From positions 2,046,001 through 2,110,000 of the forward strand of contig JAJHOH010000001.1 of the NCBI GenBank assembly GCA_021651055.1: a stretch of 64,000 nucleotides of DNA, written 5' to 3'. Made by a program: the position numbers and the translations under genes. The number at the start of each line of letters is the position of its first letter. Position 1 is the stretch's first letter. The DNA comes from Candidatus Manganitrophus morganii. Its GTDB lineage: Bacteria; Nitrospirota; Nitrospiria; SBBL01; Manganitrophaceae. Below the pieces are notes generated by a model, which was not told the origin of the DNA, did not search any database, and was given only the letters and a program-made list of their open reading frames with translations. Positions 1-64,000 of this stretch are shown here, piece by piece.

Positions 1-619
1 CGGCCACCTCGATCTCCTTCGATTCCAGGCGCGCGACCGCCAAGGCGAGAAGGTAGGTCGACATGACCGGCGTTTCATCGAAGGCGACCGTCTTCATTTT
101 TCCATCGGCCTTCTGATCAACCACCGGCATGTTCGAGAGGGCGGTCAGATGTACGGGAATCGTGACGGTGAGGCGAAACCGAGCCTTCAACCCCGGCTCA
201 TCGAAAGAGGGAAACATCCGGCGGGCGTCGGTCGCCTCGAACTGCGTGAAGGCGTAGGTCTCGCCGCCGGCCTGCGCTTCATAGAGGCCGCGAAGCTGCC
301 GGTTCAGTTTGCCCGAAAACCGAAGCTGCAACGCGGCCGGTCCGGCCGGGATCGCTTCGGGGAAATGGAGGGTGATCGTTTCGGAAGGAGAATCGGCGGA
401 GACGCGGGCCGGAAGAGACGCGCCGCTTCTTCCCCCCGTCGCCTGAGAAACCTCCAGCTCCAAGGCATGGAGGGTGACGGCATCGGTCGGCTCCGCCACC
501 TGAATTTCAATCGTCACCTCCCCTTCGAACCGACGCTCCTCGGGAACAACGGTGAGTCGAAGATGGTACAGCTCAGGCCGGACCCGCCCCGGCAGGCGTC
601 CTTCGATCAATGGGCTCAT
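1..619 (-). CDS. M1 family aminopeptidase, N-terminal part (cut by window edge)
   Basis: The reading frame starts at an ATG (619-617) preceded by AGGAG and runs off the left end of the window, so only about 206 residues are visible. They form the beta-rich N-terminal domain of M1 (PepN/ERAP-type) zinc aminopeptidases. Diagnostic stretches are QFEATDARRMFPSFDEP, followed by KARFRLTV and a TPVMSTYLLA segment, all conserved ahead of the catalytic domain. The GAMEN and HEXXH motifs would lie further downstream and are not in the window, so activity cannot be judged. There is no signal peptide, which suggests a cytoplasmic enzyme that trims N-terminal residues from peptides. Confidence 0.9.
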   Translation of the reverse strand, partial: MSPLIEGRLPGRVRPELYHLRLTVVPEERRFEGEVTIEIQVAEPTDAVTLHALELEVSQATGGRSGASLPARVSADSPSETITLHFPEAIPAGPAALQLRFSGKLNRQLRGLYEAQAGGETYAFTQFEATDARRMFPSFDEPGLKARFRLTVTIPVHLTALSNMPVVDQKADGKMKTVAFDETPVMSTYLLALAVARLESKEIEVA

Positions 620-660
620 AGATCTCCTGTCTAAAGATAAAATGACGTGAGGCGTAAAGG

Positions 661-714
661 GTGAGGCGTTAGGGGTCAAGTCAAAAGAGTTAAATCTTAC
701 TCCTAACGCCTCAC
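661..714. repeat. 13-bp inverted repeat, purine-rich arms
   Basis: GTGAGGCGTTAGG at 661-673 is perfectly inverted as CCTAACGCCTCAC at 702-714, with a 28-nt loop. A third partial copy (GTGAGGCGTAAAGG) lies directly upstream at about 647-660. It sits between the aminopeptidase start and the 3' end of the response-regulator gene. It may act as a transcription terminator for a plus-strand read or be a dispersed repeat; nothing else is seen in the 620-766 gap. Confidence 0.6.
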
Positions 715-766
715 ATGTTTCGTCATTATAAGACAGACCGGTGCCGAGGGCAAGCCGGAAGGCGAT

Positions 767-1558
767 CTATTTGGTTTGGAATTGTGTGCGGTAGTCGGAG
801 GGGGATTTCCCCATCTTGCTCAGAAAGACTTTGCTGAAATAACCTTGCTCTGAGAAACCGACCTCGCAACTGATCTCTTTGATCGTTCGATGCGGATCTT
901 TGAGGAGCTGAATCGCGCGGTCGATCCGGATGGCGGTGAGGTAATCGTGAAAGCCGACGCCGCACTCTTTTTTAAACGAGGCCGAAAGATATTTCGGATG
1001 AAGCGAAACCGCTTGACCGATCTCCTCCAGCGAAAGCTCCGGCGAGCTGTAGTGCCGATCGATGTATTGCACCGCGCGGCGCATTTTCAGCGAGAGATGA
1101 TCGAAGTCGATTTTCAGATTCCGGTGCACCCGCTCGAAGGGATCGGAGCTGAGGAGGCGGGCGATTTTTTGTTCTAGTTGATCGAGATTCCACGGCTTGT
1201 CGATAAAGCCGTTGGCGCGCACATCCAACAACTGCGTCAGCAGCTCTTTGGTGCCGTATGCGCTGGTAAAGAGGATCGGGACCACCCGGTCGATCTGGCG
1301 GATCCTTCGGTAGAGGGTCACGCCGTCGGTCTCTCCCAGGCGATAATCGAGGATGATCAGATCGAGATCCCTTCTTTCCTGGACAATGCGAAGGGCATCG
1401 TCTGCTTTCTCTTTCTTGATCAGCTGATATTTGTCTTGGAGGATGATCTCCAACGACTGCAGGACCGATGCATCGTCATCCACCGCCAAGATGGTTTTCT
1501 TGTGGGGATCGGGTCCGAGGGTGGCGATCTCTTTTGCTTCTAAGTCTGTCAGGGCCAT
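767..1558 (-). CDS. Response regulator with AraC-type DNA-binding output domain
   Basis: This is a 263-residue two-component response regulator. A receiver domain covers roughly residues 20-136, with the acidic cluster VDDD near residue 27-29, the likely phosphoacceptor Asp71 in LIILDYRLG, a Thr/Ser switch (LFTSA, 97-100) and Lys121 in DKPW. The C-terminal 100 residues hold a double helix-turn-helix of the AraC/XylS type, including RTIKEISCEVGFSEQGYFSK. The start at 1558 is preferred over an upstream codon because AGGAA precedes it and the N-terminus then matches the family. No histidine kinase is adjacent, so it is an orphan regulator; its targets cannot be inferred. Confidence 0.9.
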   Translation of the reverse strand: MALTDLEAKEIATLGPDPHKKTILAVDDDASVLQSLEIILQDKYQLIKKEKADDALRIVQERRDLDLIILDYRLGETDGVTLYRRIRQIDRVVPILFTSAYGTKELLTQLLDVRANGFIDKPWNLDQLEQKIARLLSSDPFERVHRNLKIDFDHLSLKMRRAVQYIDRHYSSPELSLEEIGQAVSLHPKYLSASFKKECGVGFHDYLTAIRIDRAIQLLKDPHRTIKEISCEVGFSEQGYFSKVFLSKMGKSPSDYRTQFQTK

Positions 1559-1631
1559 AGGTTTATTCCTATACAGGATGATTTCAAGCTTTATTATACC
1601 CGATGAATCCAAACGTGGGGAAGCCAAATTC

Positions 1632-1666
1632 CCCCTTCTCGACTGAAAAAGAAAATCGAGAAGGGG
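1632..1666 (-). terminator. Candidate terminator hairpin 3' of the EVE gene
   Basis: CCCCTTCTCGA (1632-1642) and TCGAGAAGGGG (1656-1666) form a perfect 11-bp stem with a 13-nt loop between the EVE-domain gene and the response-regulator gene, both on the minus strand. There is no clear U-tract after the stem, so termination strength is uncertain. Confidence 0.45.
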
Positions 1667-1767
1667 AGGAAAGAGGTAAAGTTATCTAAGAAAAAAGTAG
1701 GTCGGAACAAGTCGAAGGGGAGAAATACCGAAGGATGCGGGAGGAAAATCCCCTTTAATTCTCGTCA

Positions 1768-2253
1768 CTAAGACCATTCTGGCAGCCTCGTGATGATCTC
1801 CCATTCTTCGGGAGTCACCGGTGTAATGGAGAGCCGGTTTCCTTTTCGAAGAACCATCATCGATTTCAACGCCGGGATCTCCTTCAACCTTTTTAGGGTA
1901 ATCACCTCCCGGCATGCTTTTTTAAATCGAAGATCGACCATGAACCAAACCGGCTGACTCGACAGACTTTGGGGGTCGTAATATTTATTTTTCGGATCCC
2001 AGGCGGTATGATCGGGATAACCGGTCTTAATGACTTCGGCGATTCCGGCGATGCCGACCGGTTCGACATTGCTGTGATAGAAGAAGACGCCGTCGCCGAC
2101 CCGCATCTTATCCCGCATGAAATTTCGCGCCTGATAATTCCGAACCCCCGACCAGTAGGTCGTCCGATCGCACTTCAAATCATCGATGGAGTAGGTGTTC
2201 GGCTCCGACTTCATCAACCAATATTGTTTTTCAGGGGCCACTGAATACTCCAT
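1768..2253 (-). CDS. EVE domain-containing protein (Thy28-like)
   Basis: The 161-residue protein consists almost entirely of one EVE domain, a PUA-like fold that binds modified bases in DNA or RNA. Visible family signatures are WLMKSEPN, the GVRNYQARNFM stretch, GDGVFFYHSN, GIAGIAEV and a terminal PVTPEEWE segment. Its start lies inside the 3' end of the NlpC/P60 gene (23-nt overlap), so the two are probably translationally coupled. Length is normal for stand-alone bacterial EVE proteins. The ligand is unknown; family members often occur near restriction or RNA-modification genes, but none is adjacent here. Confidence 0.92.
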   Translation of the reverse strand: MEYSVAPEKQYWLMKSEPNTYSIDDLKCDRTTYWSGVRNYQARNFMRDKMRVGDGVFFYHSNVEPVGIAGIAEVIKTGYPDHTAWDPKNKYYDPQSLSSQPVWFMVDLRFKKACREVITLKRLKEIPALKSMMVLRKGNRLSITPVTPEEWEIITRLPEWS

Positions 2254-2779
2254 CCACGAAGGAGTAGGTCGCCGGGCGCGCCTGCGCCTTTTCAGGAAAG
2301 GGGGGAAGGAGGCGGCGCGCCGTCCGATAACGCGGCTTCCAGTAGGGATGATCGAGGCGCTCCACCCTCACCTCTCCGCCTCGGCTGGGAGCATGAATGA
2401 ATTTGTTCCCGCCTATATAAATCCCGACATGAAGCGGCTGCCATCTGCTGATTCTGAAGAAGACCAGATCGGCCGGCAGGAGCTGGCCGCCGGGGACCGG
2501 CCGGCCTTTTTTAATTTGCGCGCCGGTGACGCGCGGAAGGCTCAGGCCGACCGACCGGGAGAAGACATAGGCGACATACCCGCTGCAATCAAACCCCTCC
2601 GCCGGGGTCGCGCCGCCGAAGCGATACGGTGTTCCCAGAAAATGATGGGCGGTCTTCACCACCCGTTGGCGCGCGGGGACTTTCCGGCTGATTACCGGAT
2701 CGACCCGATCTGCTTTTTGAACCCCGGCGCAGCCGGTCAGCATGAAGAAAAAAAGAATTCCGAAGAGTCCCCACCGCAT
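2231..2779 (-). CDS. NlpC/P60 family cell-wall hydrolase, lipoprotein
   Basis: The 182-residue protein opens with a lipoprotein signal peptide whose lipobox is LTGC (Cys near residue 17), so it should be lipid-anchored. The rest is an NlpC/P60 papain-like domain: catalytic Cys in FDCSGY, His in PLHVGIYIG, and a second polar residue in FIHAPS. Such enzymes cut gamma-D-Glu-meso-DAP or related peptide bonds in peptidoglycan and take part in wall remodelling. Size and layout resemble Spr/MepS-type proteins with one catalytic domain and no substrate-binding repeats. It overlaps the downstream EVE gene. Confidence 0.92.
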   Translation of the reverse strand: MRWGLFGILFFFMLTGCAGVQKADRVDPVISRKVPARQRVVKTAHHFLGTPYRFGGATPAEGFDCSGYVAYVFSRSVGLSLPRVTGAQIKKGRPVPGGQLLPADLVFFRISRWQPLHVGIYIGGNKFIHAPSRGGEVRVERLDHPYWKPRYRTARRLLPPFPEKAQARPATYSFVDGVFSGP

Positions 2780-2889
2780 GAAGGTAAAAATAACTCGGAT
2801 TCAAAACAGAAGTCAAGCAAATCGCTTTGGTTTTGCCGGAACGTTATGGTATAGTCCTCTTCCTCATCCCCGATCAGAAGGAGAGAATC

Positions 2890-3258
2890 ATGCTGACCTT
2901 TTATCACTACGCCAAATGCAGCACCTGTATCAAGGCCAAAAAACATCTCACGGCGCAGGGGCATCTCTTAAAGGAGATCGATCTCACCACCGATCCTCCG
3001 TCGGCGAAAGAATTGGCCGACCTGATCAAAAAGAGCGGGCGTCCGTACACCGATTTTCTCAACCGGAGCGGGGTATTATACAGGGAAATGAACATGAAGG
3101 AAAAGGTTAAGCAGTTTTCCGAGGGGGAGATCGTCCGGATGTTGGCGTCGAATGGAAGATTGATCAAGCGGCCGATCGTCACCGACGGAAAGCGGGTCAC
3201 CGTCGGCTTCGACGGGGGGGAGTTCGATGCCGTCTGGTCCTCCGCGTCGGTTAAATGA
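2890..3258 (+). CDS. ArsC/Spx-family thioredoxin-fold protein
   Basis: This 122-residue protein has the ArsC/Spx/YffB fold. The N-terminus FYHYAKCSTCIKAKKHL carries a CXXC redox pair as in Spx and MgsR. A central RSG(V)LYRE and a C-terminal LIKRPIV-DGKRVTVGF segment are typical of the family. The CXXC pair and the lack of the full arsenate-reductase Arg triad leave it open whether it reduces arsenate or acts as a redox regulator; no ars genes are nearby. The ATG at 2890 is chosen over an upstream frame start because AAGGAGAGA lies just before it. Confidence 0.85.
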   Translation: MLTFYHYAKCSTCIKAKKHLTAQGHLLKEIDLTTDPPSAKELADLIKKSGRPYTDFLNRSGVLYREMNMKEKVKQFSEGEIVRMLASNGRLIKRPIVTDGKRVTVGFDGGEFDAVWSSASVK

Positions 3259-3297
3259 AAAACGGCCGAACCGCGCGGCGCGATTCCGGCCGTTTTA
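3258..3297. terminator. Bidirectional terminator between convergent genes
   Basis: AAAACGGCCG and CGGCCGTTTT flank a short GC-rich loop between the Spx/ArsC-like gene (plus) and the hemerythrin-like gene (minus). A-tract and T-tract on the two sides allow it to work in both directions. Confidence 0.8.
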
Positions 3298-3314
3298 TCG
3301 ATTTCTCAGCCGAT

Positions 3315-3743
3315 TTAAGCGGCCATTCTTCCGCCGGCGCTGAGATCTCTCTTTAAATTCTCAATCTGCTCCCCGAGTTGATTCAGCTGATCCCCGAGAT
3401 TTTCCTCCGCCTCGGGAAAGAGCTTTCCCTCCTCTTCTTCGATATGATCATCGAGGGCCTTCTCCAGCTCGGAAAGTTTCTTCTTGAAATCTTTCCCGGT
3501 CAGGCCGACCAGATCGGTCAATATTTGATCGACCTGCTGGTGCTCCTCGATGGAGTGCTCCACCAGTTCGTTATCATACTCCCTCATCGCAGGATAAAAA
3601 ATCTGCTCCTCCGATTGGGTATGCAATTGGATCTCATTCTCGAGCCTGACGAGAAGATCTCCCTTGTCTTTAGCGGATTTCAATTCCTGAATTAAGTCTT
3701 TCACGGTTTTGTGATCTTCGATGAGCAGTTCCGTTGCTTTCAT
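3315..3743 (-). CDS. Hemerythrin-like (HHE domain) protein, copy 1
   Basis: This is a 142-residue helical protein with a hemerythrin-like His/Glu ligand set: H11 in IEDHK, H41 and E45 in LHTQSEEQIFYP, H68 in EEHQQ, H100 and E104 in DDHIEEEE. The family binds a di-iron centre and is used for oxygen, NO or iron handling. The start at 3743 follows AAAGGAGAG; an upstream in-frame codon would add an unrelated basic stretch across the promoter. It is a clear paralogue of the neighbouring gene (both begin MKATELL) and the two have matching promoters. Cytoplasmic; its exact ligand is not determined by sequence. Confidence 0.9.
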   Translation of the reverse strand: MKATELLIEDHKTVKDLIQELKSAKDKGDLLVRLENEIQLHTQSEEQIFYPAMREYDNELVEHSIEEHQQVDQILTDLVGLTGKDFKKKLSELEKALDDHIEEEEGKLFPEAEENLGDQLNQLGEQIENLKRDLSAGGRMAA

Positions 3744-3777
3744 AAGATCTCTCCTTTCATTTCTGAAGCCCGTTCTC

Positions 3778-3813
3778 ATCGTACGAAAAGGGGCACAGGG
3801 AAAACAATCACCC
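3778..3813 (-). promoter_or_regulatory. Promoter of hemerythrin-like copy 1
   Basis: Reading the minus strand, GGTGATTGTTT contains a -35-like TTGTTT (3807-3802), then an 18-nt spacer and -10-like TACGAT (3783-3778). The same arrangement occurs upstream of the paralogue, which supports it being functional. The start codon is 35 nt downstream. Confidence 0.55.
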
Positions 3814-3889
3814 GATTGGAGACGAGGATCCATTCAAAAGAGCGAGGCGGTTTTCCCCTAGAAGCGACTGGCGATAATCATTTTCCCGC

Positions 3890-4324
3890 TCAGGCCGCTT
3901 CTCTCCACTCCTCTTCGAGATCGCTCCGCATTTGGCCGATTTGGGAGCCGAGTTCGTTCAGTTGCTCTTCCAATCGCTCTTCCATCTGGGGAAATATTCT
4001 GACCTCTTCTTCGTCGATATGCGCATTGAGATGCTCTTCCAATTCGTTCAGCTTCTGTTCAAATTCCTCTTCTTCTTCGACGGCATCGATCAAATCCTCC
4101 AGCAATTCATCGACCTGCTGGTGCGCGTCCAGCGCCGAATCAACCCAGGCGCCGTCCACCTCCCTGACGGCCGGGTAGAAAAGCGCTTCCTCCAACTGAG
4201 CGTGAATCCTGAGTTCCTTCTCCACCTTCGGGAGAAGCTCTTCTTTGTCCCGCGCCGATCGGAGCCTCTCAAGCAGGTTTCGCATCTTCTCGTGATCTTC
4301 CTGAAGCAGTTCCGTCGCCTTCAT
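3890..4324 (-). CDS. Hemerythrin-like (HHE domain) protein, copy 2
   Basis: The 144-residue paralogue of the downstream gene has the same ligand pattern: H11 in QEDHEK, H41 and E45 in IHAQLEEALFYP, H68 in DAHQQ, and H102 with following acidic residues in AHIDEEE. The C-terminal half is very acidic and helical. An ancient tandem duplication is likely, because coding sequence and promoter layout are shared but the proteins have diverged. The role is probably di-iron-based oxygen/NO sensing or iron storage, as for other HHE proteins. The start at 4324 follows a GAGAAGAGA purine-rich ribosome-binding region. Confidence 0.9.
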   Translation of the reverse strand: MKATELLQEDHEKMRNLLERLRSARDKEELLPKVEKELRIHAQLEEALFYPAVREVDGAWVDSALDAHQQVDELLEDLIDAVEEEEEFEQKLNELEEHLNAHIDEEEVRIFPQMEERLEEQLNELGSQIGQMRSDLEEEWREAA

Positions 4325-4361
4325 TATCTCTTCTCCTCATGCAATTCCGGATCATCCCTTC

Positions 4362-4397
4362 ATCGTATGAAAAGAAACCGGCCGGAACAATCACCCT
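4362..4397 (-). promoter_or_regulatory. Promoter of hemerythrin-like copy 2
   Basis: On the minus strand GGGTGATTGTTC (-35-like TTGTTC at 4390-4385), a 17-nt spacer, then TACGAT (4367-4362). GGGTGATTGTT and TTTTCRTACGATGA are conserved with the copy-1 promoter while the spacer between them has diverged. Confidence 0.55.
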
Positions 4398-4438
4398 AAA
4401 GAGGTGGGTCTAATGATCCGGAAGAAGGAGAACTGATC

Positions 4439-6664
4439 TTAAATGAGAAGGAGCCCGGCGGCGCGGAGGGTCCGCCAGGGACGGCTTTGCAGAAATTTTG
4501 AGAAGGATTGGCCAGCTGAAGCGGGATACCGCTCCCCCGCCTCCGAAAGCCGGATGAAGGGGGCTCCCTTTCTTCCGCGGGGCCGGGATTGATCGAGGAG
4601 ATCACGGCACCATCCGGCAACCGGCGGATCAAGCCGAATCTCCGCGTCTTCTTCCCATCCGGGAAAGATCAGGGAAACCTGCCCGGCCCTTTTCTGGGTC
4701 CGGAGCGGCCGGAAGAGCGGTGTCCCCCCGAGCCAAACCAGCCGCCGCTCCAGATCTTCTCGGGTGGACGGAGGGGAGGCGAGCGCCTGCGCGATCAGAT
4801 CGGCGGGAACGTTCGGCTTCGGTGTGGGAAAGTCGAACCAGCGCCGGACACCGGTCTCCAATCCGACGCCGTGCATATAATTGTAGATCGCCTTTGCCAG
4901 CCCCGGACCGAAGGGGGCGGGATCGCAGCCGGCCGGATCGAGATGGATCAAATCATTGTTGGCGAAAGGCCCGGGCGCCGGTCCGGCGATCGTGATGCCG
5001 TACGCGTCCGGATTCAGTCCCACCGGGCTGTGGCGCGTGGCGGTAAACCGATGCCAGAAGGCCGACTGAATGACCCCCGCCGCAAAAAGCTGCCGCACCC
5101 GTTCCAGGCTCTCGACCGTCTCCTTGGCGGTCTCGGTCGGAAAGCCGTACATCAAATAAGCATGGACGAGGATTCCGGCCTCGGTGAAGGCATGGGCGAC
5201 GCGGGCCACCTGAGCGACGGTGATCCCCTTTTCCATCAAGGCGAGGAGGCGGTCGGAGGCGACCTCCATCCCGCCGGTCACGGCGATGCAGCCGGAGGCG
5301 GCGAGCAGCCGGCAGAGATCGGGGGTGAAGGCCTCTTCGAACCGGATGTTTCCCCACCAGGAGATCGACCGTCCCCGATCGAGCAGCGCCAGCGCCAGAT
5401 CGGCGAGGCGCGACGGCGGGGCCGCTTCATCGACAAAATGAAACCCGCTCTCGCCGGTTTCTTTTAGAAGGGCATCGATTCGATCGGCCAACAGCGTCGC
5501 CGGGGCCGGCTCGTAGCGGCGGATGTAGTCGAGGCCGATATCGCAGAAAGAGCACTTCCGCCAGTAGCAGCCGTGGGCCACCGTCAACTTGTTCCAGCGT
5601 CCGTCCGACCAGAGGCGGTGCATCGGGTTGAGCATTTCGACGAGCGAGATATACCGGCGAAGCGGGAGGCCGTCATAGGTCGGGGTGCCGATCTCCTCAA
5701 AGGGGAGATCCCCCTCCGGGGCGCCGTTGAAAAAACGGACCTTCCCGTCGATCCGAAGAAACGTCCGGCAGAGCCGCTCCGGCGTCCGGCGGCGATCTAA
5801 AAACTCCAGAAGAGAGAGGAGGGGACGCTCGCCGGCGTCGAGCGCGACATAATCGACCGTGTCGAAGAGGCGCGGCTCGGCCAGATCGCGCAGCTCGGTA
5901 TTGACGTAGCCGCCGCCGAGGGCGATCTTCACCCGCGGATTCCATTTCCGGACGGCGGCCGCCGCCCGAAGCGCGCCGTAGAGATTTCCGGGAAAGGGGA
6001 TCGTGATCCCGACGAGGTCGGGCCGGTCTTCCTCCAGATGGGGCAGGAGGACCTCTTCGAGCATCTGATCGATCAGTCCCGGTGGCGCGTTGAGCGCTTG
6101 GTGGATCGGGTCGTACGAGGCGGCCGAGGTGGCGATCCGCTCTGCATACCGGCTGAGGCCGAAGTGGGGCGCCACCGTTCCCTGGATCAGATCGGCCAAA
6201 TCGTCGAGGTAGAGGCTTGCGAGGTGCTTCGCCCGGTCGGTGATTCCAAGGCTTCCGAAGGCCCATTGATCTTCCTCCAGCGCGGCGAACCGGGGCCCCT
6301 CCGGAAGAAACCGCCGCTTGCAAATCTGCGTCGCCAGCGAGGGCTGATTTCCCTGAAGGAATTGAATGACCGGCTCGATCGTATCGAGATAACGCTCTTT
6401 CAAAAGAAGGCTCCGGACAACCGCGGGGTGAGGCTCTTCCACTGCTCGGATCTCCTCGAAGAGGCGGGTCAGCCCCGCCCGGGAAAAGAGGGCGAGGATC
6501 GTCTCGATGCCGAGGTCGGCCTGAAAGACGGGATACCCCCGCGACCGGAGAAACCCGGTTAAATAGGCGGTCGCCGGGTAGGGGGTGTTCAGCTGGGTAA
6601 AGGGGGGGGTCAGGAGGAGAAGTCGGCGGTTTCGGTTGGAGAGGACATTTTTAGAGGAAATCAT
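4439..6664 (-). CDS. B12-binding-domain radical SAM protein
   Basis: This 741-residue protein has a cobalamin-binding Rossmann region (about residues 215-290, with DLVGITIPFPGNLYGAL and VKIALGGGYVN) followed by a radical SAM core. The iron-sulfur motif is AHGCYWRKCSFC (C366, C371, C374; a CX4CX2C spacing common in this subgroup). A following YGFPTET resembles the SAM-binding region. The substrate is unknown; relatives carry out methyl or carbon-skeleton chemistry on natural products or lipids. The start at 6664 is chosen because a TTGACA-17-CAGAAT promoter lies only 7 nt ahead of it, implying a leaderless message; an earlier in-frame ATG at 6733 would place the promoter inside the gene. Confidence 0.88.
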   Translation of the reverse strand: MISSKNVLSNRNRRLLLLTPPFTQLNTPYPATAYLTGFLRSRGYPVFQADLGIETILALFSRAGLTRLFEEIRAVEEPHPAVVRSLLLKERYLDTIEPVIQFLQGNQPSLATQICKRRFLPEGPRFAALEEDQWAFGSLGITDRAKHLASLYLDDLADLIQGTVAPHFGLSRYAERIATSAASYDPIHQALNAPPGLIDQMLEEVLLPHLEEDRPDLVGITIPFPGNLYGALRAAAAVRKWNPRVKIALGGGYVNTELRDLAEPRLFDTVDYVALDAGERPLLSLLEFLDRRRTPERLCRTFLRIDGKVRFFNGAPEGDLPFEEIGTPTYDGLPLRRYISLVEMLNPMHRLWSDGRWNKLTVAHGCYWRKCSFCDIGLDYIRRYEPAPATLLADRIDALLKETGESGFHFVDEAAPPSRLADLALALLDRGRSISWWGNIRFEEAFTPDLCRLLAASGCIAVTGGMEVASDRLLALMEKGITVAQVARVAHAFTEAGILVHAYLMYGFPTETAKETVESLERVRQLFAAGVIQSAFWHRFTATRHSPVGLNPDAYGITIAGPAPGPFANNDLIHLDPAGCDPAPFGPGLAKAIYNYMHGVGLETGVRRWFDFPTPKPNVPADLIAQALASPPSTREDLERRLVWLGGTPLFRPLRTQKRAGQVSLIFPGWEEDAEIRLDPPVAGWCRDLLDQSRPRGRKGAPFIRLSEAGERYPASAGQSFSKFLQSRPWRTLRAAGLLLI

Positions 6665-6671
6665 TTCGGCT

Positions 6672-6700
6672 ATTCTGTCACCGTAGCGGAACGATGTCAA
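6672..6700 (-). promoter_or_regulatory. Sigma-70 promoter of the radical SAM gene
   Basis: On the minus strand a perfect -35 TTGACA (6700-6695), a 17-nt spacer, and -10 CAGAAT (6677-6672). The distance to the ATG at 6664 is 7 nt, so transcription should begin at or next to the start codon. Confidence 0.6.
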
Positions 6701-6810
6701 ATCGGGCGAATCATCCCAAAGGAGTAGCCGCATCCCCTCTTCGGGTCATTGAAGCTACGCCGCCGCAGATGCTACGTTATAAAGAGTAACCCTTTGTTCA
6801 GGAGGCGCTT

Positions 6811-7296
6811 ATGCAGCCGGCTCGCGCAAAAATCATGGGCCATCCGATTCACCCGATGCTGGTCGTCTTTCCGATCGGCCTTTACATCATTTCGTTCGTT
6901 TTCGACCTGGTTTATTTGTCGATCGGCGATCCCTTTTGGTTTCGAATGGCCTACTGGACGATGCTGGGGGGATTGGTCGGGAATGTCGCCGCCGCCATCC
7001 CCGGTTTTCTCGACTACCTCACCCTGCCGCCCAAGACCGAGGCCCGCCAGATCGCGACATACCATATGGGAATCGGAGTCACCCTGGCGATTCTTTATTT
7101 CGCCAACCTTCTCCTTCGTGATTGGGGAGTCATCGCGGCGAATCAGCAGCCCTGGGGGGTGGTGATCTTGAATCTGGTCGGCGTTCTCTTGATCGGCTTG
7201 CAGGGATGGCTGGGAGGAGAGCTGGTCTATAAACATGGCGTCGGCGTGGAAGAAAAGGGACGCACCGGCGAAGAGCGATTCCGAAGGGTGGCGTGA
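6811..7296 (+). CDS. DUF2231 family membrane protein
   Basis: The 161-residue protein begins with the DUF2231 signature HPIHPMLVVFPIGL and has four predicted hydrophobic helices (about residues 14-37, 46-68, 85-105, 118-138). A conserved polar YHMGIGV segment lies in the middle. DUF2231 proteins sit in the inner membrane and are often found with electron-transfer or cytochrome genes; their function is not known. An AGGAGGC ribosome-binding site precedes the ATG. It is followed by a strong terminator, so it is a single-gene unit. Confidence 0.88.
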   Translation: MQPARAKIMGHPIHPMLVVFPIGLYIISFVFDLVYLSIGDPFWFRMAYWTMLGGLVGNVAAAIPGFLDYLTLPPKTEARQIATYHMGIGVTLAILYFANLLLRDWGVIAANQQPWGVVILNLVGVLLIGLQGWLGGELVYKHGVGVEEKGRTGEERFRRVA

Positions 7297-7300
7297 GGTC

Positions 7301-7340
7301 AACCGGCCGGGAAGGAGCGGTCCTTCTCCGGCCGGTTGCT
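7301..7340 (+). terminator. Terminator-like hairpin after the DUF2231 gene
   Basis: AACCGGCCGG and CCGGCCGGTT pair perfectly, and the inner GAAGGA/TCCTTC extends the stem. A weak T-rich tail follows. Confidence 0.65.
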
Positions 7341-7453
7341 TTCGGACGGTTCTTTGTTCCCTCTGTGAAAATCCCCGCCTCCCTCCTTTTAGATCCCCTC
7401 CGATCCCAAAAGCAAGTTGCTTTCAGACCGGCTTGTCTGTATGATGGAAAACA

Positions 7454-8020
7454 ATGAATGACCGTGAACGGGCCGCCTTACGGCAGCAACTTCTTAAAAA
7501 ACTTCGGGACTCTTTCGTCTACAGCGCCGAGCCGACGTTCGTCCTCTCCTCCGGAAGGAAGAGTCACTTCTATATCGATTGCAAGAAGGTGACGCTCGAC
7601 GCCGAAGGGGCGACCTGGGTCGGGCTGATGATTCTCGACCGGATCGCCGATCTGGAGATCGACGCCATCGGCGGGATGACCCTCGGCGCCGATCCGATCG
7701 CCACCGCCGTCGCGGTCCTCAGCTATGAAAGCGGCGCCCCCATCTCGGCCTTCATCATCCGGAAAGAGTCGAAAGGGTACGGGAACCAGGGTTTCATCGA
7801 GGGAAGGGTCGGCCGGGAGACCAAAGTGGTCGTGGTCGACGACGTCCTCACCAGCGGGCGGGCGACCGAGCGGACGATCCGGATTCTTCAAGAGGCCGGA
7901 TGCGACGTGGTGAAGGTGATCGCGCTGGTCGACCGGAAAGAGGGGGGACGCGAGCATCTGGAGCGTCTCGGTTTTGAGGTGGAAGCGCTCTACACCGTGG
8001 AAGATCTCTTAAAGGGCTAA
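7454..8020 (+). CDS. pyrE: Orotate phosphoribosyltransferase
   Basis: PyrE joins orotate and PRPP to give OMP in pyrimidine synthesis. The 188-residue sequence has the orotate-binding YIDCKK region (near residue 40), GGMTLGADPIA, a flexible catalytic loop region with RKESKGYGNQG (103-113), and the PRPP-binding motif VVVVDDVLTSGRAT (125-137). Length is typical. It is followed after 3 nt by a methyltransferase gene, implying one transcript. The other late pyrimidine gene, pyrF, is 7 kb away in its own unit. Confidence 0.95.
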   Translation: MNDRERAALRQQLLKKLRDSFVYSAEPTFVLSSGRKSHFYIDCKKVTLDAEGATWVGLMILDRIADLEIDAIGGMTLGADPIATAVAVLSYESGAPISAFIIRKESKGYGNQGFIEGRVGRETKVVVVDDVLTSGRATERTIRILQEAGCDVVKVIALVDRKEGGREHLERLGFEVEALYTVEDLLKG

Positions 8021-8023
8021 CCG

Positions 8024-8728
8024 TTGGCCACGCCGAGCCTGGAAGAAAAGCGCGCCTGGGCGGAACAGTTCTTCGAAAAGACCGGGGCGAGTTACGATCA
8101 GGTGGTCGATCATACGACCTTCCGGATCGACCGGCTCTGGAAGAAAAAAATCATCTCCAAAATCCCTCCCTCCTCCCGAAAGATCCTCGATCTCGCCTGC
8201 GGCACCGGCATCCTCAGCTTCGCCATCGCCCAAAAATTTCCAAACGCGCAGATCGTCGGGGTCGATCTGACGAAGGGTTATCTCGACATCGCCCGGAAGA
8301 AAGCCGAAGCGAACCGCGCCGATGTCACCTTCGTCCATAGCCCCGCCGAAGCGTTCGTCTCCGACGATCGGTTCGACGCCTGCGTGACATCATACCTTCC
8401 CAAATACGCCGACCTCGATCTTCTGATTTCAAATCTCTCCCGAATGATCGCCCCCGGCGGCGTCCTCGTTTTTCATGACTTCACCTACCCAACGAATCGC
8501 TTCCTGCAATGGACCTTCGAAGCCTACTTCAAACTCCTCCCCCCGATCGGCGGCTGGCGCTGGCCGGAGTGGAAAGAGACCCTCTATGAGCTGCCGGTCG
8601 TCATCCGAAAAACGCGATGGATCGAGGAGCTGACCAAAGCGATGCGGCGGGAAGGCTTCGAAGAGATTCAAGTTGAATCGTTGACAATGCAGGGATCGGC
8701 ACTCGTCACCGCAAAGAAGAAACGATAA
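8024..8728 (+). CDS. Class I SAM-dependent methyltransferase (UbiE-like)
   Basis: This 234-residue enzyme has motif I ILDLACGTGILSFAIA (about residues 55-70), an acidic GVDLTKGYLDIA motif II, and a post-motif region MIAPGGVLVFHDFTYP. The pattern resembles UbiE/MenG C-methyltransferases, but the active-site context is not enough to assign quinone methylation. The start is a TTG three nt after pyrE, with AAAGGG as ribosome-binding site; there is no ATG in the N-terminal region. Co-transcription with pyrE looks incidental. Confidence 0.85.
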   Translation: MATPSLEEKRAWAEQFFEKTGASYDQVVDHTTFRIDRLWKKKIISKIPPSSRKILDLACGTGILSFAIAQKFPNAQIVGVDLTKGYLDIARKKAEANRADVTFVHSPAEAFVSDDRFDACVTSYLPKYADLDLLISNLSRMIAPGGVLVFHDFTYPTNRFLQWTFEAYFKLLPPIGGWRWPEWKETLYELPVVIRKTRWIEELTKAMRREGFEEIQVESLTMQGSALVTAKKKR

Positions 8729-8790
8729 ACCCCTTCACTCATCCGAACACCTCTTTCTAGTTGACCCTCCTTAATGTATTCCGATAATAT

Positions 8791-9291
8791 CTAGCGGTTG
8801 GCCCGTTGCATCAACATCTGCGGCTCGACGTTTTCAACATCGGCGATCTGCTCCAAGGCAGGGATGCGGGTCAGGGCGTCGGCGATCTCTCCCGAACGCG
8901 CCCGCAGCCAGGCCGCGTGTGGCGCGTATTCTAGGCGCTGCACGACCTCGTAACCGGCCTGCTCGATTGCCTGGAGACGATCTTCGACCGGCGCTCCTTC
9001 TTTGAAGCGGATGAAGACGCGCCCCGTCGGAACGGCGGGCGCGCCGCCCGGTGGCAGGGTATAGACCGGCCCGACCTGGCCGGGGGCATTTTTCTGCTGC
9101 TCCGCTTCACCCCGGAATATCTCGACGCGGTCTTCTCCTTCGCCCATCGAGAGGAGGGCGTCTTTGGAAGGCGGCCGGGGGCCGTGGACGGCGTAGCGGT
9201 CGGGCAAGCGGGTATAGACCGGAGAGGACGGTTGTATGCCGCTTCGAACCTCTTGGGGGAATTTGGAAAGGGGATTTTTCTCGGACGCCAT
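8791..9291 (-). CDS. Stand-alone subtilase-propeptide-like protein
   Basis: The 166-residue protein has no enzyme domain. Residues about 90-160 (VFIRFKEGAPVEDRLQAIEQ through YEVVQRLEYAPHAAWLRA and LEQIADVENVEPQ) resemble the prodomain of kexin-like S8 proteases. The same pattern is found inside the divergently encoded protease next door: FFVKFDGD, a short helix, VLEYARNAYFVAAP, then a HPE-type end. The N-terminal 80 residues are Pro-rich and probably disordered. No signal peptide is seen. It may be a separate inhibitor or folding helper for the protease, as known for I9-type propeptide inhibitors, but that is inference. Confidence 0.7.
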   Translation of the reverse strand: MASEKNPLSKFPQEVRSGIQPSSPVYTRLPDRYAVHGPRPPSKDALLSMGEGEDRVEIFRGEAEQQKNAPGQVGPVYTLPPGGAPAVPTGRVFIRFKEGAPVEDRLQAIEQAGYEVVQRLEYAPHAAWLRARSGEIADALTRIPALEQIADVENVEPQMLMQRANR

Positions 9292-9326
9292 CTCGACACC
9301 TGCAACGGAGAGGAATACGACAGTAC

Positions 9327-9392
9327 GTCATCCCCGCGAAAGCGGGGATCCAGAGATTTAGGTCACTGGATTCCCGCCTCCGCGGGAATGAC
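9327..9392. repeat. Palindromic REP/dRS3-like repeat pair
   Basis: GTCATCCCCGCGAAAGCGGGG at 9327 onward and, inverted, CCCGCCTCCGCGGGAATGAC ending at 9392 form head-to-head copies of the widespread ATTCCCGCGNAAGCGGGAAT dispersed repeat. It lies in the divergent gap between the propeptide-like gene and the protease gene. Confidence 0.8.
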
Positions 9393-9519
9393 ACCTAAAA
9401 GGAATCGAATTGGGTCACTACCAACGCCTACTTTTTGAATTTGGAGGCCTGATCGGTTTAGTATAGAGGATACGCGCCGCGCAATCAAAAGACAACCCAG
9501 ACGACAAGGAGGTCGATCG

Positions 9520-11508
9520 ATGTACTCGTTCCGATATGGTGGCAAGACCGGCAAACGATATTCTCTCACGACCAGCAACGAGCATCTCGTGGTCCGCACG
9601 ACCAACCGCGCCCCGGTGCTCGCCGCCCGGCCCTTCGAGGTGGCACCGGTTTCACCGGAGGCCCGCGCCCTTCTCGGCAACTTCGACCTGGCGGCCCGCT
9701 TTCGCGAGGCGGGGGTCGATGTTCTTCGCGCGAAGCCGACGCGCCGCGCCAAGAGCCTGCGCGACCGGGCCCGCGCGGTGTTGAAGCGCGAGCCGCAAAT
9801 CGAATTTGCCGGGCGGGTCCTCGTCGATCCGAAGGCGGGCCGGCCGGTCATTTATACCGAAAACTTCTTCGTCAAGTTCGACGGCGACGAAAGCGCCACC
9901 GCCTGCCGGAAGATCATTAAAAAACACCGCCTGGAGATCAAGCGGGTCCTCGAATATGCCCGCAACGCCTATTTCGTCGCCGCCCCCGAAGGGACCGGAC
10001 TGAAGATCTTCGACATCGCCGAGGCGCTGTTACAAGAATCATCCGTCCAATTCTGCCATCCCGAATTGATCCGCGAGGCGCGCCAGCGCGCCGCCTTTGC
10101 GCCGCAGTGGCACTTGAAGAAGACGAGCGTCGGCGGCCAGACGATCGACCAACACGCCCACGTCGAAGCGGCCTGGCCGTTGAGCGACGGGACCGGAACG
10201 ATCATCGCCGTCATCGATGACGGCGTCGATCTCGATCATCAGGAGTTCCGCTCCTCGGCCAAGATCGTCGCCCCCCGCGACGTGACCCGCAAGACGAACG
10301 ACCCGCGGCCGGGCAATGGCGACAATCACGGGACCGCCTGCGCCGGGGTGGCGTGCGCCGATGGAAACTTCGGCGCCTCGGGGGTCGCGCCAAGGGCGCG
10401 GCTGATGCCGATCCGCTTCGCCTCCAATCTCGGCTCGCAGGCGGAGGCCGACGCCTTCGTCTGGGCGGCGCAGAACAGCGCCGATGTGATCTCGTGCAGC
10501 TGGGGGCCGCCCGACGGCGATTTCACCAATCCGAACGATCCGGACCACCATCAGGTCGTGCCGCTCCCCGACAGCACCCGCCTGGCGATGGATTTCGCAA
10601 TCAAGAACGGCCGAAACGGAAAGGGGTGCGTGATCTGCTTCGCCGCCGGCAACGGCAACGAGAGCGTCAACAACGACGGCTACGCCAGCTACGAAAAAGT
10701 AATCGCCGTCGCCGCCTGCAACGACAAGGGAAAGAAAGCCCCTTACAGCGATTTCGGTCCCACCGTCTGGTGCGCCTTTCCGAGCAGCAATGTCTTCCCG
10801 TCGCTCACCCCCGGCATCTGGACGACCGACCGCTCCGGCCCCCTCGGCTACAATCATGGCAGCACCAGTCTCGGCGACGCCGCGGGCCATTATACCGACG
10901 ACTTCGGCGGGACCTCCAGCTCTTGTCCGGGGGTGGCCGGCGTGGCCGCGCTGATCCTGGCGCGCAACCCGAATCTCCGCTGGGATGAGGTGAAGGATGT
11001 GATCAAGCGCTCGTGTGATCGGATCGACACTTCCGGCGGGAAGTACGACGCCAACGGCCACAGCCATCTCTACGGCTACGGGCGGGTCAACGCCAAAAAG
11101 GCGGTGGAGCTGGCGATGCCGGCGCAGCCCGACACGGTCGCCATCCGGACGGTGGTGCGCGACGTCCCGATCCGGGATCTGCAGACCGCCCGGCTCGACC
11201 TGCCGGTCGCCGACACCGGATCGCTGAAAAAGATCAAAGTGACGGTCGACATCGAGCACACTTACATCGGCGATCTGATCGTCAGCATCAAACCGCCGAC
11301 GGCGACCGGCGTCTCCGCCATCCGGCTTCACAACCGGGAGGGGGGCGCAACCGACAACCTCAAGAAGACCTATGATGAGATCAATGCGCCCGGCCTGGTT
11401 GCGCTGAAAGGAAAAAGCCCGAAGGGCACCTGGACGCTCGTTGTGGAAGACAAGGCCCGTCTGGACACCGGGAAGATCCGGAGCTTTACGCTTGAAATGA
11501 CGCTTTGA
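9520..11508 (+). CDS. Kexin-like S8 serine protease with C-terminal P domain
   Basis: The 662-residue subtilase has catalytic Asp233 (IAVIDDGVD), His270 (GDNHGTACAG), oxyanion Asn378 (AAGNGN) and Ser466 (GGTSSSCPG). Residues 110-185 look like an internal propeptide. Residues about 540-662 form a proprotein-convertase P domain ending in LKGKSPKGTWTLVVEDKA and IRSFTLEMTL. There is no signal peptide; the N-terminal 100 residues are unusual and may be a targeting or regulatory module. GGAGG lies ahead of the ATG. The divergent neighbour encodes a propeptide-like protein, suggesting a protease-regulator pair. The long minus-strand open frame over it is a codon-bias shadow. Confidence 0.93.
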   Translation: MYSFRYGGKTGKRYSLTTSNEHLVVRTTNRAPVLAARPFEVAPVSPEARALLGNFDLAARFREAGVDVLRAKPTRRAKSLRDRARAVLKREPQIEFAGRVLVDPKAGRPVIYTENFFVKFDGDESATACRKIIKKHRLEIKRVLEYARNAYFVAAPEGTGLKIFDIAEALLQESSVQFCHPELIREARQRAAFAPQWHLKKTSVGGQTIDQHAHVEAAWPLSDGTGTIIAVIDDGVDLDHQEFRSSAKIVAPRDVTRKTNDPRPGNGDNHGTACAGVACADGNFGASGVAPRARLMPIRFASNLGSQAEADAFVWAAQNSADVISCSWGPPDGDFTNPNDPDHHQVVPLPDSTRLAMDFAIKNGRNGKGCVICFAAGNGNESVNNDGYASYEKVIAVAACNDKGKKAPYSDFGPTVWCAFPSSNVFPSLTPGIWTTDRSGPLGYNHGSTSLGDAAGHYTDDFGGTSSSCPGVAGVAALILARNPNLRWDEVKDVIKRSCDRIDTSGGKYDANGHSHLYGYGRVNAKKAVELAMPAQPDTVAIRTVVRDVPIRDLQTARLDLPVADTGSLKKIKVTVDIEHTYIGDLIVSIKPPTATGVSAIRLHNREGGATDNLKKTYDEINAPGLVALKGKSPKGTWTLVVEDKARLDTGKIRSFTLEMTL

Positions 11509-11674
11509 TGGGGTGAAGTGTGCCGTCCCACGGCAAGAATGACATTTGTTGATTCCTTCTTCATGTCTGCTGATCTTCATCTTAATTCATGAGGCATAGC
11601 GGCGTTTTGACAAGGGGGACAGACCGTGTTAATGTGGTCTTAATTCTAGTCAACCTAAATTGGAGATCATCTTT

Positions 11675-11935
11675 ATGAAAACCTTGTCGCTCTCGGAGGC
11701 GAAGATGAAGTTGAGCGGCCTGATCGAAAAAATCAGCGCCACCGACGAGGAGATCGTCATCACCAAGAACGGCCGCGCGGCCGCCGTGCTGGTCAGCGCG
11801 GACGAATATGAGAGTTGGAAAGAGACAATGGCGGTCCGTTCCGACTCGGCCCTGATGGATGAGATCAAGAAAGGGCTTCGGGCATTAAAGGAAAAAAGGG
11901 CCAAGATCTATACTCTGGATGAATTGGTCGGATAA
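11675..11935 (+). CDS. Phd/YefM family antitoxin
   Basis: The 86-residue protein starts MKTLSLSEAKMKLSGLIEKI and continues EEIVITKNGRAAAVLVSADEYESW, the usual Phd/YefM fold that binds DNA and folds over its toxin. The ATG at 11675 has GGAG nine nt upstream and gives the standard N-terminus; an ATG at 11660 would add five residues. It is followed after 20 nt by a RelE/ParE-type toxin gene, the usual antitoxin-first order. The pair should autorepress its own promoter. Confidence 0.92.
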   Translation: MKTLSLSEAKMKLSGLIEKISATDEEIVITKNGRAAAVLVSADEYESWKETMAVRSDSALMDEIKKGLRALKEKRAKIYTLDELVG

Positions 11936-11955
11936 TCGTTTGCGGCGGGCGTCTC

Positions 11956-12234
11956 TTGTATCAGCTTCGAATTCCGAATGATGTCGTCAAATTGATTCGG
12001 GGAATGCATCCGCATCTTAAAAAAAAGATCCGGAGATCCCTACAGACGATCCTGTCCGATCCTCTTTCCGGAAAGGCGCTGAAAGAGCCGTTGGAGGGAT
12101 TAAGAAGTTTTCGAGTGAGTCGCTTCAGGATTATTTACAGGATTTCGGATAAAAAGGTGGTGGACATCATTGCGATCGGTCCTCGAGAGCGAATTTACGA
12201 AGAGACCTTCCGAATCTTAAGCAGAGAAAAATAA
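11956..12234 (+). CDS. RelE/ParE family toxin
   Basis: This 92-residue protein shows the RelE/ParE superfamily pattern: VVKLIRGMHPHLKKKIRRSL in the N-terminal helices, LKEPLEGLRSFRVSRFRIIYRI in the sheet, and VVDIIAIGPRERIYEE near the end. RelE members cleave mRNA in the ribosome and ParE members block gyrase; the basic Arg-rich sheet favours the RelE side, but this is not decisive. The start appears to be TTG at 11956, since no ATG or GTG exists in the preceding in-frame stretch. It pairs with the upstream Phd/YefM gene. Confidence 0.9.
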   Translation: MYQLRIPNDVVKLIRGMHPHLKKKIRRSLQTILSDPLSGKALKEPLEGLRSFRVSRFRIIYRISDKKVVDIIAIGPRERIYEETFRILSREK

Positions 12235-12540
12235 ACATAGTGTCACCACGATGCCGGTTCGCCATTTCCCATTAAAGCCGGGAAATCCCGGACACGCCTA
12301 TTTTCGGGGAAATTTAGAATTTGTATCCCTCTCCCGAGATGATCGAACATCCAGAACGGTTTCCTTTAAAAGCAGGTGGTAAATAGCCCGGTAGTATTAA
12401 ATAATCCTGAATTAAGTATGGTGTCCCCGGAATTCCAGGGCTAGAGTGCCAACCTCGGTTCCTTTTCTGGTTGACTATCATTATGGCATTCGATAACATC
12501 TCGTCGGTATCTATTAACTCATTCTGAATGTTAAGTAGCA
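12235..12540. other. 306-bp gap with decayed mobile-element-like ends
   Basis: No gene is seen. The stretch has two short motifs often found at ends of IS200-like/REP-associated tyrosine transposase units: GGACACGCCTATTTTCGGGG near 12290 and GAATTAAGTATGGTGTCCCC near 12410. They are not joined by any transposase frame, so this looks like a decayed remnant between the toxin-antitoxin pair and the AT-richer caspase-like gene. The family assignment rests on memory of the motif, not a search. Confidence 0.4.
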
Positions 12541-14058
12541 ATGAATATCGCGATTCTAATTGGTGTGTCCCAGTACAAGGTGGCTGCGCCTCTTCCGGCC
12601 TGCGCAGCAGATGTGGAGCAAATGCGCCGATTGCTTACGGCGACGAATAAATATGATGACATTTGTTGCTTAACAGCACAAACCAGTTCTGGTCCGCTAA
12701 AAGAAGCACTCCGAGGCTTTTTCGCTAAGTACCAATCGGGTGCTGAAATTGGTGAAGCCTTAATATATTTTTCTGGTCACGGTGTTTATCATGCTGATGC
12801 ATTGTTCTGCTGTTCTGACTTTGACCCGAATCGTCCCGCTACAACGTCAATTAGCAACGAGGAACTCGACGACTTACTGCGTAGTGTCAAACCCATCGTA
12901 GCTGTCAAAGTTATTGATGCATGCCAATCCGGTTCACCCTACATTAAAGATGCTAGTGCAGGCTTTGAAAAAGCTTTGCGGACAAGTCGTCTTAGTTCAT
13001 TCATTTGCATGGCCTCTAGCAGACAGGACCAGTCATCCTATGCTAGTGTCAATGCTAGCGCGTTCACAGCCAAGTGGATCGATGCAGCACTCGATAAGCA
13101 GAGTGGGACCGTACTGTATCGAGATATTCAGGCTGTGCTCGCCGATGCTTTTGTTAATAACCCTGATCAAACCCCCTTTTTCGTCACCCAAGGAACTGGA
13201 TTAGAGATCTTCGCTGCAGTCACTGAAGAAATGCGGAAGATCGTAACGGAACGCTCCAAATCTTCGACGGTGGCAACACCTCAAGATACGGTTGTAGATG
13301 TGATCTCAGCAGAAGTCGCTCGCCTTGACAATGCTTATGTCTCATTGGAGGAAGCGTGTCGTGCTATCGAGCAAGCAGGTCAAGATCTTGCCTCTGAACC
13401 AATTAGTGACCCGCTCGTTTCACATTTTTATGAAAAGCGGATATCTCAAGATGGCAAACTCGTAACCCTTCCTCGCATACGGGCTGTAGCCAATTTTGCC
13501 GCAGAACAAGGATGGGCCAAGAAGTATTTTGTGAGAGTCATTCAAGAACAGTATCGTGAAAGAGTACCGAAAGAACCATTTAAGGTTTGGGGAGCAGGTA
13601 TTTTGAGCACCCATCTGGCATCCAACTTAGGAGACGAAGATTATGTGCTCCAAACTCGCTCTCGTCCCGGTCGCCTTGAATCTACGCAGACGCTTCCGTT
13701 TGAAGTTGCAGAAGTCGTTTTTGAAGCAAAAAAGCACCCCGCTCTCAAAGCTTTTTCTTTATATATTGGGATAGTTCACTCATTAACGGAAGTAATGGTC
13801 CTTTCTGCTATCGTACAATTTATACAAATAGGGTGGTCCGAAAGGTCTCCCCAACTGTCCGACGTTCAGTGGAAGTACCAAAGTTTCCCTTGGAAAGATG
13901 TGGTGTCGCAACCGAAGTTACTCTGGCAGGAGGTACTTGACCGGAGCCAGGATACTATTAAGGCTTACCTAGAAGGGTTAATTCCAAAAAAAGAAGATTC
14001 GCAGGCGAAAGTATCCACGAATGATCAAAAGACTTCACCTCACCAGCAAAAGGCGTAA
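12541..14058 (+). CDS. Orphan caspase-like (peptidase C14) protein
   Basis: The N-terminal ~220 residues are a caspase/metacaspase fold: MNIAILIGVSQY start, catalytic His80 in YFSGHGVY and Cys128 in VIDACQSG. Residues ~245-505 match no family I recognise; they contain a helical middle (about 260-300) and a hydrophobic stretch near 410-435. Codon usage and base composition are visibly AT-richer than flanking genes, a sign of transfer. Bacterial caspase-like proteases often act as effectors in anti-phage or suicide systems, coupled to a sensor domain; the C-terminal part could be that sensor. No partner gene is adjacent, so this may be a single-gene system. No strong ribosome-binding site is seen. 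Confidence 0.85.
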   Translation: MNIAILIGVSQYKVAAPLPACAADVEQMRRLLTATNKYDDICCLTAQTSSGPLKEALRGFFAKYQSGAEIGEALIYFSGHGVYHADALFCCSDFDPNRPATTSISNEELDDLLRSVKPIVAVKVIDACQSGSPYIKDASAGFEKALRTSRLSSFICMASSRQDQSSYASVNASAFTAKWIDAALDKQSGTVLYRDIQAVLADAFVNNPDQTPFFVTQGTGLEIFAAVTEEMRKIVTERSKSSTVATPQDTVVDVISAEVARLDNAYVSLEEACRAIEQAGQDLASEPISDPLVSHFYEKRISQDGKLVTLPRIRAVANFAAEQGWAKKYFVRVIQEQYRERVPKEPFKVWGAGILSTHLASNLGDEDYVLQTRSRPGRLESTQTLPFEVAEVVFEAKKHPALKAFSLYIGIVHSLTEVMVLSAIVQFIQIGWSERSPQLSDVQWKYQSFPWKDVVSQPKLLWQEVLDRSQDTIKAYLEGLIPKKEDSQAKVSTNDQKTSPHQQKA

Positions 14059-14106
14059 CTTTCAACTAAAATTGTTACTTGGTTTGATATTCTGCCCTGA
14101 AGCCTT

Positions 14107-14832
14107 ATGGCGACATCCATGAAATCCCGCTGGCTCCTTCTCGTCTCAACTGCCCTCGCCTTCATGACGGCGGTGCTCCTGCTCGAACGCCCCGGCGTGG
14201 TCGCGCAGGTCGGCCTGGGCCTGGCGACGGCAACCTTCCTCTGGTTCTTCGTGCGATGGGCCGAGCTCGATCCGCGCCAGATCCTCACCACCATCGCCAT
14301 CGCCACGACCGGCGAGGTGGTCCTTTCGATCGGGTGGGGCCTCTACGACTACAAACACACCCTCATCCCGCTCTACGTCCCGCCGGGCCATGCCGTCTTC
14401 TACGCGTTGGCGGTGGTGACCGCCCGCGAGCAAAGCCTCCAAAAACACGCCGCCGCCATCACCCGGACCGTCCTCCTTTTGGGAACGGTTTACGCCGCCG
14501 CCAGCTTTCTCTTCTTCAACGACACGTGGGGGATGCTCTGGTGGGGGGTGGCGTTCGTCCTCTTCCTGAAATCGGAGAACCCGCTGCTTCTCTCAGCCTG
14601 CGCCGTCTACACGATCCTGTTGGAGTGGGTCGGCACCGCCATCGGCAACTGGTATTGGTTGCCGGAGGTGCCGTATCTTTCCATCAGCTCGGCGAACCCG
14701 CCCGCGGGGGTCACCGTTCTCTACATCGTCCTCGACCTCCTGGTGGTCACCGCCTGCGGATGGCTTTGGCGGAACTCCGAAAAAGCGGACCCCTCACCGG
14801 TTCCGAGCCTCAATATTGTAGAAGAACGATAG
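14107..14832 (+). CDS. Multi-pass membrane protein of unknown function
   Basis: The 241-residue protein is very hydrophobic, with about seven likely membrane helices spread from residue 9 to 220. Conserved-looking polar spots are ELDPRQ (about 53), GWGLYDYKHT (about 76) and YVPPGHAVFYALAV (about 90). The YVPPGHA motif and TAIGNWYW near residue 180 should help identify homologues. I do not recognise the family. It returns to the GC-rich composition of the core genome, unlike the preceding caspase-like gene. The start could also be the ATG four codons later at 14119. Confidence 0.75.
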   Translation: MATSMKSRWLLLVSTALAFMTAVLLLERPGVVAQVGLGLATATFLWFFVRWAELDPRQILTTIAIATTGEVVLSIGWGLYDYKHTLIPLYVPPGHAVFYALAVVTAREQSLQKHAAAITRTVLLLGTVYAAASFLFFNDTWGMLWWGVAFVLFLKSENPLLLSACAVYTILLEWVGTAIGNWYWLPEVPYLSISSANPPAGVTVLYIVLDLLVVTACGWLWRNSEKADPSPVPSLNIVEER

Positions 14833-14935
14833 AGGATGACGCGTAAAAGAAAATAGAATTGTTGCAATCTCTTTCTTGCCGCCAGAGCCTCTATAAAAAC
14901 TCGAGCTATCCCTCTGCGCATCTTCTAAATACATA

Positions 14936-14963
14936 TTGACTTGATAGAACGCGTCTATATAAT
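14936..14963 (+). promoter_or_regulatory. Strong sigma-70 promoter of pyrF
   Basis: TTGACT (14936-14941), a 16-nt spacer and a perfect TATAAT (14958-14963). The predicted transcript starts about 30 nt ahead of the pyrF start codon. Confidence 0.75.
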
Positions 14964-15001
14964 ATGGCCCTAAAACTGAATCCGGCTTATGCGAGTTTAG
15001 G

Positions 15002-15763
15002 TTGAAAGAGAGCACGCTCCTGCCCCACCAAAGAATTATTTTCGCGCTGGACTACCCCTCCTTCGAAGAAGCGCGTCCCTTTATAGAAGCCTTAAAAGAT
15101 AAGATCGGTTTATTTAAGATCGGGTGGACGCTGCTTTTAAGCGAGGGCCTGAATGTCTTGGCCAAAATAGAAGGGATCGAAGGGGTCTCCGCCAAGTTTT
15201 TTTTGGACATCAAATATTCGAGCCGGTCGGTCGAAGATATCCCGCAGCAAGTCGGCGGCATGGCTTCCGTCATCACGTCTAAAACGAGAGGGGTCGAATT
15301 TATCACCGTCCACACGTACGAAGGCGAAGCCCTTGTGGGAGAGGCGGTTAAAAAATTCAAGACAAAAGGAACGAAGATCCTCGGCGTGACGGTGTTGACG
15401 AGCGTGAACCAAGAAAGTTCCAATATCACACCCCAACAAAGAGTATTGGAGTTGGCTCAAATCGCAAAAAAGGCCGGTTGCGACGGGGTCGTTTGCTCCG
15501 GACATGAAGCCGGAGCAGTCAAAGAAAAAATGGGCCGGGATTTTATTGTTGTCACGCCGGGCATCCGCCCTGTATGGGCCGAGATCAAGAAAGACGATCA
15601 AAAAAGAATCGTGACTCCGGGAAATGCAATTAGAAATGGAGCGGATTATATTGTGGTCGGCAGACCGATTTCCACTGCAAAAGACCCCGCCGAAGCAGCG
15701 AGCAGGGCCGAGAAGATCGCCGAAGAGATCGCCGTCGCGCGAAGAGAAATGACCGCCCTTTAA
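15002..15763 (+). CDS. pyrF: Orotidine-5'-phosphate decarboxylase
   Basis: PyrF makes UMP from OMP. The 253-residue sequence has IIFALDYPS at the N-terminus, FKIGWTLL, the catalytic region FFLDIKYSSRSVEDIP, GCDGVVCSG, VTPGIRP and GADYIVVGRPI, the whole barrel series. The catalytic DXK...D motif is oddly spaced: the usual D-x-K-x-x-D is stretched by several residues (SSRSVE) between Lys and the second Asp. The start is a TTG at 15002, downstream of a strong promoter; the nearby ATG at 14989 is out of frame. It stands alone, away from pyrE. Confidence 0.92.
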   Translation: MKESTLLPHQRIIFALDYPSFEEARPFIEALKDKIGLFKIGWTLLLSEGLNVLAKIEGIEGVSAKFFLDIKYSSRSVEDIPQQVGGMASVITSKTRGVEFITVHTYEGEALVGEAVKKFKTKGTKILGVTVLTSVNQESSNITPQQRVLELAQIAKKAGCDGVVCSGHEAGAVKEKMGRDFIVVTPGIRPVWAEIKKDDQKRIVTPGNAIRNGADYIVVGRPISTAKDPAEAASRAEKIAEEIAVARREMTAL

Positions 15764-15874
15764 AGATTTCAATCACTCCTCCCATCCCGCGCAGAGGGTC
15801 CGCCGAAACGCGCTCCCCAACGGAGGAACCGCTTTTGAATTCTCTCCTTCTTCCTTCTGAATCACTCGTTTTAT

Positions 15875-16588
15875 TTATCCGCCGCCCAGCCGCCAAGTCA
15901 CCATCCCGGCGGCCAGCAACATCACCCCCAGGCTCACACATTTAAGAATCGCTTCGTAGCGGACCTGATGCAGGTGCGGATCGAGGCGGCCCGATCGCTT
16001 GAGCTCTTTGTAAGGGCGGGAGGCGTTGATCTCCACCAGGCTCAAGAGCCCCATCGCGCCGGCCACGATCAGGGCGGGAGGGGAGAGTTGGTTGGTCTGA
16101 ACGACGTAACCGGCGAGGACCGGCAAGACCCCCCAGGAAAAGGCGAACCAGCCGTCCGTGTGAAATTTTCCGTCAAAGAGCTCCAGATTGTAGGCGAAGA
16201 GGAAAAAACCTTCGATGACGGCGATCACCAACAATTGCGGCGTCTCGAGAACAGCGTAGTAGATGGCAATGCCGTAGGCGAGAATGAGGGCGCCGACGGC
16301 AAGCGTCCAGAGCTGGCGCTTGGAGAAATGCTCCCCCCACGGCTTCGGCCCTTTGCTCCCGATCGCATCGACCGCATGCGCCGCGATGCCGAGGCCGAGG
16401 AAGTACACGAGGACGATCGCAGCGACCCGATCCCAGAAAACCGTCTCGGCCAGCATCCCGCCGATGACCGTAAAAGCGAGGACCATTCCGGTATAGGGGA
16501 GAAAGAGCAGTCCGATCCAAAGCCTGAACTTTAGAGGACCGAACTGGGGAACAAACCATTCGGTTCGACGATCGGGAGCCGGGTCCAT
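15875..16588 (-). CDS. Polytopic membrane protein, UbiA-like pattern
   Basis: The 237-residue protein has about seven to eight hydrophobic helices. The segment YFLGLGIAAHAVDAIGSKG followed later by FAYNLELFDGKFHTDGWFAF recalls the two Asp-containing loops of UbiA-type prenyltransferases, although the exact NDxxD motifs are absent. It could be a divergent UbiA relative or an unrelated membrane protein. It begins 11 nt after the Ycf48-type gene stop, so the two share a transcript. Confidence in the gene is high and in the family low. Confidence 0.8.
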   Translation of the reverse strand: MDPAPDRRTEWFVPQFGPLKFRLWIGLLFLPYTGMVLAFTVIGGMLAETVFWDRVAAIVLVYFLGLGIAAHAVDAIGSKGPKPWGEHFSKRQLWTLAVGALILAYGIAIYYAVLETPQLLVIAVIEGFFLFAYNLELFDGKFHTDGWFAFSWGVLPVLAGYVVQTNQLSPPALIVAGAMGLLSLVEINASRPYKELKRSGRLDPHLHQVRYEAILKCVSLGVMLLAAGMVTWRLGGG

Positions 16589-16599
16589 GCCATCCTCGG

Positions 16600-18495
16600 T
16601 TAGTGGGGTCGCTTACTCGGTATCGGTTCGGAAGTTCGATCGCTCGTCCGGGAGGGAGCTTGGGCCGGCGCCTGTTGCATCGGCGGGGTCGCCGGACCGC
16701 CGTATTGGAGAATCAGCCCCCCCTTGCCGACGGCCCACCCCCGGGCGGGAGAGGTAAAGTAGATGCTGTTCAGCCGCTGCGTCACCCCGCTGTCGCGCTC
16801 CGCCCACGACTTTCCGCCATCTTTCGTATAGAGGATCGTTCCGAGATCGCCGACCATCCATCCCTCCTGCCCCTGCATCGAGAGGTCCCAAAACGGCATC
16901 TTCGTTCCGGTGTCGATCGGCGCCCAGCTCTTTCCGCCGTCCTCGGTCATCAAGAGGGTCCCCTCCGACCCGACCACCCACCCCCGGTTCGGCGGACGAA
17001 AGAGGATTCGCGTGAAGGTTGCCTTCGTCGGAAGCCGGAACGGGGTCCATGTCACGCCGCCGTCTTCCGTCTGAAGCAGGGTCCCCCCGGTGCCGACGAT
17101 CCACCCTTTCCGCTCGTTGAGGAAAACGATGTCGGAGAGACCGGCGGTGGTATCGCTGAGTTGAAAGTCCCACCGCTTTCCGCCGTCATCCGTCCGAAAG
17201 ATCAACCCCGTCTCGCCGACGACCCATCCGATCTTGGGGGTCAGAAAAAAAATCCCTTCGAGGCTCGCCTCGGTCAACTTCTGCCGGCGCTCCCAGCGTT
17301 TTCCCCCATCGACCGTGTGGAGGAGAAGCCCATTGCCGCCGACCGCCCATCCCTCTCGCGGCGAGGTGAAATGGACCGACAGGACCCACTCCTCCGTGCC
17401 GCTCTCTTGAGGCATCCAGCTCCGGCCGCCGTCGTTGCTGTGGAGGATGGTGCCGGTCTCCCCGGTAATCCAACCGTGCCGCTCATCGACGAAGTGGACC
17501 CGAAAGAAACGGTCGGTGAAGCCGTTGTTCTGCGTCTCCCAGCGTTTGCCGCCGTCGCGCGTATGGACGATCACCCCCCCCCATCCGACCGCCCACCCGT
17601 GGCGGTCGTCGCCGAACGAGAGCCCTTCGAACGTTTTGTTCACCGCGGCGTCGACCTTCTCCCAGGTCGCCCCGCCGTTTTCGGTTTTCAGCATCGTTCC
17701 CGATCCGCCGGCGGCCCAGCCGATTTGCGGAGAGGCGAATTGCACGCCGATGAGAAGATGTTCCGTACCGCTTTGCTGCGGCTGCCAGCGTTTGCCGCCG
17801 TCGGTCGTCCGGAGGATCGTTCCCTCCCGGCCGACCGCCCAGCCCCGGAGCGGATCGATGAAGAAGATCGCCTCCAGCGCGGCGGTCGTCCCGCTCCTCT
17901 GCGCCGTCCACTTTTCGCCCCCGTCCTGCGTCTGAAGGATCATCCCGTTCCACCCGGCAGCCCATCCCCGTTGCGGATCGATGAAGAAGACCTCCAGAAT
18001 CGGACCGGTCTGCCCGCTTTTTTGAACCTCCCAACGCCGGCCGCCGTCCGCGGTATGGAGAATCACCCCTTTGTCGCCGACGATCCAGCCGTTTGATCGA
18101 TCGGTGAAGTAAACATCCCAGAGCCAGACCTGTTCCGGATTCCGCTGCTCCTCCCAGCTTCCGCCGCCGTCGGCCGTATGGAGGATCTTGCCGGTCCAGC
18201 TGATCGCCCAGCCGTGGCGTCGATCGGAAAAATGAAGCGAGAAGAACCGCTCCCCTTTCTCTTTGTATTGCGCCCGCCAGCTCGCGCCGCCGTCGGCGGT
18301 GTGGAGGATCGTTCCATCTCCCCCCCCGGCCCATCCCTCGCTCGCCGAGACGAAATGGACCGCCCAGAGGCCGTTCGACGTCACCTCCCCCTGCTGAACC
18401 GACCACCCCCCCTCCGCCGCCGCGACCGTCCCGGCGAAAATCGGGAGGAGAAAACCGGCCAAAACCGTGTAAAAGAATAGACTTTTCTTGATCAT
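16600..18495 (-). CDS. Secreted 14-repeat Ycf48/BNR-type beta-propeller protein
   Basis: The 631-residue protein starts with a signal peptide (KKSLFFYTVLAGFLLPIF...AAAEGG) and then has 14 consecutive repeats of about 41 residues with the pattern hxFxDxxxGWAVGxxGTILxTxDGGxxW. This is the photosystem-II stability factor (Ycf48)/BNR repeat. Fourteen repeats match two seven-bladed propellers. A Pro/Ala/Gln-rich tail ends the protein. Non-photosynthetic bacteria use such proteins outside the inner membrane, probably as assembly or binding scaffolds; the partner is unknown. It is followed by a polytopic membrane protein gene. Confidence 0.93.
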   Translation of the reverse strand: MIKKSLFFYTVLAGFLLPIFAGTVAAAEGGWSVQQGEVTSNGLWAVHFVSASEGWAGGGDGTILHTADGGASWRAQYKEKGERFFSLHFSDRRHGWAISWTGKILHTADGGGSWEEQRNPEQVWLWDVYFTDRSNGWIVGDKGVILHTADGGRRWEVQKSGQTGPILEVFFIDPQRGWAAGWNGMILQTQDGGEKWTAQRSGTTAALEAIFFIDPLRGWAVGREGTILRTTDGGKRWQPQQSGTEHLLIGVQFASPQIGWAAGGSGTMLKTENGGATWEKVDAAVNKTFEGLSFGDDRHGWAVGWGGVIVHTRDGGKRWETQNNGFTDRFFRVHFVDERHGWITGETGTILHSNDGGRSWMPQESGTEEWVLSVHFTSPREGWAVGGNGLLLHTVDGGKRWERRQKLTEASLEGIFFLTPKIGWVVGETGLIFRTDDGGKRWDFQLSDTTAGLSDIVFLNERKGWIVGTGGTLLQTEDGGVTWTPFRLPTKATFTRILFRPPNRGWVVGSEGTLLMTEDGGKSWAPIDTGTKMPFWDLSMQGQEGWMVGDLGTILYTKDGGKSWAERDSGVTQRLNSIYFTSPARGWAVGKGGLILQYGGPATPPMQQAPAQAPSRTSDRTSEPIPSKRPH

Positions 18496-18559
18496 CCGGT
18501 ACAGAATCTTGACCCTCCTTCTTTTTTCGTGTTATTTATTTACAACATTCGGGAGAGAA

Positions 18560-18973
18560 ATGCAAAGCCGCCTTCTAATTCCCATTCTATTGATTTTGCT
18601 TCTGATCGACATTCCCGCGCGGGCCGAGGAGGAATCGCTTCGGTCGGTCCGCCAGCTCACCAACGAGATTTATCGCCTCTCTCTCGATATGATCACCCAC
18701 GGCAGCGAAGGGCACCACCATGAGATCGTCAGTTACGGCCAGGAGATGATCCGGCGGAGCGAAGCGTTGATCCAGGAGGTGGAGTCGAGCCCCTCTCCGA
18801 AGATCAAAGAAAAAAAAGAAACGCTCCTCGCCTCGATCAAGGCAACCCTGAATAAGGCGAAAGAAGCGGTCCGGCTGGGGGAGGCGGAGAAAACCGATCC
18901 CGCCCTCGACGCCTCCCGCAAGGCCTCCTTCCGCGCCAAGCAGTTGCGCCAGCAGATCCAATCATTGAAGTAG
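18560..18973 (+). CDS. Small secreted helical protein, SmbP-like
   Basis: The 137-residue protein has a signal peptide (MQSRLLIPILLILLLIDIPARA) followed by an all-helical, charged mature chain with repeated EA/HH spacing such as THGSEGHHHEIVSYGQEMI and KATLNKAKEAVRLGEAEK. The pattern recalls small metal-binding proteins (SmbP) of nitrifiers, which bind several copper ions through His/Glu, but His density here is lower. The ATG at 18560 follows GGGAGAGAA and places the signal peptide at the N-terminus; an earlier in-frame start at 18488 would overlap the divergent Ycf48-type gene. Confidence 0.75.
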   Translation: MQSRLLIPILLILLLIDIPARAEEESLRSVRQLTNEIYRLSLDMITHGSEGHHHEIVSYGQEMIRRSEALIQEVESSPSPKIKEKKETLLASIKATLNKAKEAVRLGEAEKTDPALDASRKASFRAKQLRQQIQSLK

Positions 18974-19150
18974 ACCGACCGGCCCTTCTCGTCGGAAGCG
19001 ATACAAAAATGTCGGCCGGCCGGCCGCTGTTTCTTTCCATTCGATTCCAAGCCGACCTAAATCACACGAAAAATCAATCGATCCGACCGGTCCCTCCCCC
19101 CGGCATGGTTGTTGCTCTATATTCGTTCAACGATAACGACGTCTGCGGGC

Positions 19151-19192
19151 AAGGGCGCCTGGATGAATCTCTCCAGGCGCCTTTCCGTTTTT
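19151..19192 (+). terminator. Intrinsic terminator just ahead of the nitrogen operon (possible attenuator)
   Basis: GGCGCCTGGA and TCCAGGCGCC form a 10-bp stem with an 8-nt loop, followed by TTTCCGTTTTT. It ends only about 14 nt before the start codon of the molybdopterin/P-II fusion gene, within its leader. Nothing convergent needs termination here, so transcription attenuation of the downstream operon is possible. Confidence 0.6.
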
Positions 19193-19205
19193 AAAGGGGT
19201 TTTTC

Positions 19206-20309
19206 ATGCGGGAAGGAATCCTTCCACCGAAATTTGCCGACAAATTTTTCCGGATCGATTTTGATGCAATGCCGCTTCCGATCCTCTCCCTCTATCCGAT
19301 CCCCCCTTCCCTCGCGCTGGAGGAGGTGACGCTCGATCTCGCCGGGCTCGAGCAGCATCCCCGGCTGGTCTCCTGGCCGATGCTGCACGAGCTTCCCCGC
19401 GTGAAGCTGAAGGTGCCGTTCATCTGCCAGATCTTCAACTGGGTCGAGGAGGTCGAGTGGGAGGGAATCCGCCTCGTCGATCTGCTCGACTCCTTCAAGA
19501 TCGACACCCACCCCGACGGCTACTTCGCTTTTTACTCCCGCGACCGGGTCTTCTTCGAAGGGCTCTCACGCGATGAAGCCCGCGATCCGCGCGTTCTGCT
19601 GGCATATGGATTAAACGGGTCGCCCCTCCCCGAGGTCCACGGCGGGCCGCTCCGATTGGTCGTTCCCTTTCTTCAAGGTTATAAGAGTGTCAAGTGGGTC
19701 CATACGATCCATGCCTTCCGGCACGATCCGGTCGGAATCAAGCGGCTTCTCGCCCAGAGCCCGACCGGCCAATTGAACGACAAATGGCGAGGGCAATTTC
19801 AGATTGTCCCCCCGGCGGGAAAATCCGGAGATCCCCCTCCGGTACGGAGCGAGATCGCGCCACTCTCCACCCCCCCGGCTGCGATCTCGACTCCGGAACC
19901 CCCGGTGCACGGCCAGGTCGATTCGGTCCCCAAAAAGAAACAGCCGCCGCGGCAGGCGACATTAAAAGAGGTCGTCGCCCTGGTTCGCCCCGGCAAGCAG
20001 CTGGCGACCCGCCAGGCGCTGGAAGCGGCCGGCATCTATTCGTATACGACCGCGACGGTCCTCGGCCGGAGCCGCCAGCGGGGCCTTCGATTTCAGTCGG
20101 AAAAAGGGGAGCCGGTCGCAATCAAGTTTATGCCGAAACAATATTTCTCGATCATGATCGACGCCGGCCGCGTTCCGGCGGTGATCGCCGCCTTAATGAA
20201 AGCGAACCGGACCGGAAAGGGGGCCTACGGCGACGGCAAGATCTTCATCGTCGACATCGACGACGCCATCCGGATCAGCACCGACGAGCGGGGGGGAGAG
20301 GCGATCTGA
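19206..20309 (+). CDS. Fusion of SUOX-type molybdopterin domain and P-II domain
   Basis: Residues about 20-185 form a sulfite-oxidase-type molybdopterin-binding domain: the Mo-ligand Cys74 in PFICQIFNW followed by EWEGIRLVDLL, then VHGGPLRLVVP (144-154) and GYKSVKWV (158-165). After a Pro-rich linker (about 200-248), residues 253-367 form a P-II signalling domain starting KEVVALVRPGK and ending GKGAYGDGKIFIVDIDDAIRI. The T-loop region is atypical and lacks the uridylylated Tyr of GlnB. No signal peptide, so cytoplasmic. AAAGGGG precedes the ATG. It heads a run with P-II, nitrite reductase and another P-II gene, suggesting P-II-controlled Mo-enzyme or Mo-cofactor use in nitrate/nitrite assimilation. 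Confidence 0.88.
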   Translation: MREGILPPKFADKFFRIDFDAMPLPILSLYPIPPSLALEEVTLDLAGLEQHPRLVSWPMLHELPRVKLKVPFICQIFNWVEEVEWEGIRLVDLLDSFKIDTHPDGYFAFYSRDRVFFEGLSRDEARDPRVLLAYGLNGSPLPEVHGGPLRLVVPFLQGYKSVKWVHTIHAFRHDPVGIKRLLAQSPTGQLNDKWRGQFQIVPPAGKSGDPPPVRSEIAPLSTPPAAISTPEPPVHGQVDSVPKKKQPPRQATLKEVVALVRPGKQLATRQALEAAGIYSYTTATVLGRSRQRGLRFQSEKGEPVAIKFMPKQYFSIMIDAGRVPAVIAALMKANRTGKGAYGDGKIFIVDIDDAIRISTDERGGEAI

Positions 20310-20325
20310 TGGAGAGTGAAAGAAA

Positions 20326-20658
20326 ATGAAGCTGATTCGCGCGATCATCCGCCCCGAGCGGGAAGAGGCGGTCCTGGGCCGTCTGGAGGCGGCCGGACTT
20401 TTTGCCGTCACGAAGATGCCGGTGCTCGGGCGCGGGAAGCAACGGGGAATCCAGGTGGGGCCGGTTCATTACGACATCCTCTCCAAGTCGATGCTCCTGC
20501 TCATCGTCAGCGAGGAGGAGTATCCCCGGGCGATCGCCGCCATCGAGCAGGGGGCCGAGACGGGGCACCCGGGCGACGGGAAGATCTTCGTCCAGAAGGT
20601 CTCGGAGAGCTACACCATCCGGACAGGGACAAAAGAGACGGAGTCGGTGTCGGAGTGA
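20326..20658 (+). CDS. P-II family protein (NifI-like T-loop), first copy
   Basis: The 110-residue protein begins MKLIRAIIRPEREEAVLGRL and has the B-loop TGHPGDGKIFV. The T-loop region GRGKQRGIQVGPVHYDILSK resembles NifI-type P-II proteins rather than GlnB/GlnK: it lacks the YRGAEY segment with the uridylylated Tyr51. It should bind ATP/ADP and 2-oxoglutarate and touch a target enzyme, most plausibly the reductase encoded 8 nt downstream. It is 16 nt after the fusion gene, so both are in one operon. Confidence 0.93.
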   Translation: MKLIRAIIRPEREEAVLGRLEAAGLFAVTKMPVLGRGKQRGIQVGPVHYDILSKSMLLLIVSEEEYPRAIAAIEQGAETGHPGDGKIFVQKVSESYTIRTGTKETESVSE

Positions 20659-20666
20659 AGGAATCG

Positions 20667-23600
20667 ATGACAAATCAATCTAAACTGCGGGTGGTGGTGA
20701 TCGGAAACGGGATGGCGGGGATCGCCGCGGTGGAGGCGCTCCTGAAAACCGGCACCCCCCTTTCGATCACCCTCTTCGGCGATGAGCCGCAGACCCACTA
20801 CAATCGGATTCTCCTCTCCGATCTCCTCGCCGGAAAAACCGAGGCGGAGCGGATCTTCACCCGGCCGCGAAACTGGTATGCCGAGCGGGGGATTCATGCC
20901 CAACTCGGCCTTGCGATCTCCGCCGTCGACCCGGCGGCCAAGTATGTGACGAATGCGGACGGCGGCGCCACCCCTTACGACGCGCTCATCCTCGCCGTCG
21001 GCGGGGTCCCTTTCGTCCCGCCGATTCCGGGCCGGGAGAAGAAGGGGGTCATTCTTTTTCGAACGCTGGAAGAGACGGAGCGGATCGTCGCCGCGGCCCG
21101 GTCGAGCCGGCGCGCCGTCGTGATCGGCGGGGGGCTGCTCGGCTTGGAGGCGGCGCGGGGGCTGATCAACTACGGGGTGTCGGTCACCGTCGCCCATCTC
21201 GGCGACCGGCTGATGGAGCAGCAGCTCGACCCGGCCGGGGCCTCTCTCTTGAAAAGGGAGCTCGAACGGATGGGCATCCGGGTCCTGCTCAAAACCACCG
21301 CGGAGGCGATTCTTGGAGAAGAGCAGGTCGCCGGCGTTCGCCTCACCTCCGGAGAGGATCTCCCCGCCGGGATGGCGCTGATCTGCACCGGCATCCGGCC
21401 GAACCTGACCCTCGCCCGGCAGATCGGATTGAGGACGAATAGGGGAATTCTCGTCGACGATCGAATGGAGACGAGCCTCCCCGGGATCTTCGCCGTCGGG
21501 GATGTCATCGAGCATCGGGAGAAAACCTATGGGCTGATCGCGCCGTTGAAAGAACAGGGGGAGGTCCTCGCCGATGTTTTGACCGGGAAAGATCAGCGGC
21601 GTTATGGCGGGACCCTCTGTGCCACGACCCTGAAGGTCGCCGGGATTCATCTCACCTCCGCCGGCGATTTTATCGGAGGACGGGGGGCGGAGGAGCTGAT
21701 CTTCGTCGACACGGAAAAGGCGATCTACAAAAAATGTGTGATCCGCCAGAACCGGCTGGCGGGGATGATCCTCCTCGGCGACAACAAAGACAGTCCCCGG
21801 CTCTTTAACCTGATCCAGAAGGGGGAAGACATCGGCGAGATCAAATCGTCGCTCCTCGGAAATGTCTCGGTCGAAGGGGGAGCGGGGGCCGCGAGCGGCG
21901 TGGCGGCGCTGCGGGAGACCGACCTGGTCTGCAACTGCAACAGCGTCACCAAGGGGACGATCCTCGCCGCCATCCGGGAGAAGGGGCTGAAGACACGTGA
22001 CGAAGTGGCCGCCTGCACACAGGCGACGACCGGCTGCGGAAGTTGCAGTCAATTGGTGGAAGATCTTCTCGGCGAAGCGACAAAGGCGCCGGCCAAGACG
22101 CCTGCAACGGCGATCGTTGCGGAGAAGTCCCCCACAAAAACAGGACCGGGGGCGCTCAAGACGCTCGACCTGGAGAAGATCAAACAAGAGGGGTTGGGGA
22201 TCGATTTTGACCGGCTGCGGGAGGAGGGGACCCGCGCGTTGGCGCCTGAAGACTACTACCGTCTGAAGACCTACGGCATCTGCAGCCAGAAACATCCCGG
22301 CTACTTCATGCTCCGGATCCGCATCCCGGGAGGGACGGTCACGCATACGCAGCTGATGGGACTGGCCGACCTCGCCGAGGTCCACGGCCGGGGATGGGGA
22401 CACCTCACCGTCCGCCAGAGCATGGAGCTGCATTGGATCCGCGTGGAAGATTCGTTGGAGATCTTCGAGAAACTGGAGACGATCGGTCTTTCGACCCGCT
22501 CCGCCTGCGGCCACACGTTGCGGAACGTCATGGCCTGCCCGCACGGGGGGGTGGCGTCCGACGGCCTCTTCGATGTCCAGCCCTGGGCGCAGCGGATCAC
22601 CGATTATTTCGTGAAGCGGTCGGACCTGATCAACCCGACGATGCCGAACCGCCTGAATGTCTATTTTGCCGGATGCCGGGCGTGCGCCTCCGATGCCGCG
22701 ATCAACGACATCGGGTTCGTCGCGGTCGAGCGTAGAACCGAGGGAGGGGATCGGCATCTCGGTTTCGAGCTCTGGGTTGGAGGAAGCTTGGGGGCCCATC
22801 CGATGCTCGGATTCAAGCTGAAGGAGTTTCTCTCCCCGCCCGATGCGCTGACCGCCTGTCAGGCGATCTTCGCGATTCACACCAAGTTCGGCAACCGAAA
22901 CAAAGCGAAGTCGCGGCTGAAATATCTGATCGAGCAGTGGGGCCGGGAGAAATTTATCGAGATGTTCGAGAAGGTCTTCCTGGAGAAACAGAATCTTCCC
23001 GAGAACCGGGAGGTCCCCCTCCCTTCTTTGGCCGACCCGGGACGGCGACCCCCTCTCTGGAAGCGAATCGGAAACCGCCTCAATCCGGTTTCGATCCCGG
23101 CCTCTCCCGGCATCGCGCCGCAGCGGCAGCCGGGCTATCTCCGTCTGACCGTCGCCGTTCCGCTCGGCGAGCTGCGCGCGGAGCAGCTCCGAGCCGTCAG
23201 CCGGATTGCGCGGCGGCATGGAAACGGGATCGTCCACTTCACGAAAGACCAAAATCTCGCCTTCCACTGGATTCCGGTCCGGAAGATCGGCCGGGCCGTT
23301 CAGGCCTTGAAAGCGGCCGGCTTGTCGCTCAAAGGAAAAGAGAGCGGCCCCGCGCTGCTGGCCTGTCCCGGCACCGAGTTCTGCACCCTCGCCGTGACCA
23401 ATTCGCAGGGGGCGGCGCGCGATCTATTGCGCTTCCGTCCGGAAGCGCCGGAGAAGGCGGCCCTCTTTCAATCGATCTCGATTCACCTCTCCGGCTGCCC
23501 CAACAGCTGCGCCAAACATCAGGTCGCCGACATCGGCCTCGCCGGAACGATGACGCCGGTCGGCGAGCTGCGGCGGTTTTCTTATCAGCTCTTCCTCGGC

Positions 23601-23855
23601 GGCCAGGTCGAGGGGGGGGTTCGCTTGGGGGCGATGGTCCGAAAAGGGATTACCGAAGAGATGGTCGTGCCGACCGTCGACGCGCTGCTCGGAATCGTCG
23701 CGACCGATCGTCTTGCGGGCGAATCGTTTCAGGAGACCGTCCTGCGGCTCGGCGCCGACCAGGTCGCATCACTTCTCGAAAAAGAGATCGGCCCCTTGGC
23801 GCCCGAATTGTCGGATGCGATCACGATGATTCCCGATTTGATCGAAGCACGATAA
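20667..23855 (+). CDS. NirB-NirA type fusion: NAD(P)H-dependent siroheme nitrite reductase
   Basis: The 1062-residue protein joins a NirB-like N-terminus to a full-length NirA/SiR-like siroheme unit. Residues 1-400 are a FAD/NAD oxidoreductase (VVVIGNGMAGIAA, VVIGGGLLGLEAA, GIFAVGDV). A BFD-type 2Fe-2S domain follows, with Cys422, 424, 457 and 460. After a Pro/Thr-rich linker (470-495), both ferredoxin-like/siroheme repeats are present (about 540-770 and 815-1060). The 4Fe-4S/siroheme Cys set is C900, C906, C944 and C948 (ACPGTEFC, SGCPNSC). It should reduce nitrite to ammonium in the cytoplasm with NAD(P)H. The ATG at 20667 follows AAGGA; the upstream open frame is a shadow. Confidence 0.9.
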   Translation: MTNQSKLRVVVIGNGMAGIAAVEALLKTGTPLSITLFGDEPQTHYNRILLSDLLAGKTEAERIFTRPRNWYAERGIHAQLGLAISAVDPAAKYVTNADGGATPYDALILAVGGVPFVPPIPGREKKGVILFRTLEETERIVAAARSSRRAVVIGGGLLGLEAARGLINYGVSVTVAHLGDRLMEQQLDPAGASLLKRELERMGIRVLLKTTAEAILGEEQVAGVRLTSGEDLPAGMALICTGIRPNLTLARQIGLRTNRGILVDDRMETSLPGIFAVGDVIEHREKTYGLIAPLKEQGEVLADVLTGKDQRRYGGTLCATTLKVAGIHLTSAGDFIGGRGAEELIFVDTEKAIYKKCVIRQNRLAGMILLGDNKDSPRLFNLIQKGEDIGEIKSSLLGNVSVEGGAGAASGVAALRETDLVCNCNSVTKGTILAAIREKGLKTRDEVAACTQATTGCGSCSQLVEDLLGEATKAPAKTPATAIVAEKSPTKTGPGALKTLDLEKIKQEGLGIDFDRLREEGTRALAPEDYYRLKTYGICSQKHPGYFMLRIRIPGGTVTHTQLMGLADLAEVHGRGWGHLTVRQSMELHWIRVEDSLEIFEKLETIGLSTRSACGHTLRNVMACPHGGVASDGLFDVQPWAQRITDYFVKRSDLINPTMPNRLNVYFAGCRACASDAAINDIGFVAVERRTEGGDRHLGFELWVGGSLGAHPMLGFKLKEFLSPPDALTACQAIFAIHTKFGNRNKAKSRLKYLIEQWGREKFIEMFEKVFLEKQNLPENREVPLPSLADPGRRPPLWKRIGNRLNPVSIPASPGIAPQRQPGYLRLTVAVPLGELRAEQLRAVSRIARRHGNGIVHFTKDQNLAFHWIPVRKIGRAVQALKAAGLSLKGKESGPALLACPGTEFCTLAVTNSQGAARDLLRFRPEAPEKAALFQSISIHLSGCPNSCAKHQVADIGLAGTMTPVGELRRFSYQLFLGGQVEGGVRLGAMVRKGITEEMVVPTVDALLGIVATDRLAGESFQETVLRLGADQVASLLEKEIGPLAPELSDAITMIPDLIEAR

Positions 23856-23874
23856 AAGAGGAAGGAGTCTTTCG

Positions 23875-24183
23875 ATGAAGATGGTTCAAGCGATGGTCCG
23901 TCCGGAGAAAGAAGGGGAGGTGATCGCCGGGCTGGAGAAGGCCGGCTTCATCTCCCTGACGCGACAGGCGGTTTTCGGCCGGGGACGGCAGCGCGGCATT
24001 CAGGTCGGCCCCGTTCGTTATGAAGAGCTTCCCAAAGTTTGGCTGATGCTCGTGGTGGAAGCGGAGGAGGTCGATCGGGTCGTCGATACGATTAAAATCG
24101 CGGCCCGGACCGGAAATCCGGGCGACGGGAAGATTTTTGTCTCCACCTTGGCCGAGGCCCGCTCGATACATCCGTCCACCTGA
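23875..24183 (+). CDS. P-II family protein (NifI-like T-loop), second copy
   Basis: The 102-residue protein starts MKMVQAMVRPEKEGEVIAGL, has the T-loop GRGRQRGIQVGPVRYEELPK and the B-loop TGNPGDGKIFV. It is closely similar to the P-II gene upstream of the reductase and also lacks the GlnB uridylylation Tyr. GGAAGGAG precedes the ATG, 19 nt after the reductase stop, so it is the last gene of the operon. Paired NifI-like proteins act as hetero-oligomers in nitrogenase control; here the pair flanks a nitrite reductase, so a comparable on/off control is a reasonable inference. Confidence 0.93.
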   Translation: MKMVQAMVRPEKEGEVIAGLEKAGFISLTRQAVFGRGRQRGIQVGPVRYEELPKVWLMLVVEAEEVDRVVDTIKIAARTGNPGDGKIFVSTLAEARSIHPST

Positions 24184-24193
24184 CTCAAACCAA

Positions 24194-25387
24194 TCAAGTC
24201 GCCTGTCCGGAAACGATCCTGAAAATTTCCCCGCCATAGTCGGTCAGATAAAGTTCCCGCTGCTCATCTTCGCCGAAGGAGCTGATGCTCTTTCCGGTTT
24301 CCAGCAGCAGCCGCTGGTCGGAGACCACGCTTCCATCGTATCGAAGCATCCAGAGCCGGCCGCTTCCGAAATCGCCGTAGAGGTAGGCCCCCGGCAGGTT
24401 GGGGATCGCGCTTCCGCGATAGACATATCCGCCGACGACCGTGGTCCCTTCCGAGCGGGGATAATCGATGATCGGAAGATCGTAGCCGCTTTTATCGCAG
24501 TCGGGATTCACCCCCGGCGTGCAGATCGTCCCCTCCATCGGATTCCAGCCGTTGTTCCCCCCTTTTCGGATGACATGTATCTCCTCGCGCGCGCTCTGGC
24601 CGACGTCGCCGGCATAGAGGAGACCGGTTTGAGAATCGAAGGAGAAACGCCAGGGATTCCGAAGGCCGTAGGCCCAGTTCTCCGGCGCGGCGCCGGCCGT
24701 TCCGAGGAAAGGATTGTCGGGGGGAATCGCATACTCCTTTCCACCGGCCTTTTGATCGACATCGATCCGGAGCATCTTTCCGAGGAGGGTGCCGAGATTC
24801 TGGCCATTCCCCTGCGGATCGTTTCCCGATCCGCCGTCCCCCATTCCGATATAAAGAAACCCGTCGGGGCCGAAGACGATATTCCCTCCATTGTGGTTGC
24901 CAAACGGCTGGGGAATCGTGAGGAGAATCCGCTCGCTCCCCGGATCAGCCGCCCCTCCCCCGACCTTGAACTCGGAGATCACCGTGTGCAGTCCCCCGGT
25001 GGGGGAGGTGTAATTGACGAAGAAGCGGCCGTTCTCTTCAAACTTGGGGTGAAAGGCCAACCCGAGCAGCCCTCTTTCCCCCCCCGCGCTGACGCGATCT
25101 CGAATATCGAGAAAGGGGGTCTGGCCGACCGTTCCGTTTTGCAAAATTCGAATCGTCCCCGCCTGCTCGATAATAAAGAGCCGCCCGCTCCCGTCGCCGG
25201 CGTGAAAGAGCCCGATCGGCTCGCTGAGCCCGGTCGCGATCGATTCGAGCCGAATCGCCGGCGCGCCGGAGGTCCCTCCTCCGATCGTAGACGAGGTACT
25301 TTTAGAAGAAGAGGAATTGCAGGAGGCGGGGAAGACGAGCCAAAGACCGAAGATCAAAAAAGAGAAGCCCCTTCCTAAAGAGATCAT
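24194..25387 (-). CDS. PQQ-dependent sugar dehydrogenase family lipoprotein
   Basis: The 397-residue protein has a lipoprotein signal ending in FPASC and then a GSDH/sorbosone-dehydrogenase six-bladed propeller. Motifs include GLSEPIGLFHAGDGSGRLFI, DRVSAGGERGLLGLAFHPKF, NHNGGNIVFGPDGFLYIGMGD (in parts), and GLRNPWRFSFD with downstream DVGQ. It should sit in the periplasm and oxidise aldoses or polyols with PQQ, or be an inactive relative. The ATG at 25387 is chosen because it places the signal peptide first; an upstream codon adds a charged stretch. It converges on the P-II gene with a 10-nt gap. Confidence 0.88.
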   Translation of the reverse strand: MISLGRGFSFLIFGLWLVFPASCNSSSSKSTSSTIGGGTSGAPAIRLESIATGLSEPIGLFHAGDGSGRLFIIEQAGTIRILQNGTVGQTPFLDIRDRVSAGGERGLLGLAFHPKFEENGRFFVNYTSPTGGLHTVISEFKVGGGAADPGSERILLTIPQPFGNHNGGNIVFGPDGFLYIGMGDGGSGNDPQGNGQNLGTLLGKMLRIDVDQKAGGKEYAIPPDNPFLGTAGAAPENWAYGLRNPWRFSFDSQTGLLYAGDVGQSAREEIHVIRKGGNNGWNPMEGTICTPGVNPDCDKSGYDLPIIDYPRSEGTTVVGGYVYRGSAIPNLPGAYLYGDFGSGRLWMLRYDGSVVSDQRLLLETGKSISSFGEDEQRELYLTDYGGEIFRIVSGQAT

Positions 25388-25486
25388 GAGCAAGACCCTC
25401 CCGGTGTGTGATCTCCAGCGTAGGGGAGGCGAGGGGGCGTTGTCAATAGAGCGCGGCGCCGAGGCCAACCCGAATCGGAACGGCTT

Positions 25487-27739
25487 CTACTTCCCCTCGA
25501 ACAGCCGGACAAAATCGACCTGGACCCTGCGCATGTGATGTTGGATCTCTTCTTCAAGCTCTTTTCTTCCCCGCTCCCAATCCCGCTGTCCATACCCCAT
25601 TCTCCGCGCCAGGAAGGTGAACTCCTCGGTCCGAACGTCGGGAAGAATCAGATCCTTCGCGTGACCCCGGACTATCCGGAGCGCGTCGATCAGGCTCCTC
25701 AGAAAAAGATATCCGGCCTGAAAATCGATCCAGATTTCTTTCGGAAGGATCTTCAGCCGGCGGAGCCCTTCGAGCGCCGCGAGGGTATGCGGGGTCCGCA
25801 GGGCCGGATGCCGATGGCCGTGCACGATCTGGAGATATTGGACGGCATACTCGATGTCGAGGAGCCCCCCGGCGCTGTACTTCACGTTGATCTTCCCCTC
25901 CGGAACCAGTTCGTTCCGCTGACGCTCTCTTAACGCCAGCGCGGTCTTTAAATCCCACGGCGTCCCCCCGTAGACGAACCGGTCGCGATGGGCCTCGACC
26001 TTCCTGCCCAATGCTTCGTCGCCGGCGACCGACCTTAATTTGATCAGCGCCTGGCGCTCGAAGGGGGCGGCCTCGCCGGCCGGCGCGTAATAGGCGGTCA
26101 GCTGAGAGAGCGGGTTCGCCAAAACCCCGGCGTTTCCATGCGGCCGCAACCGCGTATCGATATGAAAGATCCCCTCCTGCTTTGCCGTAATGAAATGGGT
26201 AATCTGTTGCGCCAGCTTCTCAAAGAAGAATCGGTTATCGATCGGCTCCCGGCCATCGGTCTGGCCGGCTCCTTCGTAGACAAAGAGGAGCTCGATATCG
26301 GAGGCATACCCCAGCTCGGCCCCGCCGAGTTTTCCCAGTCCGCAGATGGCGAAGGAAGCGGGGCGTCGGTTTTCAAGGCGGGGCGCGCCGTATCGCTTCA
26401 CCAGATCGGCCCGGCAGAGAAGATCGGTCTCTTCAATGACCACCTCCGCGAGATCGGTCAGCGCCTGAGAGAAATCGGTCAACGTCAGGGAAGGCTCGAG
26501 AAGATGCTTGATATCGATCCGGAAGAGCTCCCGGTCTTTGTATTCATTCAAGATCCGTTTTTGCTCTTCCAGGCCGGTTCCTTTCCGAAGCTCCCGGCGC
26601 AGGCCCCGGCGAAGCGCCTCTTTCCCGATCCGAAGCTTCTTTCCTTTGTACTGATCGAGGAGGGGGAGGAGGTTCTCGAACTGGATCCGGAGAAAATCTT
26701 CCCACAAGAAATCGGAGGTGCCGAAGAGGCGGGCGAGGAGATGAAGCGTTTCCCCCTTCTTCAGAAAGGAGATCATGGAACTCGACTTTTCTTCTTCGAT
26801 GATCTTGTCGAGCAGTTGATCGAAGTGGGCGATCGCCTTCGTCGGATCGGGAGAGCGGACCAGGAAATGAGTGAACTGCTTGATGAGGGCGGCCGAGATC
26901 CGAAGCGCTTTTTTCTCCCGCTCTCCGGCGATCTTCTTTCCCCGTCGGTCGGAGATGTAGAACCGGTCTTGGATCTCGGCCCCGGCATTTTTGATCTGGA
27001 CCTTATGAATATAGATGCCGCGCAGCGAGAGGGCGTTGGAGAAGGCGTAGAGAAAGCCGGGGGTATCCTTACCCTGAATATCGAGAATCGTCCACCGTCC
27101 CGAGCTCCGGTTGTCGAACCGGACCTTCAGCGGCTGCAGAAGCCCCCCCTCCGGAACCTTCGCTTTAGAGAGATAAGCGATCAGATGGCGATTGACCTGA
27201 TCCCTCGCCTCGTTGAACTTGTCTTGGTCGAGAAGACGGACGAGCGCGACGAGCGCTTCTTCGAGCCGCTCCCTCCGTTCGGCATCGAACGCCTCTCCCG
27301 GAATCAGGGCGGTCTGAAAAACATCGACGATCTTTCGGGCAGCCGGCCGCTTTGGGCGCCCAAACCCGCTTCTTTCCGGCGGGGCCTCTTCATCCGAAAA
27401 AGTATGGACGTTTCCCGCCTGAATATCGAGACCGAACGACGCGAGCAGGCCGCAGAGGATCGAGAACTCCGAGAAATAATCGAACGCGACGACGGTGATC
27501 TCAAAGTCCCGGTCTCCTCCGGAAGCGATTTTCAAGGCGGCGGGACGATCGCGGTCAAGACGGGAGGCCATTCCGATATGATCGGCGATCTCCGTGGCGG
27601 AATAGAGGGAGAAATAATCCCGATCCATCCGGGAGAGAAAGTCTTGAACCGTCTCTCTCGGCGCGGAAAGCGCCTGTAGTTTTTTTTCTAATTCTTTGAA
27701 GCCCAATCGCTCCTCACGCGCATCGTCGACCGGGCTCAT
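25487..27739 (-). CDS. GlnE adenylyltransferase (AT) half with N-terminal GlnD-like ACT domains
   Basis: The protein (750 residues from 27739) begins with two ACT-like domains (about 78-145 and 215-285; the second has WTILDIQGKDTPGFLYAFSNAL), as at the C-terminus of GlnD. The C-terminal part is one GlnE nucleotidyltransferase unit: CGLGKLGGAELGYASDIELLF (split: GKLGGAELGYASD then IELLF; D481 and E483), GIFHIDTRLRPHGNAG, and a PII-uridylyl-like helical tail. It resembles the C-terminal, adenylylating half of GlnE. The metal pair is D-x-E rather than D-x-D. A TATAAT overlaps the ATG at 27739, so translation may start at TTG 27706, which has GAGGAG ahead. The other GlnE half is at 29269. Confidence 0.85.
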   Translation of the reverse strand: MSPVDDAREERLGFKELEKKLQALSAPRETVQDFLSRMDRDYFSLYSATEIADHIGMASRLDRDRPAALKIASGGDRDFEITVVAFDYFSEFSILCGLLASFGLDIQAGNVHTFSDEEAPPERSGFGRPKRPAARKIVDVFQTALIPGEAFDAERRERLEEALVALVRLLDQDKFNEARDQVNRHLIAYLSKAKVPEGGLLQPLKVRFDNRSSGRWTILDIQGKDTPGFLYAFSNALSLRGIYIHKVQIKNAGAEIQDRFYISDRRGKKIAGEREKKALRISAALIKQFTHFLVRSPDPTKAIAHFDQLLDKIIEEEKSSSMISFLKKGETLHLLARLFGTSDFLWEDFLRIQFENLLPLLDQYKGKKLRIGKEALRRGLRRELRKGTGLEEQKRILNEYKDRELFRIDIKHLLEPSLTLTDFSQALTDLAEVVIEETDLLCRADLVKRYGAPRLENRRPASFAICGLGKLGGAELGYASDIELLFVYEGAGQTDGREPIDNRFFFEKLAQQITHFITAKQEGIFHIDTRLRPHGNAGVLANPLSQLTAYYAPAGEAAPFERQALIKLRSVAGDEALGRKVEAHRDRFVYGGTPWDLKTALALRERQRNELVPEGKINVKYSAGGLLDIEYAVQYLQIVHGHRHPALRTPHTLAALEGLRRLKILPKEIWIDFQAGYLFLRSLIDALRIVRGHAKDLILPDVRTEEFTFLARRMGYGQRDWERGRKELEEEIQHHMRRVQVDFVRLFEGK

Positions 27740-27766
27740 TATACAGGATCGGACAGACCCCATCAA
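27738..27766 (-). promoter_or_regulatory. Promoter of the ACT-GlnE gene
   Basis: On the minus strand TTGATG (27766-27761), 17-nt spacer, perfect TATAAT (27743-27738). The -10 overlaps the ATG at 27739, arguing for a downstream TTG start at 27706. Confidence 0.55.
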
Positions 27767-27785
27767 ATCAGGCCTGCAAAACGAA

Positions 27786-27814
27786 TTGCAGAGAGGAGAA
27801 AGGAGGGGTATAAT
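27786..27814 (+). promoter_or_regulatory. Promoter of the DEAD-box helicase gene
   Basis: TTGCAG (27786-27791), 17-nt spacer, TATAAT (27809-27814), 18 nt ahead of the ATG at 27833. It is back to back with the minus-strand promoter of the ACT-GlnE gene. Confidence 0.6.
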
Positions 27815-27832
27815 TCGGCTCGGTGAGATTTT

Positions 27833-29089
27833 ATGAAGTTTGAAAAATTTCAGATTTCGGAAGCGATCAAAAAAAACCTGGACCAGCTCGGTTTTGTTCG
27901 AACGACCGACATCCAATATAAAGCGATTCCGTCGATTCTAAGCGGGGAAGACGTGCTCGCCATCGCGCAGACCGGGACAGGCAAAACCGCCGCTTTTGCC
28001 ATTCCCATCGTGCACAAAATCGACAGCGAAAAAAGGAGTAAACGTTCCACCGGGATTCGATGCATTGTTCTCGTGCCGACGCATGAACTGGCTTTACAGA
28101 TTTGCGGGGTGTTCACGAGTCTGGCCAAGCAGACCAAGGTCAAAGCCTACGCGGTGTACGGCGGGGTCGCGCAAGACCCGCAGATTCAAAAACTTCAGGA
28201 CGGCATCGACATCTTAATCGCGACGCCCGGCCGAATGTTTGACCTTATCAGTCAAGGTTATATCCAGCTCAATGCGGTCGAGATCCTGGTGCTCGATGAG
28301 GCCGATTTGATGCTCGATTTGGGTTTTATCGGCGATATTCAATCCATTAAAAAGAAACTCACCCGAAGACACCAAACCCTTTTTTTCTCCGCCACCATCA
28401 ACAAGGTAATAAAAAAACTGGCCTATTCCCAGGTGAAAAACAGCGCGATCCGTATTCAAATTTCTCCGGAAAACCTCGTTTCTAAAAACGTGGCGCACTA
28501 CGTCCTGTTTGTCGAGATGGATGACAAGCGGTTTTTTCTGGAGCGCTTTATCGCGGATCATCCCGAAAGCAGAATCATCGTTTTTGTCCGGACACGGGTG
28601 CGGGCCGAACGGGTGGCGAAGGCCATGGCACGCGTGGGAATCGAGACCTTTACCATTCACGGCGAAAAAGACCAGCAGGCGCGTTCGGATGTCATGAACC
28701 GGTTTAAAGCAGGGGAATGCCGCATTCTCATCGCCACCGACATCACCGCGCGCGGTATTGATATCCCCGATGTGCATTACGTGGTGAATTATGATTTGCC
28801 GGAGTTGGCTGAGAACTATGTGCATCGGGTGGGCCGAACCGGGCGCGGCTTTAAAAAAGGGGAGGCGCTTTCCTTTTGTAGCCGGGAGGAGAAACCCCGC
28901 CTTGAGGAAATTCAACAATTTTTAGAAAAAGAAATCGAAGTCATCCAAGTCGGGAAAACAGAGTATGCCCATACCCTCAAATACCCTACAGAACAGACGC
29001 TGGAAGAGTTGATCAAAGAAATAAAAGACTGGGAAGCAGGCAGGAAAAAGAAAAAGCACATCCCTCAAAAGGCCAAAAAAAAGAAGTGA
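27833..29089 (+). CDS. DEAD-box ATP-dependent RNA helicase (RhlE-like)
   Basis: The 418-residue protein has the whole superfamily-2 motif set: the Q motif region DIQYKAIP, motif I AQTGTGKTAAF, Ia PTHELALQ, Ib TPGRMFDL, motif II DEAD (VLDEADLMLDLGF), III FFSATI, and the second RecA domain with IIVFVRTR, ATDITARGIDIPDV and HRVGRTGRG. A short Lys-rich tail ends the protein. The length is the minimal helicase core, as for RhlE. It unwinds RNA in ribosome assembly or mRNA decay. It is less GC-rich than its GlnE-type neighbours and sits between the two GlnE halves, so it may have been inserted there. Confidence 0.93.
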   Translation: MKFEKFQISEAIKKNLDQLGFVRTTDIQYKAIPSILSGEDVLAIAQTGTGKTAAFAIPIVHKIDSEKRSKRSTGIRCIVLVPTHELALQICGVFTSLAKQTKVKAYAVYGGVAQDPQIQKLQDGIDILIATPGRMFDLISQGYIQLNAVEILVLDEADLMLDLGFIGDIQSIKKKLTRRHQTLFFSATINKVIKKLAYSQVKNSAIRIQISPENLVSKNVAHYVLFVEMDDKRFFLERFIADHPESRIIVFVRTRVRAERVAKAMARVGIETFTIHGEKDQQARSDVMNRFKAGECRILIATDITARGIDIPDVHYVVNYDLPELAENYVHRVGRTGRGFKKGEALSFCSREEKPRLEEIQQFLEKEIEVIQVGKTEYAHTLKYPTEQTLEELIKEIKDWEAGRKKKKHIPQKAKKKK

Positions 29090-29268
29090 AAGAGCCGCTC
29101 AGTGCCTGTTTATCTTCCATAAGAAAGAATGGTCCATTCGGATGATCCAAAATCTGCTTAAGATAGCGCCCCAGGAGTACAATCGTTTCCGGTTCTGGGG
29201 TATAATGGACGCGCGCCGGTGATGCATTCCGTTCGCTGTAACAGAATTTCGCAAAATAATGAGATACG

Positions 29269-30948
29269 GTGTCCCCTTTCGATCCAAAAAATGAGTCCGA
29301 TCCGCATCGGAAGGAGCCTCCCCCCTCCACGAAATCGCCGTTGCAGCTGAAGGATCTTCTCCTCGCCCCCCAGCTGAGCGGAGAGGAGGTCGCTTCTCTG
29401 CTCAGCCCCTATGGATTCGCAGAGATCAAGCGGGCCGATACCAACCTTCAGCTGATTGCAGAAGAACCGCGGGTACGTCAGTTCTTCGCCGAAATTCTGG
29501 AGGATTTCTTAAGCGCCCTGGGTCAAACAGCCGAGCCCGATCGGGGGCTGAACGACTTCGAGCGATTCACCCGGGCCGCCATCAGCAAGGCCCAACTCTT
29601 TTCGTATCTCCGGGACGATCCCGCCACCGTATCGAGAGCCGCCACGATTTTCGGCGGAAGCGCGTTTCTGGCCGAAATTCTGATTCGGAATCCGGAATAT
29701 TTTTATTGGGTTTTCGACCCGGCGGTGCTGAAGGGGCGGCGGAGCCGGCGGGAGATCGCGCGGGACTTCTCGCAGGCGCTGCGGCTCCTTAAAACAAAGG
29801 AAGATCGGCTCGATCTCCTTCGCGCCTTCAAACGAAAGGAGATCCTCCGGATCGGTGTGCGCGACCTCTTGCGGGAGGCTTCCGTAGAGGAGACTCTGAC
29901 GGAGCTCTCCGAGCTGGCCGAGGTTCTGATCCAGAAGGCGTATGAGATTTGCGACCGGGGCTTGCGCGAGCGGTATGGGATTCCTTCCTACCGGGACCGC
30001 TCGGGGAGGCGGGTCCGGATCGGATTCACCATCATCGCCATGGGAAAGCTGGGCGGCGGCGAGCTGAACTTCAGCTCCGACGTCGATCTTCTCTATCTTT
30101 ACGCGACCCGCGCCGGCCGGACCTCCGGTGTTCGAGGAGAGGCGGCAAGCCGGATCGCGAACGCCGACTACTTCCGGCGGCTCGCCCAGCAGGTCACGGC
30201 GGCGTTGAACACGGCGACCGGCCAGGGCTACGTCTATCGCGTCGATCTACGGCTTCGCCCCGAAGGGGAAAAGGGGCTGATCGTCCAGCCGCTCCAGGGC
30301 TACCGGCGCTACTACGCCACCCGCGGCGAGACCTGGGAGCGGCTCTCCCTGCTGAAGGCCTGGCCGGCGGGGGGGGATCGTTCCCTCGGCCGGGAATTTC
30401 TGAAAAGGGTGATCCCCTTTCTCTACGGCAAACCGTTCGGCCTCCCCGGATTGCAGGAGGTCGGCGCGTTGAAAGCGCGGATCGACGAAAAGATCGACCT
30501 CTCGAAACAGACCGAAAACCATGTCAAGCTCGGCCGGGGAGGGATTCGCGAGATCGAATTTATCATACAGGCGTTGCAGATTTACTTCGGAGCGAAACAC
30601 CCCGCGATCCGGGAGCGAAACACCCTGAAAGCGATCGAGAAGTTATCGCGATCCGAATTTCTCTCCAAGGAGAACGCCTGTCACCTGAAGGAGGCTTATC
30701 TCTTCTTAAGGGATGCGGAGAACAAGCTTCAGGTCGTGAACGATTCGCAAACCCACCTTCTGCCGATCGATCCAAGGGGGGTCCGGGCCTGCGCCCTTCG
30801 GCTCGGCTACCGGGATGAAGCGACCACGTTTGCGCAAGATCAATTGATGCGCGATTATCGCGCCCACACCGGCCGGGTCCACACCCTTTTTCGTCTCCTC
30901 TTCGAGACGCCGTCAGAGTGGCCCGCCTTTCAGAAGAATCCCCGCTGA
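29269..30948 (+). CDS. GlnE adenylyl-removing (AR)-like half protein
   Basis: The 559-residue protein is one GlnE nucleotidyltransferase unit. The core AMGKLGGGELNFSSDVDLLY (D271, D273) and YVYRVDLRLRPEGEKG with ETWERLSLLKA match the N-terminal, deadenylylating half of classical GlnE. A helical domain with GRGGIREIEFIIQ and HPAIRERNTL follows. Classical GlnE is about 950 residues with both halves fused; here the second half is a separate gene on the other strand at 25487. The start is uncertain: GTG at 29269 lies inside a mobile-element-like motif (GATACGGTGTCCCC) and has only a weak ribosome-binding site; TTG at 29341 is an alternative. Confidence 0.85.
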   Translation: MSPFDPKNESDPHRKEPPPSTKSPLQLKDLLLAPQLSGEEVASLLSPYGFAEIKRADTNLQLIAEEPRVRQFFAEILEDFLSALGQTAEPDRGLNDFERFTRAAISKAQLFSYLRDDPATVSRAATIFGGSAFLAEILIRNPEYFYWVFDPAVLKGRRSRREIARDFSQALRLLKTKEDRLDLLRAFKRKEILRIGVRDLLREASVEETLTELSELAEVLIQKAYEICDRGLRERYGIPSYRDRSGRRVRIGFTIIAMGKLGGGELNFSSDVDLLYLYATRAGRTSGVRGEAASRIANADYFRRLAQQVTAALNTATGQGYVYRVDLRLRPEGEKGLIVQPLQGYRRYYATRGETWERLSLLKAWPAGGDRSLGREFLKRVIPFLYGKPFGLPGLQEVGALKARIDEKIDLSKQTENHVKLGRGGIREIEFIIQALQIYFGAKHPAIRERNTLKAIEKLSRSEFLSKENACHLKEAYLFLRDAENKLQVVNDSQTHLLPIDPRGVRACALRLGYRDEATTFAQDQLMRDYRAHTGRVHTLFRLLFETPSEWPAFQKNPR

Positions 30949-31010
30949 TCGATTGTCGGGGGCTCAACCGATCGAATTCTCTACGGCGGCCTTTTCAATT
31001 GACCTTAGAG

Positions 31011-31030
31011 AAAGGCTATGATAGCCTTTT
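31011..31030 (+). terminator. Short terminator hairpin after the GlnE-AR gene
   Basis: AAAGGCTA and TAGCCTTT pair around a 3-nt loop, followed by TT. It lies in the 141-bp gap before the Ig-like protein gene. Confidence 0.5.
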
Positions 31031-31089
31031 AGCTCGTTTCTGTGATTGAAGGATATCTCTATGTTTTATAAGGTGAAAGGGCTTCTGGA

Positions 31090-34000
31090 ATGACAGAGGC
31101 CGAATCCCCCGATACCAGGGAGAGAGGCTTTCCCGCTTCGAAACGCCGATTCCTCATCGCTTCCTTTCCCGCACCGATCTCTCTTTTGTTCCCTGTTCTT
31201 CTTTTCTGGCTTCTTTTCCGGCCGGCCCCCTCGGAAGGGGCAGGGACGTTTACCGCGTTCGAAAAGACCTTTTCTCGCGAGGAAGGGGAGCCGATCCTGG
31301 TTGAGAGCGAATTTACCGTGATCGATCCGGAAGCGTCCTACTTGCTGAGGATCTCAAGCAATGGACTGAAAGATGCCCCGAATGAAAAGGTCGGTGCCTC
31401 GGAGATTTTGCTGAACGGGGTCCAGATCGTCGGCTCCTCTCGGTTTAGCCAAAGAGAAACCTCCTTTAAAAAACCGGTCACACTCAAAGAAAAGAATATC
31501 CTCCAGGTGAAGCTCAAGGGGAAACCGGGGGGGGAGATGACGCTGCGGATCGAAGGAACCGATCGGATCACGCCCCAGCTGTCGATCATCGCGCCGAAGC
31601 CGCGGCTTCTCATCAACGATCCCCGGCCGACGTTTATCCTCAAATATGAAGACGCTACCGCCGGCGTTGATCGCAAGAGCCTTCGGGCCGTTCTGAATGG
31701 AAAAGATATTGCGTCTCTGTTTGAGCTGGGGGAGACGGAGGGGACCTATACCCCCGATCGTCTTCCGGACGATGCGTATACTTTTGTGGCATCGATCGGC
31801 GATTTCGCGGAAAACCGCGCCGAGGCGAGGGTGACCTTCCATCTCGATGCAACCCCGCCCGAAACCCGTCTGCTCCCGTCGGACCCGCCCGGCGGCGCAG
31901 GCTGGTATCCGGCTTCCCGCCTCGAAGCATCCGACCCGGACGGCGGCTCGGGGCTGACCGAGCTTCGTTATCGGATCGATTCCCATCCGGAGGTCGTCAT
32001 CCGGCCCGATGCCGACCTTCTCTTCTCCGAGCGGCGCACCCTCTCGGCTCCCCTTCAAGCGGACGGAAAGTTCAACCTCTTTTATTATGCGGTCGACCGG
32101 GCCGGAAATCAGGAAGCGGTGCAGCAGCGGACCCTTCAGATCGACGGGAGCCCCCCGCAGATCAAGGCGCATCTCTCTCCACCGCCGAACGAATTCGGCT
32201 GGCATCGAACCGACGTGACCGTCGGTTTCGAGGCCGCCGATCCCCTTTCCGGCCTTGCCTCGACAACCCCCCCGATGCGGATCACCACGGAGGGGGAGAA
32301 TCAGGCGGCGCAAGGGACCGCCGTCGATCGCGCCGGGAACGAGACGAAAATCGCGGCCTCGATCTGGATCGACAAAACCCCGCCGACCCTTTCTTTGGAT
32401 TCCGTTCCGGAAGGGGCCGCACTCGCCGTGAAAGCGGTCCCCCTGACCTTTTCCTTCAGCGATTCCCTTTCGCAGGTTCGGCCCGACCGCTTGACGGTCG
32501 TCCTAAACCGGGTCGATCTCTCGGCGGTCTTCAGGCCGCAGGAGGGCCTGGCGACGAAGACCTTTGCGATGGCCGATCGAAAATATCTTCTGATCGCCTC
32601 GATCGAAGACCGGGCCGGGAACAAGACCGAGCTGACGCGCCAGTTTACCATCGACACGACCCCCCCCGAACTGACCGTCGCCGCAGCCGAGGGGGACCGG
32701 CCGATCAAAGCGACGGCGGCCCGCTTAGCCGGCAAAGTGATCGATGCAACGACGTCGGTCCGCTCCCTCCGGGTGAATGAAATCGAGATCTCCCTCTTGA
32801 CCGGGGGGGAATTTATGGTTCCTTTTCCGCTCCTCAACGAAGGGGTAAATCCCTTAAAGATCGAAGCGGCCGATGAGGCGGGAAATGTCGCGATCAAAGA
32901 GATCAACCTGGTTCGGGATACCGTCGGTCCCGAATTCAGCGAGATGGTCCCCCCGCCGGGGTCGTTCAGCCGGCAGCCGACGGTCACCCTCTCCGGGAGG
33001 GTGCGGGATTTTGCGACCGGGGTCGTCTCGCTCCAAATCAATGGAGCGGCAATTCCGTTGGCCCCCGAAAAGGGAGGTCGCTTTTCCGTGGAGGTTCCCC
33101 TGCCGACAGAGGGGGAGAACCCGATTGAAATCACGGCCGTCGACGAGGCGGGCCATCAGACCGTCTACCCCCTTTTTTCCGTGGTCAGGGACACGGCGCC
33201 GCCGGTCATCGAGGTCATCCAGCCCCTTCCCGGATCGAGTGTTCCGACCACCCCGGCGACTGTCACCGGGCAGATCGTCGATGCCGGGCCGATCACGACC
33301 TTCTCCCTCAACGGCCGGCCCATCCCCCTTCAGGAGAACCGGTTCTCCACCGAGATACCGCTTCAGGACGGCGAGAACACCCTCCGTTTCTCGGCGACCG
33401 ATGCGGCGGGAAACAAGGTCGAGGCGCAGCGGACGATCTTGCTTGACCCGACGGCGCCTGAATTGAAGATTACCTCTCCCAGACCGGGCCAGCGGATCGC
33501 GGCCAAAACGGTCGACCTCGTCGGCCGGGTGGTCGATCCGACCTCTTCGATCTCTTGGGTCATGATTAACGGAACCCGAATTGTGCCGAGCGAGACAGGG
33601 GACTTCGCCACCCCTTTTCCTTTAAACATGGAAGGGGAAAACCGGTTTGATTTTATCGCCACTGATCGGGCCGGCAATCACGCTTCGGCAAGCCTGACGG
33701 TCATCCGGGATACGGTGCCGCCCGATCTTCAGCTCGTGCAGCCTGCCGAAGGCCGTTATACCGACGAGCCGACCCTTCCGTTGACGGGGACCGCGTCGGA
33801 CCGGGGGGGCTCGGCCGTTTCGCTCACAGTCGATCATGTCTCCGTTCCGCTGAAGGAGGGCCGGTTCAAAACGGTCGTCGGGCTGAAAGAAGGGGAGAAT
33901 GCCCTCCAGGTCACCGCGACCGATGCGGCCGGCAACGCCAAAACGCTTTCACGAAAAGTGATCCTCGATACCCGTCCCCCGAAGATCACGATCGACGCTC

Positions 34001-34233
34001 CGCCGCCGGGCGCGCCGATTTCCACTTCGGTGATTATTCTCTCGGGAACCGTCACCGATGCCGCTCCGCTTCGCTCCGTCGCCCTCAACGGAAATCCCGT
34101 TCCGGTGAAAGGAGGCGCGTTTAAATTTCCGGTCGTTCTCTCTCCCGGCGCGAACACCCTGGTTCTCTCCGCGACCGATACCGCCGGGAATACCGGAACC
34201 GTCCGCTGGGAGGTCACCCTCTCCGAGCCCTGA
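31090..34233 (+). CDS. Large secreted/surface protein with tandem bacterial Ig-like domains
   Basis: The 1047-residue protein has an N-terminal hydrophobic segment (about residues 28-46, ISLLFPVLLFWLLF) consistent with export, then a chain of beta-sandwich repeats of about 85-90 residues. From about residue 520 onward at least six share the pattern DTxPPxLxxxxPxxG...LxGxVxDxxxxVxxLxxNGxxxPL...FxxxxPLxEGxNxLxxxATDxAGN. This resembles glucodextranase-B/bacterial Ig-like domains of surface and adhesion proteins. No cell-wall anchor or secretion-system tail is evident at the C-terminus, which ends in a last repeat (SEP). Function unknown; a structural or adhesive role is likely. Confidence 0.88.
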   Translation: MTEAESPDTRERGFPASKRRFLIASFPAPISLLFPVLLFWLLFRPAPSEGAGTFTAFEKTFSREEGEPILVESEFTVIDPEASYLLRISSNGLKDAPNEKVGASEILLNGVQIVGSSRFSQRETSFKKPVTLKEKNILQVKLKGKPGGEMTLRIEGTDRITPQLSIIAPKPRLLINDPRPTFILKYEDATAGVDRKSLRAVLNGKDIASLFELGETEGTYTPDRLPDDAYTFVASIGDFAENRAEARVTFHLDATPPETRLLPSDPPGGAGWYPASRLEASDPDGGSGLTELRYRIDSHPEVVIRPDADLLFSERRTLSAPLQADGKFNLFYYAVDRAGNQEAVQQRTLQIDGSPPQIKAHLSPPPNEFGWHRTDVTVGFEAADPLSGLASTTPPMRITTEGENQAAQGTAVDRAGNETKIAASIWIDKTPPTLSLDSVPEGAALAVKAVPLTFSFSDSLSQVRPDRLTVVLNRVDLSAVFRPQEGLATKTFAMADRKYLLIASIEDRAGNKTELTRQFTIDTTPPELTVAAAEGDRPIKATAARLAGKVIDATTSVRSLRVNEIEISLLTGGEFMVPFPLLNEGVNPLKIEAADEAGNVAIKEINLVRDTVGPEFSEMVPPPGSFSRQPTVTLSGRVRDFATGVVSLQINGAAIPLAPEKGGRFSVEVPLPTEGENPIEITAVDEAGHQTVYPLFSVVRDTAPPVIEVIQPLPGSSVPTTPATVTGQIVDAGPITTFSLNGRPIPLQENRFSTEIPLQDGENTLRFSATDAAGNKVEAQRTILLDPTAPELKITSPRPGQRIAAKTVDLVGRVVDPTSSISWVMINGTRIVPSETGDFATPFPLNMEGENRFDFIATDRAGNHASASLTVIRDTVPPDLQLVQPAEGRYTDEPTLPLTGTASDRGGSAVSLTVDHVSVPLKEGRFKTVVGLKEGENALQVTATDAAGNAKTLSRKVILDTRPPKITIDAPPPGAPISTSVIILSGTVTDAAPLRSVALNGNPVPVKGGAFKFPVVLSPGANTLVLSATDTAGNTGTVRWEVTLSEP

Positions 34234-34279
34234 TCTCAACATCCCGAATACCGGCGCCGCGAAATATCTCTTGTCGCCC

Positions 34280-34307
34280 TAGACAAATCTCGATCATCGG
34301 TTATACT
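34280..34307 (+). promoter_or_regulatory. Promoter of the first bactofilin gene
   Basis: TAGACA (34280-34285), 16-nt spacer, TATACT (34302-34307), about 40 nt ahead of the start codon. Confidence 0.55.
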
Positions 34308-34348
34308 TTCCGAAGTACGGTTCATCATCAGCGCAGGAGGGGATCGAT

Positions 34349-34780
34349 ATGGGATCGGTGTTCGGAAATGGAAAAGAAGAGAACGGCAAGCGAGGGGTTG
34401 AAGATATCATCATCTATATGGGGAAGAACGTCGAGATCAAGGGGAACGTCAACTTTGAAGGATCGGGACGAATCGACGGAAAAGTTGAAGGGAAAATTAC
34501 GGTAAAGGGAAGCATCATTTTTGGAGAAGGGGCTGTGATCACCTCCGATGTCGAGGGAGACACCGTGGTGGTCGGGGGAAAGGTGACCGGGAAGATTGTC
34601 GCCCATCAGAAGATCCAGCTGCTCCGGACCTCCGTCTTCACCGGAGATCTGATGACGCCGTCGCTCCTCATCGAAGACGGCGCCCAATTCAATGGAAGCT
34701 GTAAGATGACCAGCAACCATCGCTCCCAAGAGATGTATGAAGCGGAGCTGATGAAAACGGAGGAGATGGCCGTTCGCTAA
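34349..34780 (+). CDS. Bactofilin family protein
   Basis: The 143-residue protein has the central bactofilin beta-helix (about residues 20-120) with repeated hydrophobic/Gly pattern: VEIKGNVNFEGSGRIDGKVEGKI, ITSDVEGDTVVVGGKVTGKIVA, LMTPSLLIEDGAQFNGSCKM (each in sections). Bactofilins polymerise into membrane-linked filaments that place cell-wall enzymes, stalks or chromosome-segregation proteins. GGAGGGG precedes the ATG. A second bactofilin gene is 1.2 kb away on the other strand, next to parAB, matching the known bactofilin-ParAB link in some bacteria. Confidence 0.93.
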   Translation: MGSVFGNGKEENGKRGVEDIIIYMGKNVEIKGNVNFEGSGRIDGKVEGKITVKGSIIFGEGAVITSDVEGDTVVVGGKVTGKIVAHQKIQLLRTSVFTGDLMTPSLLIEDGAQFNGSCKMTSNHRSQEMYEAELMKTEEMAVR

Positions 34781-34795
34781 TCATCACTGAATGCA

Positions 34796-34838
34796 CTGCG
34801 GCCCTGCTCATCAGAAAGTGAGCAGGGCCGCAATGGTT
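34796..34838 (+). terminator. Strong terminator after the bactofilin gene
   Basis: TGCGGCCCTGCTCA and TGAGCAGGGCCGCA form a perfect 14-bp stem with an 8-nt loop, followed by a TGGTTTTAT tail. Confidence 0.8.
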
Positions 34839-34899
34839 TTATCTTCCTCTTTTTATCTCGCCGCCGAGATCGATGATGCGACCCGACGCGAGCGGAGCA

Positions 34900-36003
34900 T
34901 CACGATTCCGGCCCGGCCTCCAGGATCATCCCGCCGCCGATCACTTCCTCCCCCCGATAGAAGACGACCGATTGCCCCGGGGTGACCCCGCGCTGCGGCG
35001 CATCGAACCGAATCCGGACCCGGCCCTCTGAAAACGGAACCAGCGTCGCCTCCCCGGCCGGAGACCGATAGCGGATCTTCGCCTGAACCCGAAGGGGGAC
35101 TTCCGGACAACCCTCTCCTCCCCAGACAAGACGATCGGCCAGCACCTCTTTCTTCAAAAGCGACTCCTCCGACCCGACCACCACTTCGCGCCGCGCCGGA
35201 TTGAGCTGCGTGACATAAATCCGCTCCCCCGCTGCGACGCCGAGACCCCGGCGCTGGCCGATCGTGTAGAAGGCGACGCCGGCATGTTCTCCGACCACCT
35301 CCCCCGACTCGGTGACGATCTTTCCGGGGGCCTGCGATTCGGGACGATATTCCGAGAGAAACGCCCGATAGTCTTTTTGCGTGACGAAACAGACTTCCTG
35401 GCTCTCCAAGACCTCTTCATACGGAAGGCCCAGCGCCGCTGCCTTCTTGCAGACCGCTTCCTTGTGCATTTCTCCCAGGGGGAAAAGGGTTGCAGCAAGT
35501 TGTTCCTGATTGAGACGATAGAGGAAGTAGCTCTGATCCTTCTGAAGATCGGCCCCCTTCAGCAGGGAATAGCGGCCCCGTTCGGGTCGATGCCGGATCC
35601 GGGCATAATGGCCGGTGGCAAGAAGGTCGGCCCCCAGGTCGCGCGCCACCGTGAGAAGACGGCCGAACTTCATCCGTTCGTTACAGCGGACACACGGGTT
35701 CGGCGTCTGGCCGACGAGATAGGCGTCGCAGAAATCGTCGATGATTTCAGAGCGGAATTCTTCCTGGATGTCGAGGACATGATGCGGGATCGAGAGAAGC
35801 TTCGCCACATGGCGGGCCAGCCCGACTTTGCAACAGGAGCGGTCCTGCCAGCGCTTTTCGTCTTCCCCCTCATCCTTCCAGAGGGTCAGGGTAACGCCGA
35901 TGACCTCATACCCGGCCTCTTTCAGCAGGGCGGCGGTGACGGCGGAATCGATCCCGCCGCTCATCCCGACCACCACCCGTCTTCCCTTTGGCGTGCCGTT
36001 CAA
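34900..36003 (-). CDS. mnmA: tRNA-specific 2-thiouridylase
   Basis: MnmA puts sulfur on U34 of Lys, Glu and Gln tRNAs. The 367-residue sequence has the PP-loop VVVGMSGGIDSAVTAALL, the first catalytic Cys in NPCVRCNE, the second in SQEVCFV, the HYARI and KDQSYFLYRL motifs and the C-terminal beta domain with QRRGLGV and PGQSVVFY. The start is TTG at 36003, two nt after the stop of the upstream bactofilin gene and preceded by GGGAG and AGG, so the two are coupled. It belongs with mnmG and mnmE, encoded nearby, which modify the same wobble uridine. Confidence 0.96.
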   Translation of the reverse strand: MNGTPKGRRVVVGMSGGIDSAVTAALLKEAGYEVIGVTLTLWKDEGEDEKRWQDRSCCKVGLARHVAKLLSIPHHVLDIQEEFRSEIIDDFCDAYLVGQTPNPCVRCNERMKFGRLLTVARDLGADLLATGHYARIRHRPERGRYSLLKGADLQKDQSYFLYRLNQEQLAATLFPLGEMHKEAVCKKAAALGLPYEEVLESQEVCFVTQKDYRAFLSEYRPESQAPGKIVTESGEVVGEHAGVAFYTIGQRRGLGVAAGERIYVTQLNPARREVVVGSEESLLKKEVLADRLVWGGEGCPEVPLRVQAKIRYRSPAGEATLVPFSEGRVRIRFDAPQRGVTPGQSVVFYRGEEVIGGGMILEAGPES

Positions 36004-36004
36004 C

Positions 36005-36424
36005 CTAACTCCCGTTCGAATCGTGGCCGACCGCCTGCAGCGGCCGGATCTCAGCCGGTGCGGCCTCTTCCTGCCCCATCTGGCACTTGCCGTTGAAGCT
36101 GACCCCCTCTTCGATGATCAGATTGGGGGTGTTCACGGAGCCGGTCATCACCGCCTTGGAGAGGAGGTGGATCCGGTCCGAGGCCCGGATATTTCCGGAA
36201 ATTTTTCCGCCGCAGATCACCGTGCCGGCGGAGATCTCCGCATTGATCACCGCCGTCTCGCCGACGACCAGCTTGCCTTGGGTGACGATTTCCCCCTCGA
36301 CCTTGCCGTCGATCCGGACGGTGCCGCTATAGGTGATGATTCCCTTAAATTCAGTCCCCTTTCCCAGGAACGCAATGATCTCATCCGACTGAGCTCCCTT
36401 TTCCTTTTCATCCCTTCGCAACAT
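36005..36424 (-). CDS. Bactofilin family protein, second copy
   Basis: The 139-residue protein has the bactofilin core GTEFKGIITYSGTVRIDGKVEG, VGETAVINAEISAGTVICGG and NTPNLIIEEGVSFNGKCQMG (each part of a beta-helix turn). N- and C-terminal tails are short and polar, as in other family members. It sits downstream of parB and directly ahead of mnmA on the minus strand. Bactofilins can hold ParAB at a cell pole, so the location next to parAB is suggestive. It is clearly related to but diverged from the plus-strand copy at 34349. Confidence 0.93.
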   Translation of the reverse strand: MLRRDEKEKGAQSDEIIAFLGKGTEFKGIITYSGTVRIDGKVEGEIVTQGKLVVGETAVINAEISAGTVICGGKISGNIRASDRIHLLSKAVMTGSVNTPNLIIEEGVSFNGKCQMGQEEAAPAEIRPLQAVGHDSNGS

Positions 36425-36484
36425 GATCCCCCCTACATGGCCTGGAGGAGATCACGTTTCGGGATCTCCTCACGGTTATTCATC

Positions 36485-37345
36485 TTAATTCGTGCCGGTC
36501 AGCTTCTCGAGAATCCGGTCGAGATCTTCAAAGGAGTAATACTCGATCCGGATCTCTCCCCCTTTTCCCTGCTGCACCAGACGAACCTTTGTCCCCAGCG
36601 CGAGACGGAGACGGCTTTCCAATTCCGCCGCTTCCGGCGCGGCGCTCCGCGGGGCCTTCGACGGCTCCGGGCGCGCCTCTCGTTTCATCTTTTGAACCAG
36701 CGCTTCGACCTGACGGACCGACCAGCCCTTCGCCTTGATCTCCCCGGCGATGCGAAGCTGGTCTTCTTTCCGCTCCAAAGAGAGAAGCGCCTTGGCATGT
36801 CCCATCGTCAAGACGCCGTCGGCAATCGATCCCCACAACGACTCCGGGAGAAGGAGTAAGCGGAGGAAATTCGCCACGCTCGACCGGTCGATCCCCATCC
36901 GGGCGGCGATCGCCTCCTGCGTCAGGGAGAATTCGGAGATCAGCCTTTGATAGGCTTGCGCCTTCTCGATCGGGTTGAGATCTTCCCGCTGGACATTCTC
37001 GAGGAGCGCCCATTCCATCAGCTCCTGATCCTGGACCGGCTTCACGATCGCCGGGATGGCCGCCAAGCCGGCGAGTTGCGCCGCGCGCCATCGGCGCTCC
37101 CCCGCGATCAGCTCGAACCGCCCGTTTTCCTCCTTCCGGACGGTGATCGGCTGAATCAGCCCGTGGCTCTTGAGCGAGGCGGCGAGCGAGGCGAGCGCTT
37201 CCGGATCGAAATACTGCCTCGGCTGATATCGGTTCGGGATGATCTTCCCGATCTCGATCTCCCGAATATCTCCCTTCGGCGGCTCCGCCGGCGGGACCAG
37301 GGCGGTCAGTCCGAGACCTTTTCCTAACGCCTTACGCTGCTGCAT
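36485..37345 (-). CDS. parB: Chromosome partitioning protein ParB
   Basis: The 286-residue protein has the ParB N-terminal CTPase region (IREIEIGKIIPNRYQPRQYF, then SLKSHGLIQPITVRK and LIAGERRWRAAQLAG), the middle helix-turn-helix domain (LTQEAIAARMGIDRSSVANFLRLL, GHAKALLSL) and a C-terminal dimerisation segment ending LEKLTGTN. It binds parS sites and loads as a sliding clamp for origin segregation. The ATG at 37345 overlaps the parA stop by 14 nt and follows AAGGAGG; a longer upstream start would run far into parA. Confidence 0.95.
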   Translation of the reverse strand: MQQRKALGKGLGLTALVPPAEPPKGDIREIEIGKIIPNRYQPRQYFDPEALASLAASLKSHGLIQPITVRKEENGRFELIAGERRWRAAQLAGLAAIPAIVKPVQDQELMEWALLENVQREDLNPIEKAQAYQRLISEFSLTQEAIAARMGIDRSSVANFLRLLLLPESLWGSIADGVLTMGHAKALLSLERKEDQLRIAGEIKAKGWSVRQVEALVQKMKREARPEPSKAPRSAAPEAAELESRLRLALGTKVRLVQQGKGGEIRIEYYSFEDLDRILEKLTGTN

Positions 37346-38099
37346 GCTCCAAGACCTCCTTGGCCAGGGCGAGGTAGGCCTGCGCCCCCTTCGAGACCGC
37401 ATCGTAAAAAACCGCCGGCTTGCCGTGGCTCGGCGCCTCGGCGAGGGTGATGTTGCGCGGGATGGTGCTCTGGAACACCCGGTCTCCGAAATGCGATCGG
37501 ATCTCCGCCTGAACCTGGTTGTTGAGATTATTCCGGCCGTCGAACATCGTCAACAAAACCCCTTCCACTTGGAGTGACGGGTTGAGCGATCGGCGGACCA
37601 GCTCGAAGGTGTTCATCAGCTGCGCTAATCCCTCCATTGCGTAATATTCGCACTGCATCGGGATGAGGAGAGAGTCGGCGGCGGTGAGTGCGTTGAGCGT
37701 CAGCAGTCCGAGCGACGGGGGACAGTCGATCAAGACATAGTCATAGAGTTCGATGGATCCTTTCAACCGATCTTTCAGGACCTGCTCCCGGCCGTCCATG
37801 CCGACGAGTTCGATCTCGGCGCCGACCAGATCGATATGCGCCGGAACGACACTCAACCAAGGAACTTGTAGCGGAACGACCAACTCCGAGAGCCCCTTCC
37901 GTCCGATCAGAAGATCGTATACGCTTCCGGAGAGTCCCTCCCGGGAGATCCCGATGCCGCTGGTGGCGTTTCCCTGGGGATCGAGGTCGATCAGCAACAC
38001 CTTCTTTTCGGCGACCGCGAGTGAGGCGGCAAGATTGATCGACGTGGTCGTCTTTCCGACCCCCCCCTTCTGATTGGCGATTGCGATGACTTTTCCCAT
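37332..38099 (-). CDS. parA: Chromosome partitioning ATPase ParA (Soj)
   Basis: The 255-residue ATPase starts MGKVIAIANQKGGVGKTTTS, the deviant Walker A motif, and has Walker A' LLIDLDPQGNATSG, IDCPPSLG and a C-terminal region TIPRNITLAEAPSHGKP. Size and N-terminus are those of chromosomal Soj/ParA rather than plasmid ParA with an extra helix-turn-helix. It moves ParB-bound origins. An ATG is available at 38099 directly after a TTG; the ATG is used. The genes parA, rsmG and mnmG follow the conserved order found next to many bacterial origins. Confidence 0.96.
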   Translation of the reverse strand: MGKVIAIANQKGGVGKTTTSINLAASLAVAEKKVLLIDLDPQGNATSGIGISREGLSGSVYDLLIGRKGLSELVVPLQVPWLSVVPAHIDLVGAEIELVGMDGREQVLKDRLKGSIELYDYVLIDCPPSLGLLTLNALTAADSLLIPMQCEYYAMEGLAQLMNTFELVRRSLNPSLQVEGVLLTMFDGRNNLNNQVQAEIRSHFGDRVFQSTIPRNITLAEAPSHGKPAVFYDAVSKGAQAYLALAKEVLEHAAA

Positions 38100-38179
38100 C
38101 AATTCATGACCTAGCGCTTGCTGAAATGCGTTATCCTAGCATATTCCGTTTTGGAAAAAAAGCATTAGTCGATAAACCA

Positions 38180-38833
38180 TCAGACCACTTTGAGGAGAAC
38201 CAGCGACCGGGGTTCGTCCGTGAAGGGGAGGGCAACCGGGTGGATCCCCTCCAAAACCAGCCGCCGATTTCCCTTCAACCCTTTCTCCCACCGCGACGCA
38301 TCGGGCGGTCCCTGGAAGAAAAGGATTCTTCCTTCACGCCGGACCAATCCGACCCCGTTTTGGAGGATGACGGCGGGAGAAACCGCGCGCGTCAGCAGGA
38401 GATCGTACCGCTCCTCCCACATCGGCCCGCGCAGATGCTCCAGACGATCCTGAAGGACGGAAACCCCTTCCAATCGGAGCAGGCCGATGAAATGGTGGAG
38501 GAAGGCGGCCTTCTTTCCGGTCGCTTCCAGGAGGGTCATCTCCAGCTCGGGGCGCGCAATCTTCAGGACCAGGCCCGGAAAACCGGCGCCGGTCCCCACA
38601 TCGATCCAGCGCTCCCCCTTCCTCGGCTGCAGCAGGGTCAGCGGGGTGAGCGAATCCAAAAAGTGTTTGATGAGGATCTCCCGGTCGCTTCGAAGGCCGG
38701 TGAGATTGATCGAACGGTTCCAGCGGATCAGCTCAGAGAGGTAAAGGAGGAGACGGTCGACCTGTTCCGACGAAAGTACGATTCCAAGCTCTCCGGCGCC
38801 GCGGGCGAGAAGGTTTCTCTGTTCTTCATTCAG
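38180..38833 (-). CDS. rsmG: 16S rRNA G527 N7-methyltransferase, CTG start
   Basis: RsmG methylates G527 of 16S rRNA. The SAM motif [18 protein letters not shown] and [12 protein letters not shown] are clear. From the first ATG/GTG/TTG in frame (TTG 38659) the protein would lose its N-terminal 58 residues. Reading further upstream gives a complete family N-terminus ([15 protein letters not shown]..., [23 protein letters not shown]), 217 residues in all, beginning at CTG 38833. That CTG overlaps the mnmG stop as CTGA, the same geometry as common ATGA or GTGA overlaps. No standard start exists in that stretch, so a CTG start is the simplest reading; a sequence error is the alternative. Confidence 0.88.
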
Positions 38834-40761
38834 TGTCCGCTCTCCATCACATTCGGGGCAATCGATTCGTCCCCATCGTGCCGATCGGAGAGCTCTTTTC
38901 GCCTTCGACGTTCGAGCGCCAGCATCAGAATCGAGATTGCCGCCGGCGTGACGCCGGAGATTCGAGAGGCTTGGCCGAGAGAGCGGGGCTGGATCTTTTT
39001 CAACTTCTCAAGGACTTCTCTTGAGAGGCCGCTGACCGCATCATAACTAAATGTCTCCGGGATTCGCTTTCCCTCCATCTGCTTGAAGCGGGCGACGTGG
39101 GCAAGTTCGCGTTGAATATACCCGTCATATTTGATCTGGATCTCGATCTCGTCTGCGATCGAAGGATCGGTTTGATTCTCCAGGTTGAACCAGGAGACGA
39201 GGCTGTTGTAGTCGATCTCCGGCCGCTTCATCAGTTGCGCGAGGCTCATTGAAGGAAGAATCCCCTGAATGCCGGCATTCGCCAAGATCTCGGCGGAACG
39301 GGGGATCGTCCGGATCGATGTCGATTCAAGCCAGGCCCTTTCCCGTCCGATTCGCTCCCGCTTCGAAAGGTAGGCATGATATTGCCGCTCGGGAAGAAGG
39401 CCAATCTGATAACCTTTTTCCATTAAGCGTAAATCTGCATTATCGTGCCGAAGCAAAAGGCGATACTCTGCACGAGAGGTGAACATCCGGTATGGTTCCT
39501 CGGTCCCCAGAGTGGCTAAATCATCAATTAAAACACCGATATATGCATCGGATCGGTCGAGGATCAGCGGGGGCTGATCCCGCAGTTTTAGAACGGCATT
39601 GATCCCCGCCATGATTCCTTGTGCAGCTGCTTCTTCATATCCGGAGGTCCCGTTGATCTGCCCGGCATGGTAGAGTCCGGCGACAGGCTTCGTCTCCAAA
39701 GTTGGATGAAGTTGAATCGGCGGAACATAATCATACTCGATCGCATAACCGGGTCGGAGCATTTTTACGTTCTCAAGACCGGGAATGGTTCTAATAAATT
39801 CCAGTTGAACCTCTTCCGGGAGGCTGGTTGAAACTCCGTTAGGGTAGATGACATTTGTCTTTCTCCCTTCCGGCTCCAGAAATACTTGGTGGCGCGGATG
39901 GTCGGAGAACTTCACGATCTTATCTTCGATGGAGGGACAGTAACGCGGCCCGATCCCGGTAATCACCCCGGAGTAAAGAGGCGATTCGGTCAGGTGGGCC
40001 CGGATCACATCGTGCGTCTTCTCACCGGTATAGGTGAGATGGCAGGGAAGCTGGTCGACCTCCAGCCGGTCGGTGACATATGAAAACGGAAGGGGGGGCT
40101 GATCTCCATATTGCGGCTGAAGCTGAGTATAATCAATGGTGTTTCCGTCGAGCCTGGGAGGGGTTCCGGTCTTCAGCCTTCCTAAGGTGAAGCCGAGATT
40201 AATCAGGCTCTGCGAGGCTTTTTCGGCCGGTGCTTCACCGATCCGTCCCGCTGAAAATCGACGCAGGCCGATGTGGATCAATCCTCGAAGAAAGGTCCCT
40301 GTCGTTAAAATAACCGCACCGCTATGAAATCGAGTCCCGTCTTGAAGCGCAACCCCCACCGCACGGCCGTTTTCTACCAGAACCTCGTCGACCATCCCTT
40401 CAATCACCGTCAGATGGGACTGTTTGAGGAGAACATCGGTCATCACGGATCGGTAGACGTCCCGATCTGCTTGCGCCCGGAGGGCACGGACTGCAGGCCC
40501 CTTCCGCATATTGAGCATTCTAAATTGAATGCCGGCCTGATCGATCACCCGGCCCATCTCTCCCCCCAAAGCATCAATCTCACGAACCAAGTGACCTTTT
40601 GCAATACCGCCAATCGCGGGATTACACGACATTTGTCCGATATTGTCGAGCTTCAGCGTAAAGAGAACGGTCTTTGCCCCCATTCGAGCAGCAGCAAGCG
40701 CCGCTTCGCAGCCGGCATGGCCTGCGCCGACAACAATCACATCACACGCCGCTTTGTTCAT
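38830..40761 (-). CDS. mnmG: tRNA uridine-5-carboxymethylaminomethyl modification enzyme MnmG
   Basis: MnmG (GidA) with MnmE adds the cmnm5 group to wobble U34. The 643-residue protein has the FAD-binding [21 protein letters not shown], the Cys-containing [11 protein letters not shown] region, [13 protein letters not shown], and a C-terminal MnmE-binding helical domain ending [13 protein letters not shown] and a short tail. Length is usual. It lies between mnmE (upstream) and rsmG (downstream), a very common gene order near oriC, and its stop overlaps the rsmG start. Confidence 0.97.
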
Positions 40762-40797
40762 CCCCTCTCCGATTCATGTTCCACGTGGAACACTTTT

Positions 40798-42183
40798 TTA
40801 CTTGCCGATACAAAAGTTGTTGAAGATCTGATCGAGAATTTCATCGGTTGTCGTTTCGCCGATAACTTCTCCCAAGGAATCGGCTCCTTCTCTCAGGTCG
40901 GCAGCGAGAAATTCCCATGAAGCGTTCTCTTCGACCGCTTTTATGGCCCGATGAAGACTTTTGGACGCCGCCTCCAGGGCGGTGCGATGCCGAAGGAGGG
41001 CGACCAGCGGTTGCTCTTTCTCAGGTTGTTTCCGAAGAAGCTGCTTGATCTCTCTTTTTAAATCGCCGAGCCCGGAACCCGTCACCGTCGAAAACGGGAG
41101 GATCACCTCCTGTGGATGCTCCGTTCTTATCCGAGAGTGATCGAGACGCGCAGGTAAGTCGGATTTGTTCAGGAGAATGATTTTTCGCTTCCCTTTCAGA
41201 CGTCGCGCTAAGACATCGTCTTCTATTTGGAGCGGTTCGCTCGAATCGAGCATCCAGAGAATTAGATCGGCCTTCTCCACCGCTTCTTCTCCGCGACGCA
41301 CCCCCTCTGCTTCGATCGGATCCTCTGTCGCTCGGTAGCCGGCGGTATCAGTGATTCGAAGGGGAAGGCCTTCGATGTGAACGGTCTCCTGAAGAATATC
41401 CCTTGTCGTGCCGGGGAGAGGGGTCACAATCGCCCGATCTTCCTCCAGGAGAAGATTCATCAGGCTCGATTTTCCGACGTTGGGCCGCCCAATGATGACG
41501 GCGGTCAATCCCTCCCTGATTTTCCGGCCCTCTGTATACCCTGCCAAGAGGCGCTCCACCTCTTCTGAAACAGACCCGATCTGCTTGCTCATCTCCGAAT
41601 CGGTCCAGAAGCGGATTCCCTCTTCCGAAAAATCAATCGAAGCCTCGATATGAGCGAGAATCTGGAGCAAATGTTCTCGTAAGAGCTCAACTTGACGGGA
41701 TAAACTCCCCTTTAACTGGTTGAGCGCCCATCCATGATGGTCCCAATTCTCCGCAGTGATCACCTCCATCACCGCTTCCGCTTGGACAAGGTCAATTCTT
41801 CCTAATAAGAATGCCCTGCGTGTAAATTCTCCAGGGGCGGCCAGCCTTGCACCCTGCATCACAAGAAGGGAGAGTATTTTTTCAAGGATGAGCGGACTGC
41901 CGTGGGTCTGGATTTCGACAACATCTTCGCCGGTATAGGTCCGCGGCGCTTTCATGACCAAGAAGAGAGCTTCGTCGACAATTTCCAGACTGTTTGGATC
42001 GATGACGTGACCGTAGTGCGCGGTGTGGCTTTGAACTTTCGCGAGCTCGCCGGAACCCTTGAAAAGAGACTGGACGACTTGGAATGCTTTGGTGCCGCTC
42101 ACCCGCACGACACCAATGCCCGCCAATCCGATCGCGGTAGAAATAGCGCAGATGGTATCGTCCTGCCCCGCTTGCCGTCGCAT
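40798..42183 (-). CDS. mnmE: tRNA modification GTPase MnmE
   Basis: The 461-residue GTPase has the N-terminal folate-binding domain (TICAISTAIGLAGIGVVRVSG, the RTYTGEDVVEIQTHG stretch), a central G domain with G1 GRPNVGKSSL, G3 DTAGYR, G4 NKSD, and the C-terminal FCIGK with its conserved Cys. It partners MnmG in making cmnm5U34. It starts 11 nt after yidC in the order rpmH-rnpA-yidD-yidC-mnmE-mnmG-rsmG-parAB. The G domain is potassium-dependent in known members. Confidence 0.97.
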   Translation of the reverse strand: MRRQAGQDDTICAISTAIGLAGIGVVRVSGTKAFQVVQSLFKGSGELAKVQSHTAHYGHVIDPNSLEIVDEALFLVMKAPRTYTGEDVVEIQTHGSPLILEKILSLLVMQGARLAAPGEFTRRAFLLGRIDLVQAEAVMEVITAENWDHHGWALNQLKGSLSRQVELLREHLLQILAHIEASIDFSEEGIRFWTDSEMSKQIGSVSEEVERLLAGYTEGRKIREGLTAVIIGRPNVGKSSLMNLLLEEDRAIVTPLPGTTRDILQETVHIEGLPLRITDTAGYRATEDPIEAEGVRRGEEAVEKADLILWMLDSSEPLQIEDDVLARRLKGKRKIILLNKSDLPARLDHSRIRTEHPQEVILPFSTVTGSGLGDLKREIKQLLRKQPEKEQPLVALLRHRTALEAASKSLHRAIKAVEENASWEFLAADLREGADSLGEVIGETTTDEILDQIFNNFCIGK

Positions 42184-42194
42184 TCGTCTTCCTG

Positions 42195-43814
42195 TTACGT
42201 CGTTCCCGCTTTGGGAATCGCCAGCCCTTCCCGGTTCATAAGGTATTGCTGTCCGATCGTCAGGATGTTATTGACGAGCCAATAGAGGACCAAGCCCGAC
42301 GGGAAATTGAGGAAGAAGAAGGTGTAAATCACAGGGAGGAAGAGCATGATCTTTGCCTGCATCGGGTCCATTGTTGTCGGCTGCGTCCATTGCTGGAAAA
42401 ACATGCTGATCCCCATAATCACAGGCAATACGTAAAAGGGGTCTTTATCGGAAAGGTCTTGAATCCAGAACATGAATGGGGCTTGCCGCAGGTCAATCGT
42501 TGTATAAAGGACATTAAATAAGGCAATAAAAACAGGTATTTGTGCCAACATCGGCAGACAACCGCCGAAGGGGTTGATCTGGTGCTCTTTGTAAAGGTTC
42601 ATCAGCTCCCGATTCATCTTTTCACGATCGCCCGCATACTTCTTCCGAAGGGCCGCTACTTTTGGCTGGATCGCCGCCATATCTTTCATCGACGCAAGAC
42701 TCTTTCGGGTGATGGGGAAGAAGAGGACCTTCACGAGGACTGTAACGAGAATAATGGCCACCCCGTAGTTGTGGGTGAATTGGTAGAAGAATCGAAGGAT
42801 AAAATAGATCGGCTTTGCCACAAAACGAACGGGGGCCCAGCTCCCCATCATAAACCAGCCAAAGTCGATGCTTTCTTGTAGACCGGCGCCGATCTGCGCC
42901 AGTCGATCGTATTCTTTCGGACCGGCATAGATCCCAAATTGTTTTTGACCGGCCTGCTCTGCCGGAATCTTCAGGTCGACCCGAATCTGCTGCGCCCCTT
43001 CCTTTTCCACTGTGACCGCGCTCGTCTGCCCGACTTCCTTTGGAATCAAGGCACTGATGAAGTATTTATCCTGCAGCCCCGTCCATAAAACCTCCCCTTC
43101 GTGAGCCACCGTCCCGTTTACATCCGACTCCGCATCCTTGATCAATTCACTATTGACGTAGGTCGCCGCGCCGATGCTCCCGCCAAACTCCACCGCCCAA
43201 TTATTGATTCCGAAGTTCGTTCCGAGCGAGATCTTGTAGCCTTCTGGATAGCCTTCTGTCGCAATCCGGGTGTCGACCAAATAGTGATCATTGTGGAAAG
43301 TTAGCTCTTTCGTGATTTTCCGGCCATCCGGGCCGACCGTAGTGAGGGTCACCACCTCCATCGGCTTCTCCGGGCTGAGTTGGACAGTCTTTTCATCGAG
43401 GCTGTATAGCTGCTTCGATCCATTCGGCTCCTCTTGGGTGAAAACGGTCAAGGGAAAGGTTTTCACATCGTCTTGAAGGAGCTCGATCGGAACCGCTTCT
43501 CCCGTCTCCGATTTTTTGGTGTACTTTTTAAGTTGCCATTCTTTAATCGTCCCCCCGATGTTCGACAGGACGATACGGTAGAGATCGCTCTCGATCACTT
43601 TTACTTTTGCGTTCTTTTCCTCCACAACAGGCCCCCCAACCGAAACACTTTCTTGCGGTGGGGAAGATGGGGTGCTTTTTGGTGTCGCTTCCGTCGGTGC
43701 TTGCGTTACCTCAGGAGTCTCCGGAGCGGGGCCGACCATCCGTTCCATGAAGAACGGATAAGCAAAAATGATCGCGAGAGATAAAATTAAAAAAACAATA
43801 AGACGTTTTTCCAT
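42195..43814 (-). CDS. yidC: Membrane protein insertase YidC
   Basis: YidC inserts proteins into the inner membrane, alone or with SecYEG. The 539-residue protein is the Gram-negative type: an N-terminal helix (RLIVFLILSLAIIFAYPFF), a Pro/Thr-rich linker, a large periplasmic P1 domain (about 60-330), and the conserved five-helix core with FFPITRKSLASMKDMAAIQPK, the cytoplasmic hairpin RKKYAGDREKMNREL, GGCLPMLAQIPVFIALFNVL and a last helix ending in VNNILTIGQQYLMNR. The ATG at 43814 is preferred over the GTG one codon upstream. Confidence 0.97.
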   Translation of the reverse strand: MEKRLIVFLILSLAIIFAYPFFMERMVGPAPETPEVTQAPTEATPKSTPSSPPQESVSVGGPVVEEKNAKVKVIESDLYRIVLSNIGGTIKEWQLKKYTKKSETGEAVPIELLQDDVKTFPLTVFTQEEPNGSKQLYSLDEKTVQLSPEKPMEVVTLTTVGPDGRKITKELTFHNDHYLVDTRIATEGYPEGYKISLGTNFGINNWAVEFGGSIGAATYVNSELIKDAESDVNGTVAHEGEVLWTGLQDKYFISALIPKEVGQTSAVTVEKEGAQQIRVDLKIPAEQAGQKQFGIYAGPKEYDRLAQIGAGLQESIDFGWFMMGSWAPVRFVAKPIYFILRFFYQFTHNYGVAIILVTVLVKVLFFPITRKSLASMKDMAAIQPKVAALRKKYAGDREKMNRELMNLYKEHQINPFGGCLPMLAQIPVFIALFNVLYTTIDLRQAPFMFWIQDLSDKDPFYVLPVIMGISMFFQQWTQPTTMDPMQAKIMLFLPVIYTFFFLNFPSGLVLYWLVNNILTIGQQYLMNREGLAIPKAGTT

Positions 43815-43845
43815 CACTTATCTGAATTCCTCTAAATTAAAAAAA

Positions 43846-44055
43846 TTATTTTACCGGATCGTAACCGCCCGAGCAGAAGGGGTGGCACCGAATAAGGCGT
43901 TTAATGGTCAGGATGATCCCACGGAAAAACCCATGACGCTTGACCGCCTCAATGGAATAGGACGAACAGGTCGGGTAAAACCGACATGCAGGCGGAAGCA
44001 AAGGGGATATAATGCTTTGATAGAAACGAACAATAAAAATATAGATTAAGGCCAT
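43846..44055 (-). CDS. yidD: Membrane protein insertion efficiency factor YidD
   Basis: The 69-residue protein has the YidD signature: a short N-terminal helix [20 protein letters not shown], then [16 protein letters not shown] with the Cys pair, [16 protein letters not shown]. YidD helps YidC-mediated insertion. Its ATG directly follows the rnpA stop and it is 31 nt ahead of yidC. In this order the membrane-insertion pair is in the same transcript as RNase P protein and L34. Confidence 0.95.
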
Positions 44056-44442
44056 TTATTCTGGGGGTTTCAGAAAAAAAGCTTTGATTTGGTCGGCTAC
44101 CTGATTTAAATTAAGGAGTTTCGATCCGACCCTGGGAATCACAACTAATTTGTGACCGCGGAGTGAAACTTTTTGGCGCCGGAGGGCCTCACGATAGACT
44201 CGTTTGATACGATTGCGCTCCACCGCCGATCCGAGCTTCTTACGAACATGGATAGCATAGAGTAGATCGGGAAACGGATCTTCCAAAGAAAAAATAACAA
44301 AGGAGGGAGAGATAAACTTTCTCCCTTCTGCAAAGACTCTTTGAACCTCTTCTTTCCGGGTCAGGCGCTTTAACTTGACGCTAGGCGTTTGTAAGGCGCT
44401 TCCGTCCTTTAGCACGCCGATTTTTAATAACTCTTCTACCAT
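44056..44442 (-). CDS. rnpA: Ribonuclease P protein component
   Basis: RnpA is the protein subunit of RNase P, which matures tRNA 5' ends and the tmRNA. The 128-residue frame contains the family core [45 protein letters not shown] and KLVVIPR. From the ATG at 44442 it carries about 25 extra N-terminal residues that overlap the rpmH coding region by 62 nt. No other good start exists nearer the usual N-terminus; GTG 44415 is possible but also inside rpmH. Thermus-type bacteria have a comparable rnpA-rpmH overlap. Confidence 0.92.
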
Positions 44443-44521
44443 TGGCAGTCGACATCCTCTTCAAAAAACCGTGTGTGCGACTTCTTCTCAGTTTGCTCGG
44501 CTGGCGGTAGGTGACCGACAT
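44381..44521 (-). CDS. rpmH: 50S ribosomal protein L34
   Basis: This short 46-codon gene translates as [19 protein letters not shown] followed by [20 protein letters not shown] and RKRLTNA, a normal L34 with the conserved THGF, GR(K/R)V and RRAKGRKRL elements. The start ATG (44521-44519) follows GAAGGAGAAT. The last 62 nt overlap the 5' end of the rnpA frame. The gene sits at its usual place ahead of rnpA on the dnaA side of the operon and is the first gene leftward of the putative origin. Confidence 0.96.
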
Positions 44522-44902
44522 AAATTCTCCTTCACATTGTGAATACGAAAATGTATATCTTCCTAAATTTCGGTGTTATTGTCAAGACTAAACTCGTTTT
44601 AAGTTTTGGAACCGAAAAATAAAGAGAGAAGTAGTAGTAAGTGGAGGGAAATCCTTGATAAGAGGACAAGGCCCTTTTTTTAAAAGAAGAAAAGCCGGGG
44701 ATACCGTTGTGGACAGGCTGGTTCATCCGATTAATCTCTTGATTCATTTTAGGCGATTTGATATATTAGAACAGCATTTTTGTCGGAATCTGTTCCTCGG
44801 CAGTTAGGTTCTTCACAGGGTAATTTCCAAGATACTGATTTACCTCGTAAACAAACTATTAACAACTGTTGATAAGATTGTGTGTAACTCCAGGAAAGTC
44901 GG
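44522..44902. other. Putative chromosomal origin (oriC) region between rpmH and dnaA
   Basis: This 381-bp gene-free, AT-rich gap lies between divergent rpmH and dnaA, the classic oriC location. A DnaA-box-like TTATCAACA is present on the minus strand (44875-44867) and a weaker TGTGGACAG at 44708-44716. AT-rich runs occur at about 44560-44640 and 44817-44870. Promoters for both rpmH and dnaA must also lie here. Only two box-like sites are seen by eye, so origin activity is inferred mainly from context. Confidence 0.5.
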
Positions 44903-46210
44903 ATGCAGTTGGACCAGATCTGGAAGCAACTCCTTGTTCAGCTGGAGCCTCACATTAACAGGCAGAGCTTTGAGACATGGCTGAAACCGACCTCCTTGGT
45001 TTCAATTTCCGGAAAGGATGTCCATGTTGCTGTGCCGAATCGTTTCTTCGGGGAGTGGATTAAGGAACATTACTACCCCCAGATGCAGGAGGCACTCGAA
45101 AAGGAATTAGCGGAGGAGGGGCTACGTATTCATTTCGTGGTCGATGAGAAGGGAGAGGCCGCCGGATCTCCTGAACGCGAGAGACGAAAAGGAAACCTCA
45201 ACCCGCGTTACACTTTTGATTCGTTCGTCGTCGGATCGAGTAATCAGTTCGCCCATGCCGCTTCCCGAAAGGTCGCGGAACGGCCGGGCACCTCATACAA
45301 TCCGCTCTTTCTCTACGGCGGGGTTGGACTTGGCAAGACCCATCTTCTGAGCGCCATCGGTAATTTCATCTCCACGCGCGACCCTCATCTCCGTATCGCC
45401 TATCTTTCCTCAGAACAGTTTACGAACGATGTGATCAACTCGATCCGATATGACAAGATGATTGAGTTTCGAAACAAGTACCGGAATGTCGACGCCCTCC
45501 TGATCGACGACATCCAGTTTATCTCCGGGAAGGAGCGGACCCAGGAGGAGTTTTTCCACACATTCAATACACTTTATGAGGCAAATAAGCAGGTGGTTAT
45601 CTCGAGCGATCGCTCGGCCAAAGAGATGTCCGACATCGAAGAGCGTCTCCGTTCTCGGTTTGAAATGGGATTGATCGCCGATATCCAGCCCCCCGATCTG
45701 GAGACGAAGATCGTGATTCTCCGGCGGAAGGCGGAGGTGGAGGGAATCCCCCTGCCGAATGATGTCGCGCTCCTCCTTGCGACCCATATCAAAACAAACA
45801 TTCGAGAATTGGAGGGGGCGCTGATTCGGCTCGGCGCGTTCAGCTCGCTGACGGGGCAGGAGATCACTGTTGAAATGGCCAAGCGTGTCTTGCGCGACAC
45901 CATCCAGGAAAAGAAAAGGGTTGTCACGATCGAGGATATCCAGCGGGCCGTGGCGGAACGGTTCCAGATCAAACTGGTCGAGCTCAAATCGAAGAAGCGA
46001 ACCAAAAACCTGGTGTTTCCCAGGCAAATCTGCATGTTTCTTTGCAGGGAGCTGACCAGCCTCTCTTTTCCGGAGATCGGCAAACACTTTGGAGGAAAGG
46101 ACCACTCCACCGTGATCCATGCCTGCAAACAGATTGAAAAAGGGATGGGAGAAGACTTCAATTTGAAAACCACACTCGACAGCTTGACCCAAAATTTGAA
46201 GGAGGAGTGA
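44903..46210 (+). CDS. dnaA: Chromosomal replication initiator DnaA
   Basis: The 435-residue initiator has domain I (WKQLLVQLEPHINRQSFETWLKP), a short linker, the AAA+ domain with Walker A LYGGVGLGKTHLL, Walker B LLIDDIQFI, sensor I VISSDRSAKEM and box VII EERLRSRFEMGL, and the C-terminal DNA-binding domain IV with FPEIGKHFGGKDHSTVIHACK. It binds DnaA boxes and melts oriC. AGGAAAG is upstream of the ATG. dnaN follows two nt after its stop, the standard dnaA-dnaN arrangement. Confidence 0.98.
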   Translation: MQLDQIWKQLLVQLEPHINRQSFETWLKPTSLVSISGKDVHVAVPNRFFGEWIKEHYYPQMQEALEKELAEEGLRIHFVVDEKGEAAGSPERERRKGNLNPRYTFDSFVVGSSNQFAHAASRKVAERPGTSYNPLFLYGGVGLGKTHLLSAIGNFISTRDPHLRIAYLSSEQFTNDVINSIRYDKMIEFRNKYRNVDALLIDDIQFISGKERTQEEFFHTFNTLYEANKQVVISSDRSAKEMSDIEERLRSRFEMGLIADIQPPDLETKIVILRRKAEVEGIPLPNDVALLLATHIKTNIRELEGALIRLGAFSSLTGQEITVEMAKRVLRDTIQEKKRVVTIEDIQRAVAERFQIKLVELKSKKRTKNLVFPRQICMFLCRELTSLSFPEIGKHFGGKDHSTVIHACKQIEKGMGEDFNLKTTLDSLTQNLKEE

Positions 46211-46212
46211 GA

Positions 46213-47337
46213 ATGAAGATCAAGATCGAGCGAAAAGAGCTGCTCACCGGGATCCAACGCGTGCAAGGGGTGGTCGAAAAACGCAATACGATGCCGATCC
46301 TCTCTCATATCCTCATGGAAGCACAACGTGAGAAGATCGCTCTCTTCGCGACCGATCTGGAAATCGGGATCCAGGGGGCCTACCCCGCAGAGATTCTGGA
46401 GCCGGGACGCCTCACTTTTTCGGCGCGGAAGCTCTTCGAGATCATCCGCGAGTTTCCGGAGGGAAAGGTGGAAATTACCGGTGAGGCGAACAACTGGGTC
46501 ACCATTCAATCGGGGAAGAGCCATTTCCGGATCGTGGGACTCCCGCCGGAGGAATTTCCGACCCCGCCGGCTTCGGACGCGGAGAGCAAGCTCCCGATCG
46601 ATGCGGCTGCCTTGTCCGACCTGATTCGACGGACCTTGTATGCCTCCGGGGAGAACGACGCCCGGTATATCCTCAACGGCGTCTTGGTTCAGCTGCAGGA
46701 GGCGGGGGGGAAGAAAAAGTTGATCCGCTTCGTCGCCACCGACGGGCACCGGCTCTCTTTGGCGGAGGCGCCGATCACCATCGACGCCGGTTCTCTCCCC
46801 GAACAGAACATTATCGTCCCGAAAAAGGCGATCTTGGAGATCAAGAAAGCGCTCGATGAAGGGGGAGACGATGGAGCGCCGGAGTTGGCGATCGGGAAGA
46901 ACCAGTTGGTCTTTCGACGCGGCGCCTTCGTCTTGACCTCCCGCCTGATGGAAGGGAACTACCCGAATTACCGGCAGGTCATTCCGACCGGAAACGACAA
47001 GAAGGTCTCGGTCAGCCGGGGGGGGCTCGAAGGGGGACTTCGCCGGGTCTCTCTTCTCGCCCGGGAGAAGACCAATGCGGTGAAGTTTACCCTCGAGAGC
47101 GGCCGGATCCTCCTCAACTCTAACAACCCGGAGATGGGAGAGGCGAACGAAGAGGTTGCCGCCTCCTTTGCGGGCGAGGGTTTCAGCACCGGATTTAATG
47201 CGCGGTATCTCCTCGATGCCTTGTCGGTGTTGGAGGGGGAAGAGGCGACGCTGGAATTCAAAGATTCTCTCTCCCCCTGCCTGATCAAAGAGGAAGGGAA
47301 AGGGTTCCTGGCGGTGGTGATGCCGATGCGCGTGTAA
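46213..47337 (+). CDS. dnaN: DNA polymerase III beta sliding clamp
   Basis: DnaN forms the ring clamp that holds polymerase III on DNA. The 374-residue protein starts MKIKIERKELLTGIQRVQGV and contains NTMPILSHIL, the hydrophobic cleft region with ATDGHRLSLAEA and the C-terminal end FLAVVMPMRV, matching the conserved MPMRL-type terminus. The ATG at 46213 is used rather than an in-frame GTG two codons earlier, since GGAGGAG is then at a good distance. It is next to dnaA and probably co-transcribed. Confidence 0.97.
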   Translation: MKIKIERKELLTGIQRVQGVVEKRNTMPILSHILMEAQREKIALFATDLEIGIQGAYPAEILEPGRLTFSARKLFEIIREFPEGKVEITGEANNWVTIQSGKSHFRIVGLPPEEFPTPPASDAESKLPIDAAALSDLIRRTLYASGENDARYILNGVLVQLQEAGGKKKLIRFVATDGHRLSLAEAPITIDAGSLPEQNIIVPKKAILEIKKALDEGGDDGAPELAIGKNQLVFRRGAFVLTSRLMEGNYPNYRQVIPTGNDKKVSVSRGGLEGGLRRVSLLAREKTNAVKFTLESGRILLNSNNPEMGEANEEVAASFAGEGFSTGFNARYLLDALSVLEGEEATLEFKDSLSPCLIKEEGKGFLAVVMPMRV

Positions 47338-47383
47338 TCGTCCACTCCGGACGGATTAAGATAAACAGGTTTCTGAGGAATAG

Positions 47384-49810
<2,427 letters not shown>

Positions 49811-49813
49811 GTA

Positions 49814-49909
49814 CAGGGGTAGGGCATAGGGGGTAGGGTATAGTTTTGGAAAAATAAGCAGAACGACCTTTTTTTACTACCCCCTATCCCCCCCCTACCC
49901 CCTGTTTTT
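49814..49909. repeat. G-rich inverted repeat between gyrB and gyrA (terminator-like)
   Basis: CAGGGGTAGGG and GGGGGTAGGG units at 49814-49838 are inverted at about 49878-49903 as CTACCCCCTAT and CCCTACCCCCTG, with a 40-nt AT-rich loop; TTTTTG follows. The long G/C stem with a T-run could end gyrB transcription, which would separate gyrA. The arms are built of tandem GGGGTAGGG-like units, similar in design to the repeat at 661-714. Confidence 0.65.
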
Positions 49910-49924
49910 GATCAAGGAGTTGCA

Positions 49925-52393
49925 ATGCCAGTAGATGAACAGAGAAACACCGTCAATCTCGAGACCGAGATGAAGTCGGCCTACATCAATTACGCCATGA
50001 GCGTGATCGTCGGCCGCGCCCTTCCCGACGTCCGGGACGGTCTCAAGCCGGTCCATCGGCGGATCCTCTACGCGATGTTCCGCGAGGGGCTTCTCTCCAA
50101 CCGGCGTTATTCCAAATCGGCCGGCGTCGTCGGCGAGGTGATCAAGAAATACCACCCTCACGGCGATGCGGCGGTCTACGATGCGATGGTCCGGATGGCG
50201 CAAGAGTTCAATATGCGCTATCTCATGGTCGACGGCCAGGGGAACTTCGGCTCGATCGACGGCGACCCCCCGGCGGCCTACCGCTACACCGAGGCGCGCC
50301 TCACCAAGCTCGCCGAGGAGATGCTCGCCGACATCGACATGGAAACGGTCGACTTCGTCCCGAACTTCGACGAATCGGTCGTGGAGCCGACCGTCCTCCC
50401 GACCCGGATCCCGCAGCTTCTGATGAACGGCTCCTCGGGCATCGCCGTCGGAATGGCCACCAACATTCCGCCGCACAATCTCGGCGAGTTGATCGACGGG
50501 CTAACCCAGCTCCTCAACGACCCGGCCCTCTCGATCGAAACGCTGATGCAGACGATCAAGGGACCCGACTTCCCGACCGCCGGCTTTATCTATGGCACCA
50601 AGGGGATTCAAGACGCCTATCTGACCGGCCGCGGCTCCATTCAGCTTCGTGCCCGCGCCGTCATCGAGGTGAGCGAGAAAACCGAGAGAGAGACGATCGT
50701 CGTCACCGAGCTCCCCTATCAGGTCAACAAAGCGCGGCTGATCGAAAAAATCGCCGAGCTGATCCGGGATCGAAAAATCGAAGGGATCTCCGACCTGCGC
50801 GACGAGTCGGACCGCGACGGGATGCGGATCGTCATCGAGTTGAAACGAGGTGAGATCGCCTCGATCATCCTCAATCAGCTCTATAAGCATACGCAGATGC
50901 AGTCGAGCTTCGGGGTGATCATGTTGTCGCTGGTGAACAACCAGCCGCAGGTCTTGAACCTCAAGCAAATGCTCCAGTACTTCCTCGACTTCCGGCGGGA
51001 AGTGATTATTCGCCGGACCCGTTTCGAATTGCGAGAGGCGGAGGCGCGCGCCCACATTTTGGAAGGGCTCAAGATCGCCCTCGACCACCTGGATGAAGTC
51101 ATCGCCCTGATCCGCAGCTCCCCTTCTCCGGACGAAGCGAAGAGCGGCCTGATGCGGCGGTTCGGCCTCTCCGAGCTCCAGGCGCAAGCGATCCTCGACA
51201 TGCGGCTGCAGCGGCTGACCGGGCTGGAGCGCGACAAACTCATCGCGGAATATCGGGAGGTCCTCCAGAAGATCGAGCAGCTCAAAGCGCTCTTGGCGAG
51301 CGACGCCCTCATCCGAAAAGCGATTCAGGATGAGCTGACCGAGATTCGAGAGAAGTATGCCGACGACCGGCGGACCGAGATCCTCCCCGAGGCGGGCGAA
51401 ATTCACATCGAAGATCTGATCGCGCCGGAGGAGATGGTCATCACCGTCACCCACACCGGCTACATCAAGCGGACCCCCTCCTCGGTCTACCGAAGCCAGC
51501 GGCGCGGCGGGAAGGGAAAAATCGGCGCCGGCCTCAAAGAAGAGGACTTCGTCGAACATCTCTTCGCCGCCTCGACGCATGACTACCTCCTCTTCTTCAC
51601 CGACGCCGGCCGGGTTTACTGGTTGAAGGTCCACCAGATCCCCGAAGCGGGCCGCGCGACGAAGGGAAAGGCGATCGTCAATCTGTTGCAGATCGCGCAG
51701 ACGGAGCAGATCACCGCGATCCTCTCGGTCGATCAATTCCAGGAGGGAAAGTTCGTCGTCATGTCGACGCGGAAGGGATTGATCAAGAAGACGGCCCTCT
51801 CGGCCTACAGCAACCCGCGCGCCGGGGGAATCCGGGCGATCAATTTGGAGGAGGGGGATCGGCTGATGGCGGCCCGGTTGACCTCTGGGAATCACGAGAT
51901 CCTGCTTGGGACTAAACACGGACTCTCGATCCGCTTTCACGAGGAGGAGGCGCGCGCCGTCGGCCGGGTGGCCACCGGCGTCTGGGGAATTCGTCTAGAG
52001 GAAGGAGACGAGGTGATCAGCGCCGAGGTCCTCGCTCCGAATGCCCAGGCAAGCATCATGACCATTACGGAAAAGGGCTACGGCAAACGGACGGAGCTCT
52101 CGGAGTATCGGACGCAAGGGCGCGGCGGCCATGGCATCATCACCATCCAGACCAGTCCCCGCAACGGCTGCGTCATCGCCGCCCTGCAGGTGAAAGACGA
52201 AGAAGAGGTCATGCTCGTCACGACAATCGGAAAGATTCTTCGTCTTAGAGCGGGAGACATCCGGGTCATCGGCCGTAACACACAGGGGGTCCGCCTCATC
52301 GATCTTGAAGGGGAAGAGCGGGTCTGCGGGGTGGCCCGCTTGGCGGAAAAGGGGGAACGCGAAGAATCGGCGGATGCCGGGGATGACGCGTGA
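49925..52393 (+). CDS. gyrA: DNA gyrase subunit A
   Basis: The 822-residue subunit has the breakage-reunion start [20 protein letters not shown], the active-site Tyr121 (YRYTEARL), [18 protein letters not shown], the coiled-coil tower, and the C-terminal beta-pinwheel with the GyrA box QRRGGKG (near 524-530). In the quinolone-determining region the residue corresponding to E. coli Ser83 is Ala82 ([10 protein letters not shown]), while the Asp87 equivalent (Asp86) is kept. AAGGAG precedes the ATG. The next gene starts within its stop (GTGA). Confidence 0.98.
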
Positions 52394-53280
52394 GATGGAA
52401 ATTCAAAGCCGTTTTATGGGGGGCGGTCGCTCTCGCCGCCCTCTTCCTGACCGTCTGGAGTGTCTGGTCGAGCGCCGAGCGGATTCCCAAGCGGTATCTT
52501 GAATCGGCCGAGCAGAAATGGCGGGCCGATGATTATCTCGGCGCGGTCCGGGAGTATGAAAAGATTTCGGAGGAATACCCCCGAAGCAAATTCATTCCGG
52601 AGGCCGTTTTTTGGAGCGGCGTCCTCTACCACCTCTATCTAAACGATTCTCAGAAGGCGGTCGATGCATTCCAAAAGACGATCCGCCTCGCCGCTTCCAC
52701 ACCGAAAAATACACATGCCCTCTCCGCCCGCCGCTACCTCGCCGAAGTCTATGAAAAGAAATATGGCAAACTCCGTGAGGCGATCTCCGAGCACGAGAAG
52801 GTGATGGAGCTCAGCGACGACTCCGATCAGATTTTGGAGAGCCAGTTCAAGATCGGCGAGCTTTATTTCGCGCAGGGAAATGTCGAGCAGGCCCGGACCG
52901 AATGGGATCTTCTGATCAAGCGCGATCCGAAAAGCCGTTGGGCGCCGGCGGCGCTCTATCGCCAGGGAAGCAGCTACTTTATCGAGGGGAGATGCAAAGA
53001 GGCGATCGGATTTTATCGGCGTCTTATCGCCGATTATTCCGATAGCGACATGAGCCCGTTCGCGAAGTTTCGGACGGCGAACTGTTTGGAAGAGGGAAAC
53101 CGGGCCGAAGAGGCCCTTCAGCTTTATCGCCAGTTGGAAGGGCGCTATCCGAACAAGGAGCTCCTCGAAGCGAAAATCCGGCAGCTCGAGAAGGGGTTGC
53201 CGAAAAACGCCGGAACGACCGCGGCGGAGCCGATCAGCGCGGCGCCCGATCCGGCGAGCTCGCCCGCGCCGACCCCTTAA
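52390..53280 (+). CDS. TPR-repeat membrane-anchored protein
   Basis: The 296-residue protein has one N-terminal membrane helix ([20 protein letters not shown]) and then a solenoid of tetratricopeptide repeats from about residue 38 to 260 ([60 protein letters not shown] and others). A Pro/Ala-rich tail ends it. Layout resembles BamD/CpoB-like TPR proteins facing the periplasm. The start is GTG at 52390 overlapping the gyrA stop (GTGA), so it is translationally coupled to gyrA. Its 3' end overlaps a convergent gene by 47 nt. Confidence 0.85.
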
Positions 53281-53749
53281 TTTCGCCCTGCCTATGGAGA
53301 AGATGCCGCCGAAGCGCGCGGCGGACCGCCTCTTTCAATTCCATATCCGGAATCGATACGATCTGCTGCTCGATGAAGGCCGCCTCTTCGGCCGTGCACT
53401 CTCCTTCCAGAGCAGGGGCCTCTTGGGGTGATTCGAGGGGGGGAGGAAGCGGGCCGGTCCGAAGCTGAATCTTCCGGATGGACGCTTTCTCCAAGAGCCG
53501 GTTGCATTTTTCGATGATCTCTTTCTTTAAAAAAGAGAGCTGATGCATCCAGACGGCGCTGTCGACCGTGAGATGAAGGGTGTCGAAGCGGATCTCCGCG
53601 GGATAGGTATGGGAGGCGATTTGGGGGCCGACGATCTCCCTCCAACGGATCTGCAACAATGCGCCGGAAATCCCCTTCTCCAAGCCGAAATCTTTGATGA
53701 TTCCCTTGAGGATCGGCGAAATCGATGTTGGAGAGAATCCCTTCGACAT
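53234..53749 (-). CDS. DUF721/DciA-like protein
   Basis: The 171-residue protein has the DUF721/DciA core LLQIRWREIVGPQIASHTYPAE then LHLTVDSAVWMHQLSFLKKEII (about residues 30-80), the KH-like fold that loads the replicative helicase in bacteria lacking DnaC/DnaI. A variable C-terminal tail follows. Placement close to dnaA-dnaN-gyrBA agrees with a replication role. The ATG at 53749 is chosen as it gives the usual N-terminus; a longer upstream frame crosses the divergent smpB promoter. It overlaps the TPR gene tail to tail by 47 nt. Confidence 0.85.
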   Translation of the reverse strand: MSKGFSPTSISPILKGIIKDFGLEKGISGALLQIRWREIVGPQIASHTYPAEIRFDTLHLTVDSAVWMHQLSFLKKEIIEKCNRLLEKASIRKIQLRTGPLPPPLESPQEAPALEGECTAEEAAFIEQQIVSIPDMELKEAVRRALRRHLLHRQGEIKGSARASSPDRAPR

Positions 53750-53828
53750 GGGATCGATGTTATAATAGCGCCCAGGTGAAGTCAACGTGAAAGGATCGGC
53801 CCGCGGGCCCGTTCGAGCGGAATAGATC

Positions 53829-54308
53829 ATGGCGGTCGAAAAAGAGAACGATTCATTGGTGGTCAGCAACCGGAAGGCCTTCCACGATTATTTTATCGAG
53901 GAGACGCTGGAGGCGGGAATTGTCCTCGCCGGGACCGAGGTCAAGTCGCTTCGCGAGGGACGAATCAACTTGAAAGACAGCTTCGCCCGGGTTGAAAATG
54001 GGGAGGTCTTGCTATATAATTGCCACATCAGCCCCTACAGCCACGGCAACATTTCCAACCACGACCCGACGCGGACGCGAAAGCTCCTCCTTCAAAGGCG
54101 AGAAATCGAACGGCTCCTCGGGAAGGCCCAGCAGAAGGGATACACATTGGTGCCGCTGAAGATCTATTTTAAACGGGGTTGGGCCAAAGTAGAGATCGGG
54201 TTGGCGGTCGGAAAGAAGTTGTACGACAAGCGCGAAACCGAATCAAAAAAGTCGGCCCAGCGTGAAATCGAAAAAGCCGTCCGGGGAAAGAAACAAGACA
54301 AGTTCTGA
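53829..54308 (+). CDS. smpB: SsrA-binding protein SmpB
   Basis: SmpB binds tmRNA and brings it to stalled ribosomes. The 159-residue protein has [40 protein letters not shown], the ISPYSHGN motif, and a basic tail [20 protein letters not shown]. Length and motifs are standard. The ssrA gene for its RNA partner begins 164 bp downstream on the same strand, a frequent arrangement. The ATG at 53829 has no strong purine-rich site but matches the family N-terminus. Confidence 0.96.
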
Positions 54309-54385
54309 TGATTTCGTGTATGAGGTCATCGGAAATACCAGCAGCAGGCTTGGCCTGTCCGAGCATTTATAGAACAAGCGAGCAT

Positions 54386-54448
54386 CCGGCTTTGCCGGTG
54401 CAAGCGTTCGGGGCGTGGGGGCATCGGAGGATTCCCGCGAAGCGGGAA
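54386..54448. repeat. Two short palindromes between smpB and ssrA
   Basis: CCGGCTTTGCCGG at 54386-54398 and TTCCCGCGAAGCGGGAA at 54432-54448. The second has the same core as the dispersed repeat at 9327-9392. No gene lies in this 164-bp gap. Confidence 0.6.
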
Positions 54449-54472
54449 CCGCACGGGCCCCCACATACAATA

Positions 54473-54819
54473 GGGGGCGATCGGATTCGACGGGGATAAA
54501 GAGGTTAAGGAACGCATGCCGAGGTCCCATTGGGCTCGTTAAACAAATGGGAAAAACATAATTGCTAATGAACAATTAGCTCTCGCTGCCTAAACGCAGT
54601 GACATCGACTTTCCGTCGCCTGTGCGGGGGGAAGATGCCAGATAGCAGGCTGGCCTGACTCTTCGCCTTGGGGAGTTGGGTGAGATCTTTCGAGGCTAGC
54701 GGAAGAGGGAGCCTGTCTCTGGGCGACCTTGGACGCGAACTCCAAAATAGAGACTAAGCATGTAGTGTTCTTTTTCTGAATATCTTCGGACGCGGGTTCA
54801 ATTCCCGCCGCCTCCACCA
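54473..54819 (+). ncRNA. ssrA: Transfer-messenger RNA (tmRNA)
   Basis: The 347-nt RNA starts GGGGGCGATCGGATTCGACG and ends in a tRNA-like TGGTTCAA-type arm (GGGTTCAATTCCCGCC) and CCTCCACCA with an encoded CCA. The 5' GGGGGCG pairs with 3' CGCCTCC to form the acceptor stem. The tag frame begins at GCT 54564 and ends at TAA 54591-54593, reading A-N-E-Q-L-A-L-A-A. It rescues stalled ribosomes with SmpB and marks proteins for proteolysis. The AT-richer gene block starts right after its 3' end, a common integration site. Confidence 0.97.
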
Positions 54820-54824
54820 ATTTG

Positions 54825-54857
54825 AAGAGCCCGGGTAACTGGGCTTTTCCTTTTTTA
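54825..54857 (+). terminator. Terminator of ssrA
   Basis: AGAGCCC and GGGCTTTT pair around GGGTAACT, followed by CCTTTTTT, just behind the tmRNA 3' end. Confidence 0.75.
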
Positions 54858-54931
54858 GGAAGCCCCGCCCGCTCCTCCTCCCGACTCAATCACGGAACTC
54901 CGGCCAGTCTGATCGGTGGGTGGTGACGTCA

Positions 54932-54960
54932 TTGACTTCCTTCAGATCCTCGTTTAAAGT
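54932..54960 (+). promoter_or_regulatory. Candidate promoter of the PurZ-like operon
   Basis: TTGACT (54932-54937), 17-nt spacer, TAAAGT (54955-54960), with the first gene beginning about 36 nt downstream. A second weak -10-like GATAAT is at 54966-54971. Confidence 0.4.
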
Positions 54961-54995
54961 GTCCCGATAATATCACCAACAGTTATATTTTTTGT

Positions 54996-56708
54996 TTGAC
55001 AGAAAGGCCAAAATCCCGCTATTCTTCCCTTAACAAACACCCGGTTGGATTAAGCCTGTTCCAGTCAATTTGGCTCAGAGGGAACTTGGCTGTTGAGAAA
55101 GAAATAATTCATTCCAAGGGAGCACTCCCTACCCTCGATTCTATCCTCCCCCGAACATTTGTCCATGTTCCTGGGATTGGTCCCATAAAAGAAAAGTCTC
55201 TCTGGAAAGACGGGATCACCTCCTGGCAACAATATCTTAATCTCTCCAGACAAATGGAATTTTCTTTTCGCCTTCCAAACACGACGTATGACCTCATCGC
55301 GCAATCAGAAGAAGCCCTGAAAAAAGAAGATGCGGAATTTTTCAGAGACCACCTTCCGCGTGAAGAATGGTGGAGGCTGTTTCCGCATTTTGAGTCACGA
55401 ACAGTGTTTCTGGATATCGAAACCACTGGTCTGTCCCACTACTATGATGAGATTACGCTTTTGGGTTTGTATGGCGGTGAATCCAATAAGATGCGGGTGT
55501 TCCTGTCCGGACACAATCTCGATCAGATTTCGGACATATTGAGTCGCTATTCTATTGTGGTCACTTTTAACGGAACTCTTTTTGACCTTCCCTTTCTGAA
55601 AACGAAATTTCCGTCGCTAAGACTCCCTCCAATTCACTTAGATCTTCGTTACATACTTAAGCGGTTAGGATATGCAGGAGGGTTAAAACAAATTGAAGAA
55701 ACACTAGGACTGCAACGCAGTAAGAAGATTTCTTCAATTGATGGTCTTGGTGCGACCGTGCTCTGGGCACGTTATGTCAGAGGCGAGATCCAAGCGCTAG
55801 AACACCTCATTCGCTACAATGCGGCGGACATTACGAGTTTGCAGACACTATTACGGTTTAGCTATAAGCAGTTGGCAGCCCGTCTTTTAAATGGTGCGAG
55901 TAGCCAACCCTTCCAACCGCGTTTGCAGCGTCCAAAGAAAGTCTATATTCAAGTAAAAAGGGTCAATGGCTCGCGTGTTCAGATCGTGGTTGACCGTGTA
56001 AAGACCCTTCTAAAATTTAAAAAAATAGAGAAGCCGCTAATCACCGTTAATGATCTTTTGAAGAAGATATCTGGTAGTAAGAATCTTATGCCCAGAGCGA
56101 TTGGAATTGACCTGCGAGCGTCCGAAATCCGCCCGACGGGTTGGGCCTTGCTTGATGGTAATACTGCGGACACGAAGCTGGTTAGAACAGATGAACAGAT
56201 TATTACCGAGACAGTTCGCTATCACCCCGATATCATCTCGATTGATTCTCCCCTGAGTTTGCCGACGGGACGTTGTTGCACAAAAGACTCGTGCAAGTGC
56301 CGAGAAAAAGGTATTTTGAGGGAGTGCGAGCGGACACTCTGGAGAAGAGGAGTCAGAGTCTTTCCATGTCTATTACCTAGCATGCAGGGTCTCACTGAAC
56401 GCGGGATACGTCTTGCTGAAAAATTCAGAAAGCTCGGTTACAATGTTATTGAGAGCTATCCGGGGGCAGCCCAGGATATCATGAGGATCCCAAGAAAGAA
56501 ATTAAGCTTAGGCGATCTAGGGTTGGGATTGAGCGCTTTCGGCATCGAAGGGGATTTTCTTTCGAAGGAAGCAAGCCATGATGAGTTGGATGCGATTACA
56601 TCGGCCGTTGTCGGCTACTTCTACCTCTCAGGAGACTACGAGGCGCTTGGAAATGATTCTGAAGAATACTTGATCATCCCAAAACTAGACCGATCTTTAT
56701 CCCAGTAG
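54996..56708 (+). CDS. Fusion of YprB-type DEDDy exonuclease and DUF429 RNase H-like domain
   Basis: The 570-residue protein joins two nuclease folds. Residues about 50-290: helix-hairpin-like FVHVPGIGPIKEKSLWKDGI, then a DEDDy exonuclease with D140 and E142 (FLDIETTGL), D197 (FNGTLFDLPF) and Y274/D278 (YNAADITSL), as in YprB. Residues about 366-550: DUF429 predicted RNase H-like domain with D372 (AIGIDLRAS), D417 (SIDSPLSLP), E486 (ESYPG) and HDELDA (528-533). A Cys cluster C427, C428, C433, C435 may bind zinc. The start is probably TTG 54996 but is not certain. It is 16 nt ahead of the PurZ-like gene. AT-richer than the flanks. Confidence 0.85.
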   Translation: MTERPKSRYSSLNKHPVGLSLFQSIWLRGNLAVEKEIIHSKGALPTLDSILPRTFVHVPGIGPIKEKSLWKDGITSWQQYLNLSRQMEFSFRLPNTTYDLIAQSEEALKKEDAEFFRDHLPREEWWRLFPHFESRTVFLDIETTGLSHYYDEITLLGLYGGESNKMRVFLSGHNLDQISDILSRYSIVVTFNGTLFDLPFLKTKFPSLRLPPIHLDLRYILKRLGYAGGLKQIEETLGLQRSKKISSIDGLGATVLWARYVRGEIQALEHLIRYNAADITSLQTLLRFSYKQLAARLLNGASSQPFQPRLQRPKKVYIQVKRVNGSRVQIVVDRVKTLLKFKKIEKPLITVNDLLKKISGSKNLMPRAIGIDLRASEIRPTGWALLDGNTADTKLVRTDEQIITETVRYHPDIISIDSPLSLPTGRCCTKDSCKCREKGILRECERTLWRRGVRVFPCLLPSMQGLTERGIRLAEKFRKLGYNVIESYPGAAQDIMRIPRKKLSLGDLGLGLSAFGIEGDFLSKEASHDELDAITSAVVGYFYLSGDYEALGNDSEEYLIIPKLDRSLSQ

Positions 56709-56724
56709 CTCTGTTCAGGAATCC

Positions 56725-57756
56725 ATGCCTCTTACGGTTGTAGTTGGCGGACAATTCGGTTCCGAAGGCAAGGGGAAGATCGTTTCCTACCTTGCCCTGC
56801 GGGACAATGTAGACATTGTAGTCCGTTGTGGTGGACCCAACTCAGGCCATACCGTCGATTATCGCGGACAGCGATACGAGCTTCGAAGCCTGCCAGCCGG
56901 GTTTATCAATCAACGAACCCGTCTTCTCCTTGCTGCAGGTTCACTCATCAATCCTGAGATTCTACTGACCGAAATAAAAATTGCGGGGATTGATCCTCAA
57001 AGGGTGGGGGTCGATCGAAACGCAGGGATCATCTCCTCTCTCCAAAGCGAAGAAGAACGGTCACTCTCTCTGAGAGATCGGCTGGGATCAACTTTGTCCG
57101 GAACCGGAAGCGGCGTTGCGAACCGTGCGCTCAGAAAACCTGATTTTAAGCTGGCGAAGGACAGTCTAGAATTACAGGGTTTCCTAACAGATGTTTCAGA
57201 AGAGGTGAACGGCGCGCTAGATAGGGATGGGAAGGTTATCATTGAAGGTACACAGGGTTTTGGCCTGTCGGTGTACCACTCATCGCATTATCCTTATGCG
57301 ACCAGTCGCGATACTACTGCAAGCGGGTTTCTAAGTGAAGTAGGTGTTAGTCCCCGGCTCGTTACCGATATTATAATGGCAGTTCGGACCTATCCAATCC
57401 GCGTGGCAGGTAATTCAGGACCTCTGGCCAAGGAGGTCACATGGGAAGAAATTCAGAGAAGAAGCGGTTACCCTACGGAAATCAAGGAGTATACGACAAC
57501 CACTAAAAAACTCCGGCGAGTGGGACTTTTTGACATAGAACAAGTAAAAAGAGCGGCAAGAGTTAATCGGCCGACCCAAATTGCACTGCATGGAGCAGAT
57601 TACCTATCATATACAAACAAATCAAAGACAGAACTTGATAACCTATGCATAGAAAGTCAAAAGTTTATCGCATTCGTGGAGAGAGAGACTAAGACACATG
57701 TGAGTTTTATTGGTACGGGCCCGGCCAACGAAGAGATTATAGATCTAACACTATGA
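56725..57756 (+). CDS. PurZ-like adenylosuccinate synthetase homologue
   Basis: The 343-residue protein is a PurA-fold GTPase/ligase but about 90 residues shorter than PurA (~430). Family motifs: VVVGGQFGSEGKGKIVSYLA (8-17 region), GGPNSGHTV with His42, SGTGSGVANRALR, EGTQGFGLSV with HYPYATSRDTT, and KKLRRVGLFD. The catalytic Asp of PurA (GDEGKG) is Ser13 (GSEGKG), the change I associate with phage PurZ, which makes N6-succino-2-amino-dAMP from dGMP for 2-aminoadenine DNA. Residues and length thus favour a PurZ or PurZ0-like enzyme over housekeeping purA. It overlaps the next gene by ATGA. Substrate is inferred only. Confidence 0.82.
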   Translation: MPLTVVVGGQFGSEGKGKIVSYLALRDNVDIVVRCGGPNSGHTVDYRGQRYELRSLPAGFINQRTRLLLAAGSLINPEILLTEIKIAGIDPQRVGVDRNAGIISSLQSEEERSLSLRDRLGSTLSGTGSGVANRALRKPDFKLAKDSLELQGFLTDVSEEVNGALDRDGKVIIEGTQGFGLSVYHSSHYPYATSRDTTASGFLSEVGVSPRLVTDIIMAVRTYPIRVAGNSGPLAKEVTWEEIQRRSGYPTEIKEYTTTTKKLRRVGLFDIEQVKRAARVNRPTQIALHGADYLSYTNKSKTELDNLCIESQKFIAFVERETKTHVSFIGTGPANEEIIDLTL

Positions 57757-58790
57757 GTCAACCAAGAAATATACTTCCAGATAGTTATAAACAACCAGCG
57801 CCAACCGTATCAGAGAAGGATTTTTGGGTAGATCCAGATCCAAAATCCACGGGGCTTTTACTTTCAGATCGAATAATATTTTATCGAGAGAAAGTGAATT
57901 TGATTCATCCTTTCGATCTCAATTATGTCGAGCCTGCATCATATACGCTTCATGCGGGGGGAGAGTATCTAATCTATACCGAGGGGAAAAAAAGAGTATC
58001 GGGAATTTTAGACGAAGGTAAATTAGAAATTGAGATACCTCCAAATGGATTAATCTATATTCGGTTTATGGAATATGTGAATATACCAGCCTATATGATT
58101 GCGAGATTTAATTTACGAGTTAAACAAGTTTACCGAGGGCTACTTTTAGGAACTGGTCCTCAAGTGGAGCCCGGCTTTAGAGGGCATCTTGGCTGTCCTA
58201 TTCATAATTTTACAGATGAGGCAAAAACTATTAGGTTTTTTGAACCCATCGTTACGATTGATTTTGAGAAAACTACCCCTTTTGGCGAAAATTTCTTTAG
58301 CGGTAAAAAGGATGAGGAATTAACTAACGAGATGTTTCAGCGAATACCCCGTGGTATGATCACAGTTACCGGGCTAAACGACCTTCCTTGCAAAGTCTTT
58401 ACGAAGAATAGTCCAGATAGATCGCTTCAAAATTACTTGCCGCCTGGAGAGAGTGTTCGCAGCTCCGTGTTCGAATTAGAACAAACTGTCAGGAGGGTCA
58501 AAGAGACTGTTCGTCGGTTCGAGATTATAATTTCAATTGGTGCCCTTGCCCTACTTGTCGCCATGGCTGGACTTTTCTTTAATGCTTATTCAAATTTAAA
58601 GAATGACATTGTTACGTTAAGTAAGTCGGTTGGAATTCTGGAAGGAGCAGCAGGGGCGGCACGAACGAACTCATCCGCAGCAGTTCAGCCTAATACCCAA
58701 GTTGCATCGCCAACTTCTCCACCAGCAAAAAGCCAGCAATCCTCTCCACCACTCCGGGATAACACCTCAACTACTGAAAGTCCGAAGTAA
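57753..58790 (+). CDS. Membrane-anchored dCTP deaminase/dUTPase-fold protein, probably inactive
   Basis: Residues about 40-175 follow the DCD/dUTPase fold: NYVEPASYTLHAGGEYL, PPNGLIYIRFMEYVNIPAYMIARF, then PQVEPGFRGHLGCPIHNFT. In active DCD the last segment carries the catalytic Glu (..LEFYN/LELSN); here that position is Pro149 (GCPIHN), so deamination is unlikely. Residues 232-255 look coiled-coil, a membrane helix covers about 257-278 (EIIISIGALALLVAMAGLFF), and the tail is Pro/Ser/Thr-rich. It may be a nucleotide sensor fixed to the membrane. ATGA overlap with the PurZ-like gene shows coupled translation. Confidence 0.82.
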   Translation: MSQPRNILPDSYKQPAPTVSEKDFWVDPDPKSTGLLLSDRIIFYREKVNLIHPFDLNYVEPASYTLHAGGEYLIYTEGKKRVSGILDEGKLEIEIPPNGLIYIRFMEYVNIPAYMIARFNLRVKQVYRGLLLGTGPQVEPGFRGHLGCPIHNFTDEAKTIRFFEPIVTIDFEKTTPFGENFFSGKKDEELTNEMFQRIPRGMITVTGLNDLPCKVFTKNSPDRSLQNYLPPGESVRSSVFELEQTVRRVKETVRRFEIIISIGALALLVAMAGLFFNAYSNLKNDIVTLSKSVGILEGAAGAARTNSSAAVQPNTQVASPTSPPAKSQQSSPPLRDNTSTTESPK

Positions 58791-58804
58791 CTTAATAAAA
58801 CATA

Positions 58805-59431
58805 ATGATTAGAGACATAGAAAAACTAAATACTTATAGATTTCTATCCATTGAAGGTTGTATGGGTTCAGGTAAGACAACTCTTGCAAAACATTTAGCG
58901 GATGCCATTTTAGCTAGCCCGCTCATTGAAGAGAGCGGTCGTCATCCTTTCATCAAAGAGTTCTATGTGGCGCCTGAATCTTATGCAGTTGAAACCGAGA
59001 TTGCTTTTGTTCTGCTGCACTACCATCAAATTCTTCGAGAGAAGCGGGCTGGACTATTCAATGGGACAGTCGTGAGTGACTTTGCTATGGACAGAGATTA
59101 TATATTTTCAACCCTTACCCTAAAAGATCCCGCGGATTGGGAACTGTTCGAAAACACATATAATGTTTTGAAGAAACGGCTTCCTATTCCCGATATACTA
59201 ATTTATCTTAGGGCGCCAGTGGATTTTTTAGCAAAGCGGATAGCACAACGCGGAAGGGATTATGAGAAAATTATGACGCGAAGCTATCTTGAAGCGGTAA
59301 AGACAGCCCTCGACAATTACTTTCTCAAAGAATATAAGGGGAAGATCATTATTCTTGATGCCCCGGACCTGGACAGTTCTGTTAATCCCACCTACGTTGA
59401 TACAGTCATCAAGCAGTTACATATAAGTTAA
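58805..59431 (+). CDS. Deoxynucleoside kinase (dGK/dAK-type)
   Basis: The 208-residue protein has the P-loop SIEGCMGSGKTTLAKHLA (Gly18-Thr25), a conserved FYVAPESY-type segment, SDFAMDRDYIF in place of the DRS/ERS motif, and the lid RIAQRGRDYEKI. The pattern and size match the deoxyadenosine/deoxyguanosine kinases of the dNK family. It would make dNMPs from deoxynucleosides, possibly feeding or recycling the product or substrate of the PurZ-like enzyme. It starts 14 nt after the preceding gene and ends the operon. Confidence 0.85.
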   Translation: MIRDIEKLNTYRFLSIEGCMGSGKTTLAKHLADAILASPLIEESGRHPFIKEFYVAPESYAVETEIAFVLLHYHQILREKRAGLFNGTVVSDFAMDRDYIFSTLTLKDPADWELFENTYNVLKKRLPIPDILIYLRAPVDFLAKRIAQRGRDYEKIMTRSYLEAVKTALDNYFLKEYKGKIIILDAPDLDSSVNPTYVDTVIKQLHIS

Positions 59432-59444
59432 CAACTCAGTTGCG

Positions 59445-60842
59445 TTATCCTGCTCCAGCCCTACGGATTTGATCAGGGCTAATTACTAAACGACCGTTTT
59501 TTCGTTCAGTGTAGGGGATTTTATCCTGCTCTAGTCCAAACCACCCGTACAATTCTGAGATAAGGTCAAATGCCACAATACCTGGGTCTAAGTCGGTGCT
59601 CCTTTTCGTAATGGTCACTTGAGAATCCGGAGCGTTGCGGATATCCGTTCCGAATTCCCACCCAAATGTGCCTATCGGACCTGGGATAAGCCCACAAGGC
59701 ATCCCATCTCGTGTCATGTTAAGTAACTCCAGTCGATATTCAATGCTTTGGGGATGCGGCTGAGCGTTTGCTGAAACCTGCCTGTTCAGTTCAGCAAATA
59801 AATATGTAGATTCAGCCAGGACAAGAGGATTAATACGAAGCGCACCGCGAGGCCTTCCCCAGCTTAAGAATTCCTCATCTCCTCGGGTGGCAAAGATGAG
59901 CGTTCCATTTCGCCACAGATCAAGAATTCGATATTTAGGATTTACCGCTCGTCTAAGTTGACCCCTTACGATCTTTGGTGTCTCACCGATAGTCAAATCG
60001 AATCCGCTTGGTCTCAGTTCCGGCGGATTTTTAAGTAAACGCACAATCTCCGCATCACTTGCCTGAAAGAGCGTTGGTATATCGACTGCTTCGATAGGTG
60101 TTGCCGCAAGGATGAAAATTGGTTGCGTCTGGAGGTCTACTGCAATCAGTGCTTCATTTCTTCGATCGTCTAATAATTCTTGTATATTCTGTTGAAGAGT
60201 AATATTTGCTTTCTGAGACTGGCCCGCCATAAGCTGCTGTAGTGTTTCTTGAATTTCGTTATATTTCTTGTCTAGGGAGTCAAACCGGAGACCATCCCTT
60301 ATTAAGGAATGTAGTTCTTGAACTGACGTCGGCGGTATATTGTCTCGCCTGCGTTCGACATAACCAAATACGATTTCGATTTGCTTGCCCCTGCTATCAA
60401 TGGTTCGGGTTATCAAGAAAGGGCGTCTGGTGGAGGCTTGAGAGGGAACATGAATAGCAACGACTCCCTTCTCTTTATCGGCACCGGAGGGAAACCAGCG
60501 AATATCAACCTGCTGCAAAGGTGGATAGATCCAAGACTGGAGGATTTTATGGTATTGGTCTTGGTTCACTAAGCTCTGTATAAAAGGATTGACCGTTGTA
60601 ATTTCATCTCCAAGGTGCGTAGGATGCCGCTCTGTCTTAACCCCTAAGAGAACAAAACCTCCATCGGCGTTCGCAAGTCCGGATATATCCTTGGCAAACT
60701 CTTGTTTCTGATGATCTTGTCCAATCTGATAGGGTGCGTCTTTACATTCCAGTTGTGCATCCTCTACAGTTCCAATAAATTTATTAAAATCACCAGAATC
60801 CAAAAGAGACCGGATCTCATTTAAACTGAGATTTTTAGGCAT
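59445..60842 (-). CDS. AlbA_2/Schlafen-type ATP-binding domain protein
   Basis: The 465-residue protein has an N-terminal AlbA_2 (Schlafen-like) domain with QLECKDA (about 30), EFAKDISGLANADGGFVLLGV (49-69 region) and an acidic/basic middle. The C-terminal ~280 residues match nothing I recognise and may sense a target. AlbA_2 domains occur in transcription regulators and in several anti-phage systems. It is convergent with the PurZ-like operon, 13 nt from the dNK stop, and has the same AT-richer composition. AAAGGAA is upstream of the ATG. Whether it belongs to the operon's function is unknown. Confidence 0.82.
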   Translation of the reverse strand: MPKNLSLNEIRSLLDSGDFNKFIGTVEDAQLECKDAPYQIGQDHQKQEFAKDISGLANADGGFVLLGVKTERHPTHLGDEITTVNPFIQSLVNQDQYHKILQSWIYPPLQQVDIRWFPSGADKEKGVVAIHVPSQASTRRPFLITRTIDSRGKQIEIVFGYVERRRDNIPPTSVQELHSLIRDGLRFDSLDKKYNEIQETLQQLMAGQSQKANITLQQNIQELLDDRRNEALIAVDLQTQPIFILAATPIEAVDIPTLFQASDAEIVRLLKNPPELRPSGFDLTIGETPKIVRGQLRRAVNPKYRILDLWRNGTLIFATRGDEEFLSWGRPRGALRINPLVLAESTYLFAELNRQVSANAQPHPQSIEYRLELLNMTRDGMPCGLIPGPIGTFGWEFGTDIRNAPDSQVTITKRSTDLDPGIVAFDLISELYGWFGLEQDKIPYTERKNGRLVISPDQIRRAGAG

Positions 60843-60893
60843 CGATAATTTCCTTTGGTTTAGACTTTGTTACCGCCTTAATGCTGATCGCCG

Positions 60894-61418
60894 CTATAGG
60901 CTGGCGGTCGTCTGGTGCCGGATCGGACGGAACAGGGCCTTATCAAGACCCGATTCAAAATCCAGCAGCGCCCGTTTCCGATCGAGGCCGCCGGCGTATC
61001 CGGTGAGGGCCCCGTCGCGGCCGACGACCCGATGGCAGGGGACGATCAGCGAAATCGGATTGCGTCCTGTCGCCGCGCCGACGGCGCGCATGCTCGATGG
61101 CGCGCCGATCCGGGCTGCCAGCACCGAGTAGCTTTGCGTCGCGCCGAACGGAATCGCCGCGATTGCCTGCCAGACCCGGAGTTGAAAGGGGGTTCCTTTG
61201 AACCGGATCGGCAGATTAAACGTTTTCAGTTTTCCCGAGGTGTAGGCGGCGATCTGGGCCTCGGCGTCGCGAAACAGTGGGAGTCCCGGATCTCGCTTCC
61301 AAGGGGTTGCGTCCGGGGCATACTTCTGACCGACGAAATAGAAGCCGGTGAGTACAGCGCCGTCCGAGACCAACAGGATCGGCCCCAGCGGCGAATCAAT
61401 ATCGGTATAGAGGTTCAT
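60894..61418 (-). CDS. ogt: Methylated-DNA--protein-cysteine methyltransferase
   Basis: The 174-residue protein removes alkyl groups from O6-methylguanine onto its own Cys. The active site is LIVPCHRVVGRDGALTGYAGG, and RVWQAIAAIPFGATQSY marks the DNA-binding helix region. Length and arrangement are of the Ogt/Ada C-terminal type. The ATG at 61418 follows AGGGG; a slightly earlier ATG would overlap the preceding cupin gene. It marks the return to GC-rich core sequence after the AT-richer block. Confidence 0.93.
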   Translation of the reverse strand: MNLYTDIDSPLGPILLVSDGAVLTGFYFVGQKYAPDATPWKRDPGLPLFRDAEAQIAAYTSGKLKTFNLPIRFKGTPFQLRVWQAIAAIPFGATQSYSVLAARIGAPSSMRAVGAATGRNPISLIVPCHRVVGRDGALTGYAGGLDRKRALLDFESGLDKALFRPIRHQTTASL

Positions 61419-61419
61419 C

Positions 61420-61761
61420 TCAATCCCCTGACTCAATACAAGTGACCCCGTCCGGTCCGACGATCGCTCCGTGACGAGTGCCAGGGGGAAGGGTCAGACG
61501 GTCGCCGGGGCGGAGCGCGATATCCTGGTTCAGGTCGGGAAGGGAAAAGATGATGCTCCCCTTCACGCAGAAGAGGGTCTTCTGATAGTTGTGGGTGTGG
61601 ACGGAGTAAACCTCGCCCGGTCCGTTCGACCATCGGCTGGGAGCGAGATCGCGGCTTTCGAAGAAGGCGACGATCTCCGACTCCGGCAGCGGATGTTTGT
61701 GCGGCCAGCGGAGGACCTCCACCCCTTTGGGAAGGGCTTCGTGATAAGAAGGGTGAGACAT
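61420..61761 (-). CDS. Small cupin-domain protein
   Basis: The 113-residue protein is one cupin barrel: motif 1 PGEVYSVHTHNYQKTLFCVKG with the His-X-His pair, then motif 2 LRPGDRLTLPPGTRHGAIVG with a third His. The His/Glu set can bind a metal ion. The substrate is unknown; stand-alone cupins vary widely in role. It lies 8 nt after the AbrB-like gene and just ahead of ogt, so the three are probably co-transcribed. Confidence 0.85.
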   Translation of the reverse strand: MSHPSYHEALPKGVEVLRWPHKHPLPESEIVAFFESRDLAPSRWSNGPGEVYSVHTHNYQKTLFCVKGSIIFSLPDLNQDIALRPGDRLTLPPGTRHGAIVGPDGVTCIESGD

Positions 61762-61769
61762 GAGAGAGC

Positions 61770-62036
61770 CTATTTCCGTCTATTCAGATTCTTAAATTTC
61801 CGATCGAGTCGCACTCGATCGGATGCCCGATCTTTTAGGAGTTCAGCAGTTACTGAAAGTCTGCCCTTTAGCATTCCGCAGATTGACAGAATATATCGCC
61901 GCGTTATAGGGCGAATAATGATCTCGCCGCCTTGTTCAAAAAAGCAGATTCTTGTGCCGGATTTAAGGCTATACTTCTTACAGATCCGGTAGGGAATGAT
62001 GAGATGACCTTTCGCGGCCAGATACGCAGTATCCAT
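61770..62036 (-). CDS. AbrB/SpoVT-type DNA-binding protein
   Basis: The 88-residue protein begins MDTAYLAAKGHLIIPYRICKKYSLKSGTRI (in parts), an AbrB/MazE-type swapped-hairpin fold, and continues CFFEQGGEIIIRPIT. Such domains are usually antitoxins or transition regulators. The C-terminal half is basic and helical. No PIN-type or other toxin frame was found next to it, so it may be a lone regulator or the remains of a VapBC-type pair. Confidence 0.75.
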   Translation of the reverse strand: MDTAYLAAKGHLIIPYRICKKYSLKSGTRICFFEQGGEIIIRPITRRYILSICGMLKGRLSVTAELLKDRASDRVRLDRKFKNLNRRK

Positions 62037-62142
62037 CTGAACTTCTCCATGCGAGCGCCTTTACTATAATGTTTTCGAGCAACGGTGTCAAAAATCTCTT
62101 CAATAAATCTTCGATAAATGGGTGGTGCCAAACTGATCTTCT

Positions 62143-62168
62143 GAGCGACCCAACGGGTCGCTCCTACA
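62143..62168. repeat. Short palindromic dispersed-type repeat
   Basis: GAGCGACCCAACGGGTCGCTC is a perfect palindrome-type hairpin followed by CTACA, a common bacterial dispersed repeat pattern. It is in the 183-bp gap between the divergent AbrB-like and ChaN-type genes. Confidence 0.6.
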
Positions 62169-62219
62169 GGCCAATTTCTCCGTTTGACACCTCCCTCCCC
62201 TTCCCGGTAGAATGAACCC

Positions 62220-63545
62220 ATGCGACCCTCCCGACAGCTTCAGCTCTTCTCTTTGACCGTGGTCTTCCTATCGCTCGCGCTCGGCTGCGCCGGGCCGGGC
62301 CGTTCCAAAGAACAATCGAAGGCCGCTTCAAATCCCCATTCGACGCGACCCGCTCCAACCCCCGTCGCCGACGCCCCGACAGCCGCCCCTGCGGAGGAGT
62401 CTCTCGCCGCGGAGTCGCCTTATATCCACCTCGACGAGATCGAGGAGGGAAAGATCGTCCATGTTCCCACCGGCGTCGCCGTCTCGAAGGAGCGGCTGAT
62501 CGATTTTCTGACGCCGGCGCGGATCATTTACGTCGGGGAGGTCCACGACAACCTCGAAGACCATCGGGTGCAGCGCGAAATCCTCCAGGCGATGAACGAG
62601 CGATTCCCCGGGAAGGTGGCGGTCGGAATGGAGATGTTCCGGCGGCCCGCCCAGCCCCAGCTCGACCAGTGGCTGGAGGGGAACCTCAGCGACAAAGACT
62701 TCCGCAAGCTCTGGATCGAGAATTGGGGGATGGAGATGGGCTATTATCAGGAGCTGCTCAACTTCATCAAAGAGAATAAAATCCCGCTTGTTGCCTTGAA
62801 CGCGCCCCAGGATTGGGAGGCGAAAGTCGGAATGAAGGGGATCGATGCCCTCTCTCCCGAAGAGCAAAAAGCGCTTCCCCAGATCGATCGGACCGATCGG
62901 TATCACCGCCAGGCGTTGCAGGCTATTTTCAAAGGACATGGTCCGATGGGCCGGCAGGACGGCGGGGGGTTCTCCTCTTTCTACGACACGATGCTCCTTT
63001 GGGACGAGACGATGGCGGAGAGCATCGCTCGGTATCTCACCTCTCCCGAAGGAGCCGATAAAAAGATGGTCGTCTTTGCGGGGGGCTTCCACGTCGGCTA
63101 CGGCTTCGGCATCCCGCGGCGGGCCTTCCGGCGCCTGCCGGAGCCGTATCAGATCGTCATCCCGAACACGCAGGATGTCCCGGAGGCGAAGCGCTTCCAG
63201 GTGGAGCTCAAGCTCCCCGATTTCCCATTGCATCTGGCCGATTTCATCTGGGGGGTCGGCTATAAAGAGGTCGAAACGAAAAAAGTTCGACTCGGGGTCA
63301 TGATCGAGCCGTTTCAATCCGGGGTGCGCATTACCGATGTTTCCCCGAACTCCACCGCGGAGGCGGCCGGGATCCAACAGGGCGACATCGTCGTCTCCTT
63401 CGACGGGGAAGAGATGCGTGAGCCGTTTGATCTCACCTACGCCGTCGGCCGGAAGTCGCCAGGCGATCGGGTCAAACTGAAACTCCTCCGCGACGGGAAG
63501 ATGATCGAGACCGAGGCCGAGATGAAATCGTCCCGGCACCCCTGA
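62220..63545 (+). CDS. ChaN-family lipoprotein with C-terminal PDZ domain
   Basis: The 441-residue protein has a lipoprotein signal with LALGC lipobox, a Ser/Pro/Ala-rich spacer, and a ChaN/DUF399 (Tiki-superfamily) domain at about 90-310: IIYVGEVHDNLEDHRVQ, VGMEMFRRPAQPQLDQWL, VVFAGGFHVGYGFGIP. Residues about 350-435 are a PDZ domain (ITDVSPNSTAEAAGIQQGDIVVSFDG). ChaN members bind heme or act as metal-dependent proteases. The PDZ suggests protein-substrate binding, so a protease role at the cell envelope is plausible. Confidence 0.88.
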   Translation: MRPSRQLQLFSLTVVFLSLALGCAGPGRSKEQSKAASNPHSTRPAPTPVADAPTAAPAEESLAAESPYIHLDEIEEGKIVHVPTGVAVSKERLIDFLTPARIIYVGEVHDNLEDHRVQREILQAMNERFPGKVAVGMEMFRRPAQPQLDQWLEGNLSDKDFRKLWIENWGMEMGYYQELLNFIKENKIPLVALNAPQDWEAKVGMKGIDALSPEEQKALPQIDRTDRYHRQALQAIFKGHGPMGRQDGGGFSSFYDTMLLWDETMAESIARYLTSPEGADKKMVVFAGGFHVGYGFGIPRRAFRRLPEPYQIVIPNTQDVPEAKRFQVELKLPDFPLHLADFIWGVGYKEVETKKVRLGVMIEPFQSGVRITDVSPNSTAEAAGIQQGDIVVSFDGEEMREPFDLTYAVGRKSPGDRVKLKLLRDGKMIETEAEMKSSRHP

Positions 63546-63579
63546 CTGTTCCGCACATCCGACGAAATCGAATCGATCG

Positions 63580-64000
63580 ATGGAAAAACATCACTCCCAA
63601 GAACCGTCCGCGTTGTTGACCGAACACCTTGCACGCTTCCAAAAAGGGAAAGCATTGGAGGTGGCGTGCGGCTTCGGCCGAAACGCCTTTTATCTCGCCT
63701 CGCAGGGGTTCGAGGTCGTGGGGCTCGATCGCGACCCGGAGGCGGTGGCCTTCTGCAACGCCGAAGCGGCCCGGCGCGGCCTCTCGTTCACCGCGCGCGC
63801 TGTCGATCTGGAGCAGCCGACCCCGATTCCCGGCGAGGGATACGCTCTGGTGGGCTGCTTCTACTATCTCGACCGGAACCTCCTTCCCGAGATGAAGCGG
63901 GCCGTTCGCCCGGGGGGGCATCTCGTCTATGAGACTTTCTTGATCGATCAGCACGAGCGGTTCGGCAAGCCGGGGCGGAAGGAGTTTTGCTGGGGGCACA
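63580..64000 (+). CDS. SAM-dependent methyltransferase, N-terminal part (cut by window edge)
   Basis: The frame begins at ATG 63580 and continues to the window end (140 full codons). It shows the class I motif I ALEVACGFGRNAFYLASQG, motif II GLDRDPEAV and GGHLVYETF near residue 110. The pattern resembles TehB/small-molecule methyltransferases; the substrate cannot be told. The C-terminus is outside the window. It lies 34 bp after the ChaN-type gene and may be co-transcribed with it. Confidence 0.85.
   Translation, partial: MEKHHSQEPSALLTEHLARFQKGKALEVACGFGRNAFYLASQGFEVVGLDRDPEAVAFCNAEAARRGLSFTARAVDLEQPTPIPGEGYALVGCFYYLDRNLLPEMKRAVRPGGHLVYETFLIDQHERFGKPGRKEFCWGH

Follow-up and report, generated by a model that had tools for sequence, protein, structure and literature searches.

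We found that a single gene of Candidatus Manganitrophus morganii, at 19206..20309 (+) of the 64 kb stretch of DNA analysed here (the window), encodes a 367-aa protein in which a SUOX-type Mo domain is joined through a linker to a NifI2-like P-II domain. It heads an operon that serves nitrogen assimilation. We consider it rather probable that the product is an assimilatory nitrate reductase of the SUOX family that is gated by the NifI-type P-II sensor attached to it, where both the nitrate activity and the gating by 2-oxoglutarate are predictions. Our confidence is held back because some genomes hold both this enzyme and a NasA-like one, and because of a change to Ser103 in the P-II domain. 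To our knowledge, SUOX-type enzymes have so far been known as nitrate reductases only in plants, algae and fungi. The broader proposal is that they constitute a fourth kind of prokaryotic nitrate reductase in several phyla, covalently gated by NifI-type P-II in Nitrospirota and some other lineages, so that a nitrogenase-type regulator pair would control nitrate assimilation at the enzyme level; here we see the balance as even.

The open reading frame spans exactly 19206-20309, and both Pfam matches of its product exceed the curated cut-offs: Oxidored_molyb (PF00174) at residues 35-174 (E 7.9e-26) and P-II (PF00543) at residues 254-361 (E 3.1e-15). The SUOX-family Mo-binding domain comprises aa 1-205 (19206..19820, +), the Pro-rich linker aa 206-252 (19821..19961, +) and the P-II domain aa 253-367 (19962..20306, +). 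In an AlphaFold2 monomer model (mean pLDDT 73.7), residues ~11-201 adopt the SUOX fold, with Z scores of 16.6 to 2blf, 15.1 to the Pichia nitrate reductase 2bii and 14.9 to MsrP 1xdy, and residues 250-364 adopt the P-II fold (Z up to 13.5). The linker has ~46 residues, 26% of them proline, and a pLDDT below 50 over residues 206-248; in relatives it ranges from 43 to 72 residues. The preliminary description of this DNA had already read Mo and P-II domains, with a Pro-rich linker between them, in one protein, which the Pfam and fold matches to both parts bear out; the C-terminal part, whose agreement with P-II profiles had been named beforehand as the point on which that reading could fail, matches PF00543.

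Membership in the SUOX family is indicated by the PF00174 match, the fold and the Mo-ligand cysteine, all present in the fused protein and in line with a 30-sequence family alignment. Cys74 (codon 19425..19427, +), the predicted Mo ligand, is the only cysteine of the protein. It is invariant in 30/30 aligned relatives, together with some 40 further positions, and a profile alignment pairs it with Cys98 of the plant sulfite oxidase 1ogp. This residue had been singled out earlier along with a GYKSVKW motif, which indeed begins at residue 158. Neither the Pfam result nor the AlphaFold2 model contains the C-terminal dimerization domain of the sulfite oxidase and eukaryotic nitrate reductase groups, and heme or flavin domains are absent from the SUOX part. 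Among single-domain SUOX proteins the best equivalog model is MsrP (NF003767), at 48 bits far under its cut-off of 207. The SUOX part is probably cytoplasmic, since the N-terminus, as read from the sequence, has no Tat signal (no twin-arginine or hydrophobic stretch).

A sigma-54-type promoter, CGGCATGGTTGTTGCT (19101..19116, +), lies 105 bp before the start codon of the fused gene. The pattern YGGCAYGNNNNTTGCW has its single match in the 64 kb at this site, with 0.02 expected, and 11/16 loci, the window included, have a similar site at a distance of 91-139 bp before the fused gene. Downstream of the fused gene come a free NifI1-like P-II of 110 aa with a short T-loop (20326..20658, +; PF00543 E 9.5e-22), a nitrite reductase of 1062 aa (20667..23855, +) and a second free NifI1-like P-II of 102 aa (23875..24183, +; PF00543 E 6.6e-20). 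The operon had been described beforehand as headed by the fused gene and containing two more P-II genes and a nitrite reductase, and this is what we observe, in the order P-II, nitrite reductase, P-II. The reductase joins a NirB-type NADH/FAD/[2Fe-2S] module to a NirA-type siroheme nitrite reductase; its domains are Pyr_redox_2, Rubredoxin_C, Fer2_BFD and NIR_SIR (two stretches), and it matches TIGR02374 and NirA-family models. The architecture is unusual in itself, as the NirA-type siroheme module follows a NirB-type NADH/FAD/BFD input and replaces the usual siroheme half of NirB.

The closest PDB sequence to the fused P-II domain is 9p1x_G (E 2e-18), and that to the first free P-II is 9p1x_H (E 2e-28; runner-up 5e-17). 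The PDB describes both chains only as P-II family proteins, and we take them, from their sequences and from general knowledge, to be NifI2 and NifI1 respectively. In a phylogenetic tree the fused P-II domains group with 9p1x_G in a NifI2-like clade (support 0.977), both free P-II genes of the operon fall on the 9p1x_H side with weaker support, and the two GlnB proteins that the genome also encodes are placed elsewhere. Because a NifI2-like fused domain stands beside two NifI1-like genes, the operon, judged by sequence similarity, holds a NifI1/NifI2-type set; NifI1-like genes accompany the fused NifI2-like P-II wherever the contig continues. NifI1 and NifI2 are P-II proteins that control nitrogenase. 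As in that system, a P-II with a short T-loop and one with a longer T-loop share an operon with their presumed target enzyme; unlike it, the window operon encodes a nitrite reductase and a SUOX enzyme but no nitrogenase, and one of its P-II proteins is fused and carries Ser in place of Arg103. As the genome has no NifH-grade match (best PF00142 score only 53 bits), the P-II proteins of the operon are probably not serving nitrogenase; with no such gene and with a nitrite reductase encoded in the operon itself, a nitrogenase link of this set was set aside.

At the 2-oxoglutarate site of the fused domains, Gln39 is present in 16/16 and position 58 is Lys in 13, including the window protein, and Arg in 3. 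At the ATP site, the GDG of the B-loop and Arg101 are present in 16/16, but the Arg103 through which P-II contacts ATP is replaced by Ser in 16/16. The B-loop TGKGAYGDGK (aa 336-345; 20211..20240, +) has two inserted residues, and insertions of one to two residues at this place characterise the fused family; this loop had been given as GYGDGKIFI in the preliminary description, which has to be corrected to TGKGAYGDGKIF. Tyr51, the usual uridylylation residue of P-II, is absent from the fused domains. The retention of Gln39, Lys58, the B-loop and Arg101 makes a coupling of the fused enzyme to 2-oxoglutarate and ATP plausible, with the Ser at position 103 as a reservation. The first interpretation of this gene stood as regards the fusion and its links to the nitrite reductase and to two more P-II genes. 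The simple homotrimer that it expected P-II to force upon the enzyme part is less certain, because the fused P-II is NifI2-like and travels with NifI1-like genes, and NifI1/NifI2 act as a hetero-oligomer. That interpretation gave the Mo domain no role of its own, whereas the gene context suggests the nitrate reductase of a nitrate-assimilation operon.

We propose that the cytoplasmic single-domain SUOX molybdoenzyme most likely reduces nitrate to nitrite, like eukaryotic nitrate reductase, and that the flexible linker ties it to the NifI2-type P-II domain. Together with the operon's NifI1-like proteins, this domain would form a trimer or hexamer responsive to 2-oxoglutarate and ATP/ADP. Under nitrogen shortage, with high 2-oxoglutarate, the enzyme, and probably also the neighbouring nitrite reductase, would stay active, and under ample nitrogen supply the P-II complex would act as a brake on the Mo domain or on its redox partner; the direction of this effect is proposed by analogy with the action of NifI1/NifI2 on nitrogenase. 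Electrons would probably be supplied by the NADH/FAD/[2Fe-2S] part of NirB::NirA, and by ferredoxin in relatives that have NirA only.

The gene neighbourhoods of relatives point to nitrate assimilation. These relatives were collected by a scan of genome contigs, which gave 39 related loci, and by a survey of 245 Nitrospirota genomes, which added more. A nitrite reductase lies no more than 5 kb from the SUOX-family gene at 36 of 39 loci with enough sequence, and nitrate/nitrite transporter genes (NarK-type MFS or NrtABC) are found in 35/45 loci. All 8 SUOX genomes among the 245 Nitrospirota carry such a cluster, although contig L068 stops before the reductase. The clusters of relatives also include Amt and NifA-like regulators, and at six loci genes of Moco synthesis (MoaA, MoaE, MoeA, MoaC/B). 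At two loci (L020:12792-15755 and L070:309-4282) MoaA, MoaE, MoeA and MoaC/B-like genes come directly next in the operon; the small gene between MoaA and MoaE there (103-119 aa) matched no NCBIfam model. A nitrate transporter together with a nitrite reductase, the gene-cluster criterion for an assimilatory nitrate reductase, is thus found in relatives, and in the window species NrtABC is encoded elsewhere in the genome, away from the operon. Two MFS queries found no NarK-type transporter in this genome, and the window operon has no MFS gene. Paralogous SUOX genes of the same genome have no nitrite reductase nearby, a weak control given only ~1.5 kb of flank per gene.

No classical nitrate reductase (Nas, Nap or Nar) was found in the single-contig genome of the window species, since it encodes just four PF00384 proteins, one FdhA-like, two NuoG-like and one QrcB-like; a nitrate transporter and a nitrite reductase are present without it. 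In a second single-contig genome (G052) the one PF00384 protein is 923 aa long, and its length and weak score against NasC agree with NuoG. NasA-like candidates that are full-length and have no N-terminal extension of the FdhA type were seen in 5/33 operon genomes: those of G003, G004, G007=G115 and G012 cannot be assigned clearly to either the FdhA or the NasC models, and that of G008 is NapA. One locus (L023) holds both SUOX and NasA-like genes. A NasA-like gene is nearby in 7/10 Nitrospirota nitrite-reductase loci that lack SUOX versus 1/29 SUOX loci 12 kb or more in length, with a Fisher p of 5.7e-5 that ignores shared ancestry and comes from loci sampled unevenly and in different ways. 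This pattern looks as if one nitrate reductase had taken the place of another. A genome of the same order (G172; L084:3965-4348) encodes a free P-II with the Ser103 and B-loop insertion of the fused type, without a SUOX half and with a NasA-like gene in the cluster; judging from these features, it likely lost its enzyme half.

The fusion is present as a single intact frame in 15 assemblies (the window, L012-L015, L017-L021, L033 (partial), L066, L067, L070 and L072), whose records are labelled Manganitrophaceae, Troglogloeales, Leptospirillum, Lindowbacteria, Acidobacteria and Nitrospirota. Nine full-length fused relatives in the alignment share 56-85% identity with the window protein. Records from Chloroflexi/SAR202 and Elusimicrobia (L036-L047 without L041 and L043) encode the two parts as adjoining separate genes. 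Other Nitrospirae (L026-L028, L048) have an unfused SUOX gene, with a pair of P-II genes after the reductase. In Chloroflexota the SUOX gene is rare: of 301 genomes surveyed, the centre genome alone gave a match. These separate arrangements are what an assembly or frameshift error joining two genes would lead one to expect, but the frame is intact in the 15 assemblies, the linkers vary and the fused P-II domains form one clade (support 0.965), so that the probability of such an error is negligible. The fusion is genuine, and the sequencing error set in advance as its test is ruled out. A single fusion event would fit, because every fused P-II domain sits in that one clade. Frame-broken copies in two MAGs (L016 and L022) look like assembly noise. 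In the complete Ca. Manganitrophus GAC4 record (L022:7857-12647) the SUOX and nitrite reductase genes are both split between frames, apparently by uncorrected sequencing errors.

The substrate of a SUOX-family protein cannot be fixed from sequence alone, and other readings of the Mo domain have to be weighed. It might be a different P-II-regulated reductase of nitrogen metabolism, for instance one that acts on sulfoxides or N-oxides like MsrP, or one that protects the nitrite reductase, and the rank of MsrP as best equivalog and the NasA-like genes in some operon genomes agree with this. We consider it rather unlikely, given the strict pairing of the SUOX gene with nitrite reductase and nitrate transporters, the several near-complete genomes without other nitrate reductases and the NasA-for-SUOX pattern. 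The domain is small, has no redox partner domain of its own and is a separate gene beside the nitrite reductase in relatives, from which one could imagine a non-catalytic Moco-binding or docking module that brings P-II to the reductase; the invariance of Cys74 and some 40 other positions in 30 sequences and the Moco-synthesis genes in some relatives' clusters make this improbable. Still less credit can be given to a sulfite oxidase or other sulfur enzyme next to a sulfite reductase: SUOX and NIR_SIR domains are indeed common to sulfur enzymes, but the surroundings consist of nitrate transporters, P-II sets, Amt, NifA-like regulators and a sigma-54 promoter, and the best matches of the reductase are the NirB and NirA models.

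A P-II-gated nitrate reductase of the SUOX family would resemble known enzymes only in part. With eukaryotic assimilatory nitrate reductase (2bih/2bii) the protein shares the SUOX fold, the predicted step before nitrite reductase and a nitrate transporter nearby; unlike it, it lacks the dimerization, cytochrome b5 and FAD domains and carries P-II, and identity is 18%. As in MsrP (YedY; 1xdq/1xdy), the Moco domain is not followed by a C-terminal dimerization domain, but the protein differs from MsrP in its probable cytoplasmic location, its low score against the MsrP model and its operon. NasA/NasC/NarB occupy the same predicted position in the pathway, and NasA-like genes occur in related clusters without a SUOX gene; however, they have an unrelated fold (Mo-bisPGD, [4Fe-4S]) and were not found in the genome of the window species.

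A 2020 review recognises only Nar, Nap and Nas among prokaryotic nitrate reductases, and it names cytoplasmic single-subunit SUOX-family enzymes as an uncharacterised group (PMC7759655). In Leptospirillum ferriphilum, nirA-like genes of unclear role were reported and no nitrate reductase was found (PMC5418355). In the open-access papers that we searched, we saw neither a fusion of P-II with a molybdoenzyme nor a bacterial nitrate reductase of the SUOX type described. If correct, our proposal would give a concrete function to one group of these uncharacterised enzymes, account for nitrate assimilation in lineages without a recognised nitrate reductase and change annotations in many uncultured genomes. 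It would also mean that NifI-type P-II controls a target other than nitrogenase, with sensor and enzyme in one chain, where a built-in sensor of nitrogen status could switch a molybdoenzyme directly. The fusion also offers a direct route to examine P-II gating of an enzyme.

Other genes of the window may be mentioned. Just downstream of the operon there is a GlnE/GlnD-type adenylyl/uridylyltransferase-like pair (25487-27916, -, and 29269-30948, +); both members match PF03710 and PF08335, and the pair is apparently a split GlnE. Upstream, 12541-14058 encodes a caspase-like protein (Peptidase_C14; the EACC1-associated caspase model scores under its cut-off), and the protein at 16600-18495 (-) contains about a dozen YCF48/BNR repeats.

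What the first reader, a model, noticed from the sequence alone, without database searches (positions are those of the whole stretch)
54996..59431. Four-gene operon combining a nuclease fusion, a PurZ-like synthetase, a pseudo-dCTP-deaminase membrane protein and a deoxynucleoside kinase
Seen: gene spacings of 16 nt, an ATGA overlap and 14 nt show one operon; all four genes are AT-richer than the flanks. Known: PurZ makes the precursor of 2-aminoadenine in Z-genome phages; dCTP-deaminase-fold proteins and dNTP-changing enzymes occur in anti-phage defence. Inference: this could be a chromosomal system that makes or senses a modified purine deoxynucleotide, with nuclease and membrane-sensor parts, in defence or signalling. 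MazZ, DatZ and DpoZ companions of phage Z systems were not found in the window, so it is not a copied phage pathway.
Basis: partly seen in the sequence, partly recalled or inferred. Interest (0 to 1): 0.95.

Follow-up and report, generated by a model that had tools for sequence, protein, structure and literature searches.

The report
Widespread chromosomal PurZ nuclease–membrane operon
A four-gene cassette in this bacterium carries a relative of the phage enzyme that starts making the unusual DNA letter "Z", beside a nuclease, a nucleoside kinase and a membrane-anchored nucleotide-binding-fold protein; the same set recurs in bacteria and archaea of about twenty phyla and looks like an undescribed mobile system, probably for conflict with phages, that makes and handles a modified DNA building block.

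Summary
They lie in a ~6.6-kb stretch directly after the tmRNA gene that a same-genus genome lacks. Gene 2 is not an ordinary PurA: it has the PurZ hallmark Ser in place of catalytic Asp13 and the PurZ-type loop, and groups with phage PurZ/PurZ0 (support 100/99), while the host has its own PurA. A scan found 404 relatives in bacterial and archaeal genomes. Among the 80 best, a DCD-fold neighbour (usually with a transmembrane helix) occurs at 65, the nuclease at 66, the deoxynucleoside kinase at 24, across about twenty phyla. The DCD domain has lost its catalytic Glu (Pro in 42/42) but keeps invariant pocket residues; both nuclease active sites are invariant. Distribution is patchy: 4 of 296 genomes of the phylum. 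Best reading: a mobile module that makes a 2-aminoadenine-type deoxynucleotide and couples it to a membrane DCD-fold receptor or enzyme, probably in phage conflict. Chemistry, signalling and defence are inferred, not shown. I found no description of it, but the key 2023 paper on archaeal PurZ could not be read.

The parts
54473..54819 (+). tmRNA gene; the left edge of the inserted stretch lies just after it (landmark, not part of the system)
   Evidence: ARAGORN; the same gene in the same-genus genome
54849..61418 (.). stretch present here and absent from the same-genus genome G203 (approximate borders); holds the operon, the AlbA_2 gene and an MGMT gene
   Evidence: blastn of window against the sister locus: matches end at about 54848 and resume at 61419, 28 bp apart in the sister
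54996..56708 (+). gene 1: exonuclease/DUF429 fusion protein (TTG start uncertain; orthologues begin near 55143)
   Evidence: Pfam RNase_H_2 E 1.4e-31 and weak DUF429; 33-sequence alignment
55404..55853 (+). RNase_H_2 (DEDDy exonuclease) domain of gene 1; D140, E142, D197, Y274, D278 invariant
56103..56681 (+). DUF429-like (RNase-H-like) domain of gene 1; D372, D417, E486, D529, D532 invariant
56725..57756 (+). gene 2: PurZ-clade adenylosuccinate-synthetase homologue
56761..56763 (+). codon of Ser13, in place of the catalytic Asp13 of PurA
   Evidence: sequence; S in 76 and G in 9 of 86 relatives
57753..58790 (+). gene 3: DCD-fold protein with one TM helix
   Evidence: Pfam DCD; AlphaFold model and Foldseek; hydropathy
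58197..58199 (+). codon of Pro149, at the position of E. coli Dcd catalytic Glu138
58524..58580 (+). predicted transmembrane segment of gene 3 (residues 258-276)
   Evidence: Kyte-Doolittle 2.66 over 19 residues
58805..59431 (+). gene 4: deoxynucleoside kinase (dNK family)
   Evidence: Pfam dNK E 1.8e-22, over its cut-off; PDB dNK matches

Best explanation
The operon is a horizontally mobile chromosomal module built round a PurZ-type synthetase that makes a 2-aminoadenine-type deoxynucleotide. Proposed flow: the exonuclease and the deoxynucleoside kinase (in relatives also a fused nucleotide kinase) supply or handle deoxynucleotides such as dGMP; the PurZ-like enzyme joins dGMP and aspartate to dSMP; host adenylosuccinate lyase (operon-encoded at a few loci) gives dZMP, and kinases give dZDP and dZTP. 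The DCD-fold membrane protein binds a product, or processes a dNTP, through a conserved but non-deaminating pocket and acts at the membrane. The likeliest role is conflict with phages or plasmids, with the odd nucleotide as signal or poison, as dITP is the signal in Kongming. SHOWN by sequence: recurrence of the gene set, PurZ-clade position and Ser13, loss of the DCD deaminase Glu, TM helix, intact nuclease motifs, mobility and patchiness. INFERRED: dGMP as substrate (about 0.65), a receptor role for the DCD protein (about 0.4), a conflict role (about 0.5).
For: Ser13 and PurZ loop; one clade with phage PurZ/PurZ0, 100/99; separate PurA in the host and in 18 of 20 operon-bearing genomes; DCD neighbour at 65, nuclease at 66 and dNK at 24 of 80 loci; a nucleotide kinase of some kind at 42 of 56 well-flanked loci; adenylosuccinate lyase beside it at 5 loci; Glu to Pro in 42/42 with invariant pocket residues; TM helix in 63 of 66; DCD exchanged for an AAA+ protein at 6 loci; patchy, 4 of 296 genomes; absent from a same-genus genome; plasmid variants beside AbiE, SIR2 and toxin-antitoxin genes; Kongming as precedent (PMC12948488).
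Against: No biochemical or infection data. Score is below the NCBIfam PurZ cut-off (236 of 300 bits). No PADLOC system matches, and the flank scan for defence genes was inconclusive. Neither a lyase nor a dNK is always present. The DCD protein could be an enzyme. Nine relatives have Gly instead of Ser.
Confidence: 0.5

Rival explanations
1. Purely metabolic module: all parts serve to make dZTP or a related dNTP. The DCD-fold protein is a membrane-tethered dNTP pyrophosphohydrolase, like the phage dUTPase-fold DutZ, that makes dGMP or removes dATP. The product enters DNA or poisons polymerases; there is no receptor.
For: DCD-superfamily dUTPases are the closest folds; the VDPG Asp is kept in 39 of 42 relatives; all 98 PurZ0 phage genomes carry a dUTPase-fold dutZ gene (PMC12884076); nucleotide kinases are common in the set.
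Against: The RSS phosphate-binding motif is replaced by RFN; a TM helix is conserved; the window protein has Glu for the VDPG Asp; DCD can be exchanged for an AAA+ protein; no DNA polymerase in the set.
Confidence: 0.25
2. A salvage or counter-system specific for Z-genome phages: the nuclease cuts Z-containing DNA and the other enzymes recycle or neutralise Z nucleotides.
For: Nuclease-kinase fusions in relatives suit salvage.
Against: A synthetase working from dGMP is not needed for recycling. The system occurs in lineages for which I know of no Z phages, such as Lokiarchaeota and nitrifiers.
Confidence: 0.08
3. Gene 2 is a divergent PurA that still uses IMP, and the cluster is an ordinary purine or nucleotide-pool operon acquired by gene transfer.
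For: Same superfamily; archaeal-PurA model scores 356 of 368 bits; the Asp at the S-2L Q308 position is as in PurA.
Against: Catalytic Asp13 lost in 85 of 86 relatives (one not read; the scan motif favoured Ser); PurZ loop; tree position; a full PurA elsewhere in the genome; nuclease and membrane partners have no place in purine synthesis.
Confidence: 0.12

Closest known systems
Phage PurZ / PurZ0 (2-amino-adenylosuccinate synthetase) of Z-genome phages (phiVC8, S-2L, Wayne, Archimedes)
   Same: Ser for Asp13, PurZ-type loop, Thr at S-2L T273, one clade
   Different: Chromosomal or plasmid location; nuclease, DCD-TM and kinase partners; no DpoZ, MazZ or DatZ in the window; Asp at the S-2L Q308 position as in PurZ0
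Kongming (KomA, KomB, KomC; dITP signal)
   Same: Working idea only: a base-modified deoxynucleotide made with help of a deoxynucleotide kinase (PMC12948488)
   Different: No deaminase KomA and no KomB/KomC homologue in the operon; different chemistry; no infection data
dCTP deaminases and DCD-type dUTPases
   Same: Fold (Foldseek E 7e-12 to 1e-9)
   Different: Catalytic Glu replaced by Pro, RSS motif replaced by RFN, added TM helix
Archaeal-type short PurA (Pyrococcus, 2d7u)
   Same: Length and overall architecture; best solved match by sequence
   Different: Asp13 to Ser, extra loop, different clade
YprB-like RNase_H_2 exonucleases and DUF429 proteins
   Same: DEDDy motif and DUF429 acidic residues intact
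   Different: Fused to each other, in many relatives also to a nucleotide kinase, beside PurZ

Membership tests
PurZ (2-amino-adenylosuccinate synthetase) | Ser in place of catalytic Asp13 | tested here: met
   GGQFGSEGKGK in gene 2; S in 76, G in 9 of 86 relatives
PurZ (2-amino-adenylosuccinate synthetase) | PurZ-type loop after the conserved RV and Thr at S-2L T273 | tested here: met
   RVAGNSGPL against RVG--AGPF in PurA; T in gene 2 and in 79 of 86 relatives
PurZ (2-amino-adenylosuccinate synthetase) | groups with phage PurZ/PurZ0 and not with PurA | tested here: met
   62 rows against 13 PurA rows, support 100/99
PurZ (2-amino-adenylosuccinate synthetase) | over the NCBIfam NF038379 cut-off | tested here: not met
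   236 of 300 bits; therefore described as PurZ-clade, not filed as PurZ proper
PurZ (2-amino-adenylosuccinate synthetase) | dGMP + Asp to dSMP | not testable with these tools
   needs an enzyme assay
PurA (adenylosuccinate synthase) | catalytic Asp13 | tested here: not met
   Ser13
Phage Z-genome pathway | companions DatZ, MazZ, DpoZ nearby | tested here: not met
   none in the operon or its flanks; HD proteins only in rhizobial relatives
dCTP deaminase | catalytic Glu (E. coli Glu138) | tested here: not met
   Pro149, Pro in 42 of 42; TIGR02274 38.9 of 92.8 bits
dUTPase / DutZ-like dNTP pyrophosphohydrolase | RSS phosphate motif and motif-3 Asp | tested here: inconclusive
   RSS is RFN; Asp kept in 39 of 42 relatives but Glu in the window
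Deoxynucleoside kinase (PF01712) | over the Pfam cut-off, with P-loop | tested here: met
   80.6 of 27 bits; GCMGSGKTT
RNase_H_2 DEDDy exonuclease | over the Pfam cut-off, with intact DEDDy residues | tested here: met
   110.1 of 22 bits; five residues invariant in 33 relatives
DUF429 | over the Pfam cut-off | tested here: not met
   19.6 of 23 bits, although acidic residues are invariant; called DUF429-like only
Kongming | KomA, KomB and KomC homologues | tested here: not met
   no deaminase, SIR2 or HAM1 family match among the operon proteins
Known anti-phage systems (PADLOC 2.0) | match to a system's proteins | tested here: not met
   only weak matches to kinase, DEDDh and DUF429-like models
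Anti-phage defence (function) | protects a host against phage | not testable with these tools
   needs an infection assay

The most novel reading that the evidence does not exclude
A pan-prokaryotic immune signalling system whose messenger is a 2-aminoadenine-type deoxynucleotide (dSMP, dZMP or dZTP), made by a chromosomal PurZ from dGMP, some of it released by the operon's own exonuclease, and read by a membrane-anchored pseudo-dCTP-deaminase. Z-genome phages took their PurZ from such cassettes.
Probability: 0.3. Interest if true: 0.97.

Novelty: categorically new. Interest (0 to 1): 0.87.

Why it matters
PurZ is known as a phage enzyme; the most recent survey I could read has 147 phage and only four archaeal sequences in its group (PMC12884076). 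Hundreds of chromosomal relatives in a conserved multi-gene cassette give a likely cellular source for phage PurZ. They also predict that cells make 2-aminoadenine nucleotides for a purpose of their own, and offer a directly testable system: four genes, a defined product, a membrane protein with a conserved pocket. If defensive, it would widen the class of base-modified deoxynucleotide signals opened by Kongming. If metabolic, it would mean that Z nucleotides, and perhaps Z in DNA, are not confined to phages.

Tried and rejected
Plain PurA copy: disfavoured by Ser13, the tree and the second PurA in the genome. Copied phage Z pathway: no companions, and the tree points the other way. Active dCTP deaminase: rejected (Glu to Pro). 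AlbA_2 gene as a fifth member: not seen at the other loci. att repeat of the tmRNA end at the right border: none found, and no integrase in the stretch. PADLOC scan of 94 flanking proteins as a test for defence islands: scattered hits only (RmrA, capP, type I specificity, IetA, Cas12f), no background set, so inconclusive. Viral-contig scan with gene 3 alone: nothing; with the alignment: seven distant phage DCD proteins without PurZ. Fold search for the C4 family found near PurZ at 17 loci: no confident match, weak methyltransferase likeness. Joint monophyly of phage PurZ and PurZ0 was not rejected (AU p 0.24), so one or several transfers into phages cannot be told apart. Searches failed on wrong input (coordinates or handle).

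Full report
OBSERVATION. The four genes are present as described: 54996-56708, 56725-57756, 57753-58790 and 58805-59431, all on the + strand, with gaps of 16 nt, an ATGA overlap and 14 nt. Their GC is 41-48% against 58-59% on both sides. They follow the tmRNA gene at 54473-54819. A genome of the same genus has smpB and tmRNA followed at once by the gene that lies at 61.4 kb here. The ~6.6 kb in between, holding the operon, a convergent AlbA_2 gene and an MGMT gene, is therefore a gain here or a loss there; the low GC of the operon and the AlbA_2 gene favours a gain of that part. No integrase or att repeat was found.

GENES 1 AND 4. Gene 1 has an HhH-like start (my reading of the GIG motif), a DEDDy exonuclease domain (RNase_H_2, E 1.4e-31) and a DUF429-like domain. 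In 33 sequences the exonuclease residues D140, E142, D197, Y274 and D278 and the DUF429 acidic residues D372, D417, E486, D529 and D532 are invariant. At 40 loci the protein carries a further P-loop kinase domain, which the window protein lacks; at two loci the exonuclease is replaced by an HhH plus PHP domain as in PolX. Gene 4 is a dNK-family kinase.

GENE 2. It belongs to the PurA superfamily with the short archaeal architecture (best solved match Pyrococcus PurA). It has Ser13 where PurA has the catalytic Asp, the feature that a 2026 survey gives for all 147 phage PurZ sequences, against 99% Asp in PurA (PMC12884076). It also has the loop RVAGNSGPL and Thr at S-2L T273; at S-2L Q308 it has Asp, like PurZ0 and PurA (S-2L positions from PMC8342488). 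The NCBIfam PurZ model stays below its cut-off (236 of 300 bits), so I call it PurZ-clade. A maximum-likelihood tree puts all 62 chromosomal, plasmid, viral-contig and phage PurZ/PurZ0 rows on one side of a branch against PurA (100/99). Monophyly of the chromosomal rows alone is rejected (AU p 7e-5; p 0.025 when four close viral-contig rows are counted with them). A single phage clade of PurZ plus PurZ0 is not rejected (p 0.24), and the position of PurZ0 is weakly supported (73/65). The host has a full-length PurA elsewhere, as do 18 of 20 other operon-bearing genomes; the other two are draft genomes.

GENE 3. The fold is that of dCTP deaminases and DCD-type dUTPases (AlphaFold model with pLDDT over 90 in the core; Foldseek E 7e-12 to 1e-9). 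The position of E. coli Dcd Glu138 is Pro in 42 of 42 relatives, the RSS phosphate motif is RFN, and R118, G129, P140, P149 and N152 are invariant. A TM segment is found in 63 of 66 long relatives. It is not a deaminase. The preserved residues suggest that it binds or processes something; whether as receptor or as a pyrophosphohydrolase like phage DutZ is open. The VDPG Asp is kept in 39 of 42 relatives and is Glu in this window.

RECURRENCE. A scan of the collection of 84,980 species genomes with a PurZ alignment gave 404 relatives; the best 80 were studied. One scan pattern contains the Ser motif, so the Ser count is partly by construction; the neighbours are not. A DCD gene lies near PurZ at 65 loci, the nuclease at 66, the dNK at 24, an unknown family (C4) at 17, an AAA+ protein in place of DCD at 6, an adenylosuccinate lyase at 5. 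Among 50 loci with over 3 kb on both sides the counts are DCD 42 and nuclease 39. Phyla include Nitrospirota, Pseudomonadota, Acidobacteriota, Bacillota, Chloroflexota, Cyanobacteriota, Planctomycetota, Methanobacteriota and Promethearchaeota. Within the window's phylum only 4 of 296 genomes have the DCD-TM gene, and one same-genus genome lacks it. Rhizobial plasmids carry variants, with an HD protein, a kinase-PurZ fusion and a DUF7002 protein, in places next to AbiE, SIR2 or toxin-antitoxin genes.

MECHANISM. The parts converge on one deoxynucleotide: nuclease and kinase can supply or handle dGMP, PurZ would make dSMP, lyase and kinases would carry it to dZTP, and a membrane protein with a dNTP-binding fold reads or cleaves a product. 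Swaps at both ends (exonuclease for PHP, DCD for AAA+), patchiness, plasmid carriage and defence-gene neighbours at some loci fit a conflict system. Kongming shows that a base-modified dNTP can be an immune messenger (PMC12948488). None of these steps has been measured here. The main rival is a purely metabolic dZTP module.

NOVELTY. Pfam, NCBIfam, PHROGs and PADLOC hold the single families but not the set. Searches of the open-access literature found no description. The paper most likely to touch on it, Tong et al. 2023, is not held, so novelty is claimed with that reservation.

Noticed in passing
window 59445-60842 (-): Convergent Schlafen/AlbA_2 protein gene, as AT-rich as the operon and in the same stretch absent from the sister genome, but not seen at the other PurZ loci.
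   Followed up: partly
window 54849-61418: The stretch directly after tmRNA is absent from a same-genus genome, so tmRNA may be an insertion site; no integrase or att repeat found.
   Followed up: partly
L026, L027, L029, L030: Rhizobial plasmid variant of the system: HD (YfbR-like) protein, kinase-PurZ fusion, DUF7002 protein and an unknown ~457-aa protein, near defence genes.
   Followed up: partly
L033, L036, L055, L084 and 13 more loci: Unknown ~250-aa family (MQNRYVGD..., DPDNG motif) near PurZ, usually where the dNK is missing; confident model but no confident PDB match.
   Followed up: partly
L056, L060, L064, L068, L069, L108: An AAA+ protein (weak IetA and TRIP13 likeness) follows PurZ where the DCD protein is missing.
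   Followed up: partly
L059, L068: The exonuclease domain of gene 1 is replaced by a PolX-like HhH plus PHP domain in front of the DUF429 and kinase domains.
   Followed up: partly
L004, L005, L007, L008: Viral contigs (one of 312 kb) with a PurZ closer to chromosomal operon PurZ than to PurZ or PurZ0 of known Z phages.
   Followed up: partly
L160-L166: Phage contigs with stand-alone DCD-fold proteins, six of seven with a C-terminal TM segment, without PurZ, in places near lysis-type genes.
   Followed up: no
L028 5375-11628: Rhizobium leguminosarum plasmid cluster of FolE, PurA-like (Asp13), PurB, QueE, IMPDH-like and QueC genes; looks like a 7-deazapurine pathway.
   Followed up: no
L035, L036, L037, L039, L040, L041, L044, L048, L050: Operon PurZ relatives with Gly instead of Ser at position 13, including archaeal and acidobacterial ones.
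   Followed up: no
L031, L155, L157: In Nitrospira relatives the operon sits after a different gene (rmuC-like) and shows no dNK gene, so it enters more than one site.
   Followed up: partly

Follow-up and report, generated by a model that had tools for sequence, protein, structure and literature searches.

The stretch of DNA analysed here, hereafter the window, is a 64-kb segment of the genome of Candidatus Manganitrophus morganii. Just beyond the tmRNA gene it holds an acquired island with four consecutive genes on one strand, in the order HhH-exonuclease-DUF429 protein, PurZ, DCD-like protein with a transmembrane (TM) helix, and deoxynucleoside kinase (dNK), which we call the cassette. The features are:

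54473–54819, + strand: tmRNA gene (ssrA), found by ARAGORN; the island begins just past its 3' end
54824–60940, no strand: acquired island of ~6.1 kb, GC 38–51% against ~60% around it, with empty sites in relatives
54996–56708, + strand: EXO-DUF429 protein, with an HhH region, a DnaQ-like exonuclease and a DUF429 RNase H-fold domain (Pfam, structural model, motifs)
56725–57756, + strand: PurZ-clade adenylosuccinate synthetase homologue with GSEGKG (Pfam, NCBIfam, PHROGs, PDB, tree, residues)
57753–58790, + strand: DCD/dUTPase-fold protein with Pro for the deaminase Glu and a C-terminal TM helix (Pfam DCD, 9.2e-8)
58805–59431, + strand: deoxynucleoside kinase (Pfam dNK, 1.8e-22)
59445–60842, − strand: SLFN_AlbA_2-domain protein, in the island (Pfam, 2.6e-6)
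60894–61436, − strand: MGMT gene of the right flank, its last codons in island sequence

Comparison within the genus establishes that this DNA was gained. Homology to four same-genus genomes (L185–L188) ends at 54823–54848, just beyond the tmRNA; in three of them 47–72 bp separate the tmRNA from the MGMT homology, in the fourth 27 bp separate it from cupin homology, and the island genes are absent from all four. These empty sites indicate that ~6.1 kb carrying the EXO-DUF429, PurZ, DCD-like, dNK and AlbA_2 genes was inserted after the tmRNA. Flanking att repeats were looked for and none was found, and the island contains neither phage genes nor an integrase. The AlbA_2 gene is not conserved with the cassette, being found at no other locus. 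In a census of the organism's own phylum, a PurZ gene was present in 2 of 245 genomes, the second of which has the nuclease, PurZ and DCD-like genes in the same order as the window. tRNA genes were considered as a general insertion site for the family and rejected, since they lie near only 10 of 54 loci. The right edge of the island falls inside the MGMT gene (60894–60940), the last dozen or so codons of which differ from those of the relatives.

The PurZ gene is an open reading frame of 343 amino acids with an ATG start. As the first-pass annotation had noted, residues 12–17 of its translation read G-S-E-G-K-G and His42 is kept (within GPNSGH42), and the assignment to the PurA fold agrees with the Pfam match (Adenylsucc_synt, E=2.6e-53) and with the PDB matches. 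The highest-scoring of the latter are archaeal PurA structures (5k7x/2d7u, 243 bits), with the PurZ0 structure 7vf6 at 156 bits and phage PurZ lower in the ranking. The top NCBIfam model is likewise archaeal PurA, at 356 bits against a cut-off of 368, and the phage PurZ model NF038379 gives 236 bits against a curated cut-off of 300, so the protein passes neither model; PHROGs groups it with phage 2-aminoadenylosuccinate synthetase. The shortened length that had drawn attention is real by comparison with bacterial PurA, but archaeal-type PurA proteins are 333–341 residues long (20 fetched examples), which makes 343 residues nothing special. A shortened or degenerate PurA is accordingly rejected, since archaeal-type PurA is of comparable length and the remaining catalytic residues that were inspected are intact. 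The genome, a single 4.29 Mb contig, encodes elsewhere a separate full-length housekeeping PurA (621 bits) as well as its own Dcd and PurB. The window protein is thus not the sole PurA of its genome, and it has neither Asp13 nor a position among PurA in the tree.

Two phylogenies were built, a quick tree of 106 rows and a more careful one of 83 rows (IQ-TREE, 1000 bootstraps). The window PurZ lies inside a clade of 65 rows with Ser or Gly at position 13, with support of 100/100 in the IQ-TREE analysis and 99 in the quick tree. Besides the window protein and its cellular relatives, this clade takes in viral sequences from IMG/VR and the two phage groups, PurZ (100/99) and PurZ0; archaeal PurA (100/98) and bacterial PurA (100/100) fall outside it in the 83-row tree. 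A position among housekeeping PurA, which would have refuted the first-pass reading, was thus not what the tree gave. In both trees it stands outside the phage PurZ and PurZ0 clades, with the PurZ0 phages forming a separate clade; its sister is a protein from a Nitrospira MAG (75% identity, support 100/99). Capture of a phage PurZ or PurZ0 gene is rejected on the tree together with the gene context. The branches nearby hold members of different phyla and domains, a pattern that horizontal transfer would produce. The IMG/VR contigs L010–L015 carry a distinct viral PurZ branch of ~300 amino acids, which sits within the broad cellular clade and not with phage PurZ or PurZ0.

Three sequence differences separate this clade from PurA. 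At position 13, the fetched relatives with their N-terminus present have Ser in 74 of 78, Gly in 4 (L032, L033, L035 and L036) and Asp in none; within one alignment, Ser or Gly occurs in all 80 S-clade rows and Asp in all 26 PurA. With Ser or Gly in 78/78 relatives and Asp in every PurA control, the Ser is not a product of chance or a sequencing artefact. An insertion follows Val227 in the Ser clade (PIRV-AGNSGP, against PTRVG-AGP in PurA) and is absent from 26/26 PurA. Finally, the T-G-R303 of PurA is replaced by T-K-x in nearly all members, T-K-K in the window protein. Asp292, which aligns with Asp333 of E. coli, a residue of guanine recognition, is kept in the window PurZ, in PurZ0 and in PurA, and is Asn or Gln in 5/5 ATP-type phage PurZ. 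In the PurZ of phage S-2L, which has the same three changes, the Ser lies next to the dGMP 2-amino group, the loop insertion draws the conserved Val toward the ribose C2', and the contact that Arg303 makes close to the 2'-OH is missing, features which that study connects with selection of dGMP (PMC8342488). The reaction expected of the window enzyme from these residues would use dGMP, aspartate and GTP. Sequence evidence gives good support to the dGMP step, and the kept Asp292 predicts GTP use of the PurZ0 type; for dGMP use, GTP use and the subsequent PurB step alike, we infer from knowledge of the family. We consider it very probable that the protein is a dGMP-using enzyme of the PurZ type. 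The earlier suggestion of such an enzyme is therefore supported by tree and residues, with the qualification that the protein belongs to neither phage clade.

Set against its characterized relatives, the window protein resembles the PurZ0 of the Gordonia/Arthrobacter Z-phages (PDB 7vf6) in the Ser, the AGNSGP loop, the Asp for the guanine nucleotide, the lost TGR and the 100/100 clade, and differs in being only 37–38% identical and in lying in a separate clade. The partners also differ: those of phage PurZ0 are DutZ, DmtZ and DpoZ, whereas those in the window are a nuclease-DUF429 protein, a DCD-like TM protein and a dNK, with nothing beyond the dUTPase fold in common between DutZ and the DCD-like protein. 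Phage PurZ of S-2L and phiVC8 (PDB 7odx, 6fm1) shares the Ser, the insertion after the conserved Val and TKx for TGR, but has lost the guanine-specific Asp (N/Q) that the window PurZ keeps, and has DatZ and MazZ adjacent. Archaeal-type short PurA (5k7x) matches the window protein in length and fold and gives the top whole-length score, but has Asp13, no loop insertion and an intact TGR, and forms a separate clade. The accessible text of one report describes four archaeal sequences with Ser or Gly that are basal to phage PurZ (PMC12884076). These sequences, matched here by description and not by accession, probably belong to the same cellular family; that text presents them without the cassette or the bacterial spread, both of which are described here.

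The nucleotide-related neighbours reported in the first-pass annotation are confirmed by Pfam and family searches. The EXO-DUF429 protein matches RNase_H_2 (1.4e-31) and, just under the cut-off, DUF429 (8e-4); the DEDD exonuclease motif (in RNase_H_2 versions) and the acidic motifs of DUF429 are conserved over ~60 homologues. Its AlphaFold model (pLDDT 87.6, pTM 0.85) resembles NrnC and polymerase exonuclease domains in Foldseek, with residues 1–42 at low confidence and the true start uncertain. The DCD-like gene has an ATG that overlaps the PurZ stop, and its product has a TM helix at about residues 258–276 followed by a long C-terminal helix, the TM helix being present in 58/62 homologues. 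The Glu that marks an active dCTP deaminase (in a DPGWxGxxxLE-type motif) is Pro in all 62 homologues; the genome's own Dcd, taken as a control, keeps it. The model matches a dUTPase (8y1w) with TMt 0.81 in Foldseek, and the nearest structures are DCD-family dUTPases, which likewise do without that Glu. Deamination is thus unlikely and diphosphatase activity possible, and the idea that a dead DCD proves a pure sensor is weakened, because the DCD-family dUTPases leave hydrolysis open to the protein. The kinase has PDB matches to a dNK (8puu, 3.7e-11) and to deoxyguanosine kinase (2jas, 1.3e-6), a resemblance by which it could feed dGMP to PurZ.

The chromosomal setting of PurZ, singled out as notable in the first-pass annotation, proves to be more than a curiosity, since the gene is part of a recurrent cellular cassette. 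Across 84,980 species genomes up to 301 PurZ relatives were detected, an upper figure for the family in that the best 80 of the 301 were fetched and inspected. Those 80 come from Nitrospirota, Chloroflexota, Bacillota, Acidobacteriota, Planctomycetota, Verrucomicrobiota, Pseudomonadota, Cyanobacteriota, Actinomycetota, Patescibacteria, Lokiarchaeota, Halobacteria, Methanosarcinales, Nanoarchaeota and others, a broad but patchy distribution, sporadic in both bacteria and archaea; Ser-clade relatives occur on plasmids as well, conjugative plasmids included. Gene order was counted over the 57 loci whose flanks extend at least 2.6 kb to either side. PurZ is immediately preceded by the nuclease-DUF429 gene, on the same strand, in 41 of them and immediately followed by the DCD-like gene in 39; counted at any position, the two genes are found at 45 and 49 loci, respectively. 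The dNK is present in 14/57 and a family of ~254 amino acids, F254, in 16/57, never both together. F254 carries the motif MQNRYxGDxGDFxKYxLLR ... DPDNG (for example L082:9042–9779 on the − strand and L030:9956–10756 on the + strand, with ~14 other loci) and has no Pfam match and no convincing PDB or PADLOC match.

The cassette also varies in its domains. Longer versions of the nuclease end in a P-loop kinase-like domain, some have HhH+PHP in place of the DnaQ-like exonuclease (L054-like), and PurZ bears an N-terminal P-loop kinase fusion in L101, L103 and two Rhizobiales plasmids. A PurB homologue adjoins the cassette in the Lokiarchaeota locus L031 and in L036, matching the expected next step after PurZ. 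Among 50,697 phage records none matched the EXO protein, and scanning viral contigs did not reveal it either; PurZ itself occurs in both. Neither the phage Z-genome cluster (DatZ/MazZ or DutZ/DmtZ with a Z-polymerase by PurZ) nor the DNA polymerase, DatZ, MazZ and dUTPase of phage PurZ loci were found among the window neighbours. The failure to find EXO in the phage sets and the absence of phage-type neighbours together mark the cassette as a cellular module. Our search of databases and open papers, with subscription papers and most preprints outside its scope, found no description of it.

For the function of the cassette we hypothesize a role in defence, with a task for each partner, and put at about an even chance the reading that a cellular, GTP-dependent PurZ acting on dGMP belongs to an acquired four-gene system directed against phages or mobile elements. 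The window PurZ would ligate aspartate to dGMP in a GTP-dependent step, and its product, N6-succino-2-amino-dAMP, would be converted to dZMP by the housekeeping PurB. The dNK, or the kinase domain fused elsewhere to the nuclease or PurZ, could supply dGMP or phosphorylate the product, the membrane-anchored DCD/dUTPase-fold protein may bind or hydrolyse a deoxynucleotide, and the exonuclease-DUF429 protein may act on nucleic acid; Z nucleotides made from the dGMP that builds up in infection would then serve as an alarm signal or a poison. Mobility, patchy spread and the nuclease, kinase and nucleotide-binding fusions suit an anti-phage module. A modified purine dNTP as an immune messenger has a precedent in the dITP of Kongming (PMC12948488). 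The likeness to Kongming is by analogy only, in the idea that infection leads to production of a modified purine deoxynucleotide; the base and the enzymes differ, and no KomA/B/C homologue was seen with the cassette. Defence genes near some loci include Gabija (L193), BilD (L191), an AbiJ-like PADLOC candidate (L194), type I/IIG restriction-modification (R-M) and MADS. This neighbourhood is anecdotal, being uncorrected by control genes, and among the 122 flanking proteins searched with PADLOC and Pfam, R-M and resolvase genes are mixed with many housekeeping genes; in the window itself only the AlbA_2 gene adjoins the cassette. No known system modelled in PADLOC-DB 2023 matches PurZ or the DCD-like protein, the only matches being weak ones to P-loop and DUF429. 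Counting against defence, an exonuclease with DUF429 also suits DNA repair or nucleotide sanitation.

That alternative, in which PurZ clears excess or damaged dGMP-like nucleotides, the DCD-like protein and the dNK deal with other deoxynucleotides and the exonuclease removes damaged DNA, we regard as unlikely. It draws on the likeness of the exonuclease domain to the repair exonuclease MrfB (weak, E=0.012), on the exchange of that domain for a PolX-like HhH+PHP editing unit in some versions, and on dUTPases being the closest structures to the DCD-like protein. A core repair function is, however, ill matched to so patchy a distribution, to the island form and to plasmid carriage; PurZ makes a new base and removes none, and the membrane anchor of the DCD-like proteins is left unexplained. 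Improbable, in our judgement, is a cassette that puts Z into the DNA of the host or of a resident mobile element: ordinary polymerases do incorporate the dZTP produced by datZ-mazZ-purZ in E. coli, but expression of the Z cluster is toxic (PMC8342488). Moreover, DatZ, MazZ, DmtZ/DutZ and a polymerase are absent from the window cassette, and none of them emerged among the genes conserved around the cellular loci.

The other explanations concern where the enzyme came from or what small pathway it serves. PurA paralogues do act in nucleoside-antibiotic pathways, and a toyocamycin-like cluster with a PurA/PurB pair is present on a Rhizobium plasmid, but its ToyG-like protein keeps the Asp (GDEAKG) and the PurA loop and lies outside the Ser clade, by which a ToyG-type enzyme was rejected, and no further genes for biosynthesis or export are present in the cassette; a pathway to a product of the 2-amino-deoxyadenosine type is quite improbable. 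It is very improbable that the gene is a Z-phage remnant, brought in as phage PurZ with a prophage. The island does sit at the tmRNA 3' end, where phages often integrate, and the PurZ of some viral contigs falls in the same broad clade, but the island is without phage genes, integrase or flanking att repeat, the nuclease partner was not found in the phage collections, and the window PurZ is outside the phage clades. Least probable of all is an ordinary PurA duplicate using IMP: archaeal PurA supplies the best single PDB match and the top NCBIfam model, but the tree, the three differences common to PurZ and the complete PurA elsewhere in the genome stand against it.

Metabolism of Z (2-aminoadenine) is known as a phage trait. 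The clade described above contains a deep and diverse cellular PurZ lineage of which the phage enzymes are two branches, making the origin of Z genomes testable, and it suggests that some cells may produce dZ nucleotides while having no Z genome. Should the cassette prove to be a defence system, it would represent a new class of nucleotide-based immunity, with the route from dGMP through dSMP to dZMP as a handle. We offer more tentatively, and with some doubt, the broader proposal of an undescribed immune system, widespread among prokaryotes, whose signal or poison is the Z nucleotides made by PurZ and whose partners are the nuclease-DUF429 protein and a membrane DCD-fold sensor; phage PurZ, PurZ0 and Z-DNA genomes would then be derived from the cellular family.

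Several further observations were made at individual loci. On a Sinorhizobium plasmid (L191:8001–11943), PurZ and a protein of ~340 amino acids adjoin a homologue of BilD, of an ISG15-like defence system. Kinase-PurZ fusions are encoded at L193:7449–9050 and L194:7443–9056, the former with a Gabija pair and an integrase nearby. The Rhizobium leguminosarum conjugative plasmid L192 carries at 7375–15715 a complete-looking cluster of the toyocamycin/sangivamycin type, with FolE, PurA-like, PurB, QueE, QueC, QueD, IMPDH-like, nitrile hydratase and phosphoribosyltransferase genes. In a branch from Omnitrophota, Planctomycetota, Verrucomicrobiota and Acidobacteriota, a large AAA+ protein (600–870 amino acids, weakly IetA-like) directly follows PurZ and replaces the DCD-like gene (L061, L051, L057 and L062). 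In the window, the interval between smpB and the tmRNA (54376–54470) contains a dispersed repeat of ~50–95 bp with many partly matching copies, which is also present in five same-genus genomes.

Follow-up and report, generated by a model that had tools for sequence, protein, structure and literature searches.

In Kongming (KomABC), a nucleotide enzyme and kinases make non-canonical dITP as an immune signal (PMC12948488), and defensive dCTP deaminases, dGTPases and Clover (CloA/CloB) exert defence via the deoxynucleotide pool (PMC12265719). In the literature covered, PurZ is described as a phage enzyme for 2-aminoadenine DNA, with four archaeal relatives; all phage PurZ have Ser at the site of the catalytic Asp of PurA, the four archaeal relatives have Ser or Gly, and 99% of PurA have Asp (PMC12884076). 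Roles have been described for S23 and T273 of S-2L PurZ, the loop threonine contacting the aspartate (PMC8342488).

The locus analyzed here places a PurZ-type gene directly beside a gene for a protein of the dCTP deaminase (DCD) fold with a predicted membrane helix, which we call DCD-TM. It lies in a stretch of 64,000 nucleotides from Candidatus Manganitrophus morganii (contig JAJHOH010000001.1, positions 2,046,001 to 2,110,000), referred to below as the window, and all positions are those of the window. DCD-TM is almost certainly a membrane protein without deaminase function that belongs to a genuine cassette, and the features on which the argument turns are as follows.

54473..54819, + strand: tmRNA gene (ssrA), with the island at its 3' end
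54824..60940, no strand assigned: genomic island of ~6.1 kb, G+C ~0.44 vs ~0.60 in its surroundings, missing from three congeners
54996..56708, + strand: protein of 570 aa, RNase_H_2 (DEDD-type exonuclease-like) plus DUF429 (RNase-H-fold)
56725..57756, + strand: PurZ-type adenylosuccinate-synthetase homologue, 343 aa, with Ser13 for Asp and Thr257 for Gly
57753..58790, + strand: DCD-TM, 345 aa, DCD/dUTPase fold with Pro replacing the catalytic Glu, a single predicted membrane helix and a disordered tail at the C-terminus
57852..58277, + strand: DCD-fold core of DCD-TM, residues ~34-175, from the AlphaFold2 model and structural alignment ranges
58197..58199, + strand: codon of Pro149, which stands where E. 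coli DCD has its catalytic Glu138
58521..58586, + strand: single predicted membrane helix of DCD-TM, residues ~257-278, N-terminus inside by the positive-inside rule
58805..59431, + strand: deoxynucleoside kinase / thymidylate kinase-like protein, 208 aa
59445..60842, - strand: protein with a Schlafen AlbA_2 domain, also in the island and oriented towards the cassette

Fold, active site and membrane helix of DCD-TM

Residues ~36-183 of DCD-TM match the dCTP deaminase family in Pfam (DCD, PF22769, E 9e-8), in NCBIfam (the equivalog model TIGR02274, E 7e-10, far under the model cut-off) and in PHROGs (dCTP deaminase, 3.5e-9). Searching PDB sequences with phmmer returns DCD-type proteins, the best of them an archaeal DCD-type dUTPase. 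The AlphaFold2 model, built with 69 family sequences, has a mean pLDDT of 83 and a confident DCD core above 90, followed by a long helix at 238-307 and then a disordered tail. In the PDB its fold comes closest to dCTP deaminases and DCD-type dUTPases, with Z of 15-18.6, the best match being the archaeal DCD-type dUTPase of Thermococcus pacificus (8y1w, Z 18.6); E. coli DCD (1xs1) superposes with Z 17.0 and rmsd 2.6 over 164, and a Foldseek search of BFVD gives chiefly dUTPase and DCD matches. The first-pass annotation, made from the letters of the window, had proposed a DCD/dUTPase fold, and both the family matches and the superposition on DCDs agree with it.

The family was gathered by a scan with a five-sequence alignment, which yielded 85 relatives, 80 of them kept, with genome titles spanning at least 14 phyla; a scan of genome contigs with the single DCD-TM sequence found no relatives. 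Most weak matches in the phylum profile search came from coiled coils aligned to profile positions 230-340, and we left them out. No match to phages was obtained by tblastn with DCD-TM, and viral contigs hold only five distant DCD-TM-like proteins, all without PurZ. A wider DCD-type set occurs on viral contigs (L091-L095) and plasmids (L006, L007), not beside PurZ; its proteins mostly have a C-terminal membrane helix and carry Ser, Thr, Met or Gly where the Glu would be, and on the two plasmids the gene lies behind a conserved gene of 166-174 aa.

When DCD-TM is aligned to PDB chains by phmmer, Pro149 falls at the site of the catalytic Glu, and it does so again in a joint alignment of 84 DCD-TM family members with four intact DCDs of this and related genomes, in which the DCDs read 'TLEISN' and the window copy 'GCPIHN'. 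The proline is not there by chance, because it is invariant in 84 of 84 aligned family members. At the site of catalytic Ser111 (E. coli numbering) DCD-TM has V123, with Ile or Val in 98% of the family, and at that of Arg115 (same numbering) it has Y127, with His or Tyr in the family. With these phosphate- and sugar-binding residues gone, any nucleotide binding must be remodelled. What is invariant or nearly so in the family is a different set, namely R118, F119-N120-L121, G129, L131, G133-T134-G135-P136, P140-G141, H151 and N152, which together with the proline gives the new motif RFNL...RG.L.GTGP..DPGF.G....P.HN.T. The loss of the deaminase residues combined with this new invariant set indicates that the site has been replaced by another fixed motif rather than by random decay. 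As for the dUTPase motifs, the Asp128 position, which is the motif III catalytic Asp of DCD-type dUTPases, is Glu139 in the window copy and Asp in 96% of the family, the Arg-Ser-Ser of motif II reads R-V-K in the window copy and x-I-x in the family, and the motif I Asp of dUTPases is Glu or Thr.

The substitution of Pro149 for the catalytic Glu, which the first-pass annotation had read from the window, is therefore upheld by the PDB-chain and joint alignments. The annotation had named a catalytic Glu elsewhere in the active site as one observation that would overturn its reading; in the joint alignment no Glu is relocated there, E139 standing at the Asp128 position, and a shifted catalytic Glu was rejected on this ground. 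A functional deaminase was rejected as well, the deaminase residues being replaced.

The single membrane helix and the disordered tail of the same annotation were also recovered. Hydropathy places the helix of the window copy at residues 258-276, and a hydrophobic 19-mer is found in 77 of 80 full-length members, at a median of 104 residues after the proline, compared with 8% of shuffled tails. Lysine and arginine are in excess on the DCD side of the helix in 71 of those 77 members, so the DCD domain should be cytosolic. The C-terminal tail is of low confidence, with pLDDT below 50 at 307-330 and 342-345.

The cassette and its genomic setting

The ATG of DCD-TM overlaps the stop of the upstream PurZ-type gene (ATGA), and both lie in a same-strand run (54996-59431) whose other gaps are ~15 bases. 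The conserved gene order across loci is a double RNase-H-fold nuclease, the PurA-like enzyme, DCD-TM, and a fourth gene for a deoxynucleoside kinase, a protein of RlmJ fold or a NUDIX protein. A PurZ-type gene is present within five genes of DCD-TM in 78 of 83 non-duplicate loci, and in 63 of the 83 it is directly upstream on the same strand; a nuclease gene is nearby in 67, the deoxynucleoside kinase in 23 and a ~250-aa protein of RlmJ-like fold in 26, the latter two occurring together in only 2. Among 396 Nitrospirota genomes the identical five carry PurZ-type and DCD-TM genes, adjacent in all five. The core of the first-pass reading, a membrane-anchored and deaminase-dead nucleotide-enzyme fold tied to its neighbours, is strongly supported by the proline, the motif, the helix and the 78 loci with a PurZ-type gene; the PurZ-type identity of the neighbour, the island and the breadth of the cassette were not part of it.

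The nuclease protein has RNase_H_2 in 62 of 65 cases and PHP with HhH in the remaining three. DUF429 follows the nuclease domain, a C-terminal P-loop kinase domain is fused in 55 of the 65, and the DEDD-type Asp/Glu and DUF429 acidic residues are nearly invariant among cassette nucleases. The window copy is without the fused kinase, and a separate kinase gene is present. The three cassettes with HhH-PHP in place of RNase_H_2 are L030, L054 and L063, two of them from Bacteroidota, and in three loci from same-class genomes (L008-L010) the fourth gene is NUDIX-like rather than a kinase. The RlmJ-fold partner (L020:10247-10993 and 25 other loci) has the pattern 'MQNRYVGDxGDF...DPDNG...YHH' and no Pfam or NCBIfam match; its AlphaFold2 model (pLDDT 92) has an RlmJ-like methyltransferase fold (Z 11.5), it alternates with the deoxynucleoside kinase, and a profile comparison with true RlmJ gave nothing. 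True RlmJ genes lie within a few genes of ~10 cassettes (L016, L017, L031, L069 and others), making up 9 of 122 sampled neighbours, which may reflect either an insertion hotspot or a functional link.

The nearest solved structures to the PurZ-type protein are archaeal PurA and phage PurZ. At the catalytic Asp13 site of PurA the cassette sequences have Ser in 93% and Gly in 6%, and at Thr257 of the aspartate loop, which corresponds to S-2L Thr273, 94% have Thr; in all, seven positions (S13, E111, S122, R221, I225, W240 and T257) distinguish the cassette enzymes and phage PurZ from PurA. The window protein scores 236 bits with the NCBIfam PurZ model vs a cut-off of 300 (relatives 215-255), and the cassette proteins are also under the archaeal PurA cut-off of 368 bits. 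In a tree, most of them stand apart from sampled phage PurZ. The PurZ-type proteins of two actinomycetotal loci (L039, L040) branch near PurA, and that of L040 is fused to a P-loop kinase. The cassette 'PurA' likely has PurZ-type chemistry, and the diagnostic residues indicate that its product is probably an N6-succino-2-aminoadenine (succino-2-aminopurine) nucleotide, ribo or deoxy. The host keeps an intact DCD and its own full PurA (G000 C1:25421-26674), and on account of the latter we rejected the PurZ-type protein as its only adenylosuccinate synthetase.

The cassette occupies an island of low G+C. G+C drops from ~0.60 to 0.44 across 54.8-60.9 kb, and in each of three congeners sequence matching the window from 60941 or 60952 onward begins 48-73 bases after the end of the tmRNA gene, which defines an empty site. 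Besides the four-gene cassette run, the island contains a single Schlafen AlbA_2 gene, which may be another defence gene; no convincing att repeats were found at the island, and it contains no integrase. Just before the tmRNA gene, window positions ~54376-54473 match many places of ~50-100 bases in each genome of the genus at 71-92% identity, a dispersed small repeat.

The tree of PurZ-type proteins mixes phyla, and close relatives lie on rhizobial plasmids. Proteins neighbouring other cassettes matched 166 PADLOC models, among them type I restriction and AAA/DUF4143, vs 7 in a control of random Nitrospirota stretches, an enrichment we take as moderate evidence because the control is taxonomically narrow and models rather than proteins are counted. 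Beside the window cassette itself there is only the Schlafen-like gene. On a Sinorhizobium plasmid (L005:8464-10809), genes resembling E1/JAB/E2 ubiquitin-like conjugation, recognized by eye, lie on the other strand after the PurZ/DCD-TM pair, and a UvrD helicase also follows the pair.

Proposed function and competing explanations

The best reading of the sequence evidence is that DCD-TM would bind a nucleotide and respond to the product of its neighbours. That the ligand is the product of the PurZ-type enzyme, with DCD-TM as its receptor, we consider slightly the better wager, and a role of the cassette in phage defence seems somewhat more probable than that. The defence reading is favoured because of the patchy transfer, the tree of mixed phyla, the tmRNA island with its empty sites and the PADLOC-rich neighbours. 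For the main lines of a fuller model, a nucleotide-signalling abortive-infection system with DCD-TM as membrane receptor and effector, we would give even chances.

In such a system the RNase-H-fold nuclease, or the PHP domain that replaces it, would act on phage DNA or sense infection and free nucleotides such as (d)GMP. The PurZ-type ligase, judged by its diagnostic residues, would join aspartate to a guanine nucleotide to give an N6-succino-2-aminoadenine nucleotide, a compound that should be absent from the uninfected cell, and the fused P-loop kinase, the deoxynucleoside kinase or both would phosphorylate it. The DCD scaffold, through the new invariant motif in its pocket region, would bind the ligand in the cytosol, and the assembly, probably trimeric, would, by way of its membrane helices, cause membrane damage or cell arrest. 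Where present, NUDIX or HD-type partners might conceivably clear the signal. The exact chain, in which a succino-2-aminopurine second messenger is read by a trimeric dead DCD-fold protein that opens or disrupts the membrane, is tentative and, taken in all its particulars, less likely than not.

Several observations could be accommodated if DCD-TM were still an enzyme, a membrane-anchored dUTPase-like protein or dNTP diphosphohydrolase that trims or eliminates the cassette nucleotide and so remodels the pool instead of signalling. The protein of closest fold, 8y1w, also lacks the Glu and has Met there, 96% of the family retain the dUTPase-type Asp of 'VDPG', and DutZ of Z-phages shows that a dUTPase fold can shift to dATP/dGTP (PMC12884076). 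However, in the window copy this Asp is replaced by Glu, the Asp of motif I has become Glu or Thr and the Ser-Ser pair of motif II is gone; moreover, a pool enzyme would not need a strictly conserved membrane helix, and we regard residual enzymatic function as unlikely. A metabolic or natural-product operon that yields a modified purine nucleotide, in which DCD-TM would serve as membrane scaffold and phages would play no part, appears marginally less probable again: nuclease domains, patchy transfer, the tmRNA island, plasmids and restriction-rich neighbourhoods all argue against it, and export or tailoring genes are not conserved, although every partner has a nucleotide-metabolism fold and modification of the product by the methyltransferase-like partner of RlmJ fold is conceivable.

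The resemblance of the PurZ-type enzyme, the kinases and the occasional HD or NUDIX partners to Z-phage gene sets (PMC12884076) might instead mean that the cassette targets 2-aminoadenine (Z)-genome phages or modified nucleotides, making or detecting Z-type nucleotides as a decoy or cue. This is improbable to a further degree, given a distribution over at least 14 phyla that is far wider than known Z-phages, the absence of an accompanying DpoZ, MazZ or DatZ set, and a tree that sets cassette PurZ apart from sampled phage PurZ. Least probable is a stabilizing module of toxin-antitoxin-like or plasmid-competition type with DCD-TM as the toxin; copies do occur on plasmids and near ParA or resolvase genes, yet the module would comprise three or four enzymes with no conserved antitoxin-like small protein, and most copies are on long contigs without signs of a plasmid.

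Comparison with known systems

The fold of DCD-TM over residues 34-233 is common to dCTP deaminase and DCD-DUT enzymes (E. coli Dcd, M. jannaschii DCD-DUT), with which it also has the framework residues N98, P112, G129, P140, G144 and N152 in common. It differs from DCD enzymes in the change of Glu to Pro (100%), of Ser to Ile or Val and of Arg to His or Tyr, and in the added membrane helix and coiled-coil or disordered tail. Nearest in both sequence and fold is the archaeal DCD-type dUTPase (Thermococcus pacificus 8y1w; P45, 9ln0), which has Met for the deaminase Glu; unlike DCD-TM it is 155 aa long, has no membrane helix, and keeps the Arg-Ser-Ser motif and the motif I Asp. The defensive dCTP deaminases, dGTPases and Clover effectors are active enzymes, whereas DCD-TM lacks the deaminase residues. 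The membrane effectors of CBASS and Pycsar, in which a nucleotide-receptor domain in the cytosol is attached to a membrane helix, offer a possible parallel in design, but in the cassette the receptor fold would be that of DCD, and no Pfam domain of a CBASS or Pycsar nucleotidyltransferase or cyclase was found in the cassette genes scanned.

In idea the cassette has a precedent in Kongming, since in both the signal would be a non-canonical nucleotide, produced by a nucleotide-metabolism enzyme with kinases and read by a further protein, with the difference that the receptor here would be at the membrane. The components of Kongming, which we take to be of adenosine-deaminase, HAM1 and SIR2 type, have no counterpart among the Pfam domains of the cassette proteins scanned. 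With PADLOC 2.0 models, the PurZ-type protein and DCD-TM gave no match at E 0.1, and the kinase and DUF429 gave weak matches only. DefensePredictor lists a predicted 'dUTPase' defence domain, and its text does not mention this cassette. No description of the cassette was found in the literature covered, a 2015 nucleotide-centric survey in which an earlier prediction is possible being outside that coverage. The cassette is most likely an undescribed nucleotide-signalling defence system, and to our knowledge no known immune system uses a succino-2-aminopurine-type signal or a DCD receptor fold.

The cassette enzyme is like phage PurZ and PurZ0 (succino-aminodeoxyadenylate synthetase) in the Ser at the Asp13 site, the Thr of the aspartate loop and five further residues. 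Of the Z-genome cluster genes DpoZ, DatZ and MazZ, none is conserved in cassette neighbourhoods, and a YfbR-like HD gene is near the cassette in only 3 rhizobial-type loci. In contrast to phage PurZ, which belongs to Z-genome phages, the cassette enzymes occur on bacterial chromosomes and plasmids, in company with a DCD protein of the membrane. That mobile cassettes in at least 14 bacterial phyla encode PurZ-type enzymes beside this dead DCD protein points to a candidate chemical signal and receptor fold, and it bears on the origin of Z-DNA metabolism: if the proposed function is true, Z-genome phages would have taken PurZ from an enzyme pool that also serves bacterial signalling.
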